In this document: one piece after another, positions 1 through 64,000 of the stretch
Position numbering within the stretch: position 1 is the first letter of the stretch
How the letters are laid out: each line of letters opens with the position of its first letter
Source of the DNA: Morinoia aosen
Lineage: Eukaryota; Arthropoda; Malacostraca; Amphipoda; Talitridae
NCBI GenBank assembly: GCA_030386875.1
Contig: CM059560.1
Coordinates: 47,844,757 to 47,908,756, forward strand
Length of the DNA stretch: 64,000 nucleotides
Direction: 5' to 3'
The notes under the pieces: model-generated
Database searches by the model: none
What the model was told of the DNA's origin: nothing
The model's input: only the letters and a program-made list of their open reading frames with translations
Made by a program: the position numbers and the translations under genes

Positions 1-1160
1 ATTAGTTTGAAGTAAGCTAACTCTCTACTACGATCCCCAATTTAGGCTTTTCCATGTGTAAAAGTTCATGTGCCATAAAATAATTTCCAAGTAAGCTTAC
101 TCTCTACTCCGATCCCATATTTGTTTTTTTTCCATCAGTAAAAGATCACTTGTAATAAAAATTAGATCAAAATGAGCTACTCCGATTACTTATTTGAGCT
201 AATTTTCCATGAAACTGCTGCTACTTTAACTTGTTAAGGTGCTCAGAATTTGATACAAGCAATTATCAATGGTAGATGATACAAAGTTAATGTACACTTC
301 ACACTAAAGATTTTCGCTGCACAAGAACAAGGGTAAGGTTTGAATTGGCTTTCAAAATTTTAGTAACAAAATAATATCATCATGAAAACAAATTTAACTT
401 ACAGTGATTGGAAATGCTACGAGCAATGCAATTAGAAAGTGAGTTTGGCGTGTCAGCAGTTGTATGAAAGAAGGCCGATGCACTTGATCTAGTGATTGCA
501 ATTTGCTCAACTTTCTATTTCTAAATAGGAATATAAAAATGAACTTTCAAACACTTCAAAGTTAAAATTCATGATTTGAATTGAAACATACTTTCAAACG
601 GTTGGAACTCTTTCCATGTATTAATAAACAGTCATTACGGTTAGAGAAATTTCTTTGGCACAACGCTGTCATGACAGATGCAAAGAAGCTCAACATTCCT
701 ATGAATATTCAATATTTTTCACAGCAATTGGCTGTTGATCAAATTTTGATGTGTTATGATACGTTCTTAACACCATGAAGTCTTACACAAAACCTCTATG
801 ATATTATATACTGACAGAATAAGTCACCAGAATGTATTCATCCCTATATCAATATCTTTAAATCTTTTTTTTTTTGCAGTCATAACCTTCTAACTGGAAA
901 AAAAGATTTAAAGTAAGCGTATTCAGCCATGGTAAACGATCACTACCACAATCATTGTTAAAGAACAAATAAAGAAAATTGCAGGGTCAAAACTGCGAGC
1001 TTGCTGTCTGTGCTGCAATAAAGACCTTAGAACCTCTGCACCATATAATGCTGTGGAGACTGCCTACCAAAGAACATTTGAATAACAAATAAAAGCACGG
1101 AAAAGAATTACAAACTGACTTTTCTCTTTTCCCTTCACAGCAACTTTTTTCATAACCAGT
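1..1160. other. Left flank, no recognised gene
   Basis: AT-rich sequence downstream (minus strand) of exon 4 of the eIF2B-beta-like gene, so presumably its fourth intron. I searched the minus strand for the next conserved block of eIF2B beta (the region after the MENI-like helix) and found nothing. A 65-codon plus-strand open frame at 581-778 resembles nothing I know and is probably chance. Confidence 0.4.
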
Positions 1161-1390
1161 ATCTCACAAAACAAACAATAATGACCGGCAAATACAGTAA
1201 CACTGTTCAAAAACCTATTTTTCACTGACTAAACAAAGTTTTGGTAAAATGACAAATACAGTTACATTGTTTAAAAACCTGTATCTCACTGAACAAAGTT
1301 TTGGTAAAACTGCAAATACAGTAACACTGTTCAAAAACCTGATCTCACTGAAGAAACCAAGTTTCAAAAGACCGGCAAATACAGAAAAAT
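1160..1390. repeat. Short tandem repeat, about 62 bp x 3-4
   Basis: The block CAAATACAGTAACACTG followed by TTCAAAAACCT, ATCTCACTGA and ACAAAGTTTTGGTAAAA recurs three to four times with a period of about 60-66 bases, with substitutions between copies. It begins just beyond the splice donor of exon 4 of the host gene, in the putative fourth intron. No coding potential is seen. Confidence 0.75.
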
Positions 1391-1411
1391 GGTTTTAAAC
1401 AGAATTCTCAC

Positions 1412-4400
1412 ATGTTCTCCAGCTCCATCTCATACTCCATCATGATGGAAATGAGGCCCTCCTTGACTTGAGAGGTGATGGCGGCCATGTCGACAGTGTC
1501 TGGCAGCGCGGGCATCTCCACAGTGTCGAGACTGAGGACGTCGTTCAGCGCGCTCATGCGCCGCAGGAAATGGGACCCAGAATATTTGCTCGGCATTGGC
1601 AAAAGGTCTTTTGTGGCTTCCCGAAATTCGTCCAGCAACATCTGGAATATTAATATACTAATTTTACAGAAGATAGTAAAAATTTCACCATGGTATTTCC
1701 AGCTCACTAAATTGATATTTACTAAGCTCATAAAAAAGGCCTGTTGTTTTCATTTCTTCAGCCTGATCTATTTTGTTCATTCTAGTCACACCGTGCTAGA
1801 TAGCCTACAGTGTTTGAATAAATAACAATATTACATTAGTACTCCTGCTTAACCATCTTCTGAGTTGTGTTAAATATGGTTTCCAGTTTGTATAGCTTGT
1901 GATTGATTGCATTTCTTGATGTTCTTTCAGTTTTATTTAACTTATAACCAAGTTTTGTTTCAATTATCAGACTTTTTTCCTTGATTTGTTTCCCAATAAA
2001 TATTTTTCCCAATCAACTTTCATAAGTTTTGCATTTATCCTAAATTATTTACAATTTAGAGCTCTTTAGCATTAAAAAAAAACTGATGGGTAATTTTCTC
2101 TTGGTTTCTTAATTTCTCCTAAATTTAGCTTATAGGAGTTGCCTACAGTTCTGGTACTGCTATGTTTAAACTCAATATCTTCAAATGGCATGCTCACATC
2201 TATTTTTTATACCTGCTCTTGTCTTGCTTTAGATATATCTTTCAAGGTCTCCTTACCAGCTCCTGTCTTGTCTTTGCTGTACCTCTTCACAAGCTTCATA
2301 CATGCTTTAGATGTCATGCTTCATGTCTTGCTTTAAATACATTTCTCCCACGCTTCTGTCTTGTTTTTGATGTAACTCACATGCAGTTTACCTGTTCTAA
2401 TTGGTCTTGCACTAATTGCATTCACTACATGCTATACACCTGTTCTAGTCTTACTTTTGATGTACCTTTTAAATGCTTTTTACTGCTGACTGAAGTTCAA
2501 TGGGAATTCATTATTTAAACATTCTGCACTTCCCAGCAATCTCATATTTAGTCTTTGTAAGTTTCATTCTAATTTATTTTTTTTTGCCTCAGCAAAAAGT
2601 GAACACATAACATGTTCTTGCATTTTCTCAATGCCTCAGGATTCTCCTACCTATTTTCATTCAACACAAAAAAGTTTCATTCACTAGTTTTACCATGAAT
2701 TCCCTCATCTGAAATTAATGATATAACAGAAAGTTGTGTTCCGCCACAAAACAAAGAAGATTAAGATTTATCTTATGATGTACTAGTGTTCTTCCACTTT
2801 CAAAAATGATATTTTTAAGTTGGAGCTATAATCAATTCACATGAAAGTTCTTAAAAAAATTGCTTACCTGTTTTCAAAAGCACAACAGAGCACAGCTCAA
2901 AAGCACAGCTTTTGTTAAGGTATAGACATATGATGTACAGTAATTGGGTTGCGGTACTTGATATTTTATTCTTCAAAAAGTATTGCTGCAATTTCAATAC
3001 AAGTTCTACATAAGAAGCAAGATTTCAATGCAAAAGCATCTGCTATGTGCATTCCAACTAATGAATAAGAATGTAACTAAAAAAAATACATGCTCATGAG
3101 GATAAATAAGCAATGGGGGTTGAATTCAAAACAACATGAGACGATAATAATTCAATCAAATCTATTCTCAAGACATCAAATTAGTATAGAAATGCATTTT
3201 GAAATTCATATCCACGAAGGATCTGGCAATGAAATAGCCCATAGATATTTCAAACCCAGAAAGAATGCTTAGACTATGATGCTACCTTAGACAGACATTC
3301 ATATCTATTGAAGTCACAAAAACACCAACCGTAACATTTAACAAAAAATATTGGTAAATTATAAACCTCACCTTCCTGAGCTTGAGAACAATATTTCTTG
3401 AGGTTGTGTCATGAGGCACTTTGGCACCCACTTCTGCATACACCATCATCATGCGGTCCATCAAATCTCTGCAAAATCAATTCAAGACGTTGAGTGATCT
3501 GCACACTAGTACTTAAAATCACAACTTAGATGTATAACATTAAAAGTTTGACTCATAACAAAGAAAGAATAAACATCTTCAGATATAAAAGATGGCCATT
3601 TTAAATACAGTATTTTGACTTAATTTTCCATAGATGAAACTACAAGTAAGAATAAACCTCCCTAACCACAACAAAGAAGGTTCAAGAGAGAGTGGAGGGC
3701 ATCATTTAGTGTTAAATATATGGACTACTTAACCTTACACTTAGGACCTCACACTGTTCCTTTAGGAGTGCTGATTCCTAAATATGCATACAATAGTATC
3801 CCATTGAGTAGATTTAATTTTACATAATGCTTGAGACTAGATAACATTTAAATAATTTATCATTACACAGAACACTAATTTTAAAAATTACCTTGGAGTT
3901 CTCCATGAATCATCTTCTGACACAAGGCCTCTGATGAGATCAAAAGTAGCCACAGCTTTGTCATGCTCTGGGACACAATACCTAAGAGGAAATCAATCTT
4001 TTAATGAATTATCAATTGAGTACTTTTCACAATCGGCATCAAAAATTATGGATGTACTGTACTGTATTCATATATGGATGTAGCTTATCTATAAAATCAA
4101 TTAAAACACCAAACATGTAACACCAAATAGTGATGTACCGATGTATTGGTATCGGTATTATCGGCCATTTTTAGTGGTATCGGTATCGGTAAAATCCGGC
4201 CGATACTTTACCGATACTTTCCAAAACTACGTATTTTATCATTCAAATGAAGGTCATAAATCATGAAAGTAAAAGTATTTAACCTAATAATACCCGTTGT
4301 GTGTTTATTTATTTGCGGTTTCATGGATACCGAATTCCTCAGTGTAACATTAAAAGATGGCGGATGTAACATTAAATATTTGACATTTTATCAGGATAGG

Positions 4401-7400
4401 TTTTGTTAGGATAGGATAGGTTAGCTTAGGTTAGCTTAGATTAGGATAGGCTAGGTTAGCACAGGTTAGGTAATACTGTCAAAATTTTTTCTCGGGTCCG
4501 CCTTGCTTAACGATGACATTTTCCATGGAATCTCCGCGGGTCCTGCTACTATCTAATAATACCCTTGGTTTATTTGGAGTCAGCTTCTTCCATTTTCTTT
4601 GTCACGCTCATGAGGAGAGTTATAGTGACCGTATCTGTGATACGAGTTTCACCAGTGCGTAAGAACAAGAATATTTTTCACCACGGGTGCCGTTAGGATG
4701 AATACATTCGTTGGGCATCACATTTGGAAAATTTGTTCAAGAAAGTTAGTGAGTCCCGTAATTTTTGACGGGCTGTGCGTACTTGTAATCAAATAAAGAG
4801 CCTATTCATACCTAGTAAATTAGATAGCTAACTGTTGAATTATAGCGTTCAATCAGGCCCGCTAACTGAATTCACTACTTTGAATTCCCGATGAGTAACG
4901 GTCATAACTGAAAGCTATGTAAAATGAATAGTTAAACCCTGTAGCTACATAAAATTTTTATACTTTTACGACTAAACCTTTATAGTTTGACCTAATGTCC
5001 ATATCTTAAAGTATGTGACAGGCTAACAAAAACCAAACCAATTTAATAAAGTTGAAGGTGCATTTGAAAGTTTTTGTGAATTTAATATAGAAATTGCCAA
5101 AAATTCTATTTTAATTTAGCTTGTAAATCGCCAAATATTACGAAGCTAATAATTTATTTTAACTTAGCATGCATATCACCGTTCATTACGAATCTTGCAT
5201 TTTTCTTGTATGTTAAGATGTTTGAACAATTCATGAACAATCTTATAGTTCAATACATCTGAACGGGTCAGTTGATTGCTTTCATCGCAACTTGATGAAT
5301 TTAAAAACGAGGAAAATTCCAATGAACCTAATCATATTTACTAGGAATACATTTTGAAGTCCAGCTCCATCATCAGTTCGTAAAATTAAAATTCATAACG
5401 ACTACAATAAAAGAAAAAATAAAATGTTGGATCCAGTCATTTAAGAAAATCACAAAAACAAAAAAAAATCAAAACATGTCACAGAGAAAGTAAAATCGAC
5501 ATGATCTACTTCCAATTTACGATGGGTAGGAACTGTCAGAATTGTTCAGGGCCAGTTTTCGTTTAAAAATATGTAGCGACTCTGAAATTCTGAGGTCACA
5601 TGTAGTTGAAGCCGAATCTAAGATTTTGAAGTCCGCAGAGGATATCAGTTCGCTGCATTTTACTGCGTGATTACGTACGAATTGTGCGAATTCATTCCCC
5701 GTGCGGAAGCTTCAACCCCGATGTTCAGCCATTCTGATATAAAAATTTTGTGCCGTAATGCCGACGTACGATGATGTGCACTGCACACAAGTGTAAGAAT
5801 AAATCAGAAAGGCTCTTTCTCCATCATAAGCATATCCTTGTACCGGAATTGTATAATTTTATGGTTGCTTCATTTTTCCGGTACAAGGATACGCTTCCGA
5901 TGGAGATGCGAACCTCGATCTCTGATTTATTTTTAACAGTTATACAGTTGTGTGCAGTGCACATCGTACGTCGGCATGACGTCACTAAATTTTTATAACA
6001 GAATGGTCGAACATTGGGGTCGAAGCTTCCGCGCGGGGAACTAATTAGCTTACTCCTCACACTCCGCAGTACGTAATCACGCAGTAAAATGCAACTAAAC
6101 CTTAGAGGCTTCAACTGCATGTAACCTCAGAATTTTAGAGTCGCTACATATTTTTAAACGAAAACTGGCCCTCAACAATTCTGATAGTTCCTACCCCTAA
6201 CAAATTGTAACTAAATAGTAATCTTGTCGATTTTAGTTTTTCTGGGATATGTTTTAATTTTATTTTTATTTTCTTGATTTCCTGTAATGACTGTATCCAA
6301 CATTTTGCTTTATCTTTTACTGCAGACATAATGATTTGTAAATTTACGAACTGATGATGGATCTGGACTCCGAAACGTATTCCTAATAAATATGATCAAG
6401 TTCCTTGAAATTGTCGTTTTTAAATTCTTCATCTTATAGATGGTTGCGTGTTTGCGGATATCTTCGGTTTCGGGGCTTACCGAATTTTAATATTTTCTTT
6501 CGCCAAAGTATGTACTCGTATTTGGTATGAATAACACAAAAATGACAATCCTTTTTTGGATAAACTGTTCTTTTGGTCCACTTTTGGTTAACCTTTTGGA
6601 GCCAGTTGTTATTATAGCTAGTCTACATTACGTTGCAATACGATTAGAAACACATATCTATTGAAAGGATTTCATTTTGTGGTTTTTCTCAACAATATAG
6701 TTAACATAGCAAGAGCATTTTATTTTTCACAATCGGAAACTTTTTTGTCGATATTTTTGTATTATTAGATATATAAGGAAATATTTTTATTATAACTCCC
6801 ATGTAGGAGTTATAACGGTCTTATTTTAATACAAGTGTGTACGCCCACCAAAAATGGGATTCAATATTTTTCATGAATGAATTTTCAAGATGTTGATGAT
6901 AAACAAATACAGTATATCCATCCTAACAGTACCCATGATGAAAAATATTTTTCGCACCTTTGAAACTCGTATCACAGATACGGCCATTATAACTATCCTT
7001 ATGAGCGTGAGTGACAGAGAAATGGAAGAAACAGACACCGAACAAATAAACCAAGGGCAAGGGTATTATTAGGTAGCAGCATGACCCATGGAAATGCAGA
7101 GGACAATGTCATCGTTATGCTAGATGGACCCATGGAAAAATTCCGTCAACATTATCTAACTTATGCTACCCTAATTCTATGTCGTGACTCGCACCGCCGC
7201 AAAGCACGTTCAGGACGCGAAGGCCTAGCGATCGTCATTACATGGTAGCAACTGCGGTTCTTGTAGACCCTACACCACTAATGCGTTTTCCAATGTTGCC
7301 AATACATAGAATGAAAAGTCGGGTAGGTTTAAAATGTTTATGCCGAACACATATGCACAAGAACACACAAAGCTCTCTTGACTCGGAGTTCCCCTCCGGT

Positions 7401-8437
7401 GACAAATCACCAATACTCAAAAATGATTACTTCGGGCACAGCTATTCACCAAATTACTATATTTAATTTAATGTCTTTTAATTATTCAATATGGCCTGAA
7501 AGCTGCACAAAAGCGACATGGTTAGGGAAATGCGCAAATTACGGCGATCACAACAACCTATCCAATACTACTAACCTATCCTGATAAAATTTCAAACATG
7601 TCATTGCATGTACAGACGATCTTTCAATGTTACACTGAGGAATTCGGTCTCCGTGATACCCGCAAACTCAGACATCCTAAGTTTCTTGAGAAGCAGTTAC
7701 CGAACTAATACATAAACTAACATACAACGGGTATTATTAGGTTAGATGATTGTAAAAGTATCGGTATTGGTAGTAGTATCGGTCAAAGTATCGGTATTTT
7801 CAAGTATCGGAGTATCGGTATCGGCCAAAAAATGGGTATCGGTATCAGTATCGGCCAAAAAAATGGTATCGGTACATCACTAACACCAAACATACTAGTA
7901 CATTATAATTTTCTTTAATTATTGAATTCATAACTTTCAATTAGAAAAATAAATGACAATTTACTGTATATGCATTACAATTTACTGTATATTCAAGGGT
8001 ACTTACATGCAGTCTAGTAGCTCCAATAAGGTTTCCATTTCTTGTTCAAAACACCATTGATTCGGTGATGTAGATTTGCTTTCTATTTGTGAAAATGGGT
8101 TTTGACAGCTAACTTCTTTTGGACTTGTTTCTATGACTGCAGGCGTTTGTACTGGAGAGACTGTCTTAACTGTATCAGATTGACTAATGGTGCTCACAGG
8201 CAGTTGTTTATTTTCACAGGATTTACTTTCATCTTGAACTGATAACTTGCCTAATGAAGAAACAAGAGTTTGCTCACTAGCAGGAGAAACTTCAGGCTTC
8301 TTAGGGGGAGTATTGGGTGACTTTTGCACTTCATTTTTCTTGGGAGTTGCACTTTTCTTCCCAGTGTTTGATGGAGATGGTTTGCTGGCAGCTCCTTCTG
8401 GCTTCTTGGGAGAGTTCTTTGGGCTCTTTTTACCCAT
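1412..8437 (-). CDS. eIF2B subunit beta-like protein, 5' four exons (gene continues off the left edge)
   Basis: Minus-strand split gene. Exon 1 is 8007-8437, exon 2 3892-3981, exon 3 3372-3468, exon 4 1412-1641. All junctions are GT-AG and the reading phase is kept throughout (280 residues so far). The start ATG lies in a strong context (CACCATGG). Residues 1 to about 115 are Lys/Pro/Ser-rich and low complexity. From about 125 on, helices ending LLELLDCM, then AVATFDLIRGLV, a Trp, DLMDRMMM, TTSRNIVLKLRK, LLDEF, and ITSQVKEGLISIMMEYEMELEN follow the order and spacing of the N-terminal helical domain of eIF2B beta (human: GLLRQII, W, ELMELI, ETTVGNMV, LKIIREEY, LQSNIIEAINELL, MENI). eIF2B is the guanine nucleotide exchange factor for eIF2 in the cytosol. 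The apparent stop after MELENM overlaps a good donor (AT|GTGAGA), so I infer the Rossmann-like half is encoded beyond position 1. The long basic extension is odd for beta. Assignment by eye only. Confidence 0.68.
1642..3371 (-). other. Intron 3 of the eIF2B-beta-like gene
   Basis: Donor AAG|GTGAGG at the end of exon 3, acceptor TTAATATTCCAG before exon 4. Positions 2140-2500 hold degenerate CT-rich blocks (GTCTTGCTTTA, TGATGTAC, ACCTGTTCTA recurring about every 45-60 bases), possibly an old minisatellite. Otherwise I see nothing. Confidence 0.6.
4385..4475 (+). repeat. TTAGGATAGG/AGGTTAGC simple sequence
   Basis: Runs of TTAGGATAGG, AGGTTAGCTT and similar units inside the left arm of the hAT-like element. 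They look like insect telomeric TTAGG but are irregular and internal, so they are better read as ordinary AGGTTAGG-type simple sequence, common in insect genomes. Confidence 0.6.
5285..6440. repeat. Inverted pair of Penelope-like 3' fragments
   Basis: Two arms (about 5285-5850 and 5850-6440) are imperfect inverse copies. Reading outward from the middle, each arm encodes a stretch such as LRISESLHIFKRKLALNN followed by DSSYP, the usual C-terminal end of the GIY-YIG endonuclease of Penelope-like elements, then an AT-rich 3' untranslated stretch with the motif CTGATGATGG...CTCCGAAACG (6351-6377; decayed in the left arm near 5348-5376). Such CTGANGA...GAAAC cores are known as hammerhead-ribozyme motifs in Penelope-like elements. 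Neither arm has a reverse transcriptase. A homologous fragment sits at 24.77-25.08 kb. Confidence 0.65.
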
Positions 8438-8828
8438 GGTGAGATAGATAGCAAGAGTAAAACTTAAATAAGGAGAGAACTATTTTTTTATTTCAAGGGA
8501 TATTTTGAATGTTTAGTATTTAATTCTGAAAAATACTAATAGTTAAAACTCTATTTAGTTTATTCATAGATTACATTTAACACTTTTGAGTCATGTTGCT
8601 AATTGTAGCCTCATGAAAAAAGCAAAAGAAAAAACAGTATATTGAAAATTGATACTTAAAACTATATGCACTATAACGAAGCCATAAGAAAAGGCATGCT
8701 CATGTTACATTTCACAAGGAGCAAAAAGACATTTGTTCCCAAGTACAACAACCAAAATTTAAACTGCTGATAAATACTTTGTAGGGATTTATAATTCAAC
8801 TTTTTAGTAGCGTAAACATTGGCTTAAT
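8438..8828. other. 5' flank of the eIF2B-beta-like gene
   Basis: AT-rich sequence upstream (minus strand) of the start codon of the host gene. It should hold the 5' untranslated region and promoter. I see no clear TATA box or other defined site. Confidence 0.4.
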
Positions 8829-8832
8829 TTAA

Positions 8833-10017
8833 GGAGACCGTCTGGGTAGAAATCAGGATATGTGTTGATTTTCTGTTTTTATATGCATCTTATAGAGGAT
8901 TTTCTTGCGCTTCCATTGGTATTTTCCGTTTACGTCTACTCCGAATAGTGCGCCCACCAGAGGGGGGGAAAGCAATGGGGGTGGAGTGACCTTGAACCCT
9001 CCCCCCCCTCATTATTGGGAGTCAATTGAGCGTTTCTCTGCGGGAATGGCATTATAGTTCGTTCATGGGCTACTCAAAGTGGTTCCATTATTCAAACGAA
9101 ACATTCTAAGGCTGAATAAATATTTTTTATGAAATTTTGACAATTTCAGAATTTAGCTGTTCTGCCGTATCTATGATACCGCAGCTTTCCTTCATAGCTC
9201 GATGACAGCTGCAGTATCATAGCTACAGCAGTGGTGAGCACACCAATCCAAAGGGCTTGAAAAGAGCTATACAACAAAGGAGTTGAATAGACAAAAAAAC
9301 GTATTTTGGTGGAAAAAAATTAAAAATTAAAAATTTTTTTTTTGTCAAGAATTACACCCATTCCCTTTTGTTGTTTATTTTTTCCCAGAGTTACAGAGCT
9401 ACAGCAATGTAAATTATATCAATCAAAAGGGCTTGAAAAGAGCTACAAACGCTCAAGAGTTCATTGTAGAAAACCCTGTAGTTCAAAAGATAAAAAGAAA
9501 ATTTTTTTTTTTGTGAAAAAACACGTTTTTCTGGAAACTTGATATTGGTTTTCTCAAATCTATCTCCTTCCACAATTTTAGAGCTACAAGAATGGTTTAT
9601 ATACCATTCGATAGGGCTTAGCAAGGTGTATCCATATGCAATAGCGTTTTTTGATACATTTATTGTTTTAAAAATTACACCACATGAAAAAAAAAATGAA
9701 AAATACATAATTTTTTTTTTTTCAATTCCCAAAATCCACAAAAAGAAGTTATCAAAATTCCCTATTGCGTATGGTTATATAGACATATAAGCAATCTAAA
9801 AACGAAATACTGGTTCTGTAACTTCAAAATTGTAGAAGGAGATAGATTTTACATAACCCCCTTATTTTATCATATTTTTCAAAAAAAAAAAAAAAGTGCA
9901 GCTACAGAAATTTTGTCGAAATAACAAATGATCTATGCATCATTTCACACCTACTGTGACAATTTCAGAGAAATCCATCCACAAATAACAGACTTTTTTT
10001 TTACCCAGACGGTACCC
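8833..10017 (+). mobile_element. TTAA-flanked DNA transposon, copy 1 (about 1.19 kb, non-autonomous)
   Basis: Termini GGAGACCGTCTGGGTA and the inverse TACCCAGACGGTACCC, both flanked by TTAA (8829-8832 and 10018-10021), the target duplication of piggyBac and Kolobok elements; the purine-rich ends do not look like piggyBac. The interior is AT-rich with four degenerate units of about 150 bases sharing GAGCTACA...GGGCTTGAAAAGAGCTA and poly-T tracts. A second copy in the opposite orientation is split at 25.7/36.6-37.7 kb. A minus-strand open frame of 116 codons (9391-9741) recurs at the same place in copy 2 but resembles no transposase. Confidence 0.8.
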
Positions 10018-10021
10018 TTAA

Positions 10022-10432
10022 GAAATTATCCCAAAAGTTCAGTGAAATGGCAAAATTTTCAGTCTTGAAGGACTCTCACTTCATCCAGATAACATTAACA
10101 GATGTTCAAATGAAGCAAAGATGGTACCTGTGTTAGAAACCCAAAACTTCCATCCATGTGGTGTGATAGCATATTATCAAACCTTCCTGCTAACATGTCA
10201 AAGATGCAAATGCCTACAACAACCCCTATTCATTTCAGTATGAGAGCTTAAGAAGCTACTGAGATGCACTCTTACCTTCATAATACAAAGATGAAACCAG
10301 AAATACTTAGCATCATAGTACAGCAAGTACTAGTACACAACTGGGCACAAAATTTGTAACACTGTTGGCAGAACAAAGGTGGCATATAGCAAAATTCCTA
10401 CCAGTCAGGGAAAAATACCCATATTTGCTGCA
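10022..10432. other. Intergenic, nothing recognised
   Basis: AT-rich sequence between the TTAA element and the mariner. No open frame, repeat end or RNA gene is apparent. Confidence 0.5.
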
Positions 10433-10434
10433 TA

Positions 10435-11766
10435 CGAGGCCTGTCGAAAAAGTATCCGACCTTTGGCCAGAAAAAATACTTCAACAACCTGACGGGGTTG
10501 GGACCCTAATCCCCTTCAAAGTAGGCTCCTTGTGCTTCCACACACTTAGCCCACCGATCCTTCCACTGCCGGAAACACCTCTGGAAGTCTTCTTTTGGAA
10601 TGGTGTTCAGCTCTGTCGTCGCGTTCCGCATTATCTCTTCTCTACTCTCAAAACGGGATCCTTTCAGTGGTGTCTTCAATTTTGGAAACAACCAGAAGTC
10701 GCAAGGAGCCAGGTCTGGAGAGTAGGGAGGTTGGCGAACGGTCGTAATTCCATGTTTGGCCAAGAAATTGCGGATCAAATGGGATGAATGTGCGGGCGCG
10801 TTGTCGTGATGCAAGTGCCAGTTGTTCGCAGTCCACATGTCTGGTCTTTTGCGCCGAACTGCATCACGAAGTCGCCGGAGAACATCCTGATAGTACTCCT
10901 TTGTCACTGTTTGTCCTTCCGGTGCGTATTCGTGATGCACAATTCCACGGACATCAAAGAAAACAGTCAGCATCACCTTGATTTTGCTTCGCACCTGCCG
11001 CGCTTTCTTCGGCCTTGGAGACTCGGGATGCTTCCATTGGGATGACTGTCTTTTTGTTTCTGGGTCGTACCCGTACACCCATGACTCATCTCCAGTTATC
11101 ACGGTGTTCAGAAACCCAGGATCAGTGTTGGCGGTGTCCAGAAGGTCCTGTGCAACGTCACGACGGAGGTCTTTTTGTTCCGGCGACAACAACTTGGGCA
11201 CGAATTTCGCAGCCACTCGGTTCATGTTCAAATCGTCACGCAAAATGGCATGTGCAGAATCTTTACTCACTCCAACCTCTTGGGCAATCTCCCGCACGGT
11301 CAAACGACGATCTGCCATCACCAAATTTCGCACCCTCTCAACAACAGCTGCACTCCGAGAAGTTTTGGGCCTGCCACAACGCTGCTCACTCTCCGCTGAT
11401 GTGCGGCCATCTTTGAATCGGTTGAACCACTCCTTAATTTGTGTTACACCCATAGCATCTTCCCCAAACACCTGCTGAATCTTACGAATTGTTTCAATTT
11501 GAGAATCACCAAGCTTTTGACAAAATTTGATGCAGTGTCTTTGCTCAATTCGTTCAGTCATCTTGCAAGAAAACTAAATCCGACAAACACTTAGAACAGC
11601 ACCTTACTTGGCGACCACCAGCCAGTGACTGGCCCAAGTGAATGCGGTGAAAAAAGTCAAGCATGCGCATTAAGATTCCTCCTTCCACCGTGCACAGTGG
11701 CGCCGCCTTAGAATCACTACTTTGCGCGGGAAAAATTAAGGTCGGATACTTTTTCGACAGGCCTCG
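10435..11766 (-). mobile_element. mariner transposon, complete (1332 bp)
   Basis: Perfect 29-bp terminal inverted repeats beginning CGAGGCCTGTCGAAA at both ends, flanked by the TA target duplication (10433-10434 and 11767-11768). A single full-length transposase gene lies between. Length and layout are those of a standard Tc1/mariner element, and the perfect ends together with the uninterrupted gene suggest a recent insertion. Confidence 0.96.
10506..11561 (-). CDS. mariner transposase, 351 residues, apparently intact
   Basis: Cut-and-paste transposase of the mariner family; it binds the terminal repeats and moves the element to TA sites in nuclear DNA. The N-terminal paired helix-turn-helix occupies about residues 1-110 (IKFCQKLGDSQIET, then the linker GRPKTS, then LTVREIAQEVGVSKDSAHAI). 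The catalytic part has TGDESWVYGYDPETKRQS, HHDNAPAHSS and PYSPDLAPCDFWLFPKLK. There are 34 residues between the second and third catalytic Asp, i.e. the DD34D signature, and all three are present. Length (about 350) is the family norm. The start is the first Met, shortly inside the right inverted repeat. No stop or frameshift is seen, so it may still be active. Confidence 0.95.
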   Translation of the reverse strand: MTERIEQRHCIKFCQKLGDSQIETIRKIQQVFGEDAMGVTQIKEWFNRFKDGRTSAESEQRCGRPKTSRSAAVVERVRNLVMADRRLTVREIAQEVGVSKDSAHAILRDDLNMNRVAAKFVPKLLSPEQKDLRRDVAQDLLDTANTDPGFLNTVITGDESWVYGYDPETKRQSSQWKHPESPRPKKARQVRSKIKVMLTVFFDVRGIVHHEYAPEGQTVTKEYYQDVLRRLRDAVRRKRPDMWTANNWHLHHDNAPAHSSHLIRNFLAKHGITTVRQPPYSPDLAPCDFWLFPKLKTPLKGSRFESREEIMRNATTELNTIPKEDFQRCFRQWKDRWAKCVEAQGAYFEGD

Positions 11767-11768
11767 TA

Positions 11769-11985
11769 AATCCATAAGAACATCACTCAATTTTTCAAGA
11801 TTGAATTAAATCCTTCCATTTAACAACTTTTGTAATAAAATGTGAGGAAGCAAACCTTTATTTTGAACACTACAGGATAACCAATGTCATAAAATGATAG
11901 AAATTAATTGTAATTTACTATTTTATATTTACCAAGCCTTTTACCCTTTTTAGTAGAGAGTGGCTGAGTATTATTGACATGATAC
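11769..11985. other. Short intergenic stretch, nothing recognised
   Basis: AT-rich sequence between the mariner and the SINE; nothing identified. Confidence 0.5.
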
Positions 11986-11989
11986 TTTA

Positions 11990-12215
11990 CAGGGGATGTA
12001 CATGATAGGGGTTCCCCATGCCCCTAGTCACGCCCGAGCTTTAAGGCCTTATTTTCCTCTTGTTTAGTGCCCAGGTAACATTCCCTGAGGACAGTGACCA
12101 CACTGCAGGTAACAACCTTCATTTGCCACATCAGTATTTTTCACGCCAACTGCTACGCACAGGGCTCAAACCCACGCAGGAAGCACAGAGTGCTATACAC
12201 GGCCACTGCAAGACC
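11990..12215 (-). mobile_element. tRNA-derived SINE (probable)
   Basis: On the minus strand a tRNA-like head contains an A-box-like TGGCCGTGTATAGCACT (about 12191-12206) and a B-box-like GGTTTGAGCCC (12162-12172), the internal RNA polymerase III promoter spacing of tRNA-derived SINEs. It is followed by a body containing CTCAGGGAATGTTACCTGG. No poly-A or other simple tail and no target duplication could be fixed, so the ends are approximate. It cannot be a functional tRNA gene because no cloverleaf can be drawn. Confidence 0.5.
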
Positions 12216-12229
12216 AATAACATTTTATT

Positions 12230-13040
12230 TATCTTTCAAGAATTATATGATAAATTTGTGCAAAACAAGGTTTGGAGACAAAGTATCAAACAATGTGTAA
12301 TATAAAATACCAAGTTGTGTAATAATTTCATTGAAGAACATATTGGCAACACTACTAGGTTTGAGAATAGATTAAATCAAATAAGTTATTTTAAGACTTC
12401 TATTTGCAACAAAGGCATTCCACAAAGAGGATGTTGGAAAGCACCATTTAATAAGGAATTGAGAGAATGCAGAATCAATGTATAATGCACAGAAATAGAG
12501 GAAGAAGTTAATGATATAAGATAAGTTCAAGCAGGAAATACGAGGTGCTGAAAAACAAGACAGCAGTGAAGAAAAAACATGGTCAGTAACAAAACTAAAC
12601 ATTTTGTGCTATTTTAACAAAGAGAAGGCTAGCCTAACTTTTAGCTCAGGAACTCATATTCTCATAGATAAAATAGTTGCTATAAGGAGACCAAATTTGA
12701 GATTTTCTTAGGGACAATACTATAAAAAATTGGATAATAATTTTTATGAGCAAAGAGAAATTAGTGATTGTATACTAATAAGAAGCCAAGCACCATCAAA
12801 ACTGCTGAGATAAAAGAATAAAATTATAAGTAAGTCATGGTGGAAACAGACGCATCAACTTAGTTAGCTCTCACTTCTTAAGGAGAGACCTATAGCCCCT
12901 GAGAATCTAGCATAAATGTAAGACATACTTGAACATTCAATGTGCTCTAAAAAACCCTAAATCTATAGGAAAATGTTCCCAACTCTGCATAATTTTTTTT
13001 CACAATTTTGAGTCACTAATTCTGAAAACCTAAGAAAAAT
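12230..13040. other. AT-rich intergenic DNA
   Basis: No open frame longer than about 80 codons, no repeat ends and no RNA gene seen. Confidence 0.5.
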
Positions 13041-13043
13041 TAA

Positions 13044-13745
13044 GGGGAACATCCGGATAAGCTCACTTCACAAGCTGTCAAATTTTAAAAACGATCTGAG
13101 CATCATAAGTGGGGGAAATGGGGTTGGGAAGGAGATCGGGAAGTGTCCAATCAGCAGCCAGCGCCGACTAGCAAGTGCATGTGCCACACCCCTGAAAATT
13201 CTTATTTCATGGTTTTATTGCTCTAATCAATACAGAAGTCTTTATTTTACAAGCTTGCAAAGGTTCAGAACATTCTGTCTTCATGAATAGGGGGAAACAA
13301 GGGAGAGAAGGGAGGGAAGATTTGAATGCAGCCGGTAGTGTCGGACAGACACCGCATTCCACATGAACCAGAAATATTTGGATCATGTTTTGTTGGTCTA
13401 TTTGACACAAATCTCCTTAGTTTACAATCTAGCAAAGCTACCCAACATTCTTTGCTCTGTGAGACGGGGGAAACAAAAGTGGAAAGGAATGTTGACGCGT
13501 ATCAAGGAGGACGCCGCAGCATGCGCTCCTGGAGCAGTGATACGTATCTGTGATACCAGTCCCACACGTATATGTGATACCTGTAGTACCAGTTCCTTCA
13601 AGGAACAACACAAAACTTACAAGAGAAGATATTTATATGTTCAGATAGCTTTCAGAACATCAACCACATCAATTTTTCCAAGCAATATAGTTTGAAAATT
13701 AATAAATGAAAAATTGTAGAAAAATGCACTCCCTGAACAGTTGAA
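13044..13745. repeat. Possible truncated relative of the TTAA element
   Basis: TTAAGGGGAACATCCGGATA near 13040 resembles the end of the TTAA elements (TTAAGGAGACCGTCTGGGTA). The interior has two related blocks (TTTACAAGCTTGCAAAG...GGGGGAAACAAGG near 13240-13305 and TTTACAATCTAGCAAAG...GGGGGAAACAAAAG near 13420-13480), and TATCTGTGATACC motifs near 13550 that recall TATCTATGATACC in copies 1 and 2. No matching right end was found, so this is a tentative call. Confidence 0.35.
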
Positions 13746-14055
13746 AGTAAAAAGTTCAAATGCTATCTCCTCCAAAAGTTATTATTGTAAAGCAATGATT
13801 AAGTTCCATTGAATGCGCAACAAGTTGCTGCATGGCTGAACGTGGGCTTGCTATGAAATTCATATTTGTTTTTTAGTTAAATTGGAAATCAACAGAAAAA
13901 TGCAAGACTTTTAAAAATTTTATTTAAATTTCATGAAAAAGAAACAATTGCATATTTCATAACGAGCCTATGTCCAGCTATGCAGCAACTTTTTGCACAT
14001 TTAATGAGATCTAAATCATTGCTCTGCGGTAATAACTTTTGGAGGAGATAGCTTC
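13745..14055. repeat. Inverted repeat (about 110-bp arms)
   Basis: GCTATCTCCTCCAAAAGTTA at about 13760 is matched in inverse at about 14030-14055, and the arms continue through GCAATGATT and AAGTTGCTGCAT to about 13865 and 13955. The loop is AT-rich. No target duplication was found. It abuts the left end of fold-back element D. Confidence 0.7.
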
Positions 14056-14609
14056 GGTTGATTTTGAGTTGAATGCGCTCACGGAATTAATGAATTTGGT
14101 TTCCAAGAAATGGTAGAAGAACACATTTAAAGGTTGTTCACATGAATGAAATTTTGCTCGCTAATGCGTAATTTCCAAGATATAACAATAATTACGTTCA
14201 AGTAGGAATAACATTATATAGTCGGTTCCTTAGTCACCGCATTGTTGGAACACATCCACTTTTTTGGCGACACACGCCCACTTTTTTTGGTGGGAGAAAA
14301 ACAGACTCTGCTCGAATAAGCTAAGGTAAGCTATTTCAAGTTGATTTAGGTTAGTTTATTGAACTAACCTAACATTACCTAACCTTACCTTATCCATGGT
14401 TATTTCAATATATTATTAAAGCATTTTTGCATGTCTGTTCCTTCACTTTTATATACAGCATTCCTACAACTTCAAAGTTGGATAAGTCAATAATTTTGCA
14501 TCAGCAAGCAAAATGTCATTCAAGTAAAACATTTTTAAATATGCTTCTGTAGTGATTCTTTGGAACCAAATCTTTAATTTCTATGAGCGTATTACATTCA
14601 ATATTGACC
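14056..14609. mobile_element. Fold-back element D (GGTCAA family, about 0.55 kb)
   Basis: The right end read inward is GGTCAATATTGAATGTAATA and the left end GGTTGATTTTGAGTTGAATG, followed on both sides by the shared block GCTCGCTAATGCGTAATTTC (in variants), the same subterminal motif as elements A, B and C. The middle carries a palindromic stretch of TTAGGTTAG/CTAACCTAA units (about 14330-14400). No 8-bp duplication is visible, so the left boundary may be decayed. Confidence 0.6.
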
Positions 14610-15564
14610 TAATTTTTTCACAAACTTTACTTTGTAAACACACTTTGATGATATAAATTGAGTTGAGCAAGTAGGTAACAACTATTCTCATTACCCTAAT
14701 ATTTAACAAATTTAGAGAACTACAGCTCTTAGATAACAATAGCCTGCTGATCCTATTCAACTTTCTCATTTAAAATATCAATTTGATGTTATGGGATGAA
14801 ATGGAAGGTAAATCTGAAGGAAAGGACAGTAATCAATTTTATAAATTTCTAAGCCTGAACATTGTTTTTTTAATCGAAATAAACAAGTTTTCTTCTATGC
14901 ACTTTCCGTCTGGAATGACTATTTTATTAGTTATAGTGATAAATGACTTACCGCAACTCCAATGTTTGAAGCGGAAAGAAATTCATTGATCGCGTGGTAT
15001 GGCAACATTGCAATGGAGTCTCGCTTCCGGCGCGTTCATCATCACAGACGAAACTAAACCTACCGCTATAACCCATTAAATAATCATTTTTCGCATCAAG
15101 TGTATAGAAGAAAAGTTGTTTATTTTTATGTTATTATCATGGTTCAAGTAACAAAAATTTGAAAATCGATGAGTAGCTGTTTATTTGAGCACATTTGTCA
15201 TCAAAGAAAAACTAAACCTACCGCTAACTCAAAAAATAATCAATTCAGATAGAAAGTGCATAAAAGAAAACTTGTTTATTTTGATGTAATTAATTATGTA
15301 TAGGCACCAAAAAGTCAATATTGATTACCCTCCTTTCCTTCAGATTTACCAAAATTATGAAGCCTTAATAAATCAATTATATGCTTGGTGTTACTAATTC
15401 ACCAAAATAAGCTGCCCTTGTTATTTTGAATGTAAAGAGAGTTCCAATTTTGCAAGAATAAATTACTCTCAGAATTATTAAAATGAATGAGAATATGCAA
15501 GATGATCATAAATATGAGTAAAACAGTATTACTGACAGATTACCACGTAGCATTTATTTACTAA
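14610..15564. other. AT-rich DNA between fold-back elements
   Basis: GAAACTAAACCTACCGCTA (about 15050) and its near-copy AAAACTAAACCTACCGCTAA (about 15210) mark a degenerate direct repeat about 155 bases long. Nothing else is recognised. Confidence 0.45.
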
Positions 15565-15572
15565 GAAAAATC

Positions 15573-16940
15573 ACTCAAATTTTTCTTTACTGTTGTCAAC
15601 AATTTTCATAATTTCGTTGCTATAGATCAGTAATATAGTCGATTTTAAGACGTTTAACACGAATGACAATACTGCTCGCAAATGCTTAGTTTTTGAGTTA
15701 TTAAAGTTTGAAGTTATATGAACGCCGCTACTGAATGTTTTTTTTGCGCAAAAAGCAGGGTCAATGTGAAGTTTAATGCAATCACAGAAAATAAGAATTC
15801 CGATCTTAGGAAACACTAAAGGAACCCATTTAAGAACGTTTTACAAGAATGACATTCTGCTCGCTGATGCGTTATTTTCGAATAATTGAACTTTGAAGTT
15901 GGCCTTTGCGCCAAAGGAAGCGAGCGCGTGAAACGGAATTTAATTAATAACGTAAGCTATTACAAACGTAAAGAGGTTGGGTCGTGAGGAGGAGGCACAG
16001 TTCTTCTAGTGAAAATTATAAATGAAGCTTCTAACCCACCCATTAGGGTGACGACCGCAATCTTGTTGACATCGGGTCAAAGATGGCGGCGCCCATGGTG
16101 GTCGCCATCTTAGACCCGATGTAAACAAGATTGCGGTCGTCACCCTAATGGGTGGGTTAGAAGCTTTATTTATAATTTACACTAGAAGAACTGTGCCTCC
16201 CCCTCACGACCCAACCTCTTTAAGTTTGTAATAGGGGGTTAGCTTCCGTTTTTAATTAAATTACACTCGCTTCCTTTGGCGCGAGAAGGCCAACTTCAAA
16301 GTTCAATAATTCGAAAATAGAGCATCAGCGAGCAGAATGTCGTTCTTGTAAAACGTTCTTAAATGGGTTCCTTTAGTGATTGTTTGGAATATAATTATTA
16401 ATTTCCGTGATTGCATTAAACTTCACCTTGACCAAAAGCAGTCATTGTTTTTGAAATAGAAACGAAAGCTAACCCCCTATTACAAACTTAAAGAGGTTGG
16501 GTCGTGAGGGGTAGCCACAGTTATACTAGTGAAAATTATAAATAAAGGTTTCTAGTGACACCCGTTTCCATTAAATCCAAGATGGCTGCCCTCATCTTGG
16601 GTACCGGGTGGCGCCATGGCGGCGGCCACCTTGGAGTCGATGTAAACGGACGTCACTAGAAACAATTATTTATAATTTTCACTAAAAGAACTGTGGCCAC
16701 CCCTAACGACCCAACCTCTTACGTTTGTTATAGGGGGTTAGCTTCCATTATTAATTAAATTATGCTAGGCACGCAGGCTTCCCTGGCGCGCACAAGCCAA
16801 CTTCAAAGTTGAATAATTCGAAAATAACGCATCAGCGAGCAGAATGTCATTCATGTAAAACATTCTTACATGTGTTCTTTTCTTGATTCTTTGCAACGAA
16901 ATTATGAAAGTTGTTGACAACATTAAAGTTAAATTTGACC
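15573..16940. mobile_element. Fold-back element B (GGTCAA family), split by element A
   Basis: The right end read inward is GGTCAAATTTAACTTTAATG and the left end is its decayed match at 15573, flanked by near-identical 8-bp duplications (GAAAAATC at 15565-15572, AAAAAATC at 16941-16948). Its own sequence is about 685 bp once element A is removed. The centre, near 16610, is a hairpin with arms containing AAGAGGTTGGGTCGTGAGGG, CACAGTT, GTGAAAATTATAAATAA and a GATGGC-rich tip. It is non-coding. Confidence 0.8.
15759..16433. mobile_element. Fold-back element A (GGTCAA family), inserted in element B
   Basis: 675 bp, ends GGTCAATGTGAAGTTTAATG (left) and the inverse with GGTCAAGGTG (right), flanked by a perfect 8-bp duplication AAAAGCAG (15751-15758, 16434-16441). 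Two arms of about 300 bp meet at about 16094 around GGCGCCCATGGTGG and are close to perfect inverse copies, with GACCGCAATCTTGTT, AAGAGGTTGGGTCGTGAG and GCATCAGCGAGCAGAATGTC on each. Because it lies inside element B, it is the younger of the two. Confidence 0.88.
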
Positions 16941-17072
16941 AAAAAATCATGAGAACATGAGCAGCAAACATAAGGAACAGATCCATAAGTAAGAAATTAA
17001 TTTTATTACTTTCCTTAACCTATCAGAGAGAATAACCCGTTGTAGCTCTCTAGTTATCTTAATATTGAGTAG

Positions 17073-17693
17073 ATGCTTGAAATTGAGGGCCGACAGCGTC
17101 GGGGTCTTTGTAATGGCCTACAGTTCCCTCCACAATTTTGACCAAAGAGTTCAGCACCTGGTATCAGACTTGTCCCCTAAACTACTCAGGATCTAACAAT
17201 CCTTGTCACAAGCTGCCATTGGATGGCATCACTGGGATAACCAGTGTGTCAAAACACCATCCCCAGGCATATTGAGTCATTACTGCCCACTCTACCTGAC
17301 TGGCTTATTCCAGTCACTGTCTCTTACTCCAGGCACACACAAGAAACATTTTCATAGCTTCAATGATACTCAAATTACACTTCTGATCAAATTCAGCAAG
17401 ACAGTTCATACAGCAATCATCTTCAGCACATCTGGCATACCACTCATTCTCTCCATACTGCTCAAGCACCACATTCATAAAACTTTTTCTCCTGTTCGTA
17501 CTTACTACATTCCAGCACAAAATTCTCAGTTGTTTCCTCCACTCCAATAATACACTGCCGACAAGATCTGTTATTGTTCTCATTCCACCTCCATGTACGT
17601 TTGTTTACACTCAATGACTTACATCTCACAGCAAACGAGAGTTGACTTCCAAAACTACCATCATAGAACATCTCAAACTTAGGTGCTTCTTTT
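17073..17693 (-). mobile_element. Old LINE copy, 3' part
   Basis: Minus-strand 3' end of the same LINE family as the copy at 19.45-24.5 kb. It reads the C-terminal region of ORF2 (FYDGSFGSQLSFAVRCKSL, the cysteine knuckle region, then FLVCAWSKRQ and stop) plus about 240 bases of 3' untranslated sequence ending near GAGGGCCGACAG. It is scarred by substitutions and at least one frameshift. It joins 18654-19451 once fold-back element C is removed. Confidence 0.85.
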
Positions 17694-18645
17694 GGTCAAT
17701 ATTGAATATAATGTTGTCAACGATTATGATAATTCCGTCACCAAAAATGTATAGAGGAACCCAATTTGAAACGTTTTACAAGAACGTTCTTCCCGGAAAT
17801 GCTTCGTTTTTGAGTTATTAACCTTTTAAGTTTTTGTTTCCGCGCCAATCAGCTGCAATAATAAATCGCCCACCAACCACGCGGCCGGGCAAAAACAGTG
17901 CGAGAAGTAACTGTTTACGCAATATATGTCATTGTTCTTACCTGAAAATGAGATGAACTAAGGTAGTTTTAACTTAATAGTTTTAAACTAGCAGTATCGT
18001 CATTAAAATATTGTTTGATGCATTCAAATAGTGTGGGAGAACATCCCTTGCATGAACCTTCCACCGCAACAGCCATACCAAAACTGCCGTTGATGTTCAA
18101 AATGACTCATTTTGCGCGGGAAACGCCAGTCAGGAACGTCGTTCGTACAACTTTAGAATTGAAAAGGAAGCTAACCCTCTATTAAAAACGTAAAGAGGTT
18201 GGGTCGTGAGGGGTAGCCACAGTTCTTTTAGTAAAAATTATAAATAAAGCTTTTTAGCAACGTCCGTTTACATCGAATAGAAGGTGGCTGTCGCCATGGT
18301 GCCATTCGGTACTGGGGGCAGCCATCATGGAGTCGATTTAAACAAATGTAAATAGAAAGCTTCATTTATAATTTTCACTAAAAGAACTGTTGCTACCCCT
18401 CACGACCCAACCTCTTTACGTTTGTAATAGGGGGTTAGTTCCGTTATTGTCTAATAACAATAATTGCTTTTGCGGAAAAAAGGCCATTCAGGAGCGCCGT
18501 TCCTATAACTTAAAATCTAAATCACTCGAAAACTAAGAATTTCCGGGAAGAACGTTTTTGTGAAACGTTTTGAAACGGGTTCCTCTATACATTCTTCGTC
18601 ACGGAATTATGAAAATCGTTGACAACATTATATTCAATATTGACC
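17694..18645. mobile_element. Fold-back element C (GGTCAA family), inserted in the old LINE
   Basis: 952 bp, with termini GGTCAATATTGAATATAATG on both sides (inverse), flanked by a perfect 8-bp duplication CTTCTTTT (17686-17693, 18646-18653) of LINE sequence. The outer arms share AACGTT...TTCCCGGAAATGCTT. The inner hairpin is centred near 18300 with AAGAGGTTGGGTCGTGAGGG and CACAGTTCTTTTAGT. The interior also has an unrelated section (about 17840-18150). Non-coding. Confidence 0.88.
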
Positions 18646-18653
18646 CTTCTTTT

Positions 18654-19451
18654 TTCATATACCAGTCAAGTGTAGGCTTCCGCATCATGCTAAGCCTCCA
18701 CTTATTCAATCCATACTCTTTTGTTTGCCTCTCAATCTCTTTCGTCAACCTCTTGTAGTCCCACTCAGGCCCTACACCTCCAGCATTTATTAGACTCCAG
18801 TTATCCACAGGTCTCCCAATTCTAACATGAATAATCTTTTGCATACTAAGCTTCCTTGCATGCCCCCAACACACTTTCTCCCAATTGCTTACACTCAGAT
18901 TCCATTTGAAAATTTGCTTTACTCATCTGCTATTCTGCATTCTTTCAATTCTCACCTTATAATTCAGCACCGCTTTCATCATTCTTTCTGAAAATAGGCT
19001 CAACCCAAGGTCACCTCTAATGGCTTCTGTAGCTATTCATTTCGGAGCAATCAATGCTAACCGTCCTACCTTATTTTGTATTACATCCAGCTTTTCAAGA
19101 TCACTTCTATTCCAGGCAAGAGCACTCATACCATACATGACACTAGGTACAGCAACATACTTCCACATTCCTCACACATTCATACTTGTTTGCTCTGTAT
19201 CTGGCCACACTACTTAACCGTCCACTCCACTGCATAGCTTTTGCCACTTTTTCACCCTTAGTTCTAGTGCATCCATCTTCACTAATCATACAGCCTAGAT
19301 GTTTATATTCTTTTGTTCTACCTATTCTGATTTCTCCAATATTCCACAGTCTCCCTCTATCAGTCTCATCACTATTTATAACCATAACCTTACTTTTGTC
19401 GGCCCAAAGTTCATCTTGAAATCTGTACTATATCCATTTACAATGTCAAGC
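18654..19451 (-). mobile_element. Old LINE copy, middle part
   Basis: Continues the old LINE: ORF2 region from about the YADD block down to KPTLDWYMKK, including CWGHARKLSMQKIIHVRIGR. It is broken by stops and frameshifts. Its upstream side is interrupted at CAATGTCAAGC by the 3' tail of the younger LINE, and the expected next bases (GCATCCTTTG.AGTTCATG) reappear at 24521-24541. The old copy was therefore probably 5'-truncated just beyond that point. Confidence 0.8.
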
Positions 19452-19706
19452 TTGAACTTGAACTTGAACTTGAACTTGAGGGCCGACAGTGTCGGGGCCT
19501 TTGTAACGGCCTACAATTCCCTCCACAATTTTCACACAAAGAGTTCAGCGCCTGGTACCAGACTTGTCCACTAAACTACTCAGGATCTACGATCCTTGTC
19601 ACAAGCCTCCATTGGAAGGCATCACCGGGACAGCCAGTGTGTCAAAACACCATCCCCCGGCACATTGGGTCATTACAGCCCATTCTACCAGACTGGCTCA
19701 TTCCAG

Positions 19707-22700
19707 TCACTGTCTCTTACTCCAGGCACGCACAAGAAACACTTTCATAGCCTCAGTGATACTCGCATTACACTCCTGATCCAATCCAGCAAGACAGCTC
19801 ATACCGCAATCATCTTCAGCACATCTGGCATTCCACTCATTCTCTCCATACTGCTCAGACACCACATTCATAAAACTCTCTCTCTCTTGCTCATACTTAC
19901 TACATTCCAGCACAAAATGCTCAATTGTTTCCTCTACTCCACTATTACACTGCTGACATAATCTGTTATTATTCTCATTCCATCTCCATGTACGTCTGTT
20001 CACACTCAATGACTTACATCTCACAGCAAACAAGAGTTGACTTCCAAAACTACCATCATAGAACAGCTCAAACTTAGGTGCTTTCTTTTTCATATACCAT
20101 TTAAGTGTAGGCTTGCGCATCATGCTAAGCTTCCACTTATTCAATCCATACTCTTTTGTTCGTCTCTCAATCTCTTTCTTCCACCTCTTGCAGTCCCACT
20201 CAGGCCCTACACCTCCTACATTTATTAAACTCCAGTCATCCACAGGTCTCCCAATTCTAACATGAATAATCTTTTGCATACTGAGTTTCCTTGCATGCCC
20301 CCAACATACTTTCTCCCAATAGCTTACACTCAGATTCCATTCAAAGATTCGCCTTACCCACCTGCTATTCTGCATTCTTTCAATTCTCACCTTATAATTC
20401 AGCACAGCTTTCATCATTCTTTCTGAAAATAGGCTCCACCCTAGGTCACCTCTAATGGCTTCTGTAGGTGTCCATTTCGGAGCACCCAATGCTACACGTC
20501 CTACCTTATTTTGTATCACATCCAGCTTTTCAAGATCACTTCCATTCCAGGCATGAGCACTCATACCATACATGACACTAGGTACAGCAACATACTTCCA
20601 CATTCCTCTCACACATTCGTACTTGTTTGCTCTGTATCTGGCCACACTACCTAACCGTCCACTCCACTGCATTGCTTTAGCCACTTTCTCACCTTTAGTT
20701 CTAGTACATCCATCTTCACTCATCATACAACCTAGATATTTGTATTCTTTTGTTCTACCTATTCTGATTTCTCCAATATTCCACAGTCTGTCTCTATCAG
20801 TCTCATCACTATTTATAACCATGACCTTACTTTTATCGGCACCAAAGTTCATCTTGAAATCTGTACTATATCCATTCACAATGTCAAGCATCCTTTGTAG
20901 TTCATGACCACATTCACTAACCACAACCACATCATCAGCATACAACAAACAGCTCAGTCTCTCATTACCAACTTTCAGTCCTAAGCCACTCCCTCTCAGT
21001 CGAACTGCTAATTCTTCTGTGTAAAATCCAAACAACAGGGGGGACAGAGTACAGCCCTGTCTCACTCCTCTAACACTCCTCACTTGCCCTGTTTCCAAAT
21101 TTCCTAACCTGTAGATAGCACTTGTGTTCTCATACAGACTCTGTACAATGTCCACTATTTTTCTGCTAAAACCAACTTTTCTCAAAATTTCAAACAGCCT
21201 AACCCGATCCACTCTGTCATACGCCTTTTCAATATCCAGGAATGCTAAATATACCTTCTTGTTATCCTTCTTCATTTGCTCAATTATTTCACTCACTACA
21301 AACAGATTATCCTCCCCCCGTCTATCTTGCCTAAAACCATTCTGTTCTTCTCCCAGGACTACTAATTCCTCAACTAAATTTTTCATTCTCTCATTCAAAA
21401 TACCACAAAAGATCTTACATACGGTGTCACCCAGTGCAATTGGTCTGTAATTTTTAAGTTCTTTCATACTCTTATGTCCACCCTTATGCAACAGAACTAC
21501 ATTACACTTGTTCCAGTCATCCGGTACTCTTTCACTCTTCCATATCTCATCAAATAAACATTTCAACATACTGACTACACTCTCTCCTCCACATTTATAG
21601 AACTCATATGGTATCTTATCAGGGCCACATGCCTTTCCATTTTTCACTTTCTTCAAAAAACTTACAATCTCTTCACAAGTGATTTCGTCTTCCATTTGCA
21701 GTTCATGTTCATCTATCAGAAAATTTATTGGTTCATCATCTGTAACCTGCTCATTCATTCCACCAATGTCCTCCCAGTATTCTTCAACTGCTTTCACCAT
21801 TTGCATCCTATCTTGCACACTGCAACCATTGACTACTAATTCATCAACTTGAACTTCACTACCTCTATCATTACCTTGTATAAACCTATACCAATCTTTT
21901 ATTCCATCTAGCCCTTTCTTTCTTAGATTTTCAACTTGGTGTCTTTCTTCTTTAACCCTAGCCTCATTGATCATTCTCTTTACTTTCTTCTGCTGGTCCT
22001 TGTACTCATTCCATACACTCTGCCATTCATCCTCAGTAATTCTGAGTCTTTCATACATTTTCCTCATACTGCGTTGTTTTTTATTTAAAGTCTTCCTTCT
22101 CGTTCGTTCTTCCTTTATCTCACTCGTAAACCACCTAGTATTCCCTGTACTTTTCCTGCATTTCATTCTACCGATCTTTTGCTCTGCCACATCATACAAG
22201 GTTCTTGCAATCTCCTTATTTAGGTCATTTACATTTCCACACCTGTTCCAGTTACATCTACTCAATTCATTTCTAAATTCTTCCCAGTTTGCCATTTTAA
22301 TACGCCAATTTTCTCTTACTCTGCTGGCCTTCTGCATCGGCTCCTTTCCACCCCAATTATATTCTAGTACAAGCATTTTATGGTCACTATCAATATCAAA
22401 ATCATCTTCATCTACAAACATTTCTTTGACACACTCTCTTGCTCTACTATTCACTATCATATAGTCAATTGCAGTTTTACATTCCCTGCTTTGCCATGTA
22501 TGCAAGCCATTTCCTATTGTTACATTTAGGTTCTCAAGTTCATTCTCATCACAGAAATCAATCAATTTTTGTCCATTTGCATTCACAGGCTCACCAAGTA
22601 TACCAACATGGCCATTCATATCACCCATCAAAATCAGAGAGCATCTGCAATGCTCTTGCACAATTCTTGTTAATATTTCATACTTTTTTACATTCTCTTG

Positions 22701-23123
22701 ATGAGCTAAAATACCATCAGTTGTCATATAGCATACAACCACAATAACACATTCTCTGGCATGCATTCTTTCACACTTTATTACTAACAGATCTTCACTC
22801 TCAGGTTCATTTCCAACAGGAATTTCTTCTAATTTCCAATTTAGAGCATTTTTTACAATGAGACCAACTCCACCACCTCTTTTTTGCCAACTTACACGCC
22901 CTTTTCCAATCATGTAGTACTTACTCTCCTTACACTTTAAACTGACTCTATCACGCATTTGGGTCTCTACTACACCAACACAATCCAAATCTCCATTCTC
23001 AAATTCTGCTACAAGGTCATTTAACTTTCCTGCATTCCATCCACGCACATTTATACATCCAAACCTTACAACACTATTGGACAATTCACAACATTTTTCA
23101 TTTTTGCTCTGACAGCTTTCCAT
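19707..23123 (-). CDS. LINE ORF2: APE endonuclease, reverse transcriptase, Zn knuckle (1138 residues)
   Basis: The protein nicks target DNA and reverse-transcribes the element RNA at the nick. The APE-like endonuclease (about residues 15-255) has INVRGW, VVETQ, LMGDMNGHVG, AIDYMIVN and DSDHKML. The reverse transcriptase (about 470-760) has LKNYRPIAL, NGFRQDRRGEDN, FLDIEKAYDRVDR, VRQGCTLSPLLFGFY and the catalytic LLYADDVVVV. The C-terminal knuckle reads CQQCNSGVEETIEHFVLEC (C-x2-C-x9-H-x4-C). No stops or frameshifts are seen and all catalytic residues I can place are present. The start ATG follows the ORF1 stop directly (TGAATG), which decides the start and suggests coupled re-initiation. Confidence 0.93.
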   Translation of the reverse strand: MESCQSKNEKCCELSNSVVRFGCINVRGWNAGKLNDLVAEFENGDLDCVGVVETQMRDRVSLKCKESKYYMIGKGRVSWQKRGGGVGLIVKNALNWKLEEIPVGNEPESEDLLVIKCERMHARECVIVVVCYMTTDGILAHQENVKKYEILTRIVQEHCRCSLILMGDMNGHVGILGEPVNANGQKLIDFCDENELENLNVTIGNGLHTWQSRECKTAIDYMIVNSRARECVKEMFVDEDDFDIDSDHKMLVLEYNWGGKEPMQKASRVRENWRIKMANWEEFRNELSRCNWNRCGNVNDLNKEIARTLYDVAEQKIGRMKCRKSTGNTRWFTSEIKEERTRRKTLNKKQRSMRKMYERLRITEDEWQSVWNEYKDQQKKVKRMINEARVKEERHQVENLRKKGLDGIKDWYRFIQGNDRGSEVQVDELVVNGCSVQDRMQMVKAVEEYWEDIGGMNEQVTDDEPINFLIDEHELQMEDEITCEEIVSFLKKVKNGKACGPDKIPYEFYKCGGESVVSMLKCLFDEIWKSERVPDDWNKCNVVLLHKGGHKSMKELKNYRPIALGDTVCKIFCGILNERMKNLVEELVVLGEEQNGFRQDRRGEDNLFVVSEIIEQMKKDNKKVYLAFLDIEKAYDRVDRVRLFEILRKVGFSRKIVDIVQSLYENTSAIYRLGNLETGQVRSVRGVRQGCTLSPLLFGFYTEELAVRLRGSGLGLKVGNERLSCLLYADDVVVVSECGHELQRMLDIVNGYSTDFKMNFGADKSKVMVINSDETDRDRLWNIGEIRIGRTKEYKYLGCMMSEDGCTRTKGEKVAKAMQWSGRLGSVARYRANKYECVRGMWKYVAVPSVMYGMSAHAWNGSDLEKLDVIQNKVGRVALGAPKWTPTEAIRGDLGWSLFSERMMKAVLNYKVRIERMQNSRWVRRIFEWNLSVSYWEKVCWGHARKLSMQKIIHVRIGRPVDDWSLINVGGVGPEWDCKRWKKEIERRTKEYGLNKWKLSMMRKPTLKWYMKKKAPKFELFYDGSFGSQLLFAVRCKSLSVNRRTWRWNENNNRLCQQCNSGVEETIEHFVLECSKYEQERESFMNVVSEQYGENEWNARCAEDDCGMSCLAGLDQECNASITEAMKVFLVRAWSKRQ

Positions 23124-24327
23124 TCATCCAGTTCCACCTTCCATTACAATATGAGTACACCCAATCCACTGGATGTATCTCCTGGAGAGTTTCATCTCAC
23201 CTTCTTGAGTAAGGTGGACTCCATCTCCACGAAAACACCCACTCTGGATCAGGTTATCCATATCAAGGAAGCTGGAACCCATTTCACGCTTTCTCATACT
23301 CTCAGCTTTCATACTCATGATCCTTTTATGCACTTCCCTATTCACCTCCTTTTGCACCCTTTCATACTCCTCACCACATGCAGGCCTTCTCAGCAGACTG
23401 GTCACAGCCACTCTTACATTCTTCTTTCGCGCCCTTTCAACAACATTCATAATTGCATTCACCGTACGCTCTCTCCCACATTCAAGCAATCCATTGCCAC
23501 CTCCTTGCAGTACAACCATCCCTTCATCCATTCCATCTATCACTTCCTCAGCATGCCTACAAATCTCATTCACTCCCTTTCCTCTCATGCTCGTACATCC
23601 ACTACGGTCAGTCATACTCACAAACCTATCCACATTCTTCACCATGCTGTCACCACATATTCTAATCGTAGGTCTCACTCTCCCTTTCATACTACTCTTT
23701 CGTTCAACTCTTCCACTCACATCACTCTTTCCATCCATCTTCCTTACATTCACTTCCACTACAGGCGCCTGCACCTCATGTGGCATATCAACAGGTTGCT
23801 CCTTCACTCTCTTCCCATTCGTACTTCTTTCATCATGCTCATTCATCCTTCTACTCTCATCTGGCACATTTGCACCACCATTCACTTCATTTATTGCATT
23901 CACACTCCTTGCACCATCATCCACTTCATTTGCACTCCTTGCACCATCATCCATTTCATTTGCACTCCTTGCACCATCATCCACTTCATTTGTACTCCTT
24001 GCACCACCACCATTTAGTTACCACTTCATTCACTGCATTTGCACCATTCTCATTCTTTCCTTCATTCAACTTCCTTTCATCCTTCAAATCAGCCTCTAAA
24101 GCAACCATCAGAATTGTCAATCTCTCAACCTCCTCTTCCAACTTCTTTCTCTTGTCATTCAAACATTTCCAGCACGTAAACACAAGATCATTCAACATCC
24201 TCAGACTCATCTCTCTCAAACCTTTGCATGCATCTATATCTACCCACTCTTTATAAGTCATGCACTCAATCTCCTCATCCATTCCACTTGCACCTCCCTT
24301 CCTACGACCAGTCCTATTTCTTGCCAT
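23124..24327 (-). pseudogene. LINE ORF1: coiled coil plus SGNH esterase, one frameshift
   Basis: Two open parts in different frames. The first (23986-24327) begins MARNRTGRRKGG, is basic, and has a probable coiled coil (KRKKLEEEVERLTILMVALE). The second (23124-23984) starts in a 10-residue tandem repeat (MDDGARSANE, EVDDGARSVN) and ends in an SGNH-hydrolase-like domain: ICGDSMVKNVDRF with the GDS serine, VVLQGGGNGLLECG with the Asn, and FRGDGVHLTQEGEMKLS with the Asp-x-x-His pair. Esterase domains of this kind are known in ORF1 of CR1 LINEs. The break lies in the tandem repeat near 24005, where a small indel shifts the frame. The ORF1 stop and the ORF2 start are adjacent. Confidence 0.8.
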
Positions 24328-24559
24328 CCTCAGACACAGACTTCTATCTCAGTACAAATTTCACAGGCAGAAGGAGTCTTCACTCACCAAATCTACTGAA
24401 AATCAAGTTATCAAAAAAAAAGAAACAAAAACGTTTCCTACTACTCACAGTCACTCTCTACAATGTCAAACACTATACTCTTTATATGCAAAGAAAGCTT
24501 AACTACCAGTCAAAACACCTCAGCATCCTTTGCAGTTCATGTTTCGTTTCGTCATGCGT

Positions 24560-25080
24560 TTCGTACTGTAGTCTGTAATCGTACAGTCCATTGAGCTCTC
24601 GGATCAGCAGTAATAGAGCAATGTTCACATAACACGTGGACGCGGACGGTAGTAGAACATGACTGGAAATAGTCCCTTTAGAAACTTGAAAACGAAGAAC
24701 GAAATCATATTTATCATTAGAACTGTACAAGGTCTTGAAATAAAATATATACAAAGAATCTATTCACTCTGTAAAACGTTTCGGAGACCGGCTCCATCCT
24801 CAGTTCTTCTTTCTTCTCAGTAAGTCATTCTGTAAAAAATTGAAAAAAGAAAAATTCAGTCACATCTAAAGAACACAAGTTTTTCTATGAAAAATCTACA
24901 TGTAAATTTGAAGGGGAAATGAGCCATTTGTACTATTAAGGACAGGCTTTTCTGTGGCTATGTATAGAGACTCTAAAATACGCAAGTCTAATTCACAAGG
25001 AGCAGTAGGTAAAATTTTAAAATCATCTTCTGCTATGCGATCGCATCACTGTTCACTATTGTGCGCAGCCACCTTAACAA
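24560..25080 (-). mobile_element. Penelope-like element fragment (3' end)
   Basis: On the minus strand about 25060-24900 reads RIAEDDFKILPTAPCELDL, then RILESLYIATEKPVLNS, the C-terminal end of a Penelope-type GIY-YIG endonuclease, followed by an AT-rich 3' stretch with CTGAGGATGGAGCC...CTCCGAAACG (24773-24803), a hammerhead-like core. It corresponds to the inverted fragments at 5.3-6.4 kb. There is no reverse transcriptase part, and a stop lies just upstream of the homologous stretch. Confidence 0.6.
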
Positions 25081-25734
25081 GTGGACTCAACTCCCCGAAT
25101 TAACGGGCCCTACGGCACACAAATTTACCGGGAACCCATCTGGGGCCGGTAACGCTGAAATTTAAGATAATTAAGGACAAGCGGAGCGTCATTAGCGGGA
25201 ATCTCACCTGAAAATCTTCGAATACAATGTTCAGGCGAACACTCTTTGCTGTAGCCGGCTGTCAAGGACCCAAGAAGTCCCTGGTAGCGAGGGCAGAATT
25301 CCGAGTCCCGCGGAGCACACGAGAAGAAGGTGCACTCGCGTTCTCGGCTGCTTTCAATCTGAGGTGGCCGACTTCTGTCGCCACGCTCCTTAGCTTGCTC
25401 GAATCCGTCGCGATGGCTTAGGACTCGAACAAGAAGATCAGGCGAACATTTTAGTATTTAAATTTACATTTGTCGCCGTAGACGTCGTAAGGAACCCCCG
25501 CCATTGCTCCGCTTAGTCGTAAAATTATTAGCGTTTTTAATTTTAGGCTGATTAGAAGGAGCACAGCCTTTGCCCTTTATTGCGGAAGGCCTTTTTTGTG
25601 CCTTACAAAGTCCGCAAAGGACCTCAGCGTTCGAGCAATGACTGGAATCTCGACACAATCCCGGCAAGAGAAAAAACGGAGTTTTCATTAGAAATTTCCG
25701 TTACATAGATTTAACATTCAAACATTTTAATACA
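25081..25734. other. GC-richer segment, nothing recognised
   Basis: About 650 bases of noticeably higher GC than the neighbours with short open frames (25227-25421 plus, 25464-25688 minus). None resembles a known family. Possibly part of a decayed element. Confidence 0.4.
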
Positions 25735-25791
25735 TTAAGGAGACCGTCTGGGTAAGAAAAATTCCGTTATTTATGGATAGTGTTAGACCAG

Positions 25792-28700
25792 TGTAATATA
25801 GCGAGTAGTGTAAGTTCTAGTTAGAGAGACCATAAATTGGCAACGCTCGAGAGAGCAACACTCGCAAGCCAGTCTGCTATTGGCCTCGGGTTCAACAACA
25901 AGTACATGTTGACCGAGTGTGTAAATAATTACCATACTGTGGTTGGTATCTAACTTCTTAAGTTCTAAACTAATGTACTAATTCTATTCTACTCTATTCT
26001 ATATATTTCCCGTCTATCTCCGCTCTACTCTTGCTAGCCACAGTATTGAAAATGGAGTATTAAGTTAAGGTATCCAAGAGGTGAGTGAACTATTTACCTA
26101 AATTGCTGTGTCATAGCATTGTCTATTTGTTCAGTACTATAACTATGTTGTGTCTATGTGGAACCTATGCTGTGCTCTAGTGTAGGGCTATCCACTCTAT
26201 AATACTGGCGACGAGGATTATTTTTTGTAGAACTATTGGGAGAGGCTAGACTAATGAAGGAACTCAGAATTTATATTATTATTCAGTGACTAGAGTATTG
26301 ATGCTGTAAATTTCTGATTTTTTTTTTAACAAGGTGTATTATTACAGTCTCTTGAGTTGGCTACTCTTGCAACTGATATTGTTGCTACTACTATTTCAGG
26401 TAGATATCTGACAATTAGCTGTAAAGCTGGGTAAAAATGCCAAAGCTAGGCTCAGTGGGAGAATTCAATCCTTTAGAGGAAGAATTCCCAGAATATGAAG
26501 TCAGGCTAAACTGCTTCCTGAGTATTAATAAAGTGGAAGATTCAAATAAAGCTAAAACATTTATTGCTCTGGTGGGTCCTAAAATTTTTAGGTTAGCCAA
26601 AGACCTACTCTCACCCAAAAGACTTTTAGATGCTACCTATGAGGAGATCATGGAAGCGTTAAGACGGCATTTTAAGCCGACACGCAACCAGATCTTTGAA
26701 AGGTTTAGGTTCCATAAGCGGAACCAGAAACAAGGGGAGAGCATTGCTGATTTTGTGGCTAGCTTAAAGGCCCTTTCAGACACCTGTAATTTCAAACAGG
26801 AAGTTCTGGAGGAAACGCTGCTAGATAGGTTAATACTGGGTGTGGCCAGTAATGATGTTCAAAATTGTTTGCTTAATGAAAATGACCTCACATGGAAAAA
26901 AGCCGTGGATCTGGCAACTGCCAAAGAAACTCAACTGAGGGAGACGGTTGTGTTAAGGCAACCTAATTCCATACTAAATGTGGGCCAGCATAGAGTAAAA
27001 CAAACTGCTATTAAGCCTCAGGGTAAAACTCAGGCTCGAGCTAGCCCCAAATCAGCATGCAGCGGCTGTGGTAATCTGCACTGGCGTAGAGATTGCCCCT
27101 ATAAAGACAGTGTTTGTCATGGTTGTGGCCAAAAAGGCCATCTTAAGAAGTGTTGCTTTAAATTGAAAAATCAAAATTCTGCTAAAGGCAACAAAAATAA
27201 TTTTGTGCATGCTATGCATGAGAAAAGGGGGAGGGAACACCACCCTAACCCTAATAGAACTAACAATGCAACCTGTGCAGACTATCCAGTTGCTAATCTA
27301 GGCTGTTATGGAGAGATTTTCTCAATAGCCGAGGAAATGAAACCCCCAATCAAAATAAAATTGTTACTAAATGGTGTGCCATTAGAGATGGAGGTAGATA
27401 CAGGTGCTGCCAGGTCTATCCTTTCAATGGCCACCTACTCTAAAATACCAGCTAAGTCAAGACCCGAGCTGAGACCTTCTGATGTTAAGCTTAGGACTTA
27501 TGGGGGAGCGGAGCTAGTAGTTTGCGGAGAGATTAGGGCTAACATCCAGCGTGAATCTTGTAATATGGTTCCTCAACTAGCAACTATTGTGATTGTAGAC
27601 AGGGAGGGGCCAGCTTTGCTGGGTAGGGACCTGATTGACTCCCTTGGGCTAACTATAGTATCAAATAATGTCAACAAATTGACTACCTGCCCTGAAGAGT
27701 TAGCAAATAAATTCCCTGACCTTTTTCAACCAGGTCTAGGTTGCTTTAAGGGAAGGAATTTCAAAATATAAGTGGATCCAGCCGTACCACCTAAGTTTTG
27801 TAAGGCCAGGAACGTGCCTTACACACTGAGACCTAAGGTGGAGGCAGAACTTGATAGACTGGTGCAGGAAGGTATCCTCACCCCTGTACAATACTCGAGA
27901 TGGGCAGCGGCGATCGTCCCTGTGCTCAAGGCTGATCAAAGCATCCGCATCTGTGGGGACTACAAATTAACAGTCAACAGAGCCACTAGGCTTGATACCT
28001 ACCCTATACCCAGAGTGGAAGATCTATTTAGCGGGTTAGCAGGAGGAGTTATATACTCCAAGCTAGATATGTCTCAGGCATACGCTCAACTACCCTTGGA
28101 TGAAGACTCCAAGGAACTCACGGTAATAAACACCCACAGAGGTTTATTTGCCTACAACCGTCTCAGTTTTGGAATTGCGTCCGCACCTGGAATCTTTCAG
28201 CGTGCCATGGAAGGACTATTGCAGGGCCTCCCAGGAGTGTTCTGCTACCTGGATGACGTCCTGGTGAGTGCCACTAATGAGCAAGAGCACAACAAGCGTC
28301 TCTATCAAGTCTTATCTAAACTACAGGAGGCAGGACTAAAACTGAAAATGGATAAATGCCAAATTGGAGTGCCACAGGTGTCCTACCTTGGATACCAAAT
28401 TGACAAGGATGGATTGCACCCCACTGCAGAGAAGGTAGCAGCAATCCAGAATGAACCAGCCCCTACTAATGTAACTCAACTGAGAGCCTACCTTGGGCTG
28501 CTAAATTTCTATAGGAAATTTCTAAAATCATCTGCAACTATGCTGGAGCCCCTAAATACCTTACTGAGAGACAAAACCCCTTGGAAATGGGATGCAAGTC
28601 AGGAGAGAGCCTTCCAGAAATCTAAACAAGCCCTCCTGGACTCTCAGACTCTAGTCCATTTTGACCCTCGGAAACCCATAGTGGTAGTGGCGGACAGTAG

Positions 28701-31700
28701 TGCGTATGGTGTGGGAGCGGCGCTGTGTCACCTTATTGATGGGATTGAACGCCCCGCCTATTTTACCTCCCGAACTCTAACAGCAACAGAACGCAACTAC
28801 GCTCAAACTGAGAAAGAAGCCCTAGCTATGGTGTTCGCACTTCGAAAATTTCATTGCTACCTGTGGGGACAGGATTTCACTGTGGTTACGGACCACAAAC
28901 CTTTGTTAGGACTATTTGATCCGGGTAGAAGCATTCCTCCGATGGCATCCGGGCGCATTCAAAGGTGGGCTTTACTACTGCAGTCCTACAAGTTCACCTT
29001 GCGTCACCGGTCCGGCGTGCTGTTGGGCACAGCTGATGCTCTCAGTCGTCTACCTTTGACAACTCCCGAGGAAGCCACACCTATTCCTGCGGAATGGACG
29101 TCCTTAGTTAATTTCCTTGAGTCAGCTCCAGTCACCAGCACCCACATCCGCGACGGCACCCTAAGGGACCCAGTACTTTCAAAGGTATACAAATACTGCC
29201 AGGTAGGCTGGCCTTCGACGGTAATTGGTGACCCTGATCTCGCTCCGTATACTAAGAGGCGAGACGAATTGTCCACACAAAATGGCTGTGTGCTCTGGGG
29301 AGCAAGAATTATTGTACCCCAAGCTCTCAGACAAGCCATTGTGGACGAACTGCACTCTGGCCATGCTGGATCATCCAGGATGAAGGAGTTAGCTCGCAGC
29401 TATGTATGGTGGCCGCTGCTGGACAAAGATCTAGAAGAAACGACTAAGTCATGCAGCGAGTGCCTGAGCACTCGAGCTGCACCAACGAAAGCTGAACTCC
29501 ATCCGTGGGAATGGCCTGCGAAGCCTTGGCATCGCATACACATTGACTACGCGGGCCCAATGGATGGAAAATACTATCTAGTGATCGTGGATGCACACTC
29601 TAAGTGGGTTGAAATTTTTCCCACATCTACTACAACCTCTAGCGAAACGATCTCGTGCCTGAAACACACTTTTGCGACATTTGGATTTCCAGTAACAATT
29701 GTTTCTGACAATGCAACGTGTTTCACATCGGCTGAATTCCAAGAATTTGTGAAGGCATGTGGTATGCGACATATTACGAGCGCACCATACCACCCTTCAA
29801 CTAATGGACTGGCAGAGCGCATGGTACAAACTTTCAAGAAGAATATACGAAAGTCAACGGAACCCCTACGCCTAGCACTAGACAGGTTTCTGTTCAACTA
29901 TCGGCTGACACCCCACACGACAACAGGTGTTACGCCCGCCGAACTGATGTTAGGCAGAAAAGTTCGCTCTCGTCTTGATCTGCTTTGGCCGTCAGAAGCA
30001 ATCGCGTCCAAAGTTGCTCAACGCCAGGACGCTCAGAAAAGATACCACCCAGGGTCTCGCGCGGTTGATATTCCGCCGGAGTCTCCTGTGATGGTCCGTC
30101 AATACACGCCGGGTTCCCCTAAATGGACCCCTGCTACCACCATTGAGAAAACAGGCCCGGTATCCTACAAGTGCCAACTGAAGGGGGGAGAGGTCGTTCG
30201 TCGACACCAGGACCAAATTATTACCTGCTCGAACACCATCCCTGAACCCTTGGAACAACCTACGGAGGAAACCGTCGTGTTCCCACAACCTGCTCAAAAT
30301 TCATACCCACCACCTCCGACCAATGAACCTGACACCGGAACACCTGATTACCCGACTCCCACCCAGGAGGCTAGGATGCATGTAGCATACCGCTACATAA
30401 GCGTAAAAATTAGAAATTCGCTATTCATACTTAAGTAAATTAATTAGCAGCATTAAAAATATTACTCTAATTTATTATTAATTATTTTCTACTTCTAATT
30501 CGTAATCATTAAAATTTTTGTGTAAATACATGAGAGATCAAATAATCAATCGACATTTCGAGTTCTTAAGCAGCCCGTTCTGGCAACATACAAGCGCGTC
30601 GCCTAGTCCACACACTTTTGCTTGTGGTTCGGTGGCGCGTACATCTCGACCTCTACAACAGCGCCATACACACCACCCTCACTGTCAAATCTCCCTGGGT
30701 TGTTTTTGTTCACTGAGTGCCATGTTAAAGGTTACGTTGTTAACCTGAGTCATGCGGTAACTGCACACAACTTACCTTATTATTGAGCCAGCCATTTGGC
30801 ATAACTTTGGGAAAGGCCAGCAAATCTACCTGAGCCTCAAACCTTTGAGTTACTCCATTTACCCAAGCTCGATATTCTGCTAAACGGTTGAAAAGCATAC
30901 CTCATAACGTGACCACCTTAAGTCATTGTTTAAATTGTTCAAAAACTCATTCAAGTTTTGCCTCAAATACCACTCACTCACCACGATTACTGCCCCGCGT
31001 GCCGGCCTTCGTCAACTCCAGCCTGGCCCTCCGGCACGGATTGCCACCTCAATCAGCTCTCCGAGATCAAGAGCCAAAGAAGCCAGTTCTTCCTTCCTCC
31101 TTGGTTCTCCTTCAATAAACTACACGGCAGAAAAACAAGCTGAGTTCCAACGCGTTCTCATTTTCCTCCTCATAATTATCCCTTACGCTTCGAGAAATCG
31201 TTCGAGTTATTCTTGCCATAACAAAAATCAATATCATTTGGCGGAAAAACCCGACATGCACGAGCCTCCAAGTGCTAACATCTCACGCAGGTCTACCCGG
31301 GCTCGGAAGCCTGTGGTGAGAATGGACCTTTAGGATTGACTATATTGAATAAGGGGACTGGGGATACAGGGGGAGGGTTTCTAATTAAGGAGGGAGGGGT
31401 GTAATATAGCGAGTAGTGTAAGTTCTAGTTAGAGAGACCATAAGTTGGCAACGCTCGAGAGAGCAACACTCGCAAGCCAGTCTGCTATTGGCCTCGGGTT
31501 CAACAACAAGTACATGTTGACCGAGTGTGTAAATAATTACCATACTGTGGTTGGTATCTAACTTCTTAAGTTCTAAACTAATGTACTAATTCTATTCTAC
31601 TCTATTCTATATATTTCCCGTCTATCTCCGCTCTACTCTTGCTAGCCACAGTATTGAAAATGGAGTATTAAGTTAAGGTATCCAAGAGGTGAGTGAACTA

Positions 31701-31812
31701 TTTACCTAAATTGCTGTGTCATAGCATTGTCTATTTGTTCAGTACTATAACTATGTTGTGTCTATGTGGAACCTATGCTGTGCTCTAGTGTAGGGCTATC
31801 CACTCTATAATA
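25792..31812 (+). mobile_element. Ty3/gypsy LTR retrotransposon inserted in the Copia LTR, very young
   Basis: LTRs of 413 bp (25792-26204 and 31400-31812) begin TGTAATATAGCG and end CTCTATAATA, with one mismatch between them by eye. Target duplication ACCAG (25787-25791, 31813-31817). A primer-site-like TGGCGACGAGGA follows the 5' LTR and a purine tract precedes the 3' LTR. Gag-protease region about 26.4-27.8 kb: capsid part, two zinc knuckles (CSGCGNLHWRRDC, CHGCGQKGHLKKC), protease EVDTGAARSI. Pol region about 27.8-30.4 kb: reverse transcriptase with FCYLDDVLV, RNase H with VADSSAYGVGAAL, integrase HHCC-type finger and DDE core, with integrase last. Looks nearly whole, with about one interruption. 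About 0.95 kb of unassigned sequence lies between pol and the 3' LTR. Confidence 0.94.
30440..31399 (+). other. Unassigned segment between gypsy pol and its 3' LTR
   Basis: Part of the gypsy element above. It holds short open frames, of which 30926-31333 ends in a basic tail (RRSTRARKPVVRMDL) like the usual extreme C-terminus of gypsy polyproteins. No envelope-like signal peptide or transmembrane segment pattern is evident. Confidence 0.5.
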
Positions 31813-32383
31813 ACCAGAGAGGCCTCTTTCCATCTTGGAATAATGGAGTACGACAACGATTATAAGTATGAGTGTGGGGTAGAGAAAACACAGTTGGTAA
31901 TCTAGGAACTATATGTACTGTACGTCCGTCGAGCACGGCGGCGAGAACAAGAAGGAGCAGCTCGATCGCTCTAAAAAGGCGGGTAACACATGAACATAGA
32001 AAACGGGACGGAAGCAATTTAATGGGTGACTGCGACAACTCATATATAATAATAAATATATATACTGAAGTTGGATCTCAACACACCCCCTCCAACTGAA
32101 GTATTCCATCCCACTATGCATCAATTCACATAGTAATCAATTAGAGCTAACATTTTAACGTTCAGATCTTTCATTGAACATTGAACAGCAGAAAAACAAC
32201 ATAAAAAAATCATCAGTGTAGATCAACAGATTACACTGAGCACGATACAAAAAAAATATAACGCACAATAATGCATAGTCCGCAATAGCGTTAAGAGTAT
32301 TGTACTCAAGAAAGTTCAACCTTTTCTTGCAATTGATCTACACAAAGTTAAACTGGAAACATGTCAGACACAGTAACTTAGAA

Positions 32384-35300
32384 TTAATCACACACTTTGA
32401 ATTTAAGCAACGACTGTCTAGTAACAGGCTTTGGGAACATGTCAGCTATGTTTTCCTCTGAAGGAACAAAGCTCAAAACTGCTTTATTGTCTTGAATGAT
32501 TGCTCGAATGAAATGAAATCTTATGTCTATATGTTTCGAGCGTTGATGATGAACAGGGTTTTTGGCTAGGTCAATAGCACCTCTATTATCAACAAAAATT
32601 TCAACCGGTTCATCATATCCACCCATATCACACAGAAGCTGTTTGAGAAAAATTCCCTCCTGCCCAGCATAAGTCAAGGCAACATACTCAGCTTCGCAGC
32701 TTGAAAGAGCAACAATATTTTGTTTCTTGGACTTCCAAGATATCAGTGAACTGTTGCTAGATGACCTAAACACATATCCTGATATGCTCTTCCGGTAAGA
32801 GGATCCACCCCAGTCGGAGTCAGAGAAACCAGTAATTTGCACGGGGTTCTCGGATTTCACAAATTTCAAACCAAATGAAATAGTACCTTTAAGATACTTC
32901 AACACACATCTACACAAGTTCAGATGAGCATTTGTTGGACAAGTTAAATGTTGCGACAGTAATGTAACAACATAGCAAATATCAGGCCTAGTACAAGTCA
33001 TCGAGTAGATCAGGCTGCCAACTATTTCACGGAACAGTTTTGGATCGCACAAATTCCTAGAATCAGAGCTTATATCAAGCTTGTTGGCACTGGGATCACA
33101 TGGAATAGACTTAGGCTTACAATCAGACATCCTAAATTTTGACAAAATTTTCTCAACATACTTTGACTGCTTCATCTCAATTGAGTCATGCTTCACATCA
33201 AATTCAATGCCTAGAAAACATGAAATTTTTCCAAGATCTTTCATTTTGAATTTATTGGACAACGAACACTTTACTTCACTCAATACAACAGCGTTAGAAG
33301 AGGCCAAAATTAAATCATCAACCCATACAATGATAATCACTTTTCCAGAGTCACTTTCCCTCACATAGACACAAGTATCACTGAGAGATTGAACAAAATT
33401 TTGTTCAACAAGAAAATTATGCAAAAGGTTGTTCCAGTTACGGCCACTTTGCTTTAAGCCATACAAAGATTTTTTGAGTTTGCAGACTAACTTCTCTCCA
33501 TTTTTGTCAAGTTCAACAAATCCCTCAGGCTGTTCTACAAAAACATCACAGTCTATTTTTGCATGAAGATAAGCAGTGCACACATTCATCTGGTGCACAA
33601 TGTACGACTTTTGCACAGCAATATCCATCAGCATTCTAACAGAAGTTAGACGTGCTGTTGGAGAATAGGTTTCTTTGAAGTTGACATCAGCTACTTGGGA
33701 ATATCCCTTGGCTACATAACGAGCTTTGAAAGTTTCCTGGTCATTGGGTCCTGATTTAACACTATAGACCCATCGTCCCCCAATAACAGATCTATTTTTT
33801 GGCTTTTCAACAAGTTCAAACGTTTCATTATCGGCTAGTGCAGCCATCTCAGTGCTCATTGCCTGTTTCCACTCAACAGAATCTGGGGATGAAATTGCCT
33901 CAGAGTAAGACTTAGGGATACTGCTCACTCTGTAACAATAATCAACAAAATTATTAGTGATATCCAATTCATCTGGATCAACATAGTCTTTTAAATAAGC
34001 TGGGGGCTTCTTTTCTATCAAAGGAAATCTTCTAGTGGGCTCTGCATCTGAAAGAGTTTCATTTTGAATCACTTCTGGGACAGTCCCAGGTTTCAACTCA
34101 GCCTCAGCCTTGTCAGCCTTCTCACTTTGTTTCAACTCAGCAGGGTTATCTACAGCAATGAACTCATCCTCACCCACCACATTTCTAAAAATTTTATCAC
34201 AGAATGTGACACATCTGACTCTTTTTATTTGACAAGTTTCAGGGAAATAAATCATGTAAGCAGGGCTGCACGCGTCATATCCCACAAAAATACGCTGCTC
34301 TGACCTAGGGTCAAGCTTTCCTGGGTTTTGAACCATGGCAAAACATTTTGAACCAAAAATGTGCATATTGGAAAGGTCAGGTTTCTTTCCCGTGAACATC
34401 TCAAAAGGAGTTTTGCCTGTCCTTTTGTTGAAACACCTATTTCTAATGTAAGCAGCTGTTCTTACAGCATGATTCCACAATTCTTTTGGCAAATTTGCAT
34501 GTAGCAACAAACACCTAGCCATCTCAAACAATGATCTCCAAGATCTCTCAGCAGTTCTATTCTGATGGGGAGAGTACGGAGCTGAAAATTCATGTTTTAT
34601 TTTGTTCTCCATGACAACAGCTTTGAACAAGCTTGAGGTATACTCTGTGCCGTTATCTGTTCTTAGACGCTTTACAGAGCCAAATGGAGCAGAATCAGCC
34701 AAGAATTTCTTAAATGCTCCAACAGAATCACTTTTGCTCTTTAGAAAATAAACAAAAATAAAACCTGAAAAATCATCCACAAAAGACATGACACAAATGG
34801 AATTTTCAAAAGAAGTAGGGCTTATAGGTCCAGCTAGGTCACTATGGACTAGCTCTAAAGGTTTCTTTGATTTTTCATCAAGGTCTCTGCTCCTATATTG
34901 ACACATTTTACCCTGGACACAGATCTCACAATCGAAATTATGCTTGTTGGTAATTTTCATTCCTTTAATAATACCTTCTAGGCTCAACACATCTTTTACA
35001 TTACAATGCCCAATAATATTGTGCCACTCCTCCAGAGTGTGTTCACCAACAGCATTATTAGAATCAACAGAGCTTACAGAATTTAAATAATACAGCTTAC
35101 CACATTTTTTAATATTAAATGCATTCCCATCTGAAGCAAACAACTTTGAAGCGTTTTGACTGAAATTAAATGATGCACCCTGGTCAATAGCAGCCTGGAC
35201 AGAGAAAATATTCTGCTTAAAACTAGGAATACAAAGAACATTTTTTAAAAGAACATTGTGTTTCCTATTTTTGGCGTCAGTCAGGGTAATTCTCGCATCA

Positions 35301-36307
35301 CCTTTACACTCTACAATATTGTTCATCCTAGAACCATCTGCTAATTCAATGAAATGATTCCTAGGGTCAAAACTTTCATCTAAAGTTACAAACTTAGATT
35401 TATCACAGATAATGGGAGCAGTAGCTCCACAATCCACCAGTAACTTTGCACTGTCTACAACAGAAGCACTTTCTGAGTCTGTTGATACTCTAAAACAAAA
35501 AGAGCTTTTCACATCTTTGCTATCAGTAGCCATCGCTTTTGCGGTATCTCTCTTTCTGCAAAAATTAGTATCATGAGATGCACTTTTACAAATTGAACAC
35601 CACCGATTTTTCTTTGCACTGTGACTTTTACACTCATATTTCTTGTGACCTGACTTACCACATAAGTAACAAGTAATTTTAGAATCTTTCACTCTCATAA
35701 TTCTTTCTTCACTTTCACTGTAGCCTTGTCGGGTCTTCTTTGTTTCCTCTTCACTCATGAGAGCCGATTTGAATTTCATGAAGTCCATTTTTTTACTGTC
35801 ACTTTGCGTGATGACGGTAGAAAAAGCGTTGTAGGCAGCTGGCAATCCTTTGATAATCATGGCGATAATCAGTCCATCGCTGATATTTTCGCCGGCTTTC
35901 TTCAGGTAGGATGCAGTTGTCTCTGCCCGCAGTAAGTAGTCGGTTACCGTCTCGCCATTTTTCATCTTCAGCGCAGCCAACTCGCAATACAGAGAAATAA
36001 TTCTCGGTTTACTGCTGCCGAGGTAATGATCACGCAGAATCTTCATGGATTTTCTTCCATCTCCATAGGCGTCTCTGATAATCAACGAGAGACTTTTATC
36101 ATCGAGCCTTTGCACGAGCTCGGAGAACACTTGCTTGTTCTTCTCAACATCCAGACTTGATTCTTCGCCCTCAAGGACGGCATCCAACGACTTCAAGTCT
36201 AGGTAGGCCCGAAATTTCACCTCCCACAACTCATACCTTGCATCATTGCCATCAAAAGTTAGGTTACTGGGCCCATAACCTGTTAGACCAGAGAGGCCTC
36301 TTTCCAT
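32384..36307 (-). CDS. Copia gag-pol polyprotein (1307 residues)
   Basis: Single polyprotein of the Copia element. In order: gag-like region (ELWEVKFRAYLDL), zinc knuckle CYLCGKSGHKKYEC near residue 215, aspartic protease LLVDCGATAPII near 288, pre-integrase finger (WHNIIGHCNVKD...CEICVQGKMC), integrase core (HSDLAGPISP, RTDNGTEYTS, SPHQNRTAERSW), reverse transcriptase (YLHAKIDCDVFVEQPEGF, IIIVWVDDLILAS), RNase H (FSDSDWGGSSYRKS, ALSSCEAEYVAL, SKHIDIRFHFIR). Integrase before reverse transcriptase is the Ty1/copia order. The frame starts inside the LTR and runs on through the primer site, so nine residues are LTR-coded. Family length is typical; it looks whole. Confidence 0.93.
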   Translation of the reverse strand: MERGLSGLTGYGPSNLTFDGNDARYELWEVKFRAYLDLKSLDAVLEGEESSLDVEKNKQVFSELVQRLDDKSLSLIIRDAYGDGRKSMKILRDHYLGSSKPRIISLYCELAALKMKNGETVTDYLLRAETTASYLKKAGENISDGLIIAMIIKGLPAAYNAFSTVITQSDSKKMDFMKFKSALMSEEETKKTRQGYSESEERIMRVKDSKITCYLCGKSGHKKYECKSHSAKKNRWCSICKSASHDTNFCRKRDTAKAMATDSKDVKSSFCFRVSTDSESASVVDSAKLLVDCGATAPIICDKSKFVTLDESFDPRNHFIELADGSRMNNIVECKGDARITLTDAKNRKHNVLLKNVLCIPSFKQNIFSVQAAIDQGASFNFSQNASKLFASDGNAFNIKKCGKLYYLNSVSSVDSNNAVGEHTLEEWHNIIGHCNVKDVLSLEGIIKGMKITNKHNFDCEICVQGKMCQYRSRDLDEKSKKPLELVHSDLAGPISPTSFENSICVMSFVDDFSGFIFVYFLKSKSDSVGAFKKFLADSAPFGSVKRLRTDNGTEYTSSLFKAVVMENKIKHEFSAPYSPHQNRTAERSWRSLFEMARCLLLHANLPKELWNHAVRTAAYIRNRCFNKRTGKTPFEMFTGKKPDLSNMHIFGSKCFAMVQNPGKLDPRSEQRIFVGYDACSPAYMIYFPETCQIKRVRCVTFCDKIFRNVVGEDEFIAVDNPAELKQSEKADKAEAELKPGTVPEVIQNETLSDAEPTRRFPLIEKKPPAYLKDYVDPDELDITNNFVDYCYRVSSIPKSYSEAISSPDSVEWKQAMSTEMAALADNETFELVEKPKNRSVIGGRWVYSVKSGPNDQETFKARYVAKGYSQVADVNFKETYSPTARLTSVRMLMDIAVQKSYIVHQMNVCTAYLHAKIDCDVFVEQPEGFVELDKNGEKLVCKLKKSLYGLKQSGRNWNNLLHNFLVEQNFVQSLSDTCVYVRESDSGKVIIIVWVDDLILASSNAVVLSEVKCSLSNKFKMKDLGKISCFLGIEFDVKHDSIEMKQSKYVEKILSKFRMSDCKPKSIPCDPSANKLDISSDSRNLCDPKLFREIVGSLIYSMTCTRPDICYVVTLLSQHLTCPTNAHLNLCRCVLKYLKGTISFGLKFVKSENPVQITGFSDSDWGGSSYRKSISGYVFRSSSNSSLISWKSKKQNIVALSSCEAEYVALTYAGQEGIFLKQLLCDMGGYDEPVEIFVDNRGAIDLAKNPVHHQRSKHIDIRFHFIRAIIQDNKAVLSFVPSEENIADMFPKPVTRQSLLKFKVCD

Positions 36308-37779
36308 CTTGGAATAATGGAGTACGACAACGATTATAAGTATGAGTATGGGGTAGAGAAAACACAGTTGGTAATCTAGGAACTACATGTACTGTACGTC
36401 CGTCGAGCACGGCGGCGAGAACAAGAAGGAGCAGCTCGATCGCTCTACAAAGGCGGGTAACACATGAACATAGAAAACGGGACGGAAGCAATTTAATGGG
36501 TGACTGCGACAACTCATATATAATAATAAATATATATACTGAAGTTGGATCTCAACAGATAGATTTCTCTGAAATTTTCACAGTAGGTGTGAAATGATGC
36601 ATAGATCATTTGTTATTTTGACGAAATTTTTGTAGCTGCACTTTTTTTTTTAAATATGATAAAATAGGGGGTTTTGTAAAATCTATCTCCTTCTACAATT
36701 TTGAAGTTACAGAACCTGTACTTCGTTTTTAGATTGCTTATATTTCTATATAACCATAAGCAATAGGGAATTTCGATAACTTCTTTTTGTGGATTTTGGG
36801 AATTAAAAAAAAATTACATTTTTCTAATTTTTTTTCATGTGGTGTAATTTTCAAAATAATAAATTTATCAAAAAATGCTATTGCTTATGGATACACCTTG
36901 CTCAGCCCTCTCGAATGGTATATAAACCATTCTTGTAGCTCTAAAATTGTGGAAGAAGATACATTTGAGAAACCAATTATCAAGTTTCCAGAAAAACGTG
37001 TTTTTTCACAAAAAGAATGTTTTTCTTTTTATCTTTTGAACTACAGGGTTTTCTACAATGAACTATTGAGCGTTTTTAGCTCTTTTCAAGCCCTTTCGAA
37101 TGATATAATTTACATTGCTGTAGCTTTGTAACTCTGAGAAAAAATATACAACAAAAGAGAATAGGTGTAATTCTTGAAAACAATTAATTTTAAATTTTTC
37201 ATTTTTTTTCGACTAAGATACGTTTTTTTGTCAAGTCAACTCCTTTGTTTTATAGCTCTTTTCAAGCCCTTTGGATTGGTGTGCTCGCCATAGCTGTAGC
37301 TATGATACTGCAGCTGTCATCGCGCTATGAATGAAAGCTGGGGTATCATAGATACGGCAGAACAGCTAAATTCTGAAATTGTCGAAATTTCATAAAAAAT
37401 ATTTATTCAGCCTTAGAATGTTTCGTTTGAATAATGGAAGCACTTTGAGTAGCCCATGAACGAACTATATTGCCATTGCCACAGAGAAACACGCTCAATT
37501 GACGCCCAGTAATGAGGGGGGAGGGGTCAAGGTCACGCCACCCCCCATCGCTTTCCCCCCTCTGGTGGGCGCACTATTTGGAGTAGACGAAAACGGAATG
37601 TACCAATGAAAGCGCAAGAAAATCCTCTATAAGATGCATATAAAAACAGAAAATCAACACATATCCTGATTTCTACCCAGACGGTCTCCTTAATGCTACA
37701 GAGGAAGCATAGAAAGAACACCAATTACATTTATGCGTATATTATTTTTAAGAGCAATGAAGTAGGGAGGGCATTAGAG

Positions 37780-40700
37780 GTGATCTCTCCTAATTTAGTC
37801 TGCAAGCTTGCTACGTTGCTGGCGAGCTGCCTGTCGCCTAGGCCGTGCAGCTGCCTCAATTTCAGGTTCTTCGGAAGTTTCCGAGGAGTCTGATTCAGAA
37901 GAATAATGCTGATCTCTTGGGCGTTCAATAGAAAAGGAACTACCCTCACGAGAAAAGGAACTCCCGGGCAGCTCAAAAGAAGGATGCAACTCCTCACTCG
38001 AGCCTCCCTCTGCGCTTTCCCACCCCTCCTCTGAAGCAGTATCAGTAGCAGCTAACTCCAGGGGGTAAAGTAAGGAAATTTTAACGGCAGACTCTGAGTT
38101 ATCAGCTTTGATAATTTTAACAACCCGGACCTTGCCATCGCGTCCAGGAAGCAGCGCGATAATACGGACTAAGGTCCAAAGCGGTCTAGGTTTTATGGGA
38201 TGCCTTAATAAGACAACCTGACCTACAGACAAGAACTTATTATTAAGAGGTAAAGATTTTAGAGGATATGGACCTCTTAGGGTGATTAAGTACTGTGAGT
38301 ACCAGAGCTCCCTAAACTTGGCCACCATGACGTCGCGCCTCTCAAGTGCGGAGAGCAGATGCTCTCGACGTTCATCGTCCTCGGTTTCCAAGTCAGGGAC
38401 CTCATCGGAAAGGATTAAAGAGTTAGAAGAAGGGTAAAGTTGAAGGAATTGAATAGGCATGATAGGCAAAATAGTGTCCCCTGTCTCTGTATAGGAAAGA
38501 GGACGTCGATTAAGATTAAGAGAGATGTCAGAAACTGCAGTGAGAAAGGTAGAGTAAGGATAAGTGCTACGACCAAAGAGCTTGTACAAACTCTCCTTAA
38601 TAGATTTAAACAAGCTTTCCAAGATCGCACCAAATTGTGGACTATAGAACGGGATAGTTTTAAATTTAATGTTAAAAGTGCGGAAACGTTCTTCATACAA
38701 GGAAGAAGTTAAAACTTCTGCCAAAAGGTCAGAAGCAGCTACGAAAGTTTTAGCATTATCGGAATATACGGTGTTAGGAACACCCTTTTCGTTCGTGAAG
38801 CGAATGAAGGCGAAACAAAATTCTTCCAACGTCATGGAAGGAAGAATCTCTATATGAATAGCTCTAGTTTGAAAACACGTAAATAGTAAAAGATACACTT
38901 TTTGTTTATGGCCAAACGAATCTAACATCCAGAAATGAGCTGAAACGTCCATTCCTGTTGTGGCGAAAGGTCTCACAAAATTAGTCCGACTGTCTGGCAA
39001 AGCAGGCGGGTCAGGATAAGAGAAAGCCTTAGCGTTCACCCGCTTGCATACTATGCAGTTGGATAGAACGCCACGCACAGTACGCTTACAGCGAGGTATC
39101 AAATAACCGTCCATTTTAAGTTTTTGCACGGTCGATTCAACACCCTGATGATTAAGAGTTTTATGGGTATGCAAGATCAGAAGAAAGGTTAGATGAGAAG
39201 AACTAGACGACAGAATAGGGTTCCTAGTGTTGTAATCCAATTCCTCCGCCAAGACAATGCGGCTGCTAGATCTAGTTAAATTATGAGAGTCAAGAAACAA
39301 GTTGAAGGATCTAACAAGCAAAGGCGGACGAGGATTTTTGGTTTCCGAGGCCTCTATCTCGCTGGCAAAATGCTCTCTTTGCATAGAGGAAATGAGGCAA
39401 AGAAACGCTCGCAGTTTAGACTCCCCCGGATCTGCGCGCTTCCAGATTGCTACGGCCCTAAACACCTTCTCCACCGCACCAAACAGCTTTGGGTAGGAGG
39501 AGAAGCGCTCAAGCGTTACAAAAGAAGCTTCACCTGGGTGAGCAACATTAACTGCGATACACGTGTCTGAAACAAATTGCTGCGGAATGCATCCTAAGTG
39601 ACCCTTAGGCCACTTATCTCTACTTTCTCTGATCCAAGAAGGACCTTCTAACCATAAAAATTCATTCTCTAGAAATTTAAATACCTTAACACCCCGCGTC
39701 AGCATGTTTGCAACGTTAAACATCGTGGGCACGTACTCGTAACTAAAGGCAGCCAAGGCCTTACACTCAAGCTGCTTACGCATGACTTCTATGTCTTTTA
39801 TCCTGCTGTTAACAAATACATTTTTGCGAGGAGGTTTACCGCTCATGAGTCAAGCTAGGGTGACCTGTGAATCAGTAAGAATAGTTACATTAGCCACTTT
39901 ATAAGGAAAATTAACAAGAGATACAAGACACTGATAGGCAAGAAACACTGCCAAGAGTTCGAGGGAAGGAAGAGTTCGCTGGCGAGAAGGAGAAACTTTA
40001 ACTTCAGAGAAAAGTAATGCGCTGCGATCCTCTTAAACGCCATTGATACAGGTACCAAAGGCGCTAGCACTAGCATCACAGAATACAACAAGTTGGGTAG
40101 TTTTAGTCTCAGCCAAAGTCATCCTAGGAAACTCGTAATCCCTCAATTCCGAAAATTCGAGACAATATTTATGCCATTCATTACATAAGTCTTCCGGAAC
40201 ATTCTGATCCCAACCTAGCCTCAAGGGCGTCAATTTTCTCAAAATAAGCTAACCTCGCACAGAAAAGGGCAACAAAATTCCAAAGGAGCCGTAAATGGAC
40301 GCTACTTCAGAAAGAATTTTTCTTCGTGTTTTACAAGAAGAGTCCAACCTTTTTACAGACAGAGAAAGAAGATCAGTAGAAGAGTTATAGTCGTACCCTA
40401 GCACTCTGGAGTGCACTTCGGCACTACATAGAACAGGGTCAATTTGGGAAAGAAGTTCAGAATTATTGGACTACCATTTTCGTAACGGAAACCCACTTTC
40501 CTCAAATGCACTGTTGGCTCTGCAAAAAGTGCACAGCGCTAGTTCAGGACTCTCAGTAGTGAACACTAAATTATCGACGTACAGCTTATTCGCCATAACG
40601 TCTCTAACTGTCAAATCAGCAATAGTTTGAGCGTGCAATTTAAGCAGATAGTTAAGAATATAAGGCGATGCAACAAACCCGAACAACAGAGTTGTGTAAC

Positions 40701-40790
40701 GGTAATACAAAAATTTGCCATCCTTGAAAAGGATGAAGCTAAACTGATTGCGGTCAAAATCACAAGCAAGTTTCACCCGCAAGAAAGCTT
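37780..40790 (-). mobile_element. BEL/Pao LTR retrotransposon relic (pol), broken
   Basis: The minus strand holds the reverse transcriptase palm (FGFVASPYILNYLLK, KLYVDNLVFTTES), RNase H (VVFCDASASAFGTC), and a long integrase region (HQGVESTVQKLKMDGYLIPR, CIVCKRVNAK, TTGMDVSAHFWML, SDNAKTFVAASD) of BEL/Pao type, ending in a Ser/Glu-rich tail near 37.8 kb. Reverse transcriptase before integrase and the VDN motif are BEL/Pao hallmarks. Several breaks; gag and LTRs are not recognised. It stops abruptly at about 40.79 kb, where a gypsy relic begins on the other strand. Confidence 0.88.
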
Positions 40791-42970
40791 TAAATATGAC
40801 TTTTGAGAGTCACCTAGAAAATTTAAGGGAAGTGTTACACGAATTTCAATGTGCCGGAGTAAAAATAGGCTTAGACAAGTGCAAATTTGCGCAAAAACAA
40901 GTGAAGTACCTAGGATGTTACATCCGTCGTGAGGGACTTATCCCAGACCCCAAGAACGTAGATGCGATGCAGAATTACCCAAAGCCTACCACCGCACGAA
41001 AAATCCGCTCATTCGTCGCTGCACTTAACTTCTATCGGTGGTTTATTCCGCATTTCGCCACAACAGCTGCTCCCCTTAATGCGCTGACCAAGAAGGGACA
41101 AAAATTCAAGTGGAATGAAGAACACGAGCAAGCCTTCTGTAAACTTAAGCAGCTAATGATAGAAGCTCCAGTTCTGAAGAAGCCTTCTCTATATGAGACT
41201 TATTATTTAAGCTGTGATGCATCAAATGAGGGCTCTAGCGCAGTTTTGGCACAAAGATGTAATGGTAAGGAACAACCCATTGGATACTTCAGCAAAAGAT
41301 TCAATGATGCTGAAAAACGTTATTCAATTACTGAACGTGAGGGATTAGCAGTGGTCGCCGCTGTAAATCACTTCTCACCTAATTTGTACGGTAATAAATT
41401 TGTTGTAATTACTGATCACACGGCCCTTAAATATTTGTTCAAAGGTAAAAATACCAAGAACAACAGAATTATGAGGTGGGCACTAACACTCTCACAGTAC
41501 AATTTTGAAGTAATTTATCGGCCAGGAGCTCAGAATGTAGTCCCAGACGCACTGTCAAGGAACATAGCGCAAAACAATGAGGACGATGAAGACAACGGAG
41601 CGCCTAAGACAGTGTTTGTCACGTCGATGCTAGACGAAACACCCAGTGTGCAACAGGCGGAGGTCAGCCTGTAAAAGGAAAATGAGAGAGCAGAACAATT
41701 AAAAGATCCTGTTTGGGGGCCTGTCCTGAATTACATTGAAGGTGACAAATCAGGGGAAGCTCCAAGTCTCGCTCTGAAATCCGAAATCTTCGCCGACGGA
41801 GGCATATTGTATTTCAGGAAAACGCAACGAAAGCCTAACAGAACAAGGCACTTGATAATAATGCCAGACACTCTGAGAGAGTCCGCGATGACGTTGGCGC
41901 ATGACGATGCCATAGGTGCGCACCAAGGGAGGGCTAAAACTTGGAAGCGCACACTGGAATTCGGGTACTGGATAAATATGTCCAAAGACGTAAATGCATT
42001 TGTAGACTCTTGTGCAGTGTCAGAAGAGGAAGATCAATAACCGTGTTTGTGTCAGCATGGGTTCATTCCCAGAAATTGATAAGCCACTGGACAGAGTAGG
42101 AGTTGATTTAATTGAAATGCCAGTTTCGAATGAAGGCCACAAATACATCTTAACTGTAGTCGATCATTTCAGCAGATACGTCGCTGCATTTCCGCTCAGA
42201 AGCAAAACCACAGAGGAAGTAACGCAAGCGTTGACTAAATTTGTTACAACGTACGGCCCTGCAAAAACGCTTGTCTCTGACAGAGGCACGGAATTCACGT
42301 CCAGCATATTCCGAAGTGTGTGCGGGAAATTGAAAATAAAATACACCAACACTTCAGCCTATCATCCACAATCGAATGGAATGACGGAAAGACAAAATCA
42401 AGACATAAAAACCATGATGTCTCACTTGGCAGCGAACGATCAATCCTCGTGGCACCTTTCTGTTCCGTGGACGTGCCTGGCACTTAACACCAGCTACCAG
42501 AGCGTCATTGAAGAAATACCATTCTATTTGTTTTTTGGTAGTGATGCCGACATTCCAATCATTGAATGGCTAAAAAACCCCGCGAGTAGATTACTCTCTC
42601 GGGGAGAACTACGCAACAGAAGTAACTGCACGACTCCACAATGCATTCAAGATTGTTAAAACAAAATCTAAAGCGTCGCACGACAAGTCTGTGCAATTAA
42701 AAGAGCGGGGAGTCAAGAACAACAAAGTTCATGTAGGTGACATTGTTCTGCTTCAGAATTCGACTGGAAGGCCTGAAGCTGACGGCGCATGGCCGACAGG
42801 TTGGATTGGCCCTTATCGAATAATTGAAAAGAGTGAGTTCAACGCAACAATTAAAGCACTTTATAATGAACGTGTAGAGAGAGTGCATCTAGATAGGCTG
42901 AAGGTGGCGTTTCTCAGAGGGGAGGCTTACCCTTACCATGAGGATGACGCGGCTGTGCCAGTGACATGAG
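40790..42970 (+). mobile_element. Ty3/gypsy relic (3' half of pol), broken
   Basis: Plus strand: end of the reverse transcriptase and its connection (HLENLREVLHEFQCAGVKIG, KYLGCYIRREGL), RNase H (LSCDASNEGSSAVLAQ, VITDHTALKYLF), integrase finger region, core (VGVDLIEMPVSNEGHKYIL, SDRGTEFTSS, SAYHPQSNGMTERQN) and C-terminal part (NSTGRPEADGAWPTGWIGPY). The 5' half is missing and there are a few breaks. About 0.4 kb after it (42970-43390) could be the remains of its LTR but no second copy is present to prove it. Confidence 0.87.
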
Positions 42971-44790
42971 GACAAGAGGCGGAGACGAAGACATGAGGAC
43001 AAGAGGCGCAGTAAATGTACATCGATCTGCGTCCAGATCGTAGCGGAGATACAATCTACGTTCTCGGTATAGGTGAATTGTCACTTAGAAACGAACTGCA
43101 GCGAAATTGAGTTTCATGAGTCGCCTTAACTTTGTAGGATGTGTTCTTGTGTGTTTAACTGTAGGAGAGCTCTTCAGTAGAAGTGAGCTTTTCGCGCTGT
43201 ATTGCTTTAATTTAAATATGTTCTTTAGTAGGATTATGCTATTCTAGCTTTGAATTAAATTTATTTTCACTCGCTAGAGTGAGATGCTTTCTCCAGTAGG
43301 AATATATTCTAGTTTGTGTATGTCACGAGAAAAGGTCCCGCCTCCTTACTAATTTACATTAGTAAGAAGATCAGGCTCTCGGAATTGAGGGATTGGCTCA
43401 CCTCCATGGGATACATAGACAACACAAAAAAAACTCATGGACAATAATCAACATTACAGAACATATACCAAAAATAAAACGGTACTCACCGATGACAGAT
43501 GACCCCACTTACTTAGCGCTTTTTCTGAGCGCCTTCGTGATGTTACGAGCTGTTGCTTCTGATATTGGGGCATGATACACAGGTAAAATTCGCTTAACAT
43601 TTATGACTTCCAGCTATACGTCATACAAACATCAATGGGCGTACGCACAATGAATGGTATTAGGAATAATGCAAACTAGATGATGCAATCTAAACAAAAG
43701 CTGCATACGTTAAATGACTTACATCACATAATTATACTGAATGATTGGCTGGCCGGCCGCCACTAAGTTTACATGAGCTACACATGAGAAATGATCTATT
43801 CTGGTCTATTCTATCTCAGTTATTCCAGCAGCACCGTAGGCGATGGTCACTTCAACCCACAAATCATTCGTCTGCTACTCGCTTCAGTTCAAATGCCTGT
43901 TTTAATCACTGTTCAGAAAATGTCTATTGATGACGTTATATTGCTCATTCCGCTTCAGTATAGTCACACGTCGGTCTCCTTTACATCCGAGCAGATCAAC
44001 CCTTCAGTTCAATAAATTCGTCCCACCTGTTAAAAAAAATATAACTTGTTACTTTTAATTGCACCTATAACGTCCCCTCAAAATATTTCAATTTATACTT
44101 CACTGAATGACATTGAATTTTCGCAATATTTATTTCAAAACATATTTCCCAAAGGAAACTACTTCTCTCTTACCCTCTCCTCTAGTGTGGTATCTCTGTT
44201 CCATCAAATGATTCATACAATTTGGTCGATTTGGTAATCTCCCCTCAGTAAACGTGGTAAAGGGAACACGTAAAATTTCCTCTCTGCACAAAAAAAACGT
44301 AGAATATTTACTCTATTGCAACAGAAGAGAAATTTTGATAATTTTAAACTTCCTTTATATGAAAGGCACTGTAACATTATTTCAGATTGGTATTTTCTTT
44401 ATTTTCACCACCTCTTATTTATAACACGTACTTTCTCCGACGAGGCTCGGCGTTAGACTGAAATTATTTCCCAGCTTCTACCAAAATGTCTGGCAAGAGC
44501 GATTTTCTACTTCTTGTACCGCCAATCAAGAGTTTCTAAGTCCACACGTAATGCTCGAAGCTCCGCCTGTGCGTTGCTTTTGATATATTATTCGTGGCTT
44601 CAGCCCTTCTAAATTTCCTTTCCTGGTATAATCGTTCCTTATTGGCCAAAGCTATTTTGCCGAGGACGCATAAAGTCCCTGTTTCCCCACCTAAAACCTG
44701 CGAAACCGTTGCTACGTTCACCCTCGCAGCTCAAGTGTCGCGTCATATGTCTATGTCAAATCCTGCGGCGAGTTGTTTCCCACGGCTTCG
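42971..44790. other. Intergenic, nothing recognised
   Basis: About 1.8 kb. It begins with a short duplication of GACATGAGGACAAGAGGCG (about 42964-43005). The rest has only short open frames without recognisable similarity and no RNA gene seen. Confidence 0.45.
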
Positions 44791-44794
44791 CCTT

Positions 44795-46378
44795 TTCCAG
44801 ACTTTTTTTTACTTTTTCCAGACTTTTTTTTACTTTTCCAGACTTTTTTTTACTTTTTCCAGACTTTTTTTTCACTTTTTCAAGACTTTTTCAACTTTTT
44901 CCAGACTTTCTCATGACTTTTCCAGATATTTTCCAGATTTTTTCCAGAGTTTTTCCAGATATTTTCCAGACATTTTCCAGACATTTTCCAGACATTTTCC
45001 AGACTTTTTCCAGACTTTTTCCAGACTTTTTCCAGACTTTTTCCAGACTTTTACCAGACGTTTTCCAGACTTTTTCTTCACTTTTTTAGACTTTTCCCAG
45101 ACTTTTTTTTCACTTTTTCCAGTCGTTTTCTAAACTTTTTCTTCACTTTTTCTAGACTTTTTCCAGACTTTTTCCAGACTTTTTCCAGACTTTTTCCAGA
45201 ATTTTTCCAGACTTTTTCCAGACTTTTTCCAGACTTTTTCAAGACTTTTTCCAGACTTTTTCCAGACTTTTTCCAGACTTTTTCCAGACTTTTTCCAGAC
45301 TTTTTCCAGACTTTTCCCAGACTTTTCCCGGACTTTTTCAAGACTTTTTCCAGACTTTTTCCAGACTTTTTCCAGACTTTTTCAGACTTTTTTCAGACTT
45401 TTTTCGAACATTTTTCTGACTTTTTTCAGACTTTTTCCAGACTTTTTCTAGACTTTTTCAAGACTTTTTCCAGACTTTTTCCAGACTTTTTCCAGACTTT
45501 TTCAAGACTTTTTCCAGACTTTTTCCAGACTTTTTCCAGCCTTTTCCCAGACTGTTCCCAGACTTTTTCCAGATTTTTCTTCACTTTTTCCTGACTTTTC
45601 CAGACTTTTCCAAACTTTTTCAGACATGTTCCAGACTTTTTCCAGACTTTCTACGGAGTGGAAAAAAGGTCTTGAAAAAGTAAAAAAAAAGTCTTGAAAA
45701 TGTGAAAAAGGTTGGACGAAGTAAAAAAAAGTCTGGAAAAAGTAATGATAAGTCTGGTAAAAGTGAAAAAAATATGGGATAAGTGATGAAAAGTTTTGGG
45801 AGAATGAGAAAAGTCTAGAGAAAGTCTGGAAAAAGTGAAAAAAGATTGGAGAAAGTAAATAAATGTCTAGGAAAAGTCTGGAAAAAGTCTGGAAAAAGTC
45901 TGGAAAAAGTCTAGAAAAAGTCTAGAAAAAGTTTGGAAAAAGTCTGGAAAAAGTCTGGAACAAGTCTGGAAAAAGTCTCGAAAAAGTCTGGAACAAGTCT
46001 GGAAAAAATCTGGAAAAAATCTGGGAAAAAAAGTTTGGAAAACGCCAGGACTTTTTCCAGACTTTTTCCAGACTTTTTCCAGACTTTTTCCAGACTTTTT
46101 CCAGACTTTTTCCAGACTTTTTCCAGACTTTTTCCAGACTTTTTCCAGACTTTTTCCAGACTTTTTCCAGATTTCATCCAGACTTTTTTTCGGACTTTTT
46201 TCAGACTTTTTTCAGACTTTTTCCAGACTTTTTCCAGACTTTTTCCAGACTTTTTCCAGACTTTTTCCAGACTTTTTCCAGACTTTTTCCAGACTTTTTC
46301 CAGACTTTTTCCAGACTTTTTCCAGACTTTTTCCAGACTTTTTCCAGACTTTCCAGACTTTCCAGACTTTCCAGACTG
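44795..46378. repeat. Satellite array 1, 11-bp unit ACTTTTTCCAG, with two inversions
   Basis: Dozens of copies of ACTTTTTCCAG (plus strand) with variants, reading CTGGAAAAAGT on the minus strand. From about 45655 to 46045 the units run in the opposite orientation, bounded by CTTTCTACGGAGTGGAAAA on the left and TTGGAAAACGCCAGGAC on the right; then they return to the first orientation. Near the right end the unit shortens to 9 bp (ACTTTCCAG). Eleven is not a multiple of three and no frame has a stop, so all frames look open, but this is not evidence of coding. Confidence 0.95.
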
Positions 46379-46483
46379 TTACGATACGGGATGAGGGCGG
46401 GTTTAGGACCCCCCTCCCACACGCTGAGGGAATTCCAACCCCCGTACACATTTTATAGTATTATCCTTCATGCTTGCGTACAC

Positions 46484-46670
46484 CTGCATACCAGACATGG
46501 AGAATAAAAGAATAACCCATATTTACATGAATTTATTTGGAGACACGTGGCTAAATACACAAGGCATTGGAACGAAATGATTTGAAAGGGCACAACTGCG
46601 TTAATGGAAGTATGCACATATCTACCGCCATAAAACTTTAAACACGACATGGTATAAATGTGATGCTTAC
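46484..46670 (-). other. Predicted intron of unit 1
   Basis: GTAAGCATCACATTTATA at the 5' end and a pyrimidine-rich ...TTCTTTTATTCTCC...TATGCAG at the 3' end on the minus strand. Both ends, and the length within a base, are kept in unit 2 (49021-49208). Confidence 0.5.
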
Positions 46671-47600
46671 CGATAATTCAAGTTACCAATACTCCTTCGT
46701 TGACAACAAACTACGCATCCAAAAAATCGCGGGCTCCACAGCAACACAAGCATAATATTTACGAAAATGACGCATCACGATTTAACCTGTAATTGTGACA
46801 AGGTGTCGAATCATATGAAGCGTCGCACCATTCACAACGTGAATTCGATCCTCGACTAAATAAACACAGGAAACCGATTGCCTATAATTTATATGATTTT
46901 GCGCAACACTTTGAAAAGCACTTTTCTGGGTGCTGTTCTACATCTGAATTGAACTTTTATCACCACCTAACAGAGCTCTCACAACCATAAAACACTCGCC
47001 CCTTTGATAAGTGGTTCACTGATAGACATTCACTGCCGATGTGCTGTCGCTCACTGCTGATTTTCTTCGTCATTGCTGAGAATATCTGCTGTTCTGGACT
47101 GATCTCTCGCTGACGCGCTGCCGCGGTGCCTTCCCCGCTCCATCTTCATGCTGCCGGCTTCACAACTCGTGGTCGCAGCCACTCTGGTGCCTGGCTTTCT
47201 TAAGAGTTTCGTTGGCGAGCCACTTCACTGTAGTTTGTGCATTGATCTTCGCATTGTTGGTGGACGAACTTAACTGTTGATATTCGCAACGTTAGTAATT
47301 GCATGGCTCCAAATCTTGACGCTGAAGTTGCCCGTGAGAGCGGTCCCGATGCAGAGATGTCTGAATGCTCCGTCGCTGACGACATTTACGCTTGCCGATT
47401 ACCGCTGCCTCGCTGCTGTGCTACGAATGGCTCCTGACGCACGTCAGTACTTTGAAGTTTGTTGATACACTGGACGCCTCCTCTCGAAACTTCGATGGTT
47501 AACTTTCACTTTAGATGTTGGATTTTGGCTGCTCATGTCGAAAGTGTGCCGGCGGCGCTCTTCACTTGCAGTCAACACCGGACTTGGTATAATGCCGGGT

Positions 47601-47622
47601 AATACCGGCGTCTGCCGGTATT
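47601..47622. promoter_or_regulatory. Perfect 9-bp hairpin in the unit 1 leader
   Basis: AATACCGGC, loop GTCT, then GCCGGTATT, set between further CCGG-containing arms, about 60-80 bases after the predicted start site of unit 1. The same hairpin is present in inverted unit 3 (63940-63961). It might act as an RNA structure in the 5' leader; function unknown. Confidence 0.6.
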
Positions 47623-47704
47623 CCGGCTGCAAAACCCCTCCTTGATTATGCGTCTCTCTCGTAGCGTCACCGAGCGGAAAATCCCTCGCGAGGCTTCATC
47701 CCAA

Positions 47705-47895
47705 CCCCTTATAAGTATTTCCCTTTCTTCCTTCGAGATTGATCTCGAACATTCCATTCTACAGAGGCCGTATCTGCATCCTGATTGGCGGGATCCTTGT
47801 TTGTTCTGACGTCTGGGACTCCCATTGGTGTGTGCTCAGACACACCTTCTCGCGTGATCGCTAGGCAAGCGTTCATTGGTGTAGCACAATTGGTT
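47705..47895 (-). promoter_or_regulatory. Heat-shock-type promoter of unit 1 (HSE + TATA + CCAAT boxes)
   Basis: Reading the minus strand: CCAAT boxes (plus ATTGG at about 47888, 47874, 47824 and 47784), then an array of heat-shock pentamers GAA-n2-TTC-n2-GAt-n2-aTC-n2-GAA (47732-47759) at exact 5-bp alternation, then the TATA-like ACTTATAAGG (47709-47715) about 20 bases further. Such an order is typical of HSF-driven hsp70-class promoters. A GGTGTGT/ACACACC hairpin lies at about 47826-47845. Confidence 0.6.
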
Positions 47896-48142
47896 CTCTG
47901 CTAACGTCTTCCCCTTTCCCCCTCGAAGCAGCCCCGCTTGCCGCCTGCGGCACCGGCCTAACCGTCAAATTCCAATCTTTGCTGTAACATCTCTCACAAA
48001 ATAAAGCACAGCATCTTTGAACCATAAAGTGAAGTATTTTCCCAAGAACATTTTATGAGCCTGTTTCCCAAAAAAAAATATTTTACGAGAGTATTTCTCA
48101 AAAATTCCCAAAAACATTTTATGAGAGTAGTATTTCCTCACA
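47896..48142. repeat. Spacer with about 37-bp tandem units before array 2
   Basis: From about 48028 the motif TTCCCAA...ACATTTTATGAGAG..TATTT is repeated about three times. The same spacer occurs in inverse at 63205-63335, and a relative (AAAGTATTTCCCAAATTTCC repeats) at 61728-61905. Confidence 0.7.
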
Positions 48143-48910
48143 AGACTTTCCAGACTTTCCAGACTTTTTCCAGACGTTTTCCAGACTTTCCAGACTTTCC
48201 AGACTTTCCAGACTTTCCAGACTTTCCAGACTTTCCATACTTTCCATACTTTCCAGACTTTCCAGACTTTCCAGACTTTACAGACTTTTTCCAGACCTTT
48301 TATTCACTTTTTCCAGACTTTTTCCACTTTTTTTCACTTATTCCAGACTTTTCTAGACTTTTTTTTCACTTTCTCCAGACTTTTTCCAGACTTTTTTCAC
48401 TTTTTTCAGACTTTTTCAAGACTTTTTTTCACTTTTTCCAGACTTTTTACAGACTTTTCTTCACTTTTTTCAGACTTTTTCCAGATTTTTTTCACTTTTT
48501 TCAGTTTTTTCCAGACTTTTTTGTTCACTTTTTCCAGACGTTTCCAAAACTTTTTTTTTCACTTTTTCCAGACTTTTTCCAGACTTTTTTCAGACTTTTT
48601 CCAGACTTTTTCCAGACTTTTTCCAGACATCTTCCAGACTTTTTCCAGACTTTTTCCAGACTTTTTCCAGACTTTTTCCAGACTTTTTCCAGACTTTTTC
48701 CAGACTTTTTCCAGACTTTTTCCAGACTTTTTCCAGACTTTTTCCAGACTTTCCAGACTTTCCAGACTTTCCAGACTTTCCAGACTTTCCAGATTTTCCA
48801 GACTTTCCAGACTTTCCAGACTTTTTCCAGACTTTTTCCAGACTTTTTTTCACTTTTTCAGACTTTTTCCACTTTTTCTCACTTATTCCAGACTTTTTCT
48901 AGACTTTTTT
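48143..48910. repeat. Satellite array 2 (11-bp and 9-bp units)
   Basis: Starts and ends with stretches of the 9-bp form ACTTTCCAG; the centre is the 11-bp form ACTTTTTCCAG, plus TTTTTTCACTTTTT variants. All units have one orientation. Flanked on the right by the sequence that also follows array 1 (CGATACGG..GATGAGGG.GGGTTTAGGACCCCCC). Confidence 0.95.
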
Positions 48911-51159
48911 TTTGTTGCGATACGGTGATGAGGGTGGGTTTAGGACCCCCCTTGCCCATACGCTGAGGGAATTGCAACCCCCACACATGTTATAGTATTA
49001 TCCTTTATGCTTGCGTACACCTGCATACCAGACATGGAGAATAAAAGGATTGAAGATTTACATGAGTTTATTTGGGGAAAACACGTGGATGAATCACACA
49101 AGGCATTGAACGAAATAATTTGAAAGGGCACAACTGCATTAATGAAAGGCACACACATTCTACCGTTATAAGACTCTAAACGTGACACGATATAAATGTG
49201 ATGCTTACCGAGAATTCAAGTTACCAATACTCCATCGTAGACAACAAATAACGCATCCACAAAACCGCAGGTTCCACAGCAACATAAAACACAATATTAG
49301 CAAGAATAACATATCACGATTCAACCTGGAGCTGCAACACGGTGTCGAATTATATGAAGCTCCGCACAATTCACAACGTGAATTCGATCCTCGACTGAAT
49401 AAACACAGGAAACCGATTGCCTACAAATTATATGATTTTGCGCGACACTTTGAAAAGCACTTTTCTGCCTGCTGATCTACATCTGAAATTGAACTTTTAT
49501 CACCACCTAACAGAGTTCTCACAACCATAACACTCGCCCTTTTGATGATACGTAATTCACTGATAGATATTCACTGCCGATGTGCTGTCGCTCACTGCTG
49601 ATTTTCCTCGTCATTGCTGAGACTATCTCTGTTCTGGACTGCTCTCTCGCTGACGCGCTGCCTCGGTGCATTCCCCGCTCCACCTTGACGCTGAAGTTCT
49701 GGTGCCGGGAATTACTTAAGAGTTTCATTGTGCGCCAATTCACTGCAGTTTTGTGCGTTGATCTTCGCATTTTGGGGAACGAACTGGACTGTTGATACTC
49801 GCAATGTTGGCAAATGCGTGGCTCCATATCTTGACGCTAAAGTTGCTTGTGAGTTCGACCCCGATGCAAAGATACTTGAATGTGTATGAGTCGGGTTTTT
49901 CTTCCGCACTCTCTATGTTCAAGAGTTCGTTAGTTCTGTTTCTTTCTGACAGATTCCTCCGGTATGACTTTACGTTACAGGTACGAGAAAGGTAGCGCTG
50001 ATAGCTGCCACCACGAGGCGTGTAGATAGCCTCGACTAAAATTAAAGGATTGGTTACGTTAACTCAGATTGTCAATTTGGTAGCGATCGCTTATGGCCGG
50101 CACGTGTTTCTTATGCCCCTTTGAGAGAGATGAGAGAGAGGAAATAGATGAGGCCCAGGTTTTTTTTTATTTATTGATGGGAAGGCAAGTACGGATGGCA
50201 AGAGCACACGAGGTAAAAACAACATATAAATATCGGGGGACAATACGACCATCACCTCACGATCTTCCTTCGATCGATTTCTCACGACAACAGACTGTGT
50301 ACAAACAGCCAACACACGAGCCAAGGAATGGGTATCCACCGAAAGTATGAGCCAAGGTAAGCGTATAGCAAACGCTTGAAATCATGCGCCCTCAAAACAA
50401 GTCAATGGATTTTCGTTGATCGTGCCACGCTCTACTCGAACACAGTCTCGAAATTCAACTATTGAAGATATGGGCTTTTACTATCAACTCAAATTCCTAA
50501 GTATCAAAACCGGCTGTTCGTCGTAAACCTCAACTGCACTCTAGAACGTCCGTTCCCGACCACGGCTCTCTACACCGTTCTCAACGACGGCTACCCGCGA
50601 AGTGTCCTCTGCCCGTCCGACATAACTCTCGCTTGGACAGCGCTCCCCCCTGCCCGAAGGGGGGGGGTGGTCGCCACACGAGCTGGTAACAAGGGGTGGC
50701 TAGGGTTCTGAGCCGCTCCTCCCCTACACAACCGGGGGTAGGGCTGGGGGGGGGGAGGGGTCGGGTCTCATGGCCTCAGCCCTCCCTCTAGCCATGGCTA
50801 ATTCAACGACTGATCCCACGCTCGGCTCCCCAGCTACACGATCGGGACAGGCACATTGTTTTTATATTAAGGTCTGGATATTTTACTATCCCTGACCGAC
50901 GCTAATCAGCCCCAGCGCTTCTCAGCGCTGTGTAACCGCGGCAGCCCAAGCGCACCAACTTTATCGAATTTAATATGACCAGTGTTCCGTATGAGAACGT
51001 CCAGATCGTGCATTTCCCAAACCCAAGCATGACCGCGGGCATTAATTTTTATGACCCGTGTATTCAGAGATCTCGTCTTAACATCAATTATATAATTTCG
51101 CTCGGCAACGCCAACGACAAAGATGGGATGAATCTGGCTTCATACCCTGACTTTATACA

Positions 51160-54116
51160 CCCTTTCCCCACTTGCGCAAAAAGAAATTATGTAATAATTT
51201 CTTTTTCTATGTCTTGGCCTCAGTGCATTTCTTACCCGACTGGCGAACACTGATACAACCTGACATCAATTCACAATGCAACACAATACAACATGACATC
51301 AATTACAATATCACAAAAAAACTAGGACGGCGACCACAACTCGCTCGCCTATGCTTCGGCCATTTTCACATAATATTGGCCCCCTTCGGGACTGGAGAGG
51401 CGAGCTCTTCCGTCCCGAGATCTTCGGGTTCTGTTCCAGGGGAAATCCTTCCTAGGCTTGTATGATAATGAGGAATTTCTTCCCCCGCAGTGTCTCTTTC
51501 CAGAGATAGTAGGGGAAAACCGAAACCGAGGAGATTCGCTTGTTCGCGGTCCTGGCCTCGATCTCTCCGTCATTTCGGGGCACAACTAAATGCTGCAGCA
51601 AGTTGCTGAGAGTCGCCTCGGTCAGGCGTTCGTCCGGCTTCGGGACGAAGTGGACAATGAGCGCTCGACCCTCCAGGGTCGCGGCCGCCCGTCCCCAGTC
51701 CGTCTCGGCCGAGACGGTCGCCAGACTCCCGTCTGGTAGCCACAGCGACGTCTCGTAGTTGCGCGCTGCGACGTATGTCCCGAGCTGGCGCACCACCTCG
51801 CTCGGCCTCCGTCTCCGCCCTCGATGCATGTACGTCGCCGTTTCCTACGGCACACGGTCGGGCATTAATTTTGTTACATGGGTTAGATATCAATATAGAG
51901 CCTATTTTAAAAAATTTTCCTTTCTTCGCCTCAAAATGAGTGCGTATGTTACATGAGGAATAATATATGATTTTGGGATTCATGAACCTAACAAGTCCTA
52001 GCAGACTTGAATGACTAAGTCCCCACACTCCTGCACACTATACAGCACATACTCCTGCACACGTTACCGCACATACTCTGACAACACACACACCTCCTGT
52101 TCATTTGTCTTTCACTCGTGGTGCAGGTCCTTATGCTTAAATGATGAGAATTGTTCCTACTTCCTATTCTTTCCGTGTCAGCTGACTGTTTTTTTTTTTT
52201 TGTTACTGAATGGCATTTGCTAATCTCTCGTGAGAAGCAAGCATCAATTTCGTATGGGTGCAATACGGAGGCGTCCCTCGTTTGCCTATATATTTTATGT
52301 ACCAGTCGCACACGACTTATCTTTTTAATCTTCAAATCTCATGGTATCGATAACCGCTGCGATGCCTCAAGCATTGCGCACATGCCTCTGGATGGCCTAT
52401 CGATCCCTCTCAGTCATGCTTCTCGTAATCTCCCTTATCCGCTCGTCATCAGACCAGATATTCATAACACCCTCCACAGTTCACGCACGTGTTTCCTACG
52501 CGCAGGGGTATTCCCGATCTTACCATTTCCGAATGCCTCTCCGTCTTTCTTACGCGACCGCAGTTCCGGTCCGTCTCCGTTGGAGGCCGCTGTGGTGCTG
52601 GTTTAGCACCGCGCACACGCCCGCACCTCGCTCGCTGTCGCCTTCCTGAAAATCTTCAAAATAACCTTAGTACATTTATCATTAAATATTTCAGCTCTAG
52701 CGTCGGTTTGGTGCTGTTCACGCTCTGATTTCTCAGCACAGGAGCCGTCCATCTCTGTTATCTATATTCTTTTTGCTCATCTCTATTTATTTTGTTCTCC
52801 CATCTATCTCGTAATTAGCATCGCACACGAATCGCTGTGCGCTTCTCTCTGCTCAGACTGCCTTCTCTAATCTCCGGCGTGTCGCCGCTCATATTACATG
52901 AGTTCCAGCGTGGAACTCATCTCAAGTTTTATGGTCCATCTGTGGCTGTATTGTCTCGCGGCTCACGCCTCGAGTCTCCACCACGCGAGTGCGTGTCCAA
53001 CTTGCCTTTCCACCCTAAGCTACGTTATTCTTAAAGACCGTAATGTTAAAGCTTATGCTAGGTCCGTAATGGACATCTTTAATTTAATCTGCTGTCTCGC
53101 TAAGCATTCTACCCAACTCTCAGGGTTCTGCTATACGCGATCTTATTATCGGCTCCACTCTGCTCATGACAGGCTCAGGTTTCTCTTTTTAAAACGTCAT
53201 TTAGACGCAATAATAAAAAAATTTAATTTCTTAAATTTTCTTCCCCTCCGACGATCCAAGAAAAATTCCTTCACGGGGAATTTTTCATGCTAACAAACAA
53301 TTACGAGAAGGATATATCCCTTTCCCATCCAAGTTGCTGACTCTTCAAACCTACACCTGAAAGGCAATGGTTTATTAGTGCTTATAACTAGTCATTTCTC
53401 AGGCTACTCAAAAAAAAACTTCGTCCTCTCAGTTGTAACCTACTAGTTATGAGAGGACTAAAGAGCCGTACCCACTACTGGCCGTATTATGTGAAGGAAC
53501 CTCTGCTGCGGCTGTGCTATACTTATATTTTAATACTGTCTAATTATATCTCTGCCTAGACGGCTAGTTTCCTTCGAAATCCCTCTTCATTCCTTATACA
53601 TCTCAAACAATTGACCAGCAATCAAATTTCTATTTCGATGTGAAGTCATTTTATCTAAGTTTTATTCTCGTCATTCAAAAATGCGCAGCCAGCACGATAC
53701 ACTTTTCCTAGTGCGTTATCATAATTTGTATGCCACGTCTCTACTCGTATTTCCCAGGCCCGGACTGAGTTCCTTTATGCCTCTTTCGATTTTATGACTC
53801 TCATCCTGTGCCTGTTCTGAGCACAGTCGCTCGTGCTGGCTGGTAGCATTTCTACAAGTTACTTGCCTAGCAGTCGACTACTCAGAAATTTTCCTGCCAA
53901 CCTAGTTGTTGCTAAGCTATTCTGTAAAGGAATTTGATTAGTGCTTATCTACTACTTATTTTGCTAGGTTTAATCTGAAAAGAAAATTAGATTAGTCAGC
54001 CTATCTACCTACTTATTTACTAGGTTAATCTGAAAGAGAACATGAAATTAGTAGGCTTATCTCCTCTCTACTTGTTACATAGTAGTTTTGCTCATGTTAT
54101 CTTCTCCTCTACTCCT
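51160..54116. other. Unassigned 3' region of the long-LTR gypsy
   Basis: About 3 kb between the end of pol and the 3' LTR. Near the LTR a GC-rich minus-strand open frame of 125 codons (51452-51829; contains YETSLWLPDGSLATVSAE) stands out against AT-rich surroundings; I do not recognise it. The middle is CT-rich with short frames only. No envelope gene is recognisable. Confidence 0.5.
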
Positions 54117-57100
54117 CTACTCTTCTACCGGACCGGCGGATCTTAGAGCGTAAGGACGTCTAGCTGCCGGGGTGGGTAGGGGTGAGGGTGCTTCAGGCCT
54201 TGTTACATAGATGTCGTCATCGCTGCTTTCCGAATCGCTATCGTCGTGACGTACTTCGGTGACGTGCTCGACGCTCCTCCCATTCCTTCGAGGACGCTCG
54301 TCTTGTATTACTATTGTCTCCTCTGGTTGAAATGACGCGGGCTTAAGTCTATTTCTGTGGACCGTTATCTCGTGCCGGCGGCCGTGGACTTGTCGTATTA
54401 CGACGTTCATCGGTGTTGGAAGGGCCTGAATTCTGTACGGGCCTAACCAATTAGGTCGGAATTTACCCATCGCCTTGTTTCTTCCTGCTGTATTCCGTAG
54501 GAATACGCAGTCGCCGACTCTAAGTTCTCTATCTCTCACGCACTGATATCTCACATTTTTGTCATGTGCGTTTTGGCTTGCTGACATCGCGTTTTCGAAC
54601 GCAATTTGCAATCTGGCAAAAGCGGCGTGAGGAAAGTTCTCCTCCACAGCATAGTTTAGTATCCTGGGCTGCAGAATATCAGACAGTGGCAAAGGAGCGT
54701 CGCGTCCATGGAACAAGAAGTACGGTGTGTTGTCTACCGAGGCATGATACGAACAGTTTAGGGCGAGCGTGGCGAAAGGTAGCTGCTCGTCCCATGATGT
54801 GAGATCCTTCTCTACTGTTGTGGCCAACGTTGTCTTTATCAACTTGTTGAAGGCTTCCGTCATACCGTTACTGGCTGGGTGGAAGGCCGTGGTGAAATGC
54901 AACTTGGACTTTAAAATGCGGCACATTTCTTGGAAATTTTGGGCGGTAAACTCCGTACCTCGATCTGACACGATGTGTTCCGGACAGCCATACCTGCATA
55001 CATAGTCCATGAATGCTCGCGCCACTGTTTCGCTCTTCTTATCGCGCAATGGGTACGCCTGCACGTGTCTCGAGAAATGGCACACGATCGTCAGAATATA
55101 TCTATGTCCGGCGTGTGACTGTGTCAGCTCTCCAATGAGATCAATCCCCACCCTTTCTAATGGTCGTGAGACTGGCGGTAATTCGCCTATTTTTGCTTTG
55201 AGGCCCCCGTGCGGACTTCGTTTCTGACACGTCGTGCAATTTTTCACGTGCTCTTGCACGTGTCGTGCCATATTTGGCCAAAAGAATAATTCTCTAGCAC
55301 GGTGGAGGGTCTTTTTTGCCCCAAAATGTCCGGAAATTCGCGTATCGTGCGACATTATTAACGCGGGCTTTATTAGAGATTCAGGAATCACTGCACGTTT
55401 GTAAATGTCTCCACTGTCTTTAACTTCCAGGTAGAAAAGGCAATTTTTGTCCAGCACGAAATCCTTATACTGGCTCGGATCTGTCACCATTTCGCCCTTT
55501 CCTTCCAATGCGTTGATGACCTTGGCCCAGTGCTGTGCTTTGCGCTGCTCCATACTTACCTTTTCCGCACAGAAAACTTCGTACGGGTCCAGCGCTTCCG
55601 TCACGGTCGGGCGGACGGCTGCCACTCCGCGTGAGAGCGTGTCTGGAATCACATTCTCCTTGCCGGGTCTATACGAAATTTCATATTCGAACTGTGACAG
55701 TAGCACTGCCCAGCGGGCGATCCGTGGAACGGTAGCTTTGTATTGGAACAAATATCGCAGCGGCTGATGGTCTGTTAGGATCTGAAACTTCCGACCGTAG
55801 AGGTATCGAGCAAAATGGCGGACGTTTTCCACAATAGCTAAGCTTCTCTTTCGGTTGTAGAGTACCGGGTCTCCGCCGGTGTAAATTTCCGTGAATAGTA
55901 TGCTATCGGGTGATCCAGGCCGTCCTTTTCTTGCGTCAGTACTCCTCCCAGAGCGACATCACTGGCGTCGGTATGCAGCCTGAACGGTCGCTCGAAATCT
56001 GGGTAACCCAACACCGGCGCTTCAGCTAGGGCCGATTTGAGCGCGTCGAATGCGGCCTGATGTTCGTTCGTCCACGCAAACTTGGCACACTTCTTAGTCA
56101 ATGCCGTCAAAAGTGCGACTCGCTCCGAGAAATTTGGTATGTGTCTTCGATAGTAGCCTGCCATTCCCAAAATTCTTCGTACATCTTTCGGTTTTTTCGG
56201 TGGTAACAACTCGCGAATGGCCGTGATTTTCCTTTGGTCGACTTGAATTCCGTCCTTCGAGACAACATGACCTAAATACTCGATGGAGGGTTTTGCAAAG
56301 CTGCACTTTTTCAGAGACATTTTTAAACCTGACTTCTGAAAGAGAGCGAGAACTTCTTCCAAATGAGCGATGTGATCCTCAAACGTCTTCGAAAATACCA
56401 CTACGTCGTCTATGAAAACGTAGCTCGTTTTTCCAATCACTGGCTCTAACACTCGATTGACCAAACGCTGGAATGTGGCCGGAGCTGTAGTCAATCCGAA
56501 TGGCATCCTCTTGAATCGGTACTGAGCCGACTCAGTAGCAAATGCTGTCTTGTCGCGGTCTGCTTCCGCGACAGGAATCTGCCAGTAGCCTGACTTCAAG
56601 TCTATTGCTGAGAAGTAGCATGCGCCTCCGAGGGACTCCAAAATTTGCTCGATGCGTGGCATTGGATATTTGTCTGCGAGCGTGACTTCATTAATTCGTC
56701 GAAAATCAACACAGAACCTATGCGTGCCGTCCTTCTTTTTGATGAGGAGCACTGGGGATGCCCACGCGCTTGCTGATGGCTCAATTACATCCATTTTTAA
56801 CATATTCTGCACTTGTTCTTCGATTGCTGCGCGTGTTGCTTGGGGTAGCGGCCACTGTTTCGTAGCAATCGGCGCCGCGTTCCTGATGTCAATTCGATGT
56901 GGGAGCAAGTCACATCGTCCTAAATCTTGCTCATGCTGAGAAATGGCTGGCGCATACTTACCGATGAGCGCTAACAAACTCTCACGCTGCTGCGTGTGCA
57001 GATGCTCTAGGCTTGGTACTTCCGCCTCGGGTAGCTCGTCGGTTATACCATACTCACCATCGTCACTGCTCACTGTTGGTAGCACCGCCGCGACCTCAGA

Positions 57101-58530
57101 CTGTCGCATACTTACCCTTTTTCTTTGTCTGATCAAATTGATCGACTCTCCGGCATACTTACCGTCCTTAAATGCATACGAATGACCGTTCACGATCACT
57201 CTACTATCATATCTACCGGTCATGTCCAGCGTCACCTTACCTATGCGCTGGAGTAAATCGAGCCCTACTAGTATGTCTCCTGGATAATTTCCGACCTGCG
57301 CTACAACCGTGTCGTGCACATACGTTTTACCTCCTATCTTAATGTTCAGCGCGATTCTGCCCCGCACATCTATTTCTGCGCCACTTACTGTACTTAACTT
57401 TAGCTTGGCCGTCTTTATTCTTACTGTACCTGATCCTGCCGACACAATTTGTTCAGCCGTTTCCGGCCTTATTAGACAGCACACCGATCCGGAGTCCAGG
57501 AATGCTTCGCAGTCTTGTTCATTCACTTTTATTTTTATGATCGGCTTTGTCTCGTGTGCATCGGCAGGCGGGGCTAGTTTTTTATATTAGGCGGGCCTTG
57601 TGCATATCGCCACGGTGTGTTGTTATCCCTGTTGAAACTCCGATGGGCTGCGTGGTTCGGGCCTTGTGCCTCGCCTAACTGTCGGTTCGGCTGGGCTGGG
57701 TTTTGTGACCGCCACTGTGCCCTACATTGTCTGGCCATATGGCCGGCTTGGCCACAGTTGAAGCAGTTTATGGTTCTTCGCTGTACGTTCTGGGCAAATG
57801 TATTTTGTCTCGGAATCACCGCTGGGTTGCGACACTCTCGAGAAAAATGGCCTACTTGGTTGCACGACCAGCACCTAGGTGGTGGCCGGGGTGGGGCGGC
57901 TTCTACTGCATCTATCGTGCAGATCGGCCGGCGTGGTTTCTCGTCCTCCAGCATCCTTTCGCATTTCTGTGCCATCTTGACACAATCTGCGAGCCGTTCT
58001 GGTTCGTATGTTGCCATTGTCTTCTTCAATGCCGGGTCGAGACCATTGATAAACACGCTCGCCAAGAGCTTGTCGCGAGATGCTGTTTTTTGCAGCTCCA
58101 CGATAACATGCGCCAAGGCAGCCGAGGCGGTCTCCAGTCGCGAAGCAAACTCTTCGATTGTGCCCCGGTTCATTTTTATTGCAGCCAGTTCCATATGTGC
58201 ATCCGTCAGCGAAATGCTTTTAAGGAAACGATCCTCAAGGCGTTTGGTCAGCTCCGTCAGATCGCATTCTTCGAGCTCGGGGTTTGAATCCAGGAAGTTT
58301 TCTGCTGTGTCGGTGCAGAGATATCTGATGACGTCAGCGCTTCGGGCGTCTGACCAGTTTTCTAGGAGTGCCCTTTTTTTCACTGTGTTGAGGAACTTCA
58401 CCACGTTCGACTTTCCGTCGAATTTTGGCAGTTTGCCAAGCACTGGCCCGCTTGCCGCTGTTTGATCGGTTCCTGCGTCCTGTTTATTTGCAGCAGTACT
58501 TCCCGAGTTGCTATCTTCGTTCTTTCCCAT

Positions 58531-59700
58531 TTTGCAGCTTGAACTCCGCGATGATCAGCACAAAAATTATTTTATATATTTTTTTCCAAGTCTATCTATT
58601 TGCAGTTGCAACTCACACGCACTACACTGAACCTCTAATTTTTACGATAAATACTGGTATCCAAGCATAAACACACAAAAAAAAATTTTTCGGGTGTATC
58701 CAAGAGAGGAAATATGAAGGCCCCACTGGCAAAAATTACCGAAATGCGGACTCTCGTGCGTAGGGCATCAAATCATAAGTCAGGAGGGAATCTCCTAACC
58801 AAATACCGTTAATTAAACGAGTCCTATACCAGCACAACTTTGCGTAACTATTTACGTTAATCTTTCCCTCAATTTGCAATGTTATTCTTGCATAATCATC
58901 TCACTGATCCTAGTTCAGCCCACGACACACAAAAATATTATATATTTTCTTTGGACAACCGAATAACTGTTATGTGGAGTGTTGATCTCTTCCCCAAACA
59001 CCGCTAAGGAGCGACCGACAAAATGCGGACTTGCTACGTATTATTTCTTTCCTAGGGAACACACGAACATTTAAATGGATGTTTCTACAGACGAATCGTT
59101 GGTTTACCCCCAATAACAGAGTAGAATGCCACAATAATATCTATTTGCAAACTAGATTTGCACGAACAATCCCTAAATTTGCAATCCTGCTCACAACACA
59201 ATATTCACCCAATATGTACCTAATTTACAACACAGAGAGCACGAGAATCAAATGTCTCTTCCGAAGACATAACAAAAAAAAAATACTATTCTTAAAGAAT
59301 CTTCGATGCTTCTACTTCTCAGGTGCAGCAATCCCTACCAAATTGAAATGCACTTTCTTTTGGCTTTCTCGCGCTCAAGGACTGGCTGTAAGGTTTTATG
59401 GCTGGGTCCGCTTCTAATCTCACAGAAAATGACACTTCCTGGCTGCACCGCGATATGCGCTATATCTGTTAGGGGCTACACTCACATGACACACATCGAA
59501 CAGAGAACAATAAATAAGTAAGAATTTGCAGTTGAAGACATACACAGAAATGAAATGAAATGGTGGTTACTTACAGTTTTTTGTTGCTCTTGGACGCCGT
59601 TGCCCGCTTGCAGCTGTTGGACTGGTTGCTTCTTCTGTCTTGCTAACACAATATTCTCTCTCTCTCTCTCAGATTGGGAAGCTTACACCGCTGGCTCCAC
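58531..59700 (-). other. 5' leader of the long-LTR gypsy
   Basis: About 1.2 kb between the 5' LTR and gag, AT-rich, without a convincing open frame. A CT-dinucleotide run lies at about 59655-59680. Confidence 0.5.
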
Positions 59701-61239
59701 TGTATGAGTCGGGTTTTTCTTCCGCACTCTCTATGTTCAAGAGTTCGTTAGTTCTGTTTCTTTCTGACAGATTCCTCCGGTATGACTTTACGTTACAGGT
59801 ACGAGAAAGGTAGCGCTGATAGCTGCCACCACGAGGCGTGTAGATAGCCTCGACTAAAATTAAAGGATTGGTTACGTTAACTCAGATTGTCAATTTGGTA
59901 GCGATGGCTTATGGCCGGCACGTGTTTCTTATGCCCCTTTGAGAGAGATGAGAGAGAGGATATAGATGAGGCCCAGGTTTTTTTTTATTTATTGATGGGA
60001 AGGCAAGTACGGATGGCAAGAGCACACGAGGTAAAAACAACATATAAATATCGGGGGACAATACGACCATCACCTCACGATCTTCCTTCGATCGATTTCT
60101 CACGACAACAGACTGTGTACAAACAGCCAACACACGAGCCAAGGAATGGGTAACCACCGAAAGTATGAGCCAAGGTAAGCGTATAGCAAACGCTTGAAAT
60201 CATGCGCCCTCAAAACAAGTCAATGGATTTTCGTTGATCGTGCCACGCTCTACTCGAACACAGTCTCGAAATTCAACTATTGAAGATATGGGCTTTTACT
60301 ATCAACTCAAATTCCTAAGTATCAAAACCGGCTGTTCGTCGTAAACCTCAACTGCACTCTAGAACGTCCGTTCCCGACCACGGCTCTCTACACCGTTCTC
60401 AACGACGGCTACCCGCGAAGTGTCCTCTGCCCGTCCGACATAACTCTCGCTTGGACAGCGCTCCCCCCTGCCCGAAGGGGGGGGTGGTCGCCACACGAGC
60501 TGGTAACAAGGGGTGGCTAGGGTTCTGAGCCGCTCCTCCCCTACACAACCGGGGGTACGGCTGGGGGGGGGAGGGGTCGGGTCTCATGGCCTCAGCCCTC
60601 CCTCTAGCCATGGCTAATTCAACGACTGATCCCACGCTCGGCTCCCCAGCTACACGATCGGGACAGGCACATTGTTTTTATATTAAGGTCTGGATATTTT
60701 ACTATCCCTGACCGACGCTAATCAGCCCCAGCGCTTCTCAGCGCTGTGTAACCGCGGCAGCCCAAGCGCACCAACTTTATCGAATTTAATATGACCAGTG
60801 TTCCGTATGAGAACGTCCAGATCGTGCATTTCCCAAACCCAAGCATGACCGCGGGCATTACTTTTTATGACCCGTGTATTCAGAGATCTCGTCTTAACAT
60901 CAATTATATAATTTCGCTCGGCAACGCCAACGACAAAGATGGGATGAATCTGGCTTCATACCCTGACTTTATACAAATGCTCTCGGTTGAATCTCCGACG
61001 TGCTTACACATGACGATCACCGATGCGAGGCTGGTTTACTTCGATCAGGTTTCTTTTGTGAGACGGTGTTCACCGGTTGCCGACGTCCAACGTTGTTTCT
61101 TGCACTTCGAATTATTAACTTTCAAATTGCAGTTTGGTAGAAGGCAAGCCGGCGATTGCCGACCTGCTGCGTAATGCAACCTCAGCCCTCGTGCGTGGTG
61201 CTCTCTCGTGCGCTCAAAAATCCTCCTCTAATGTACTTG

Positions 61240-61450
61240 TTCGCCGCTTATATACTCTCGCTTGTTTTCTTTTCCAGACTCTTCTCGAACCTTCCCAAAC
61301 ATTTTGAGCTTCTTCCAAGCAAAGATTAGGTGTTTCCCTTAGGATTGGTGGAAATCTTGCCTGCTTCGGGTTGCCGAAATGTAATTGGTGCGTTCTCTGC
61401 CACACCCATGCGCCTGATTCGTTCCAGAGCGCTGATTGGCCGGCGGGATG
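61240..61450 (-). promoter_or_regulatory. Heat-shock-type promoter of unit 2 (HSE + TATA + CCAAT)
   Basis: On the minus strand: CCAAT boxes (plus ATTGG at about 61345, 61384 and 61435), a perfect three-part heat-shock element GAA-gg-TTC-ga-GAA (61282-61294), then TATATAAG (61247-61254) about 30 bases downstream. It lies at the position equivalent to the unit 1 promoter, although the surrounding sequence has diverged, so the arrangement is kept more strongly than the sequence. Confidence 0.62.
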
Positions 61451-61727
61451 TGTTCCCCTTCGAAGCTGCCTCGTCCGGGCGTTCCCACGCAACGCATGTG
61501 TGTTGTGTGCTTGTGTTGTGTGTGTCTTGTGTTGTGTTGCCTAAATGTGTTTTGTGTGTTTATGTGTACGCCTGCGCCAGCTCTCTCGTCGAACGCTACC
61601 CACTTGAGCTCGACATATTTATAGCCAGACTCATGTCGAAACCTGAGAACAACGCCGTTCTTGTAGAGTTCTGCGGTTACAACATCCTGTCCACTGTCCC
61701 TGGCTCAACAAGATATTGTATTTCCCC
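61451..61727. other. GT-rich segment upstream of the unit 2 promoter
   Basis: 61498-61570 is a TTGTGTGTGT-rich stretch. A CA-rich stretch occurs at the like position upstream of inverted unit 3 (about 63550-63620). No gene recognised. Confidence 0.5.
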
Positions 61728-61905
61728 AAGTAAAGTATTTTGAAGTGAAGTCTTTCCTCAAATAAAGTATTTCCCAAATTTCCCCGAGTAAAGTATTTCC
61801 CAACAAAGGTGAATTATCTCCTGAAATAAGGTATTTCCCAAATTTTCATACTTCTTCGAATAAAGTATTTCCCAAATTTCCCCGAGTGAAGTATTTCCCC
61901 ACATT
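61728..61905. repeat. AAAGTATTTCCC tandem units
   Basis: About six degenerate copies of AATAAAGTATTTCCCAAATT with a period near 24-36 bases, placed between unit 2 and array 3, the same relative place as the spacer at 48028-48142. Confidence 0.75.
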
Positions 61906-63205
61906 TTTCACTTTTTCCAGACTTTTTCCAGACTTTTCTCCACTTTTTTCAGACTTTTTCCAGATTTTTTTTCCACTTTTTTCAGACTTTTTCCAGACTT
62001 TTTTCGCTTTTTTCAGACTTCCTCCACTTTTTTTCACTTTTTTCATTTTTTTCCAGACTTTTTTGTTCACTTTTTCCAGACTTTTCCAAAACTTTTTTTT
62101 CACTTTTTCCAGACTTTTTCCAGACTTTTTCCAGACTTTTTCCAGAATTTTTCCAGACATCTTCCAGACTTTTTCCAGACTTTTTCCAGAATTTTTTTTA
62201 CTTTTTTCAGACTTTTTCCACTTTTTTTTACTTTTTCCACACGTTTTCTAAACTTTTTTCACTTTTTCTAGACTTTTTCTAGACTTTTTTCAGACTTTTT
62301 CTAAACTTTTTCCAGACTTTTTCCAGACTTTTTGTAGACTTTTTCCAGACTTTTATCAGACTTTTTCTTCACTATTTTTAGATTTTTTCCAGACTTTTTT
62401 TTCACTTTTTCCAGACGTTTTCTAAACTTTTTCTTCACTTTTTCTAGACTTTTTCCAGACTTTTTACAGCCTATTCCTTAACTTTTTCCAGACTTTTTCC
62501 AGATTTTCTCTGCACTTTTTCCAGACTTTTCCAGACTTTTCCAAACTTTTTCAGATTGTTCCAGACTTTATCCAGACTTTCTACGGAGTAGAAAAAAGGT
62601 CTTGAAAAAGTAAAAAAAGGCTTGAAAATGTAAAAAAGGCTGGACGAAGTGAAAAAAAGTCTGGAAAAAGTAATGATAAGTCTGGTAAAAGAGAAAAAAG
62701 TATGGGATGAGTGATGAAAAGTTTTGGGAGAATGAGAAAAGTCTAGAAAAAGTCTGGAAAAAATGAAAAAAGATTGGAAAAAGTGAAAAAATGTTTAGTA
62801 AAAGTCTGGAAAAAGTCTAATAAAAAGTCTGGAAAAAGTCTAGGAAAAGTCTGGAAAAAGTGATGAATAACAGATTGAAGAAAGTGGAAAAAGTCTGGAA
62901 AAAGTCTAAAAAAGTCTAGAAAAGTCTGGAAAAAGTTTGAAAAAAGTCTGGAAAAAGTCTGGAAAAGGCTGAAAAAAATCTAGAAACAATCTGGGAAAAA
63001 AAAGTTTGGAAAACGTCTGGAAAAAGTAAAAAAAAGTGCAAAAAGTGAAAAAAAAGTCTGGAAAAGTCTGGAAAAAGTGAAAAAAAAAGTCTTGAAAAAG
63101 TCTGGAAAAAGTGAAAAAAGACTGGAAAAAGTCTAGAAAAAGTGAAAAAAAGTTTGGAAAAAGTCAGGAAAAAGTGAAAAAAAGTCTGGAAAAAGTGAAA
63201 ATGTG
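61902..63205. repeat. Satellite array 3, 11-bp unit, with one inversion at about 62580
   Basis: ACTTTTTCCAG units to about 62575, then CTTTCTACGGAGTAGAAAA, then CTGGAAAAAGT units to about 63205. The junction and the following 150 bases (GGTCTTGAAAAAGT, GTAATGATAAGTCTGGTAAA, GATGAAAAGTTTTGGGAGAA) are the same as at the first inversion of array 1, so the inversion was duplicated with the array. Confidence 0.95.
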
Positions 63206-63880
63206 AGGAAATACTACTCTCATAAAATGTATAATATGTTTTTGGGAAATTTTCGAGAAATACTCGTAAAATATATTTTTTTGGGAAACATGCTCGTAAA
63301 ATGTTTTTTGGGAAAATACTTCACTTCATGAAAATGTCAAAACCGTTATCACTGGTATTCTTGAGCGTGAGAATGTGGGCCAAAGTTTACCCGTGTGTTT
63401 TAGCGATATCTCAAGTGCGAGCTCGACACAAGAAAAGCTGAGCTGGAGAAACGTGTGTATAATATTTCACGGCCTCAAGAGCCCAACATTGATAAATGCC
63501 AACCTTGCGACCAGCACTTCACCAGACTGAGAGCGCAGGCATCGTGAACGACTCAAACACACAACACACATCGAAGCACACACACACACACACACAAAAC
63601 AAGCGCACACATCGCACACAGGGCGAGACTTCGGAGGGCAAGAGGCGGACGTGACGTAGGGACAGAGTCCCGCACGACCTGAGCCAATCAACGCTTGCCT
63701 AGCGATCACGCGAGAAGGTGTGTCTGAGCACACACCAATGGGAGTCCCAGACGTCAGAACAAACAAGCATCCCGCTAATCAGGATGCAGATACGGCCTCT
63801 GTAGAATGAAATGTTCGAGATCAATCTCGAAGGAAGAAAGGGAAATACTTATAAGGGGTGGGATGAAGCCTCGTGAGGGA
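63206..63880 (+). promoter_or_regulatory. Heat-shock-type promoter of inverted unit 3
   Basis: Inverse copy of 47.7-48.14 kb. On the plus strand: CCAAT at about 63683 and 63734, heat-shock pentamers (63804-63833, TTC-ga-GAT-ca-ATC-tc-GAA intact, the first GAA changed to AAA), TATA-like CTTATAAGG (63849-63855), predicted start near 63880. A CA-repeat run lies at 63575-63600. Confidence 0.55.
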
Positions 63881-64000
63881 TTTTCCACTCAGTGACGCTA
63901 CGAGAGAGACGCATAATCAAGGAGGGTTTTTGCAGCCGGAATACCGGCAGACGCCGGTATTACCCGGCATTATACCAAGTCCGGTGTTGACTGCAAGTGA
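63880..64000 (+). ncRNA. Unit 3: start of a third, inverted satellite RNA gene (cut by window end)
   Basis: Inverse of 47560-47680, including the AATACCGGC/GCCGGTATT hairpin (63940-63961). It reads away from array 3 toward the right edge, so its own satellite tail, if present, lies beyond the window. Confidence 0.35.

Follow-up and report, generated by a model that had tools for sequence, protein, structure and literature searches.

A dispersed LARD-like LTR retrotransposon family with a putative heat-shock-factor promoter, present as solo LTRs in an 11-bp satellite of a talitrid amphipod

Within the literature compared here, it is plants that offer the most thoroughly studied heat-responsive long terminal repeats (LTRs). 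In the Brassicaceae, ONSEN/ATCOPIA78 and further COPIA elements that respond to heat have clustered nGAAn motifs in the promoter of their LTRs, and the cluster has been kept in evolution (PMC3907296, PMC5059998). A functional element was reported for 0 of 16 ONSEN fragments and solo LTRs of A. thaliana (PMC5059998). Retrotransposition induced by heat in Drosophila is mentioned, by citation, in PMC9032817, and the term LARD (large retrotransposon derivatives) occurs in a paper on Culex quinquefasciatus (PMC3286476). A search of titles and starts of abstracts for heat-responsive LTRs in insects, amphipods and crustaceans, with subscription papers outside its scope, gave no arthropod LTR with heat-shock elements among the matches listed.

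The window analysed here is a 64,000-nucleotide stretch of a genome whose COX1 is 98% identical to that of Platorchestia, which identifies the host as a talitrid amphipod and not, as had been supposed, an insect; a search with LINE protein sequence gave no identification of the host. A first-pass annotation had described three repeated units of promoter, intron and satellite and read them as heat-induced satellite RNA genes. The 11-bp satellite arrays were confirmed (Table 1), and CCAAT boxes, heat-shock pentamers and a TATA box were indeed found in promoter order at 47.6-47.9 kb (minus strand), 61.2-61.5 kb (minus strand) and 63.56-63.9 kb (plus strand). Each block of promoter, leader and intron proved to be an LTR of 1.77-1.98 kb within the satellite, which lies on either side, with 4-bp target duplications (GTCT, AAAA and AAAA). 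The promoter at 61.2-61.5 kb and the leader at 48.9-49.9 kb belong to a single LTR, copy B, split by a Gypsy-type insertion. This element, with LTRs at 49883-51159 and 59701-60975 that are 99.45% identical and with RT/RNaseH/integrase domains on the minus strand, is younger than the LTR that it splits. The third LTR copy overruns the right end of the window by about 1.2 kb, to L032:1984, and the satellite continues to approximately L032:7000. An Rfam scan of the window gave no match at gathering thresholds.

Table 1. Features of the window (positions within the 64,000-nucleotide stretch).
Feature	Position	Strand	Remarks
11-bp satellite array	44793-46370		Orientation switches near 45650 and 46040
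LTR copy A, solo	46377-48142	minus	1766 bp; TGTGAGG...CGTAACA; duplication GTCT on both sides; within satellite
Putative GT-AG intron of LTR A	46484-46670	minus	187 nt; contains AATAAA
Five-pentamer heat-shock element and TATA box of LTR A	47706-47756	minus	Heat-shock element at 47731-47755
11-bp satellite array	48147-48909		Separates LTR A from LTR B
LTR copy B, 3' part	48913-49882	minus	Solo LTR, target duplication AAAA; putative 188-nt intron at 49021-49208
Gypsy-type retrotransposon inside LTR B	49883-60975	minus	Target duplication AATG
LTR copy B, 5' part	60976-61903	minus	Heat-shock element (overlapping matches at 61271-61305) and TATA box
11-bp satellite array	61910-63196		Orientation switch near 62585
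Third LTR copy, solo	63202-64000	plus	Target duplication AAAA; heat-shock element 12/15

The LTR 5' splice-site pattern was found at 859 places in the genome (at most 2 mismatches; 443 forward and 416 reverse) and the lineage-A heat-shock element at 227 (at most 1 mismatch). Twenty other LTR copies were fetched, 17 of which have both ends. Among these 17, TG..CA termini were present in 14 (L013 begins with CG; L015 and L018 end in TA), the exact terminal octamers TGTGAGGA..TCGCAACA in 11, exact 4-bp target duplications, marking solo LTRs, in 9 and a near-match duplication (TAAT/TAAG) in one, while 7 adjoin internal sequence. No target duplications were found for copies C and D. L028 consists of an LTR, an internal region and a partial LTR, its LTRs being 99.1% identical over 447 bp; two direct LTRs also flank an internal region in the C14 element, and probe B gave at least seven same-strand LTR pairs with a spacing of 5.3-7.1 kb among 40 places scored. 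By their TG..CA ends, target duplications, pairing and dispersal, the blocks are LTRs; the solo LTRs presumably arose by LTR-LTR recombination. In each of the 20 other copies, all 250 bins were free of satellite. The satellite is therefore the insertion site of the LTRs and no component of a repeated unit. Promoter blocks spread through the genome without satellite, in an unrelated transposon, had been named beforehand as the observation that would refute satellite RNA genes, and this is what the copies show. A foldback-type element with satellite arms was also considered and rejected, as the cores end like LTRs, are bordered by duplications and lack satellite in the 20 other copies.

Family LTRs measure about 1.65-2 kb and enclose some 4-5 kb of internal sequence in which no genes are recognisable. 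In L028, L021 and L034 the longest internal open reading frame encodes 140 aa, and a Pfam scan of 19 of their 36 internal frames of at least 70 aa gave none above the cut-off (best sub-threshold E = 0.0055). A TGG-type tRNA primer-binding site was absent after the 5' LTR, where the internal region begins with GGAGAAATATTAATTG or similar; some retroelements prime by other means. An impure purine tract, GGGGCGAAGCGGGTAT, precedes the 3' LTR. LARDs are defined by an internal region of approximately 4 kb or more that lacks coding capacity, and the family is a LARD-like, non-autonomous LTR retrotransposon.

The heat-shock-type promoter sequence gained stronger backing than it had had in the first-pass annotation. 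In LTR lineages A, B, C and D, a five-pentamer heat-shock element scored 13, 14, 13 and 14 of 15 key bases and lay, measured from its start, 42, 43, 42 and 43 bp from TATAAG, respectively. A perfect pentamer triplet was present in lineages B and D; those of A and C deviate by one base. The mark of ONSEN-type elements, an LTR promoter with a run of at least three nGAAn/nTTCn pentamers, was found. When the 70 bp upstream of the TATA box were dinucleotide-shuffled, 0, 1, 0 and 0 of 2000 shuffles, respectively, reached the five-pentamer score. In 258,865 non-LTR positions of the fetched DNA, drawn from partly overlapping loci, a score of 13/15 occurred four times, three of them in satellite, and 14/15 never. 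Across the four lineages 12 of 15 key positions were invariant, versus 1 of 10 free positions (Fisher p = 0.0009). Upstream U3 identity among the lineages was 45-66%, and that of the whole block from heat-shock element to TATA box was little above it (54-81%), the key positions alone standing out. The lineages are mosaics, A resembling C upstream and B resembling D at the TATA box, and are therefore not four independent witnesses.

The elements of lineage A (13/15) and of the third copy are imperfect, and LTR C holds a second 13/15 match outside its promoter. Three-pentamer matches occurred in shuffles (n = 300) at frequencies of 0.45 for A, 0.47 for the third copy and 0.027 for B, and four-pentamer matches at 0.14, 0.19 and 0.013; because they are so frequent in A and the third copy, these shorter matches carry no information there. 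Changes within the lineage-A element (one key, two free; 19 copies) were too few to judge. Solo LTR copies retained the promoter sequence. At the sequence level, these results showed that the lineages share the heat-shock element mainly at its key positions, kept in place relative to the TATA box.

The junctions given in the first-pass annotation do bound GT-AG stretches, 187 and 188 nt long. The end of the putative LTR A intron falls inside a block of 37 nt that is conserved across the four lineages; the putative splice sites are kept in A, B and C, and the 5' site is missing in D. An intron-less copy was sought with a 31-nt junction pattern, which, with at most 2 mismatches allowed, gave 0 forward and 0 reverse matches across the genome, versus the 859 places of the unspliced control pattern, and a 120-nt joined-exon query gave half-matches only, among 40 of 1,929 candidates scored. 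Proof of splicing by retrocopied intron loss was accordingly discarded, and the RNA that replicates is unlikely to be spliced; other transcripts are unaffected by this argument. Of 25 aligned copies, 23 have an intact AATAAA, and this poly(A) signal lies within the LTR, ahead of the satellite.

The observations are probably best explained by a dispersed LARD-like family whose U3 bears an HSF-type promoter (CCAAT boxes, five-pentamer heat-shock element and TATA box) and whose LTRs, now solo, entered an older 11-bp satellite of a talitrid amphipod independently of each other. In the proposed mechanism, stress-activated HSF trimers would bind the U3 element and LARD RNA would be transcribed, after which proteins of an autonomous partner would, we infer, reverse-transcribe and integrate this RNA in trans. 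The same steps apply to ONSEN, but ONSEN uses its own proteins. HSF binding and heat induction of the LTRs are thus predictions from their promoter sequence, from which an HSF-driven animal counterpart of ONSEN is the best reading. The opposing view, an ordinary LTR retrotransposon whose GAA/TTC runs in U3 serve another factor or none and which does not respond to heat, draws on the frequency of short pentamer matches in shuffled A and third-copy sequence and on the unraised identity of the block between element and TATA box as such. It appears unlikely against the five-pentamer score, the constant TATA distance and the key-position bias over four lineages.

Heat-inducible satellite lncRNA genes, repeated and resembling hsr-omega or human satellite III, would account for the way in which promoter, leader, intron and satellite follow one another in the window and for the genuine heat-shock elements. 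With no satellite near the other 20 copies, 4-bp target duplications within the satellite and a poly(A) signal that precedes it, this origin is very improbable. Solo LTRs in satellite may nevertheless yield some read-through satellite RNA as a possible by-product. That they act more broadly as by-product stress promoters, giving HSF-driven satellite RNA here and recruiting genes elsewhere, is compatible with the LARD-like family proposed above. The number of places with the lineage-A element, the retained promoters of solo copies and the precedent of heat-shock-element-bearing Helitrons in Caenorhabditis (PMC6927752) speak for such a role. It is nonetheless somewhat doubtful, the intact AATAAA implying that most read-through transcripts should stop.

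The well-kept putative heat-shock-factor site in the LTR promoter is the real lead to follow. Tentatively, and with slightly less than even confidence, the sequences suggest a heat-shock-driven non-autonomous LTR family in an animal, in which U3 has mostly turned over while the key bases of the HSF array were kept 42-43 bp from the TATA box. Such a family would amplify in heat stress and would have placed hundreds of HSF-responsive promoters, some within satellite, across a 2-Gb genome. If true, a large crustacean family with the same promoter logic would raise the question whether stress-coupled transposition persists in animal evolution, and it could be asked whether solo LTRs make genes or satellites part of the response to heat shock. 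The locus also illustrates that nested insertion into satellite can mimic a composite lncRNA gene.

Drosophila hsr-omega and human satellite III resemble the amphipod locus in a claimed heat-shock or HSF1 link and in nearby tandem repeats (PMC9032817). They differ in that the amphipod repeats are an insertion site outside the transcription unit and the elements are dispersed mobile copies; a tandem repeat within the unit and recurring with it, as in hsr-omega, was found in 0 of 20 other copies. As in the Caenorhabditis Helitrons, transposon copies have spread heat-shock elements, here as sequence, in an animal genome, but those are DNA transposons with demonstrated HSF-1 occupancy, whereas the amphipod family is an LTR retrotransposon characterised by sequence (PMC6927752). 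The Cryptococcus retrotransposons TCN12 and TCN3 likewise have putative heat-shock elements in the LTR; they are fungal, and their mobilisation at 37 °C has been observed (PMC12810828). With LARDs the family shares LTRs around a long gene-less internal region and dispersed copies, and is set apart by its LTR length, its heat-shock-type promoter and its missing TGG-type primer-binding site. ONSEN is a Ty1/copia element of plants, for which HSFA2 binding and heat induction have been shown, whereas the amphipod family is LARD-like, lacks recognisable genes and is known from its sequence (PMC3907296, PMC5059998). None of the ONSEN fragments and solo LTRs of A. thaliana is reported to have a functional element (PMC5059998), whereas the amphipod solo LTRs keep the sequence of theirs.

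The blocks that the first-pass annotation had read as a heat-inducible satellite lncRNA gene family, with three units of promoter, leader, intron and satellite, were close to certainly LTRs. Searching with 401 bp of the first leader, with 40 of 2,466 first-look candidates scored, listed 41 rows on 21 of 29 contigs: the window's own copy, 39 other places and a single 46-bp piece. In the 20 of these 39 other places that were retrieved (10 kb each), homology to the window had sharp edges at 46377 and 48142, and flanks varied between copies except where internal sequence adjoined. Both ends were present in 17 of the 20 copies; L020, L022 and L024, each with one end absent, were excluded from end counts. 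TG..CA termini occurred in 14 of the 17 and an exact 4-bp target duplication in nine, with a near match (TAAT/TAAG) in one, while common internal sequence adjoined one or both LTR ends in seven. The satellite, sought in 250 bins of each of the 20 other fetched copies, was found in none. The gene-family reading thus failed. Its component observations were reproduced: CCAAT boxes, heat-shock pentamers and TATA were present, as were GT-AG stretches of 187 and 188 nt at the proposed junctions, and Tandem Repeats Finder recovered the 11-bp satellite arrays. TATA and heat-shock arrays pointed leftward at ~47.7 and ~61.3 kb and rightward at ~63.8 kb.

The three window copies (A, B and a third) are solo LTRs. 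In copy B, leader homology (48910-49882) ended at the start of an LTR of a Gypsy element, which was surrounded by an AATG target duplication and whose open reading frames encoded RT, RNase H and integrase domains. The promoter at 61.2-61.5 kb and this leader therefore belong to one LTR, with the promoter in its 5' part. No target duplication was found at the two further LTRs to the right of the window, C and D. Copies A, B, the third and C lay within one tract (44793 to about position 7000 of fetched locus L032) that held just a few kb of satellite, and the 20 other fetched copies lay outside satellite; four LTRs in one tract looks like a local excess. Satellite orientation flipped at 45650-45760 and 62580-62690, with the same sequence, CTACGGAGTRGAAAAAAGGTCTTG, at both switches, pointing to an old centre duplicated together with the array. 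Elsewhere, positions 10506-42969 formed a crowded transposon landscape, including an integrase with DUF5641, a combination known from BEL/Pao elements.

Features of the window and adjoining loci (window positions unless a locus is given)
Feature	Position	Strand	Remarks
Mariner-type transposase	10506-11573		
LINE	19707-23123		
Gypsy-type RT and integrase	26425-30438		
Copia-type element	32384-36382		
Integrase with DUF5641	37795-39849		
Another RNase H piece	40748-41674		
LTR copy A	46377-48142	-	target duplication GTCT
LTR copy B			split by Gypsy element; target duplication AAAA
Gypsy LTRs in copy B	49883-51159 and 59701-60975		99.45% identical
Third LTR	63202 to L032:1984	+	target duplication AAAA; satellite resumes beyond
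LTR C (fourth, diverged)	L032:3558-5305	-	farther right, same satellite tract
LTR D (fifth)	L033:2687-4215		beyond LTR C

Longer elements of the family were also detected. Locus L028 contained an LTR and, beyond ~4.2 kb of internal sequence, part of a second one (99.1% identical over 447 bp); on contig C14 two family LTRs, ~12 kb apart, enclosed a nested element. This nested element (L029:2973 to L030:3723) had direct repeats of ~1,284 bp (99.9%) as well as a long open frame on the minus strand, whose match to a Ty3-type protease stood right at the cut-off. Among the best 40 of 2,236 candidates, the B-type LTR formed seven same-strand pairs with spacings of 5.3-7.1 kb and another with a spacing of 14 kb; the 4.9-kb internal region of one pair (L034) resembled the A-type internal region at both ends and in patches. 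L028, L021 and L034 had 14, 12 and 10 open reading frames of at least 70 aa (maximum 140 aa), and a Pfam scan of 19 of these 36 gave none over the cut-off (best sub-threshold E 0.0055). The anatomy is that of a LARD, a non-autonomous LTR element with a long internal region without recognisable genes, although it departs from the textbook form in that no TGG primer site followed the LTR and the purine tract was impure. The first-look numbers, 2,466 and 2,236, are loose candidates. A 31-nt 5' splice-site pattern common to A and B (at most 2 mismatches) matched the genome 443 times in forward and 416 times in reverse orientation (reversed control, 0), and the 25-nt lineage-A heat-shock element (at most 1 mismatch) 132 and 95 times (control, 0), indicating hundreds of LTR copies, perhaps more.

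A TATA-anchored block was present in 22 of the 25 rows of the LTR alignment, the other three being the incomplete L020, L022 and L024; in L020 the heat-shock element was found in a separate piece. The best five-pentamer score was 13 of 15 in 18 of 19 A-lineage rows, 12 in the third window copy, and 14, 13 and 14 in B, C and D. For A to D in order, the element began 42, 43, 42 and 43 bp ahead of TATAAG. In the same order, these scores were matched by 0, 1, 0 and 0 of 2000 shuffles of the 70 bp upstream and by 2, 0, 1 and 0 of 200 shuffles of the whole LTR (for C and D, extracts of 1.3-1.4 kb). Among 258,865 non-LTR positions of fetched DNA (overlapping loci counted twice in part), four scored 13 and none more; three of the four were satellite. 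Ten-bp-register satellite variants scored 13 of 15 at 45587, 62518 and L032:3230, and LTR C had a second 13/15 match outside the promoter. Matches of fewer pentamers did not set A and the third copy apart from shuffled sequence: fractions of 0.45 and 0.47 of 300 shuffles equalled their three-pentamer matches (B, 0.027), and 0.14 and 0.19 equalled the four-pentamer ones (B, 0.013). At 54-81%, identity across the HSE-TATA block as a whole only slightly exceeded the 45-66% of upstream U3, so the heat-shock case rests on the key positions. Of these, 12 of 15 were invariant across the four lineages, versus 1 of 10 free positions (p=0.0009), although the lineages are mosaic and hence not fully independent. 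Changes within the A lineage (19 copies; one key, two free) were too few to be informative.

The putative intron retained its 5' GTAAG in 23 of 25 rows (exceptions L028 and D), its 3' CAG in all 25 and AATAAA in 23, the poly(A) signal lying within it. Around the 3' site, a 37-nt block (TTATTCTCC..TATGCAGGTGTACGCAAGCA; LTR A 1636-1672, window 46471-46507, minus strand) showed 92-100% identity in each of the six lineage comparisons. Within the intron body, lineage D shared 46-49% identity with the others; the values were 66-79% immediately upstream of the block and 76-79% on its downstream side. The block could represent a 3' splice site or a poly(A) downstream element, or have another role. Splicing before reverse transcription would leave intron-less LTRs, yet a genome-wide search (at most 2 mismatches) found no intron-less junction versus 859 unspliced 5' sites; splicing of the replicating (genomic) RNA, as distinct from other transcripts, is therefore unlikely.

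The host had been taken for an insect. COX1 on contig C29 (invertebrate mitochondrial code) was instead 98% identical to Platorchestia sp. AKP-2018 (Talitridae, Amphipoda), followed by Haustorioides (93%) and Eurythenes, Gammarus and Hyalella (92%), among the best 120 of 7,998 matches. On C26, COX1 copies contained TGA codons and are likely nuclear; C28 had two copies with such codons. C27, which carried several TGA-free COX1 genes, may include bacterial or unplaced contigs. Talitrids are exposed to strong heat on the upper shore.

Taken jointly, the blocks are probably HSF-driven LTRs of a non-autonomous retrotransposon, which would be mobilised in trans. The promoter motifs make it fairly likely that HSF drives these LTRs. 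Among the matches listed in a literature search, judged by title and start of abstract, there was no arthropod LTR with heat-shock elements. If the LTRs prove heat-induced, their mode of action would be that of ONSEN, the heat-responsive plant element, a likeness that implies no membership in ONSEN's Ty1/copia family.
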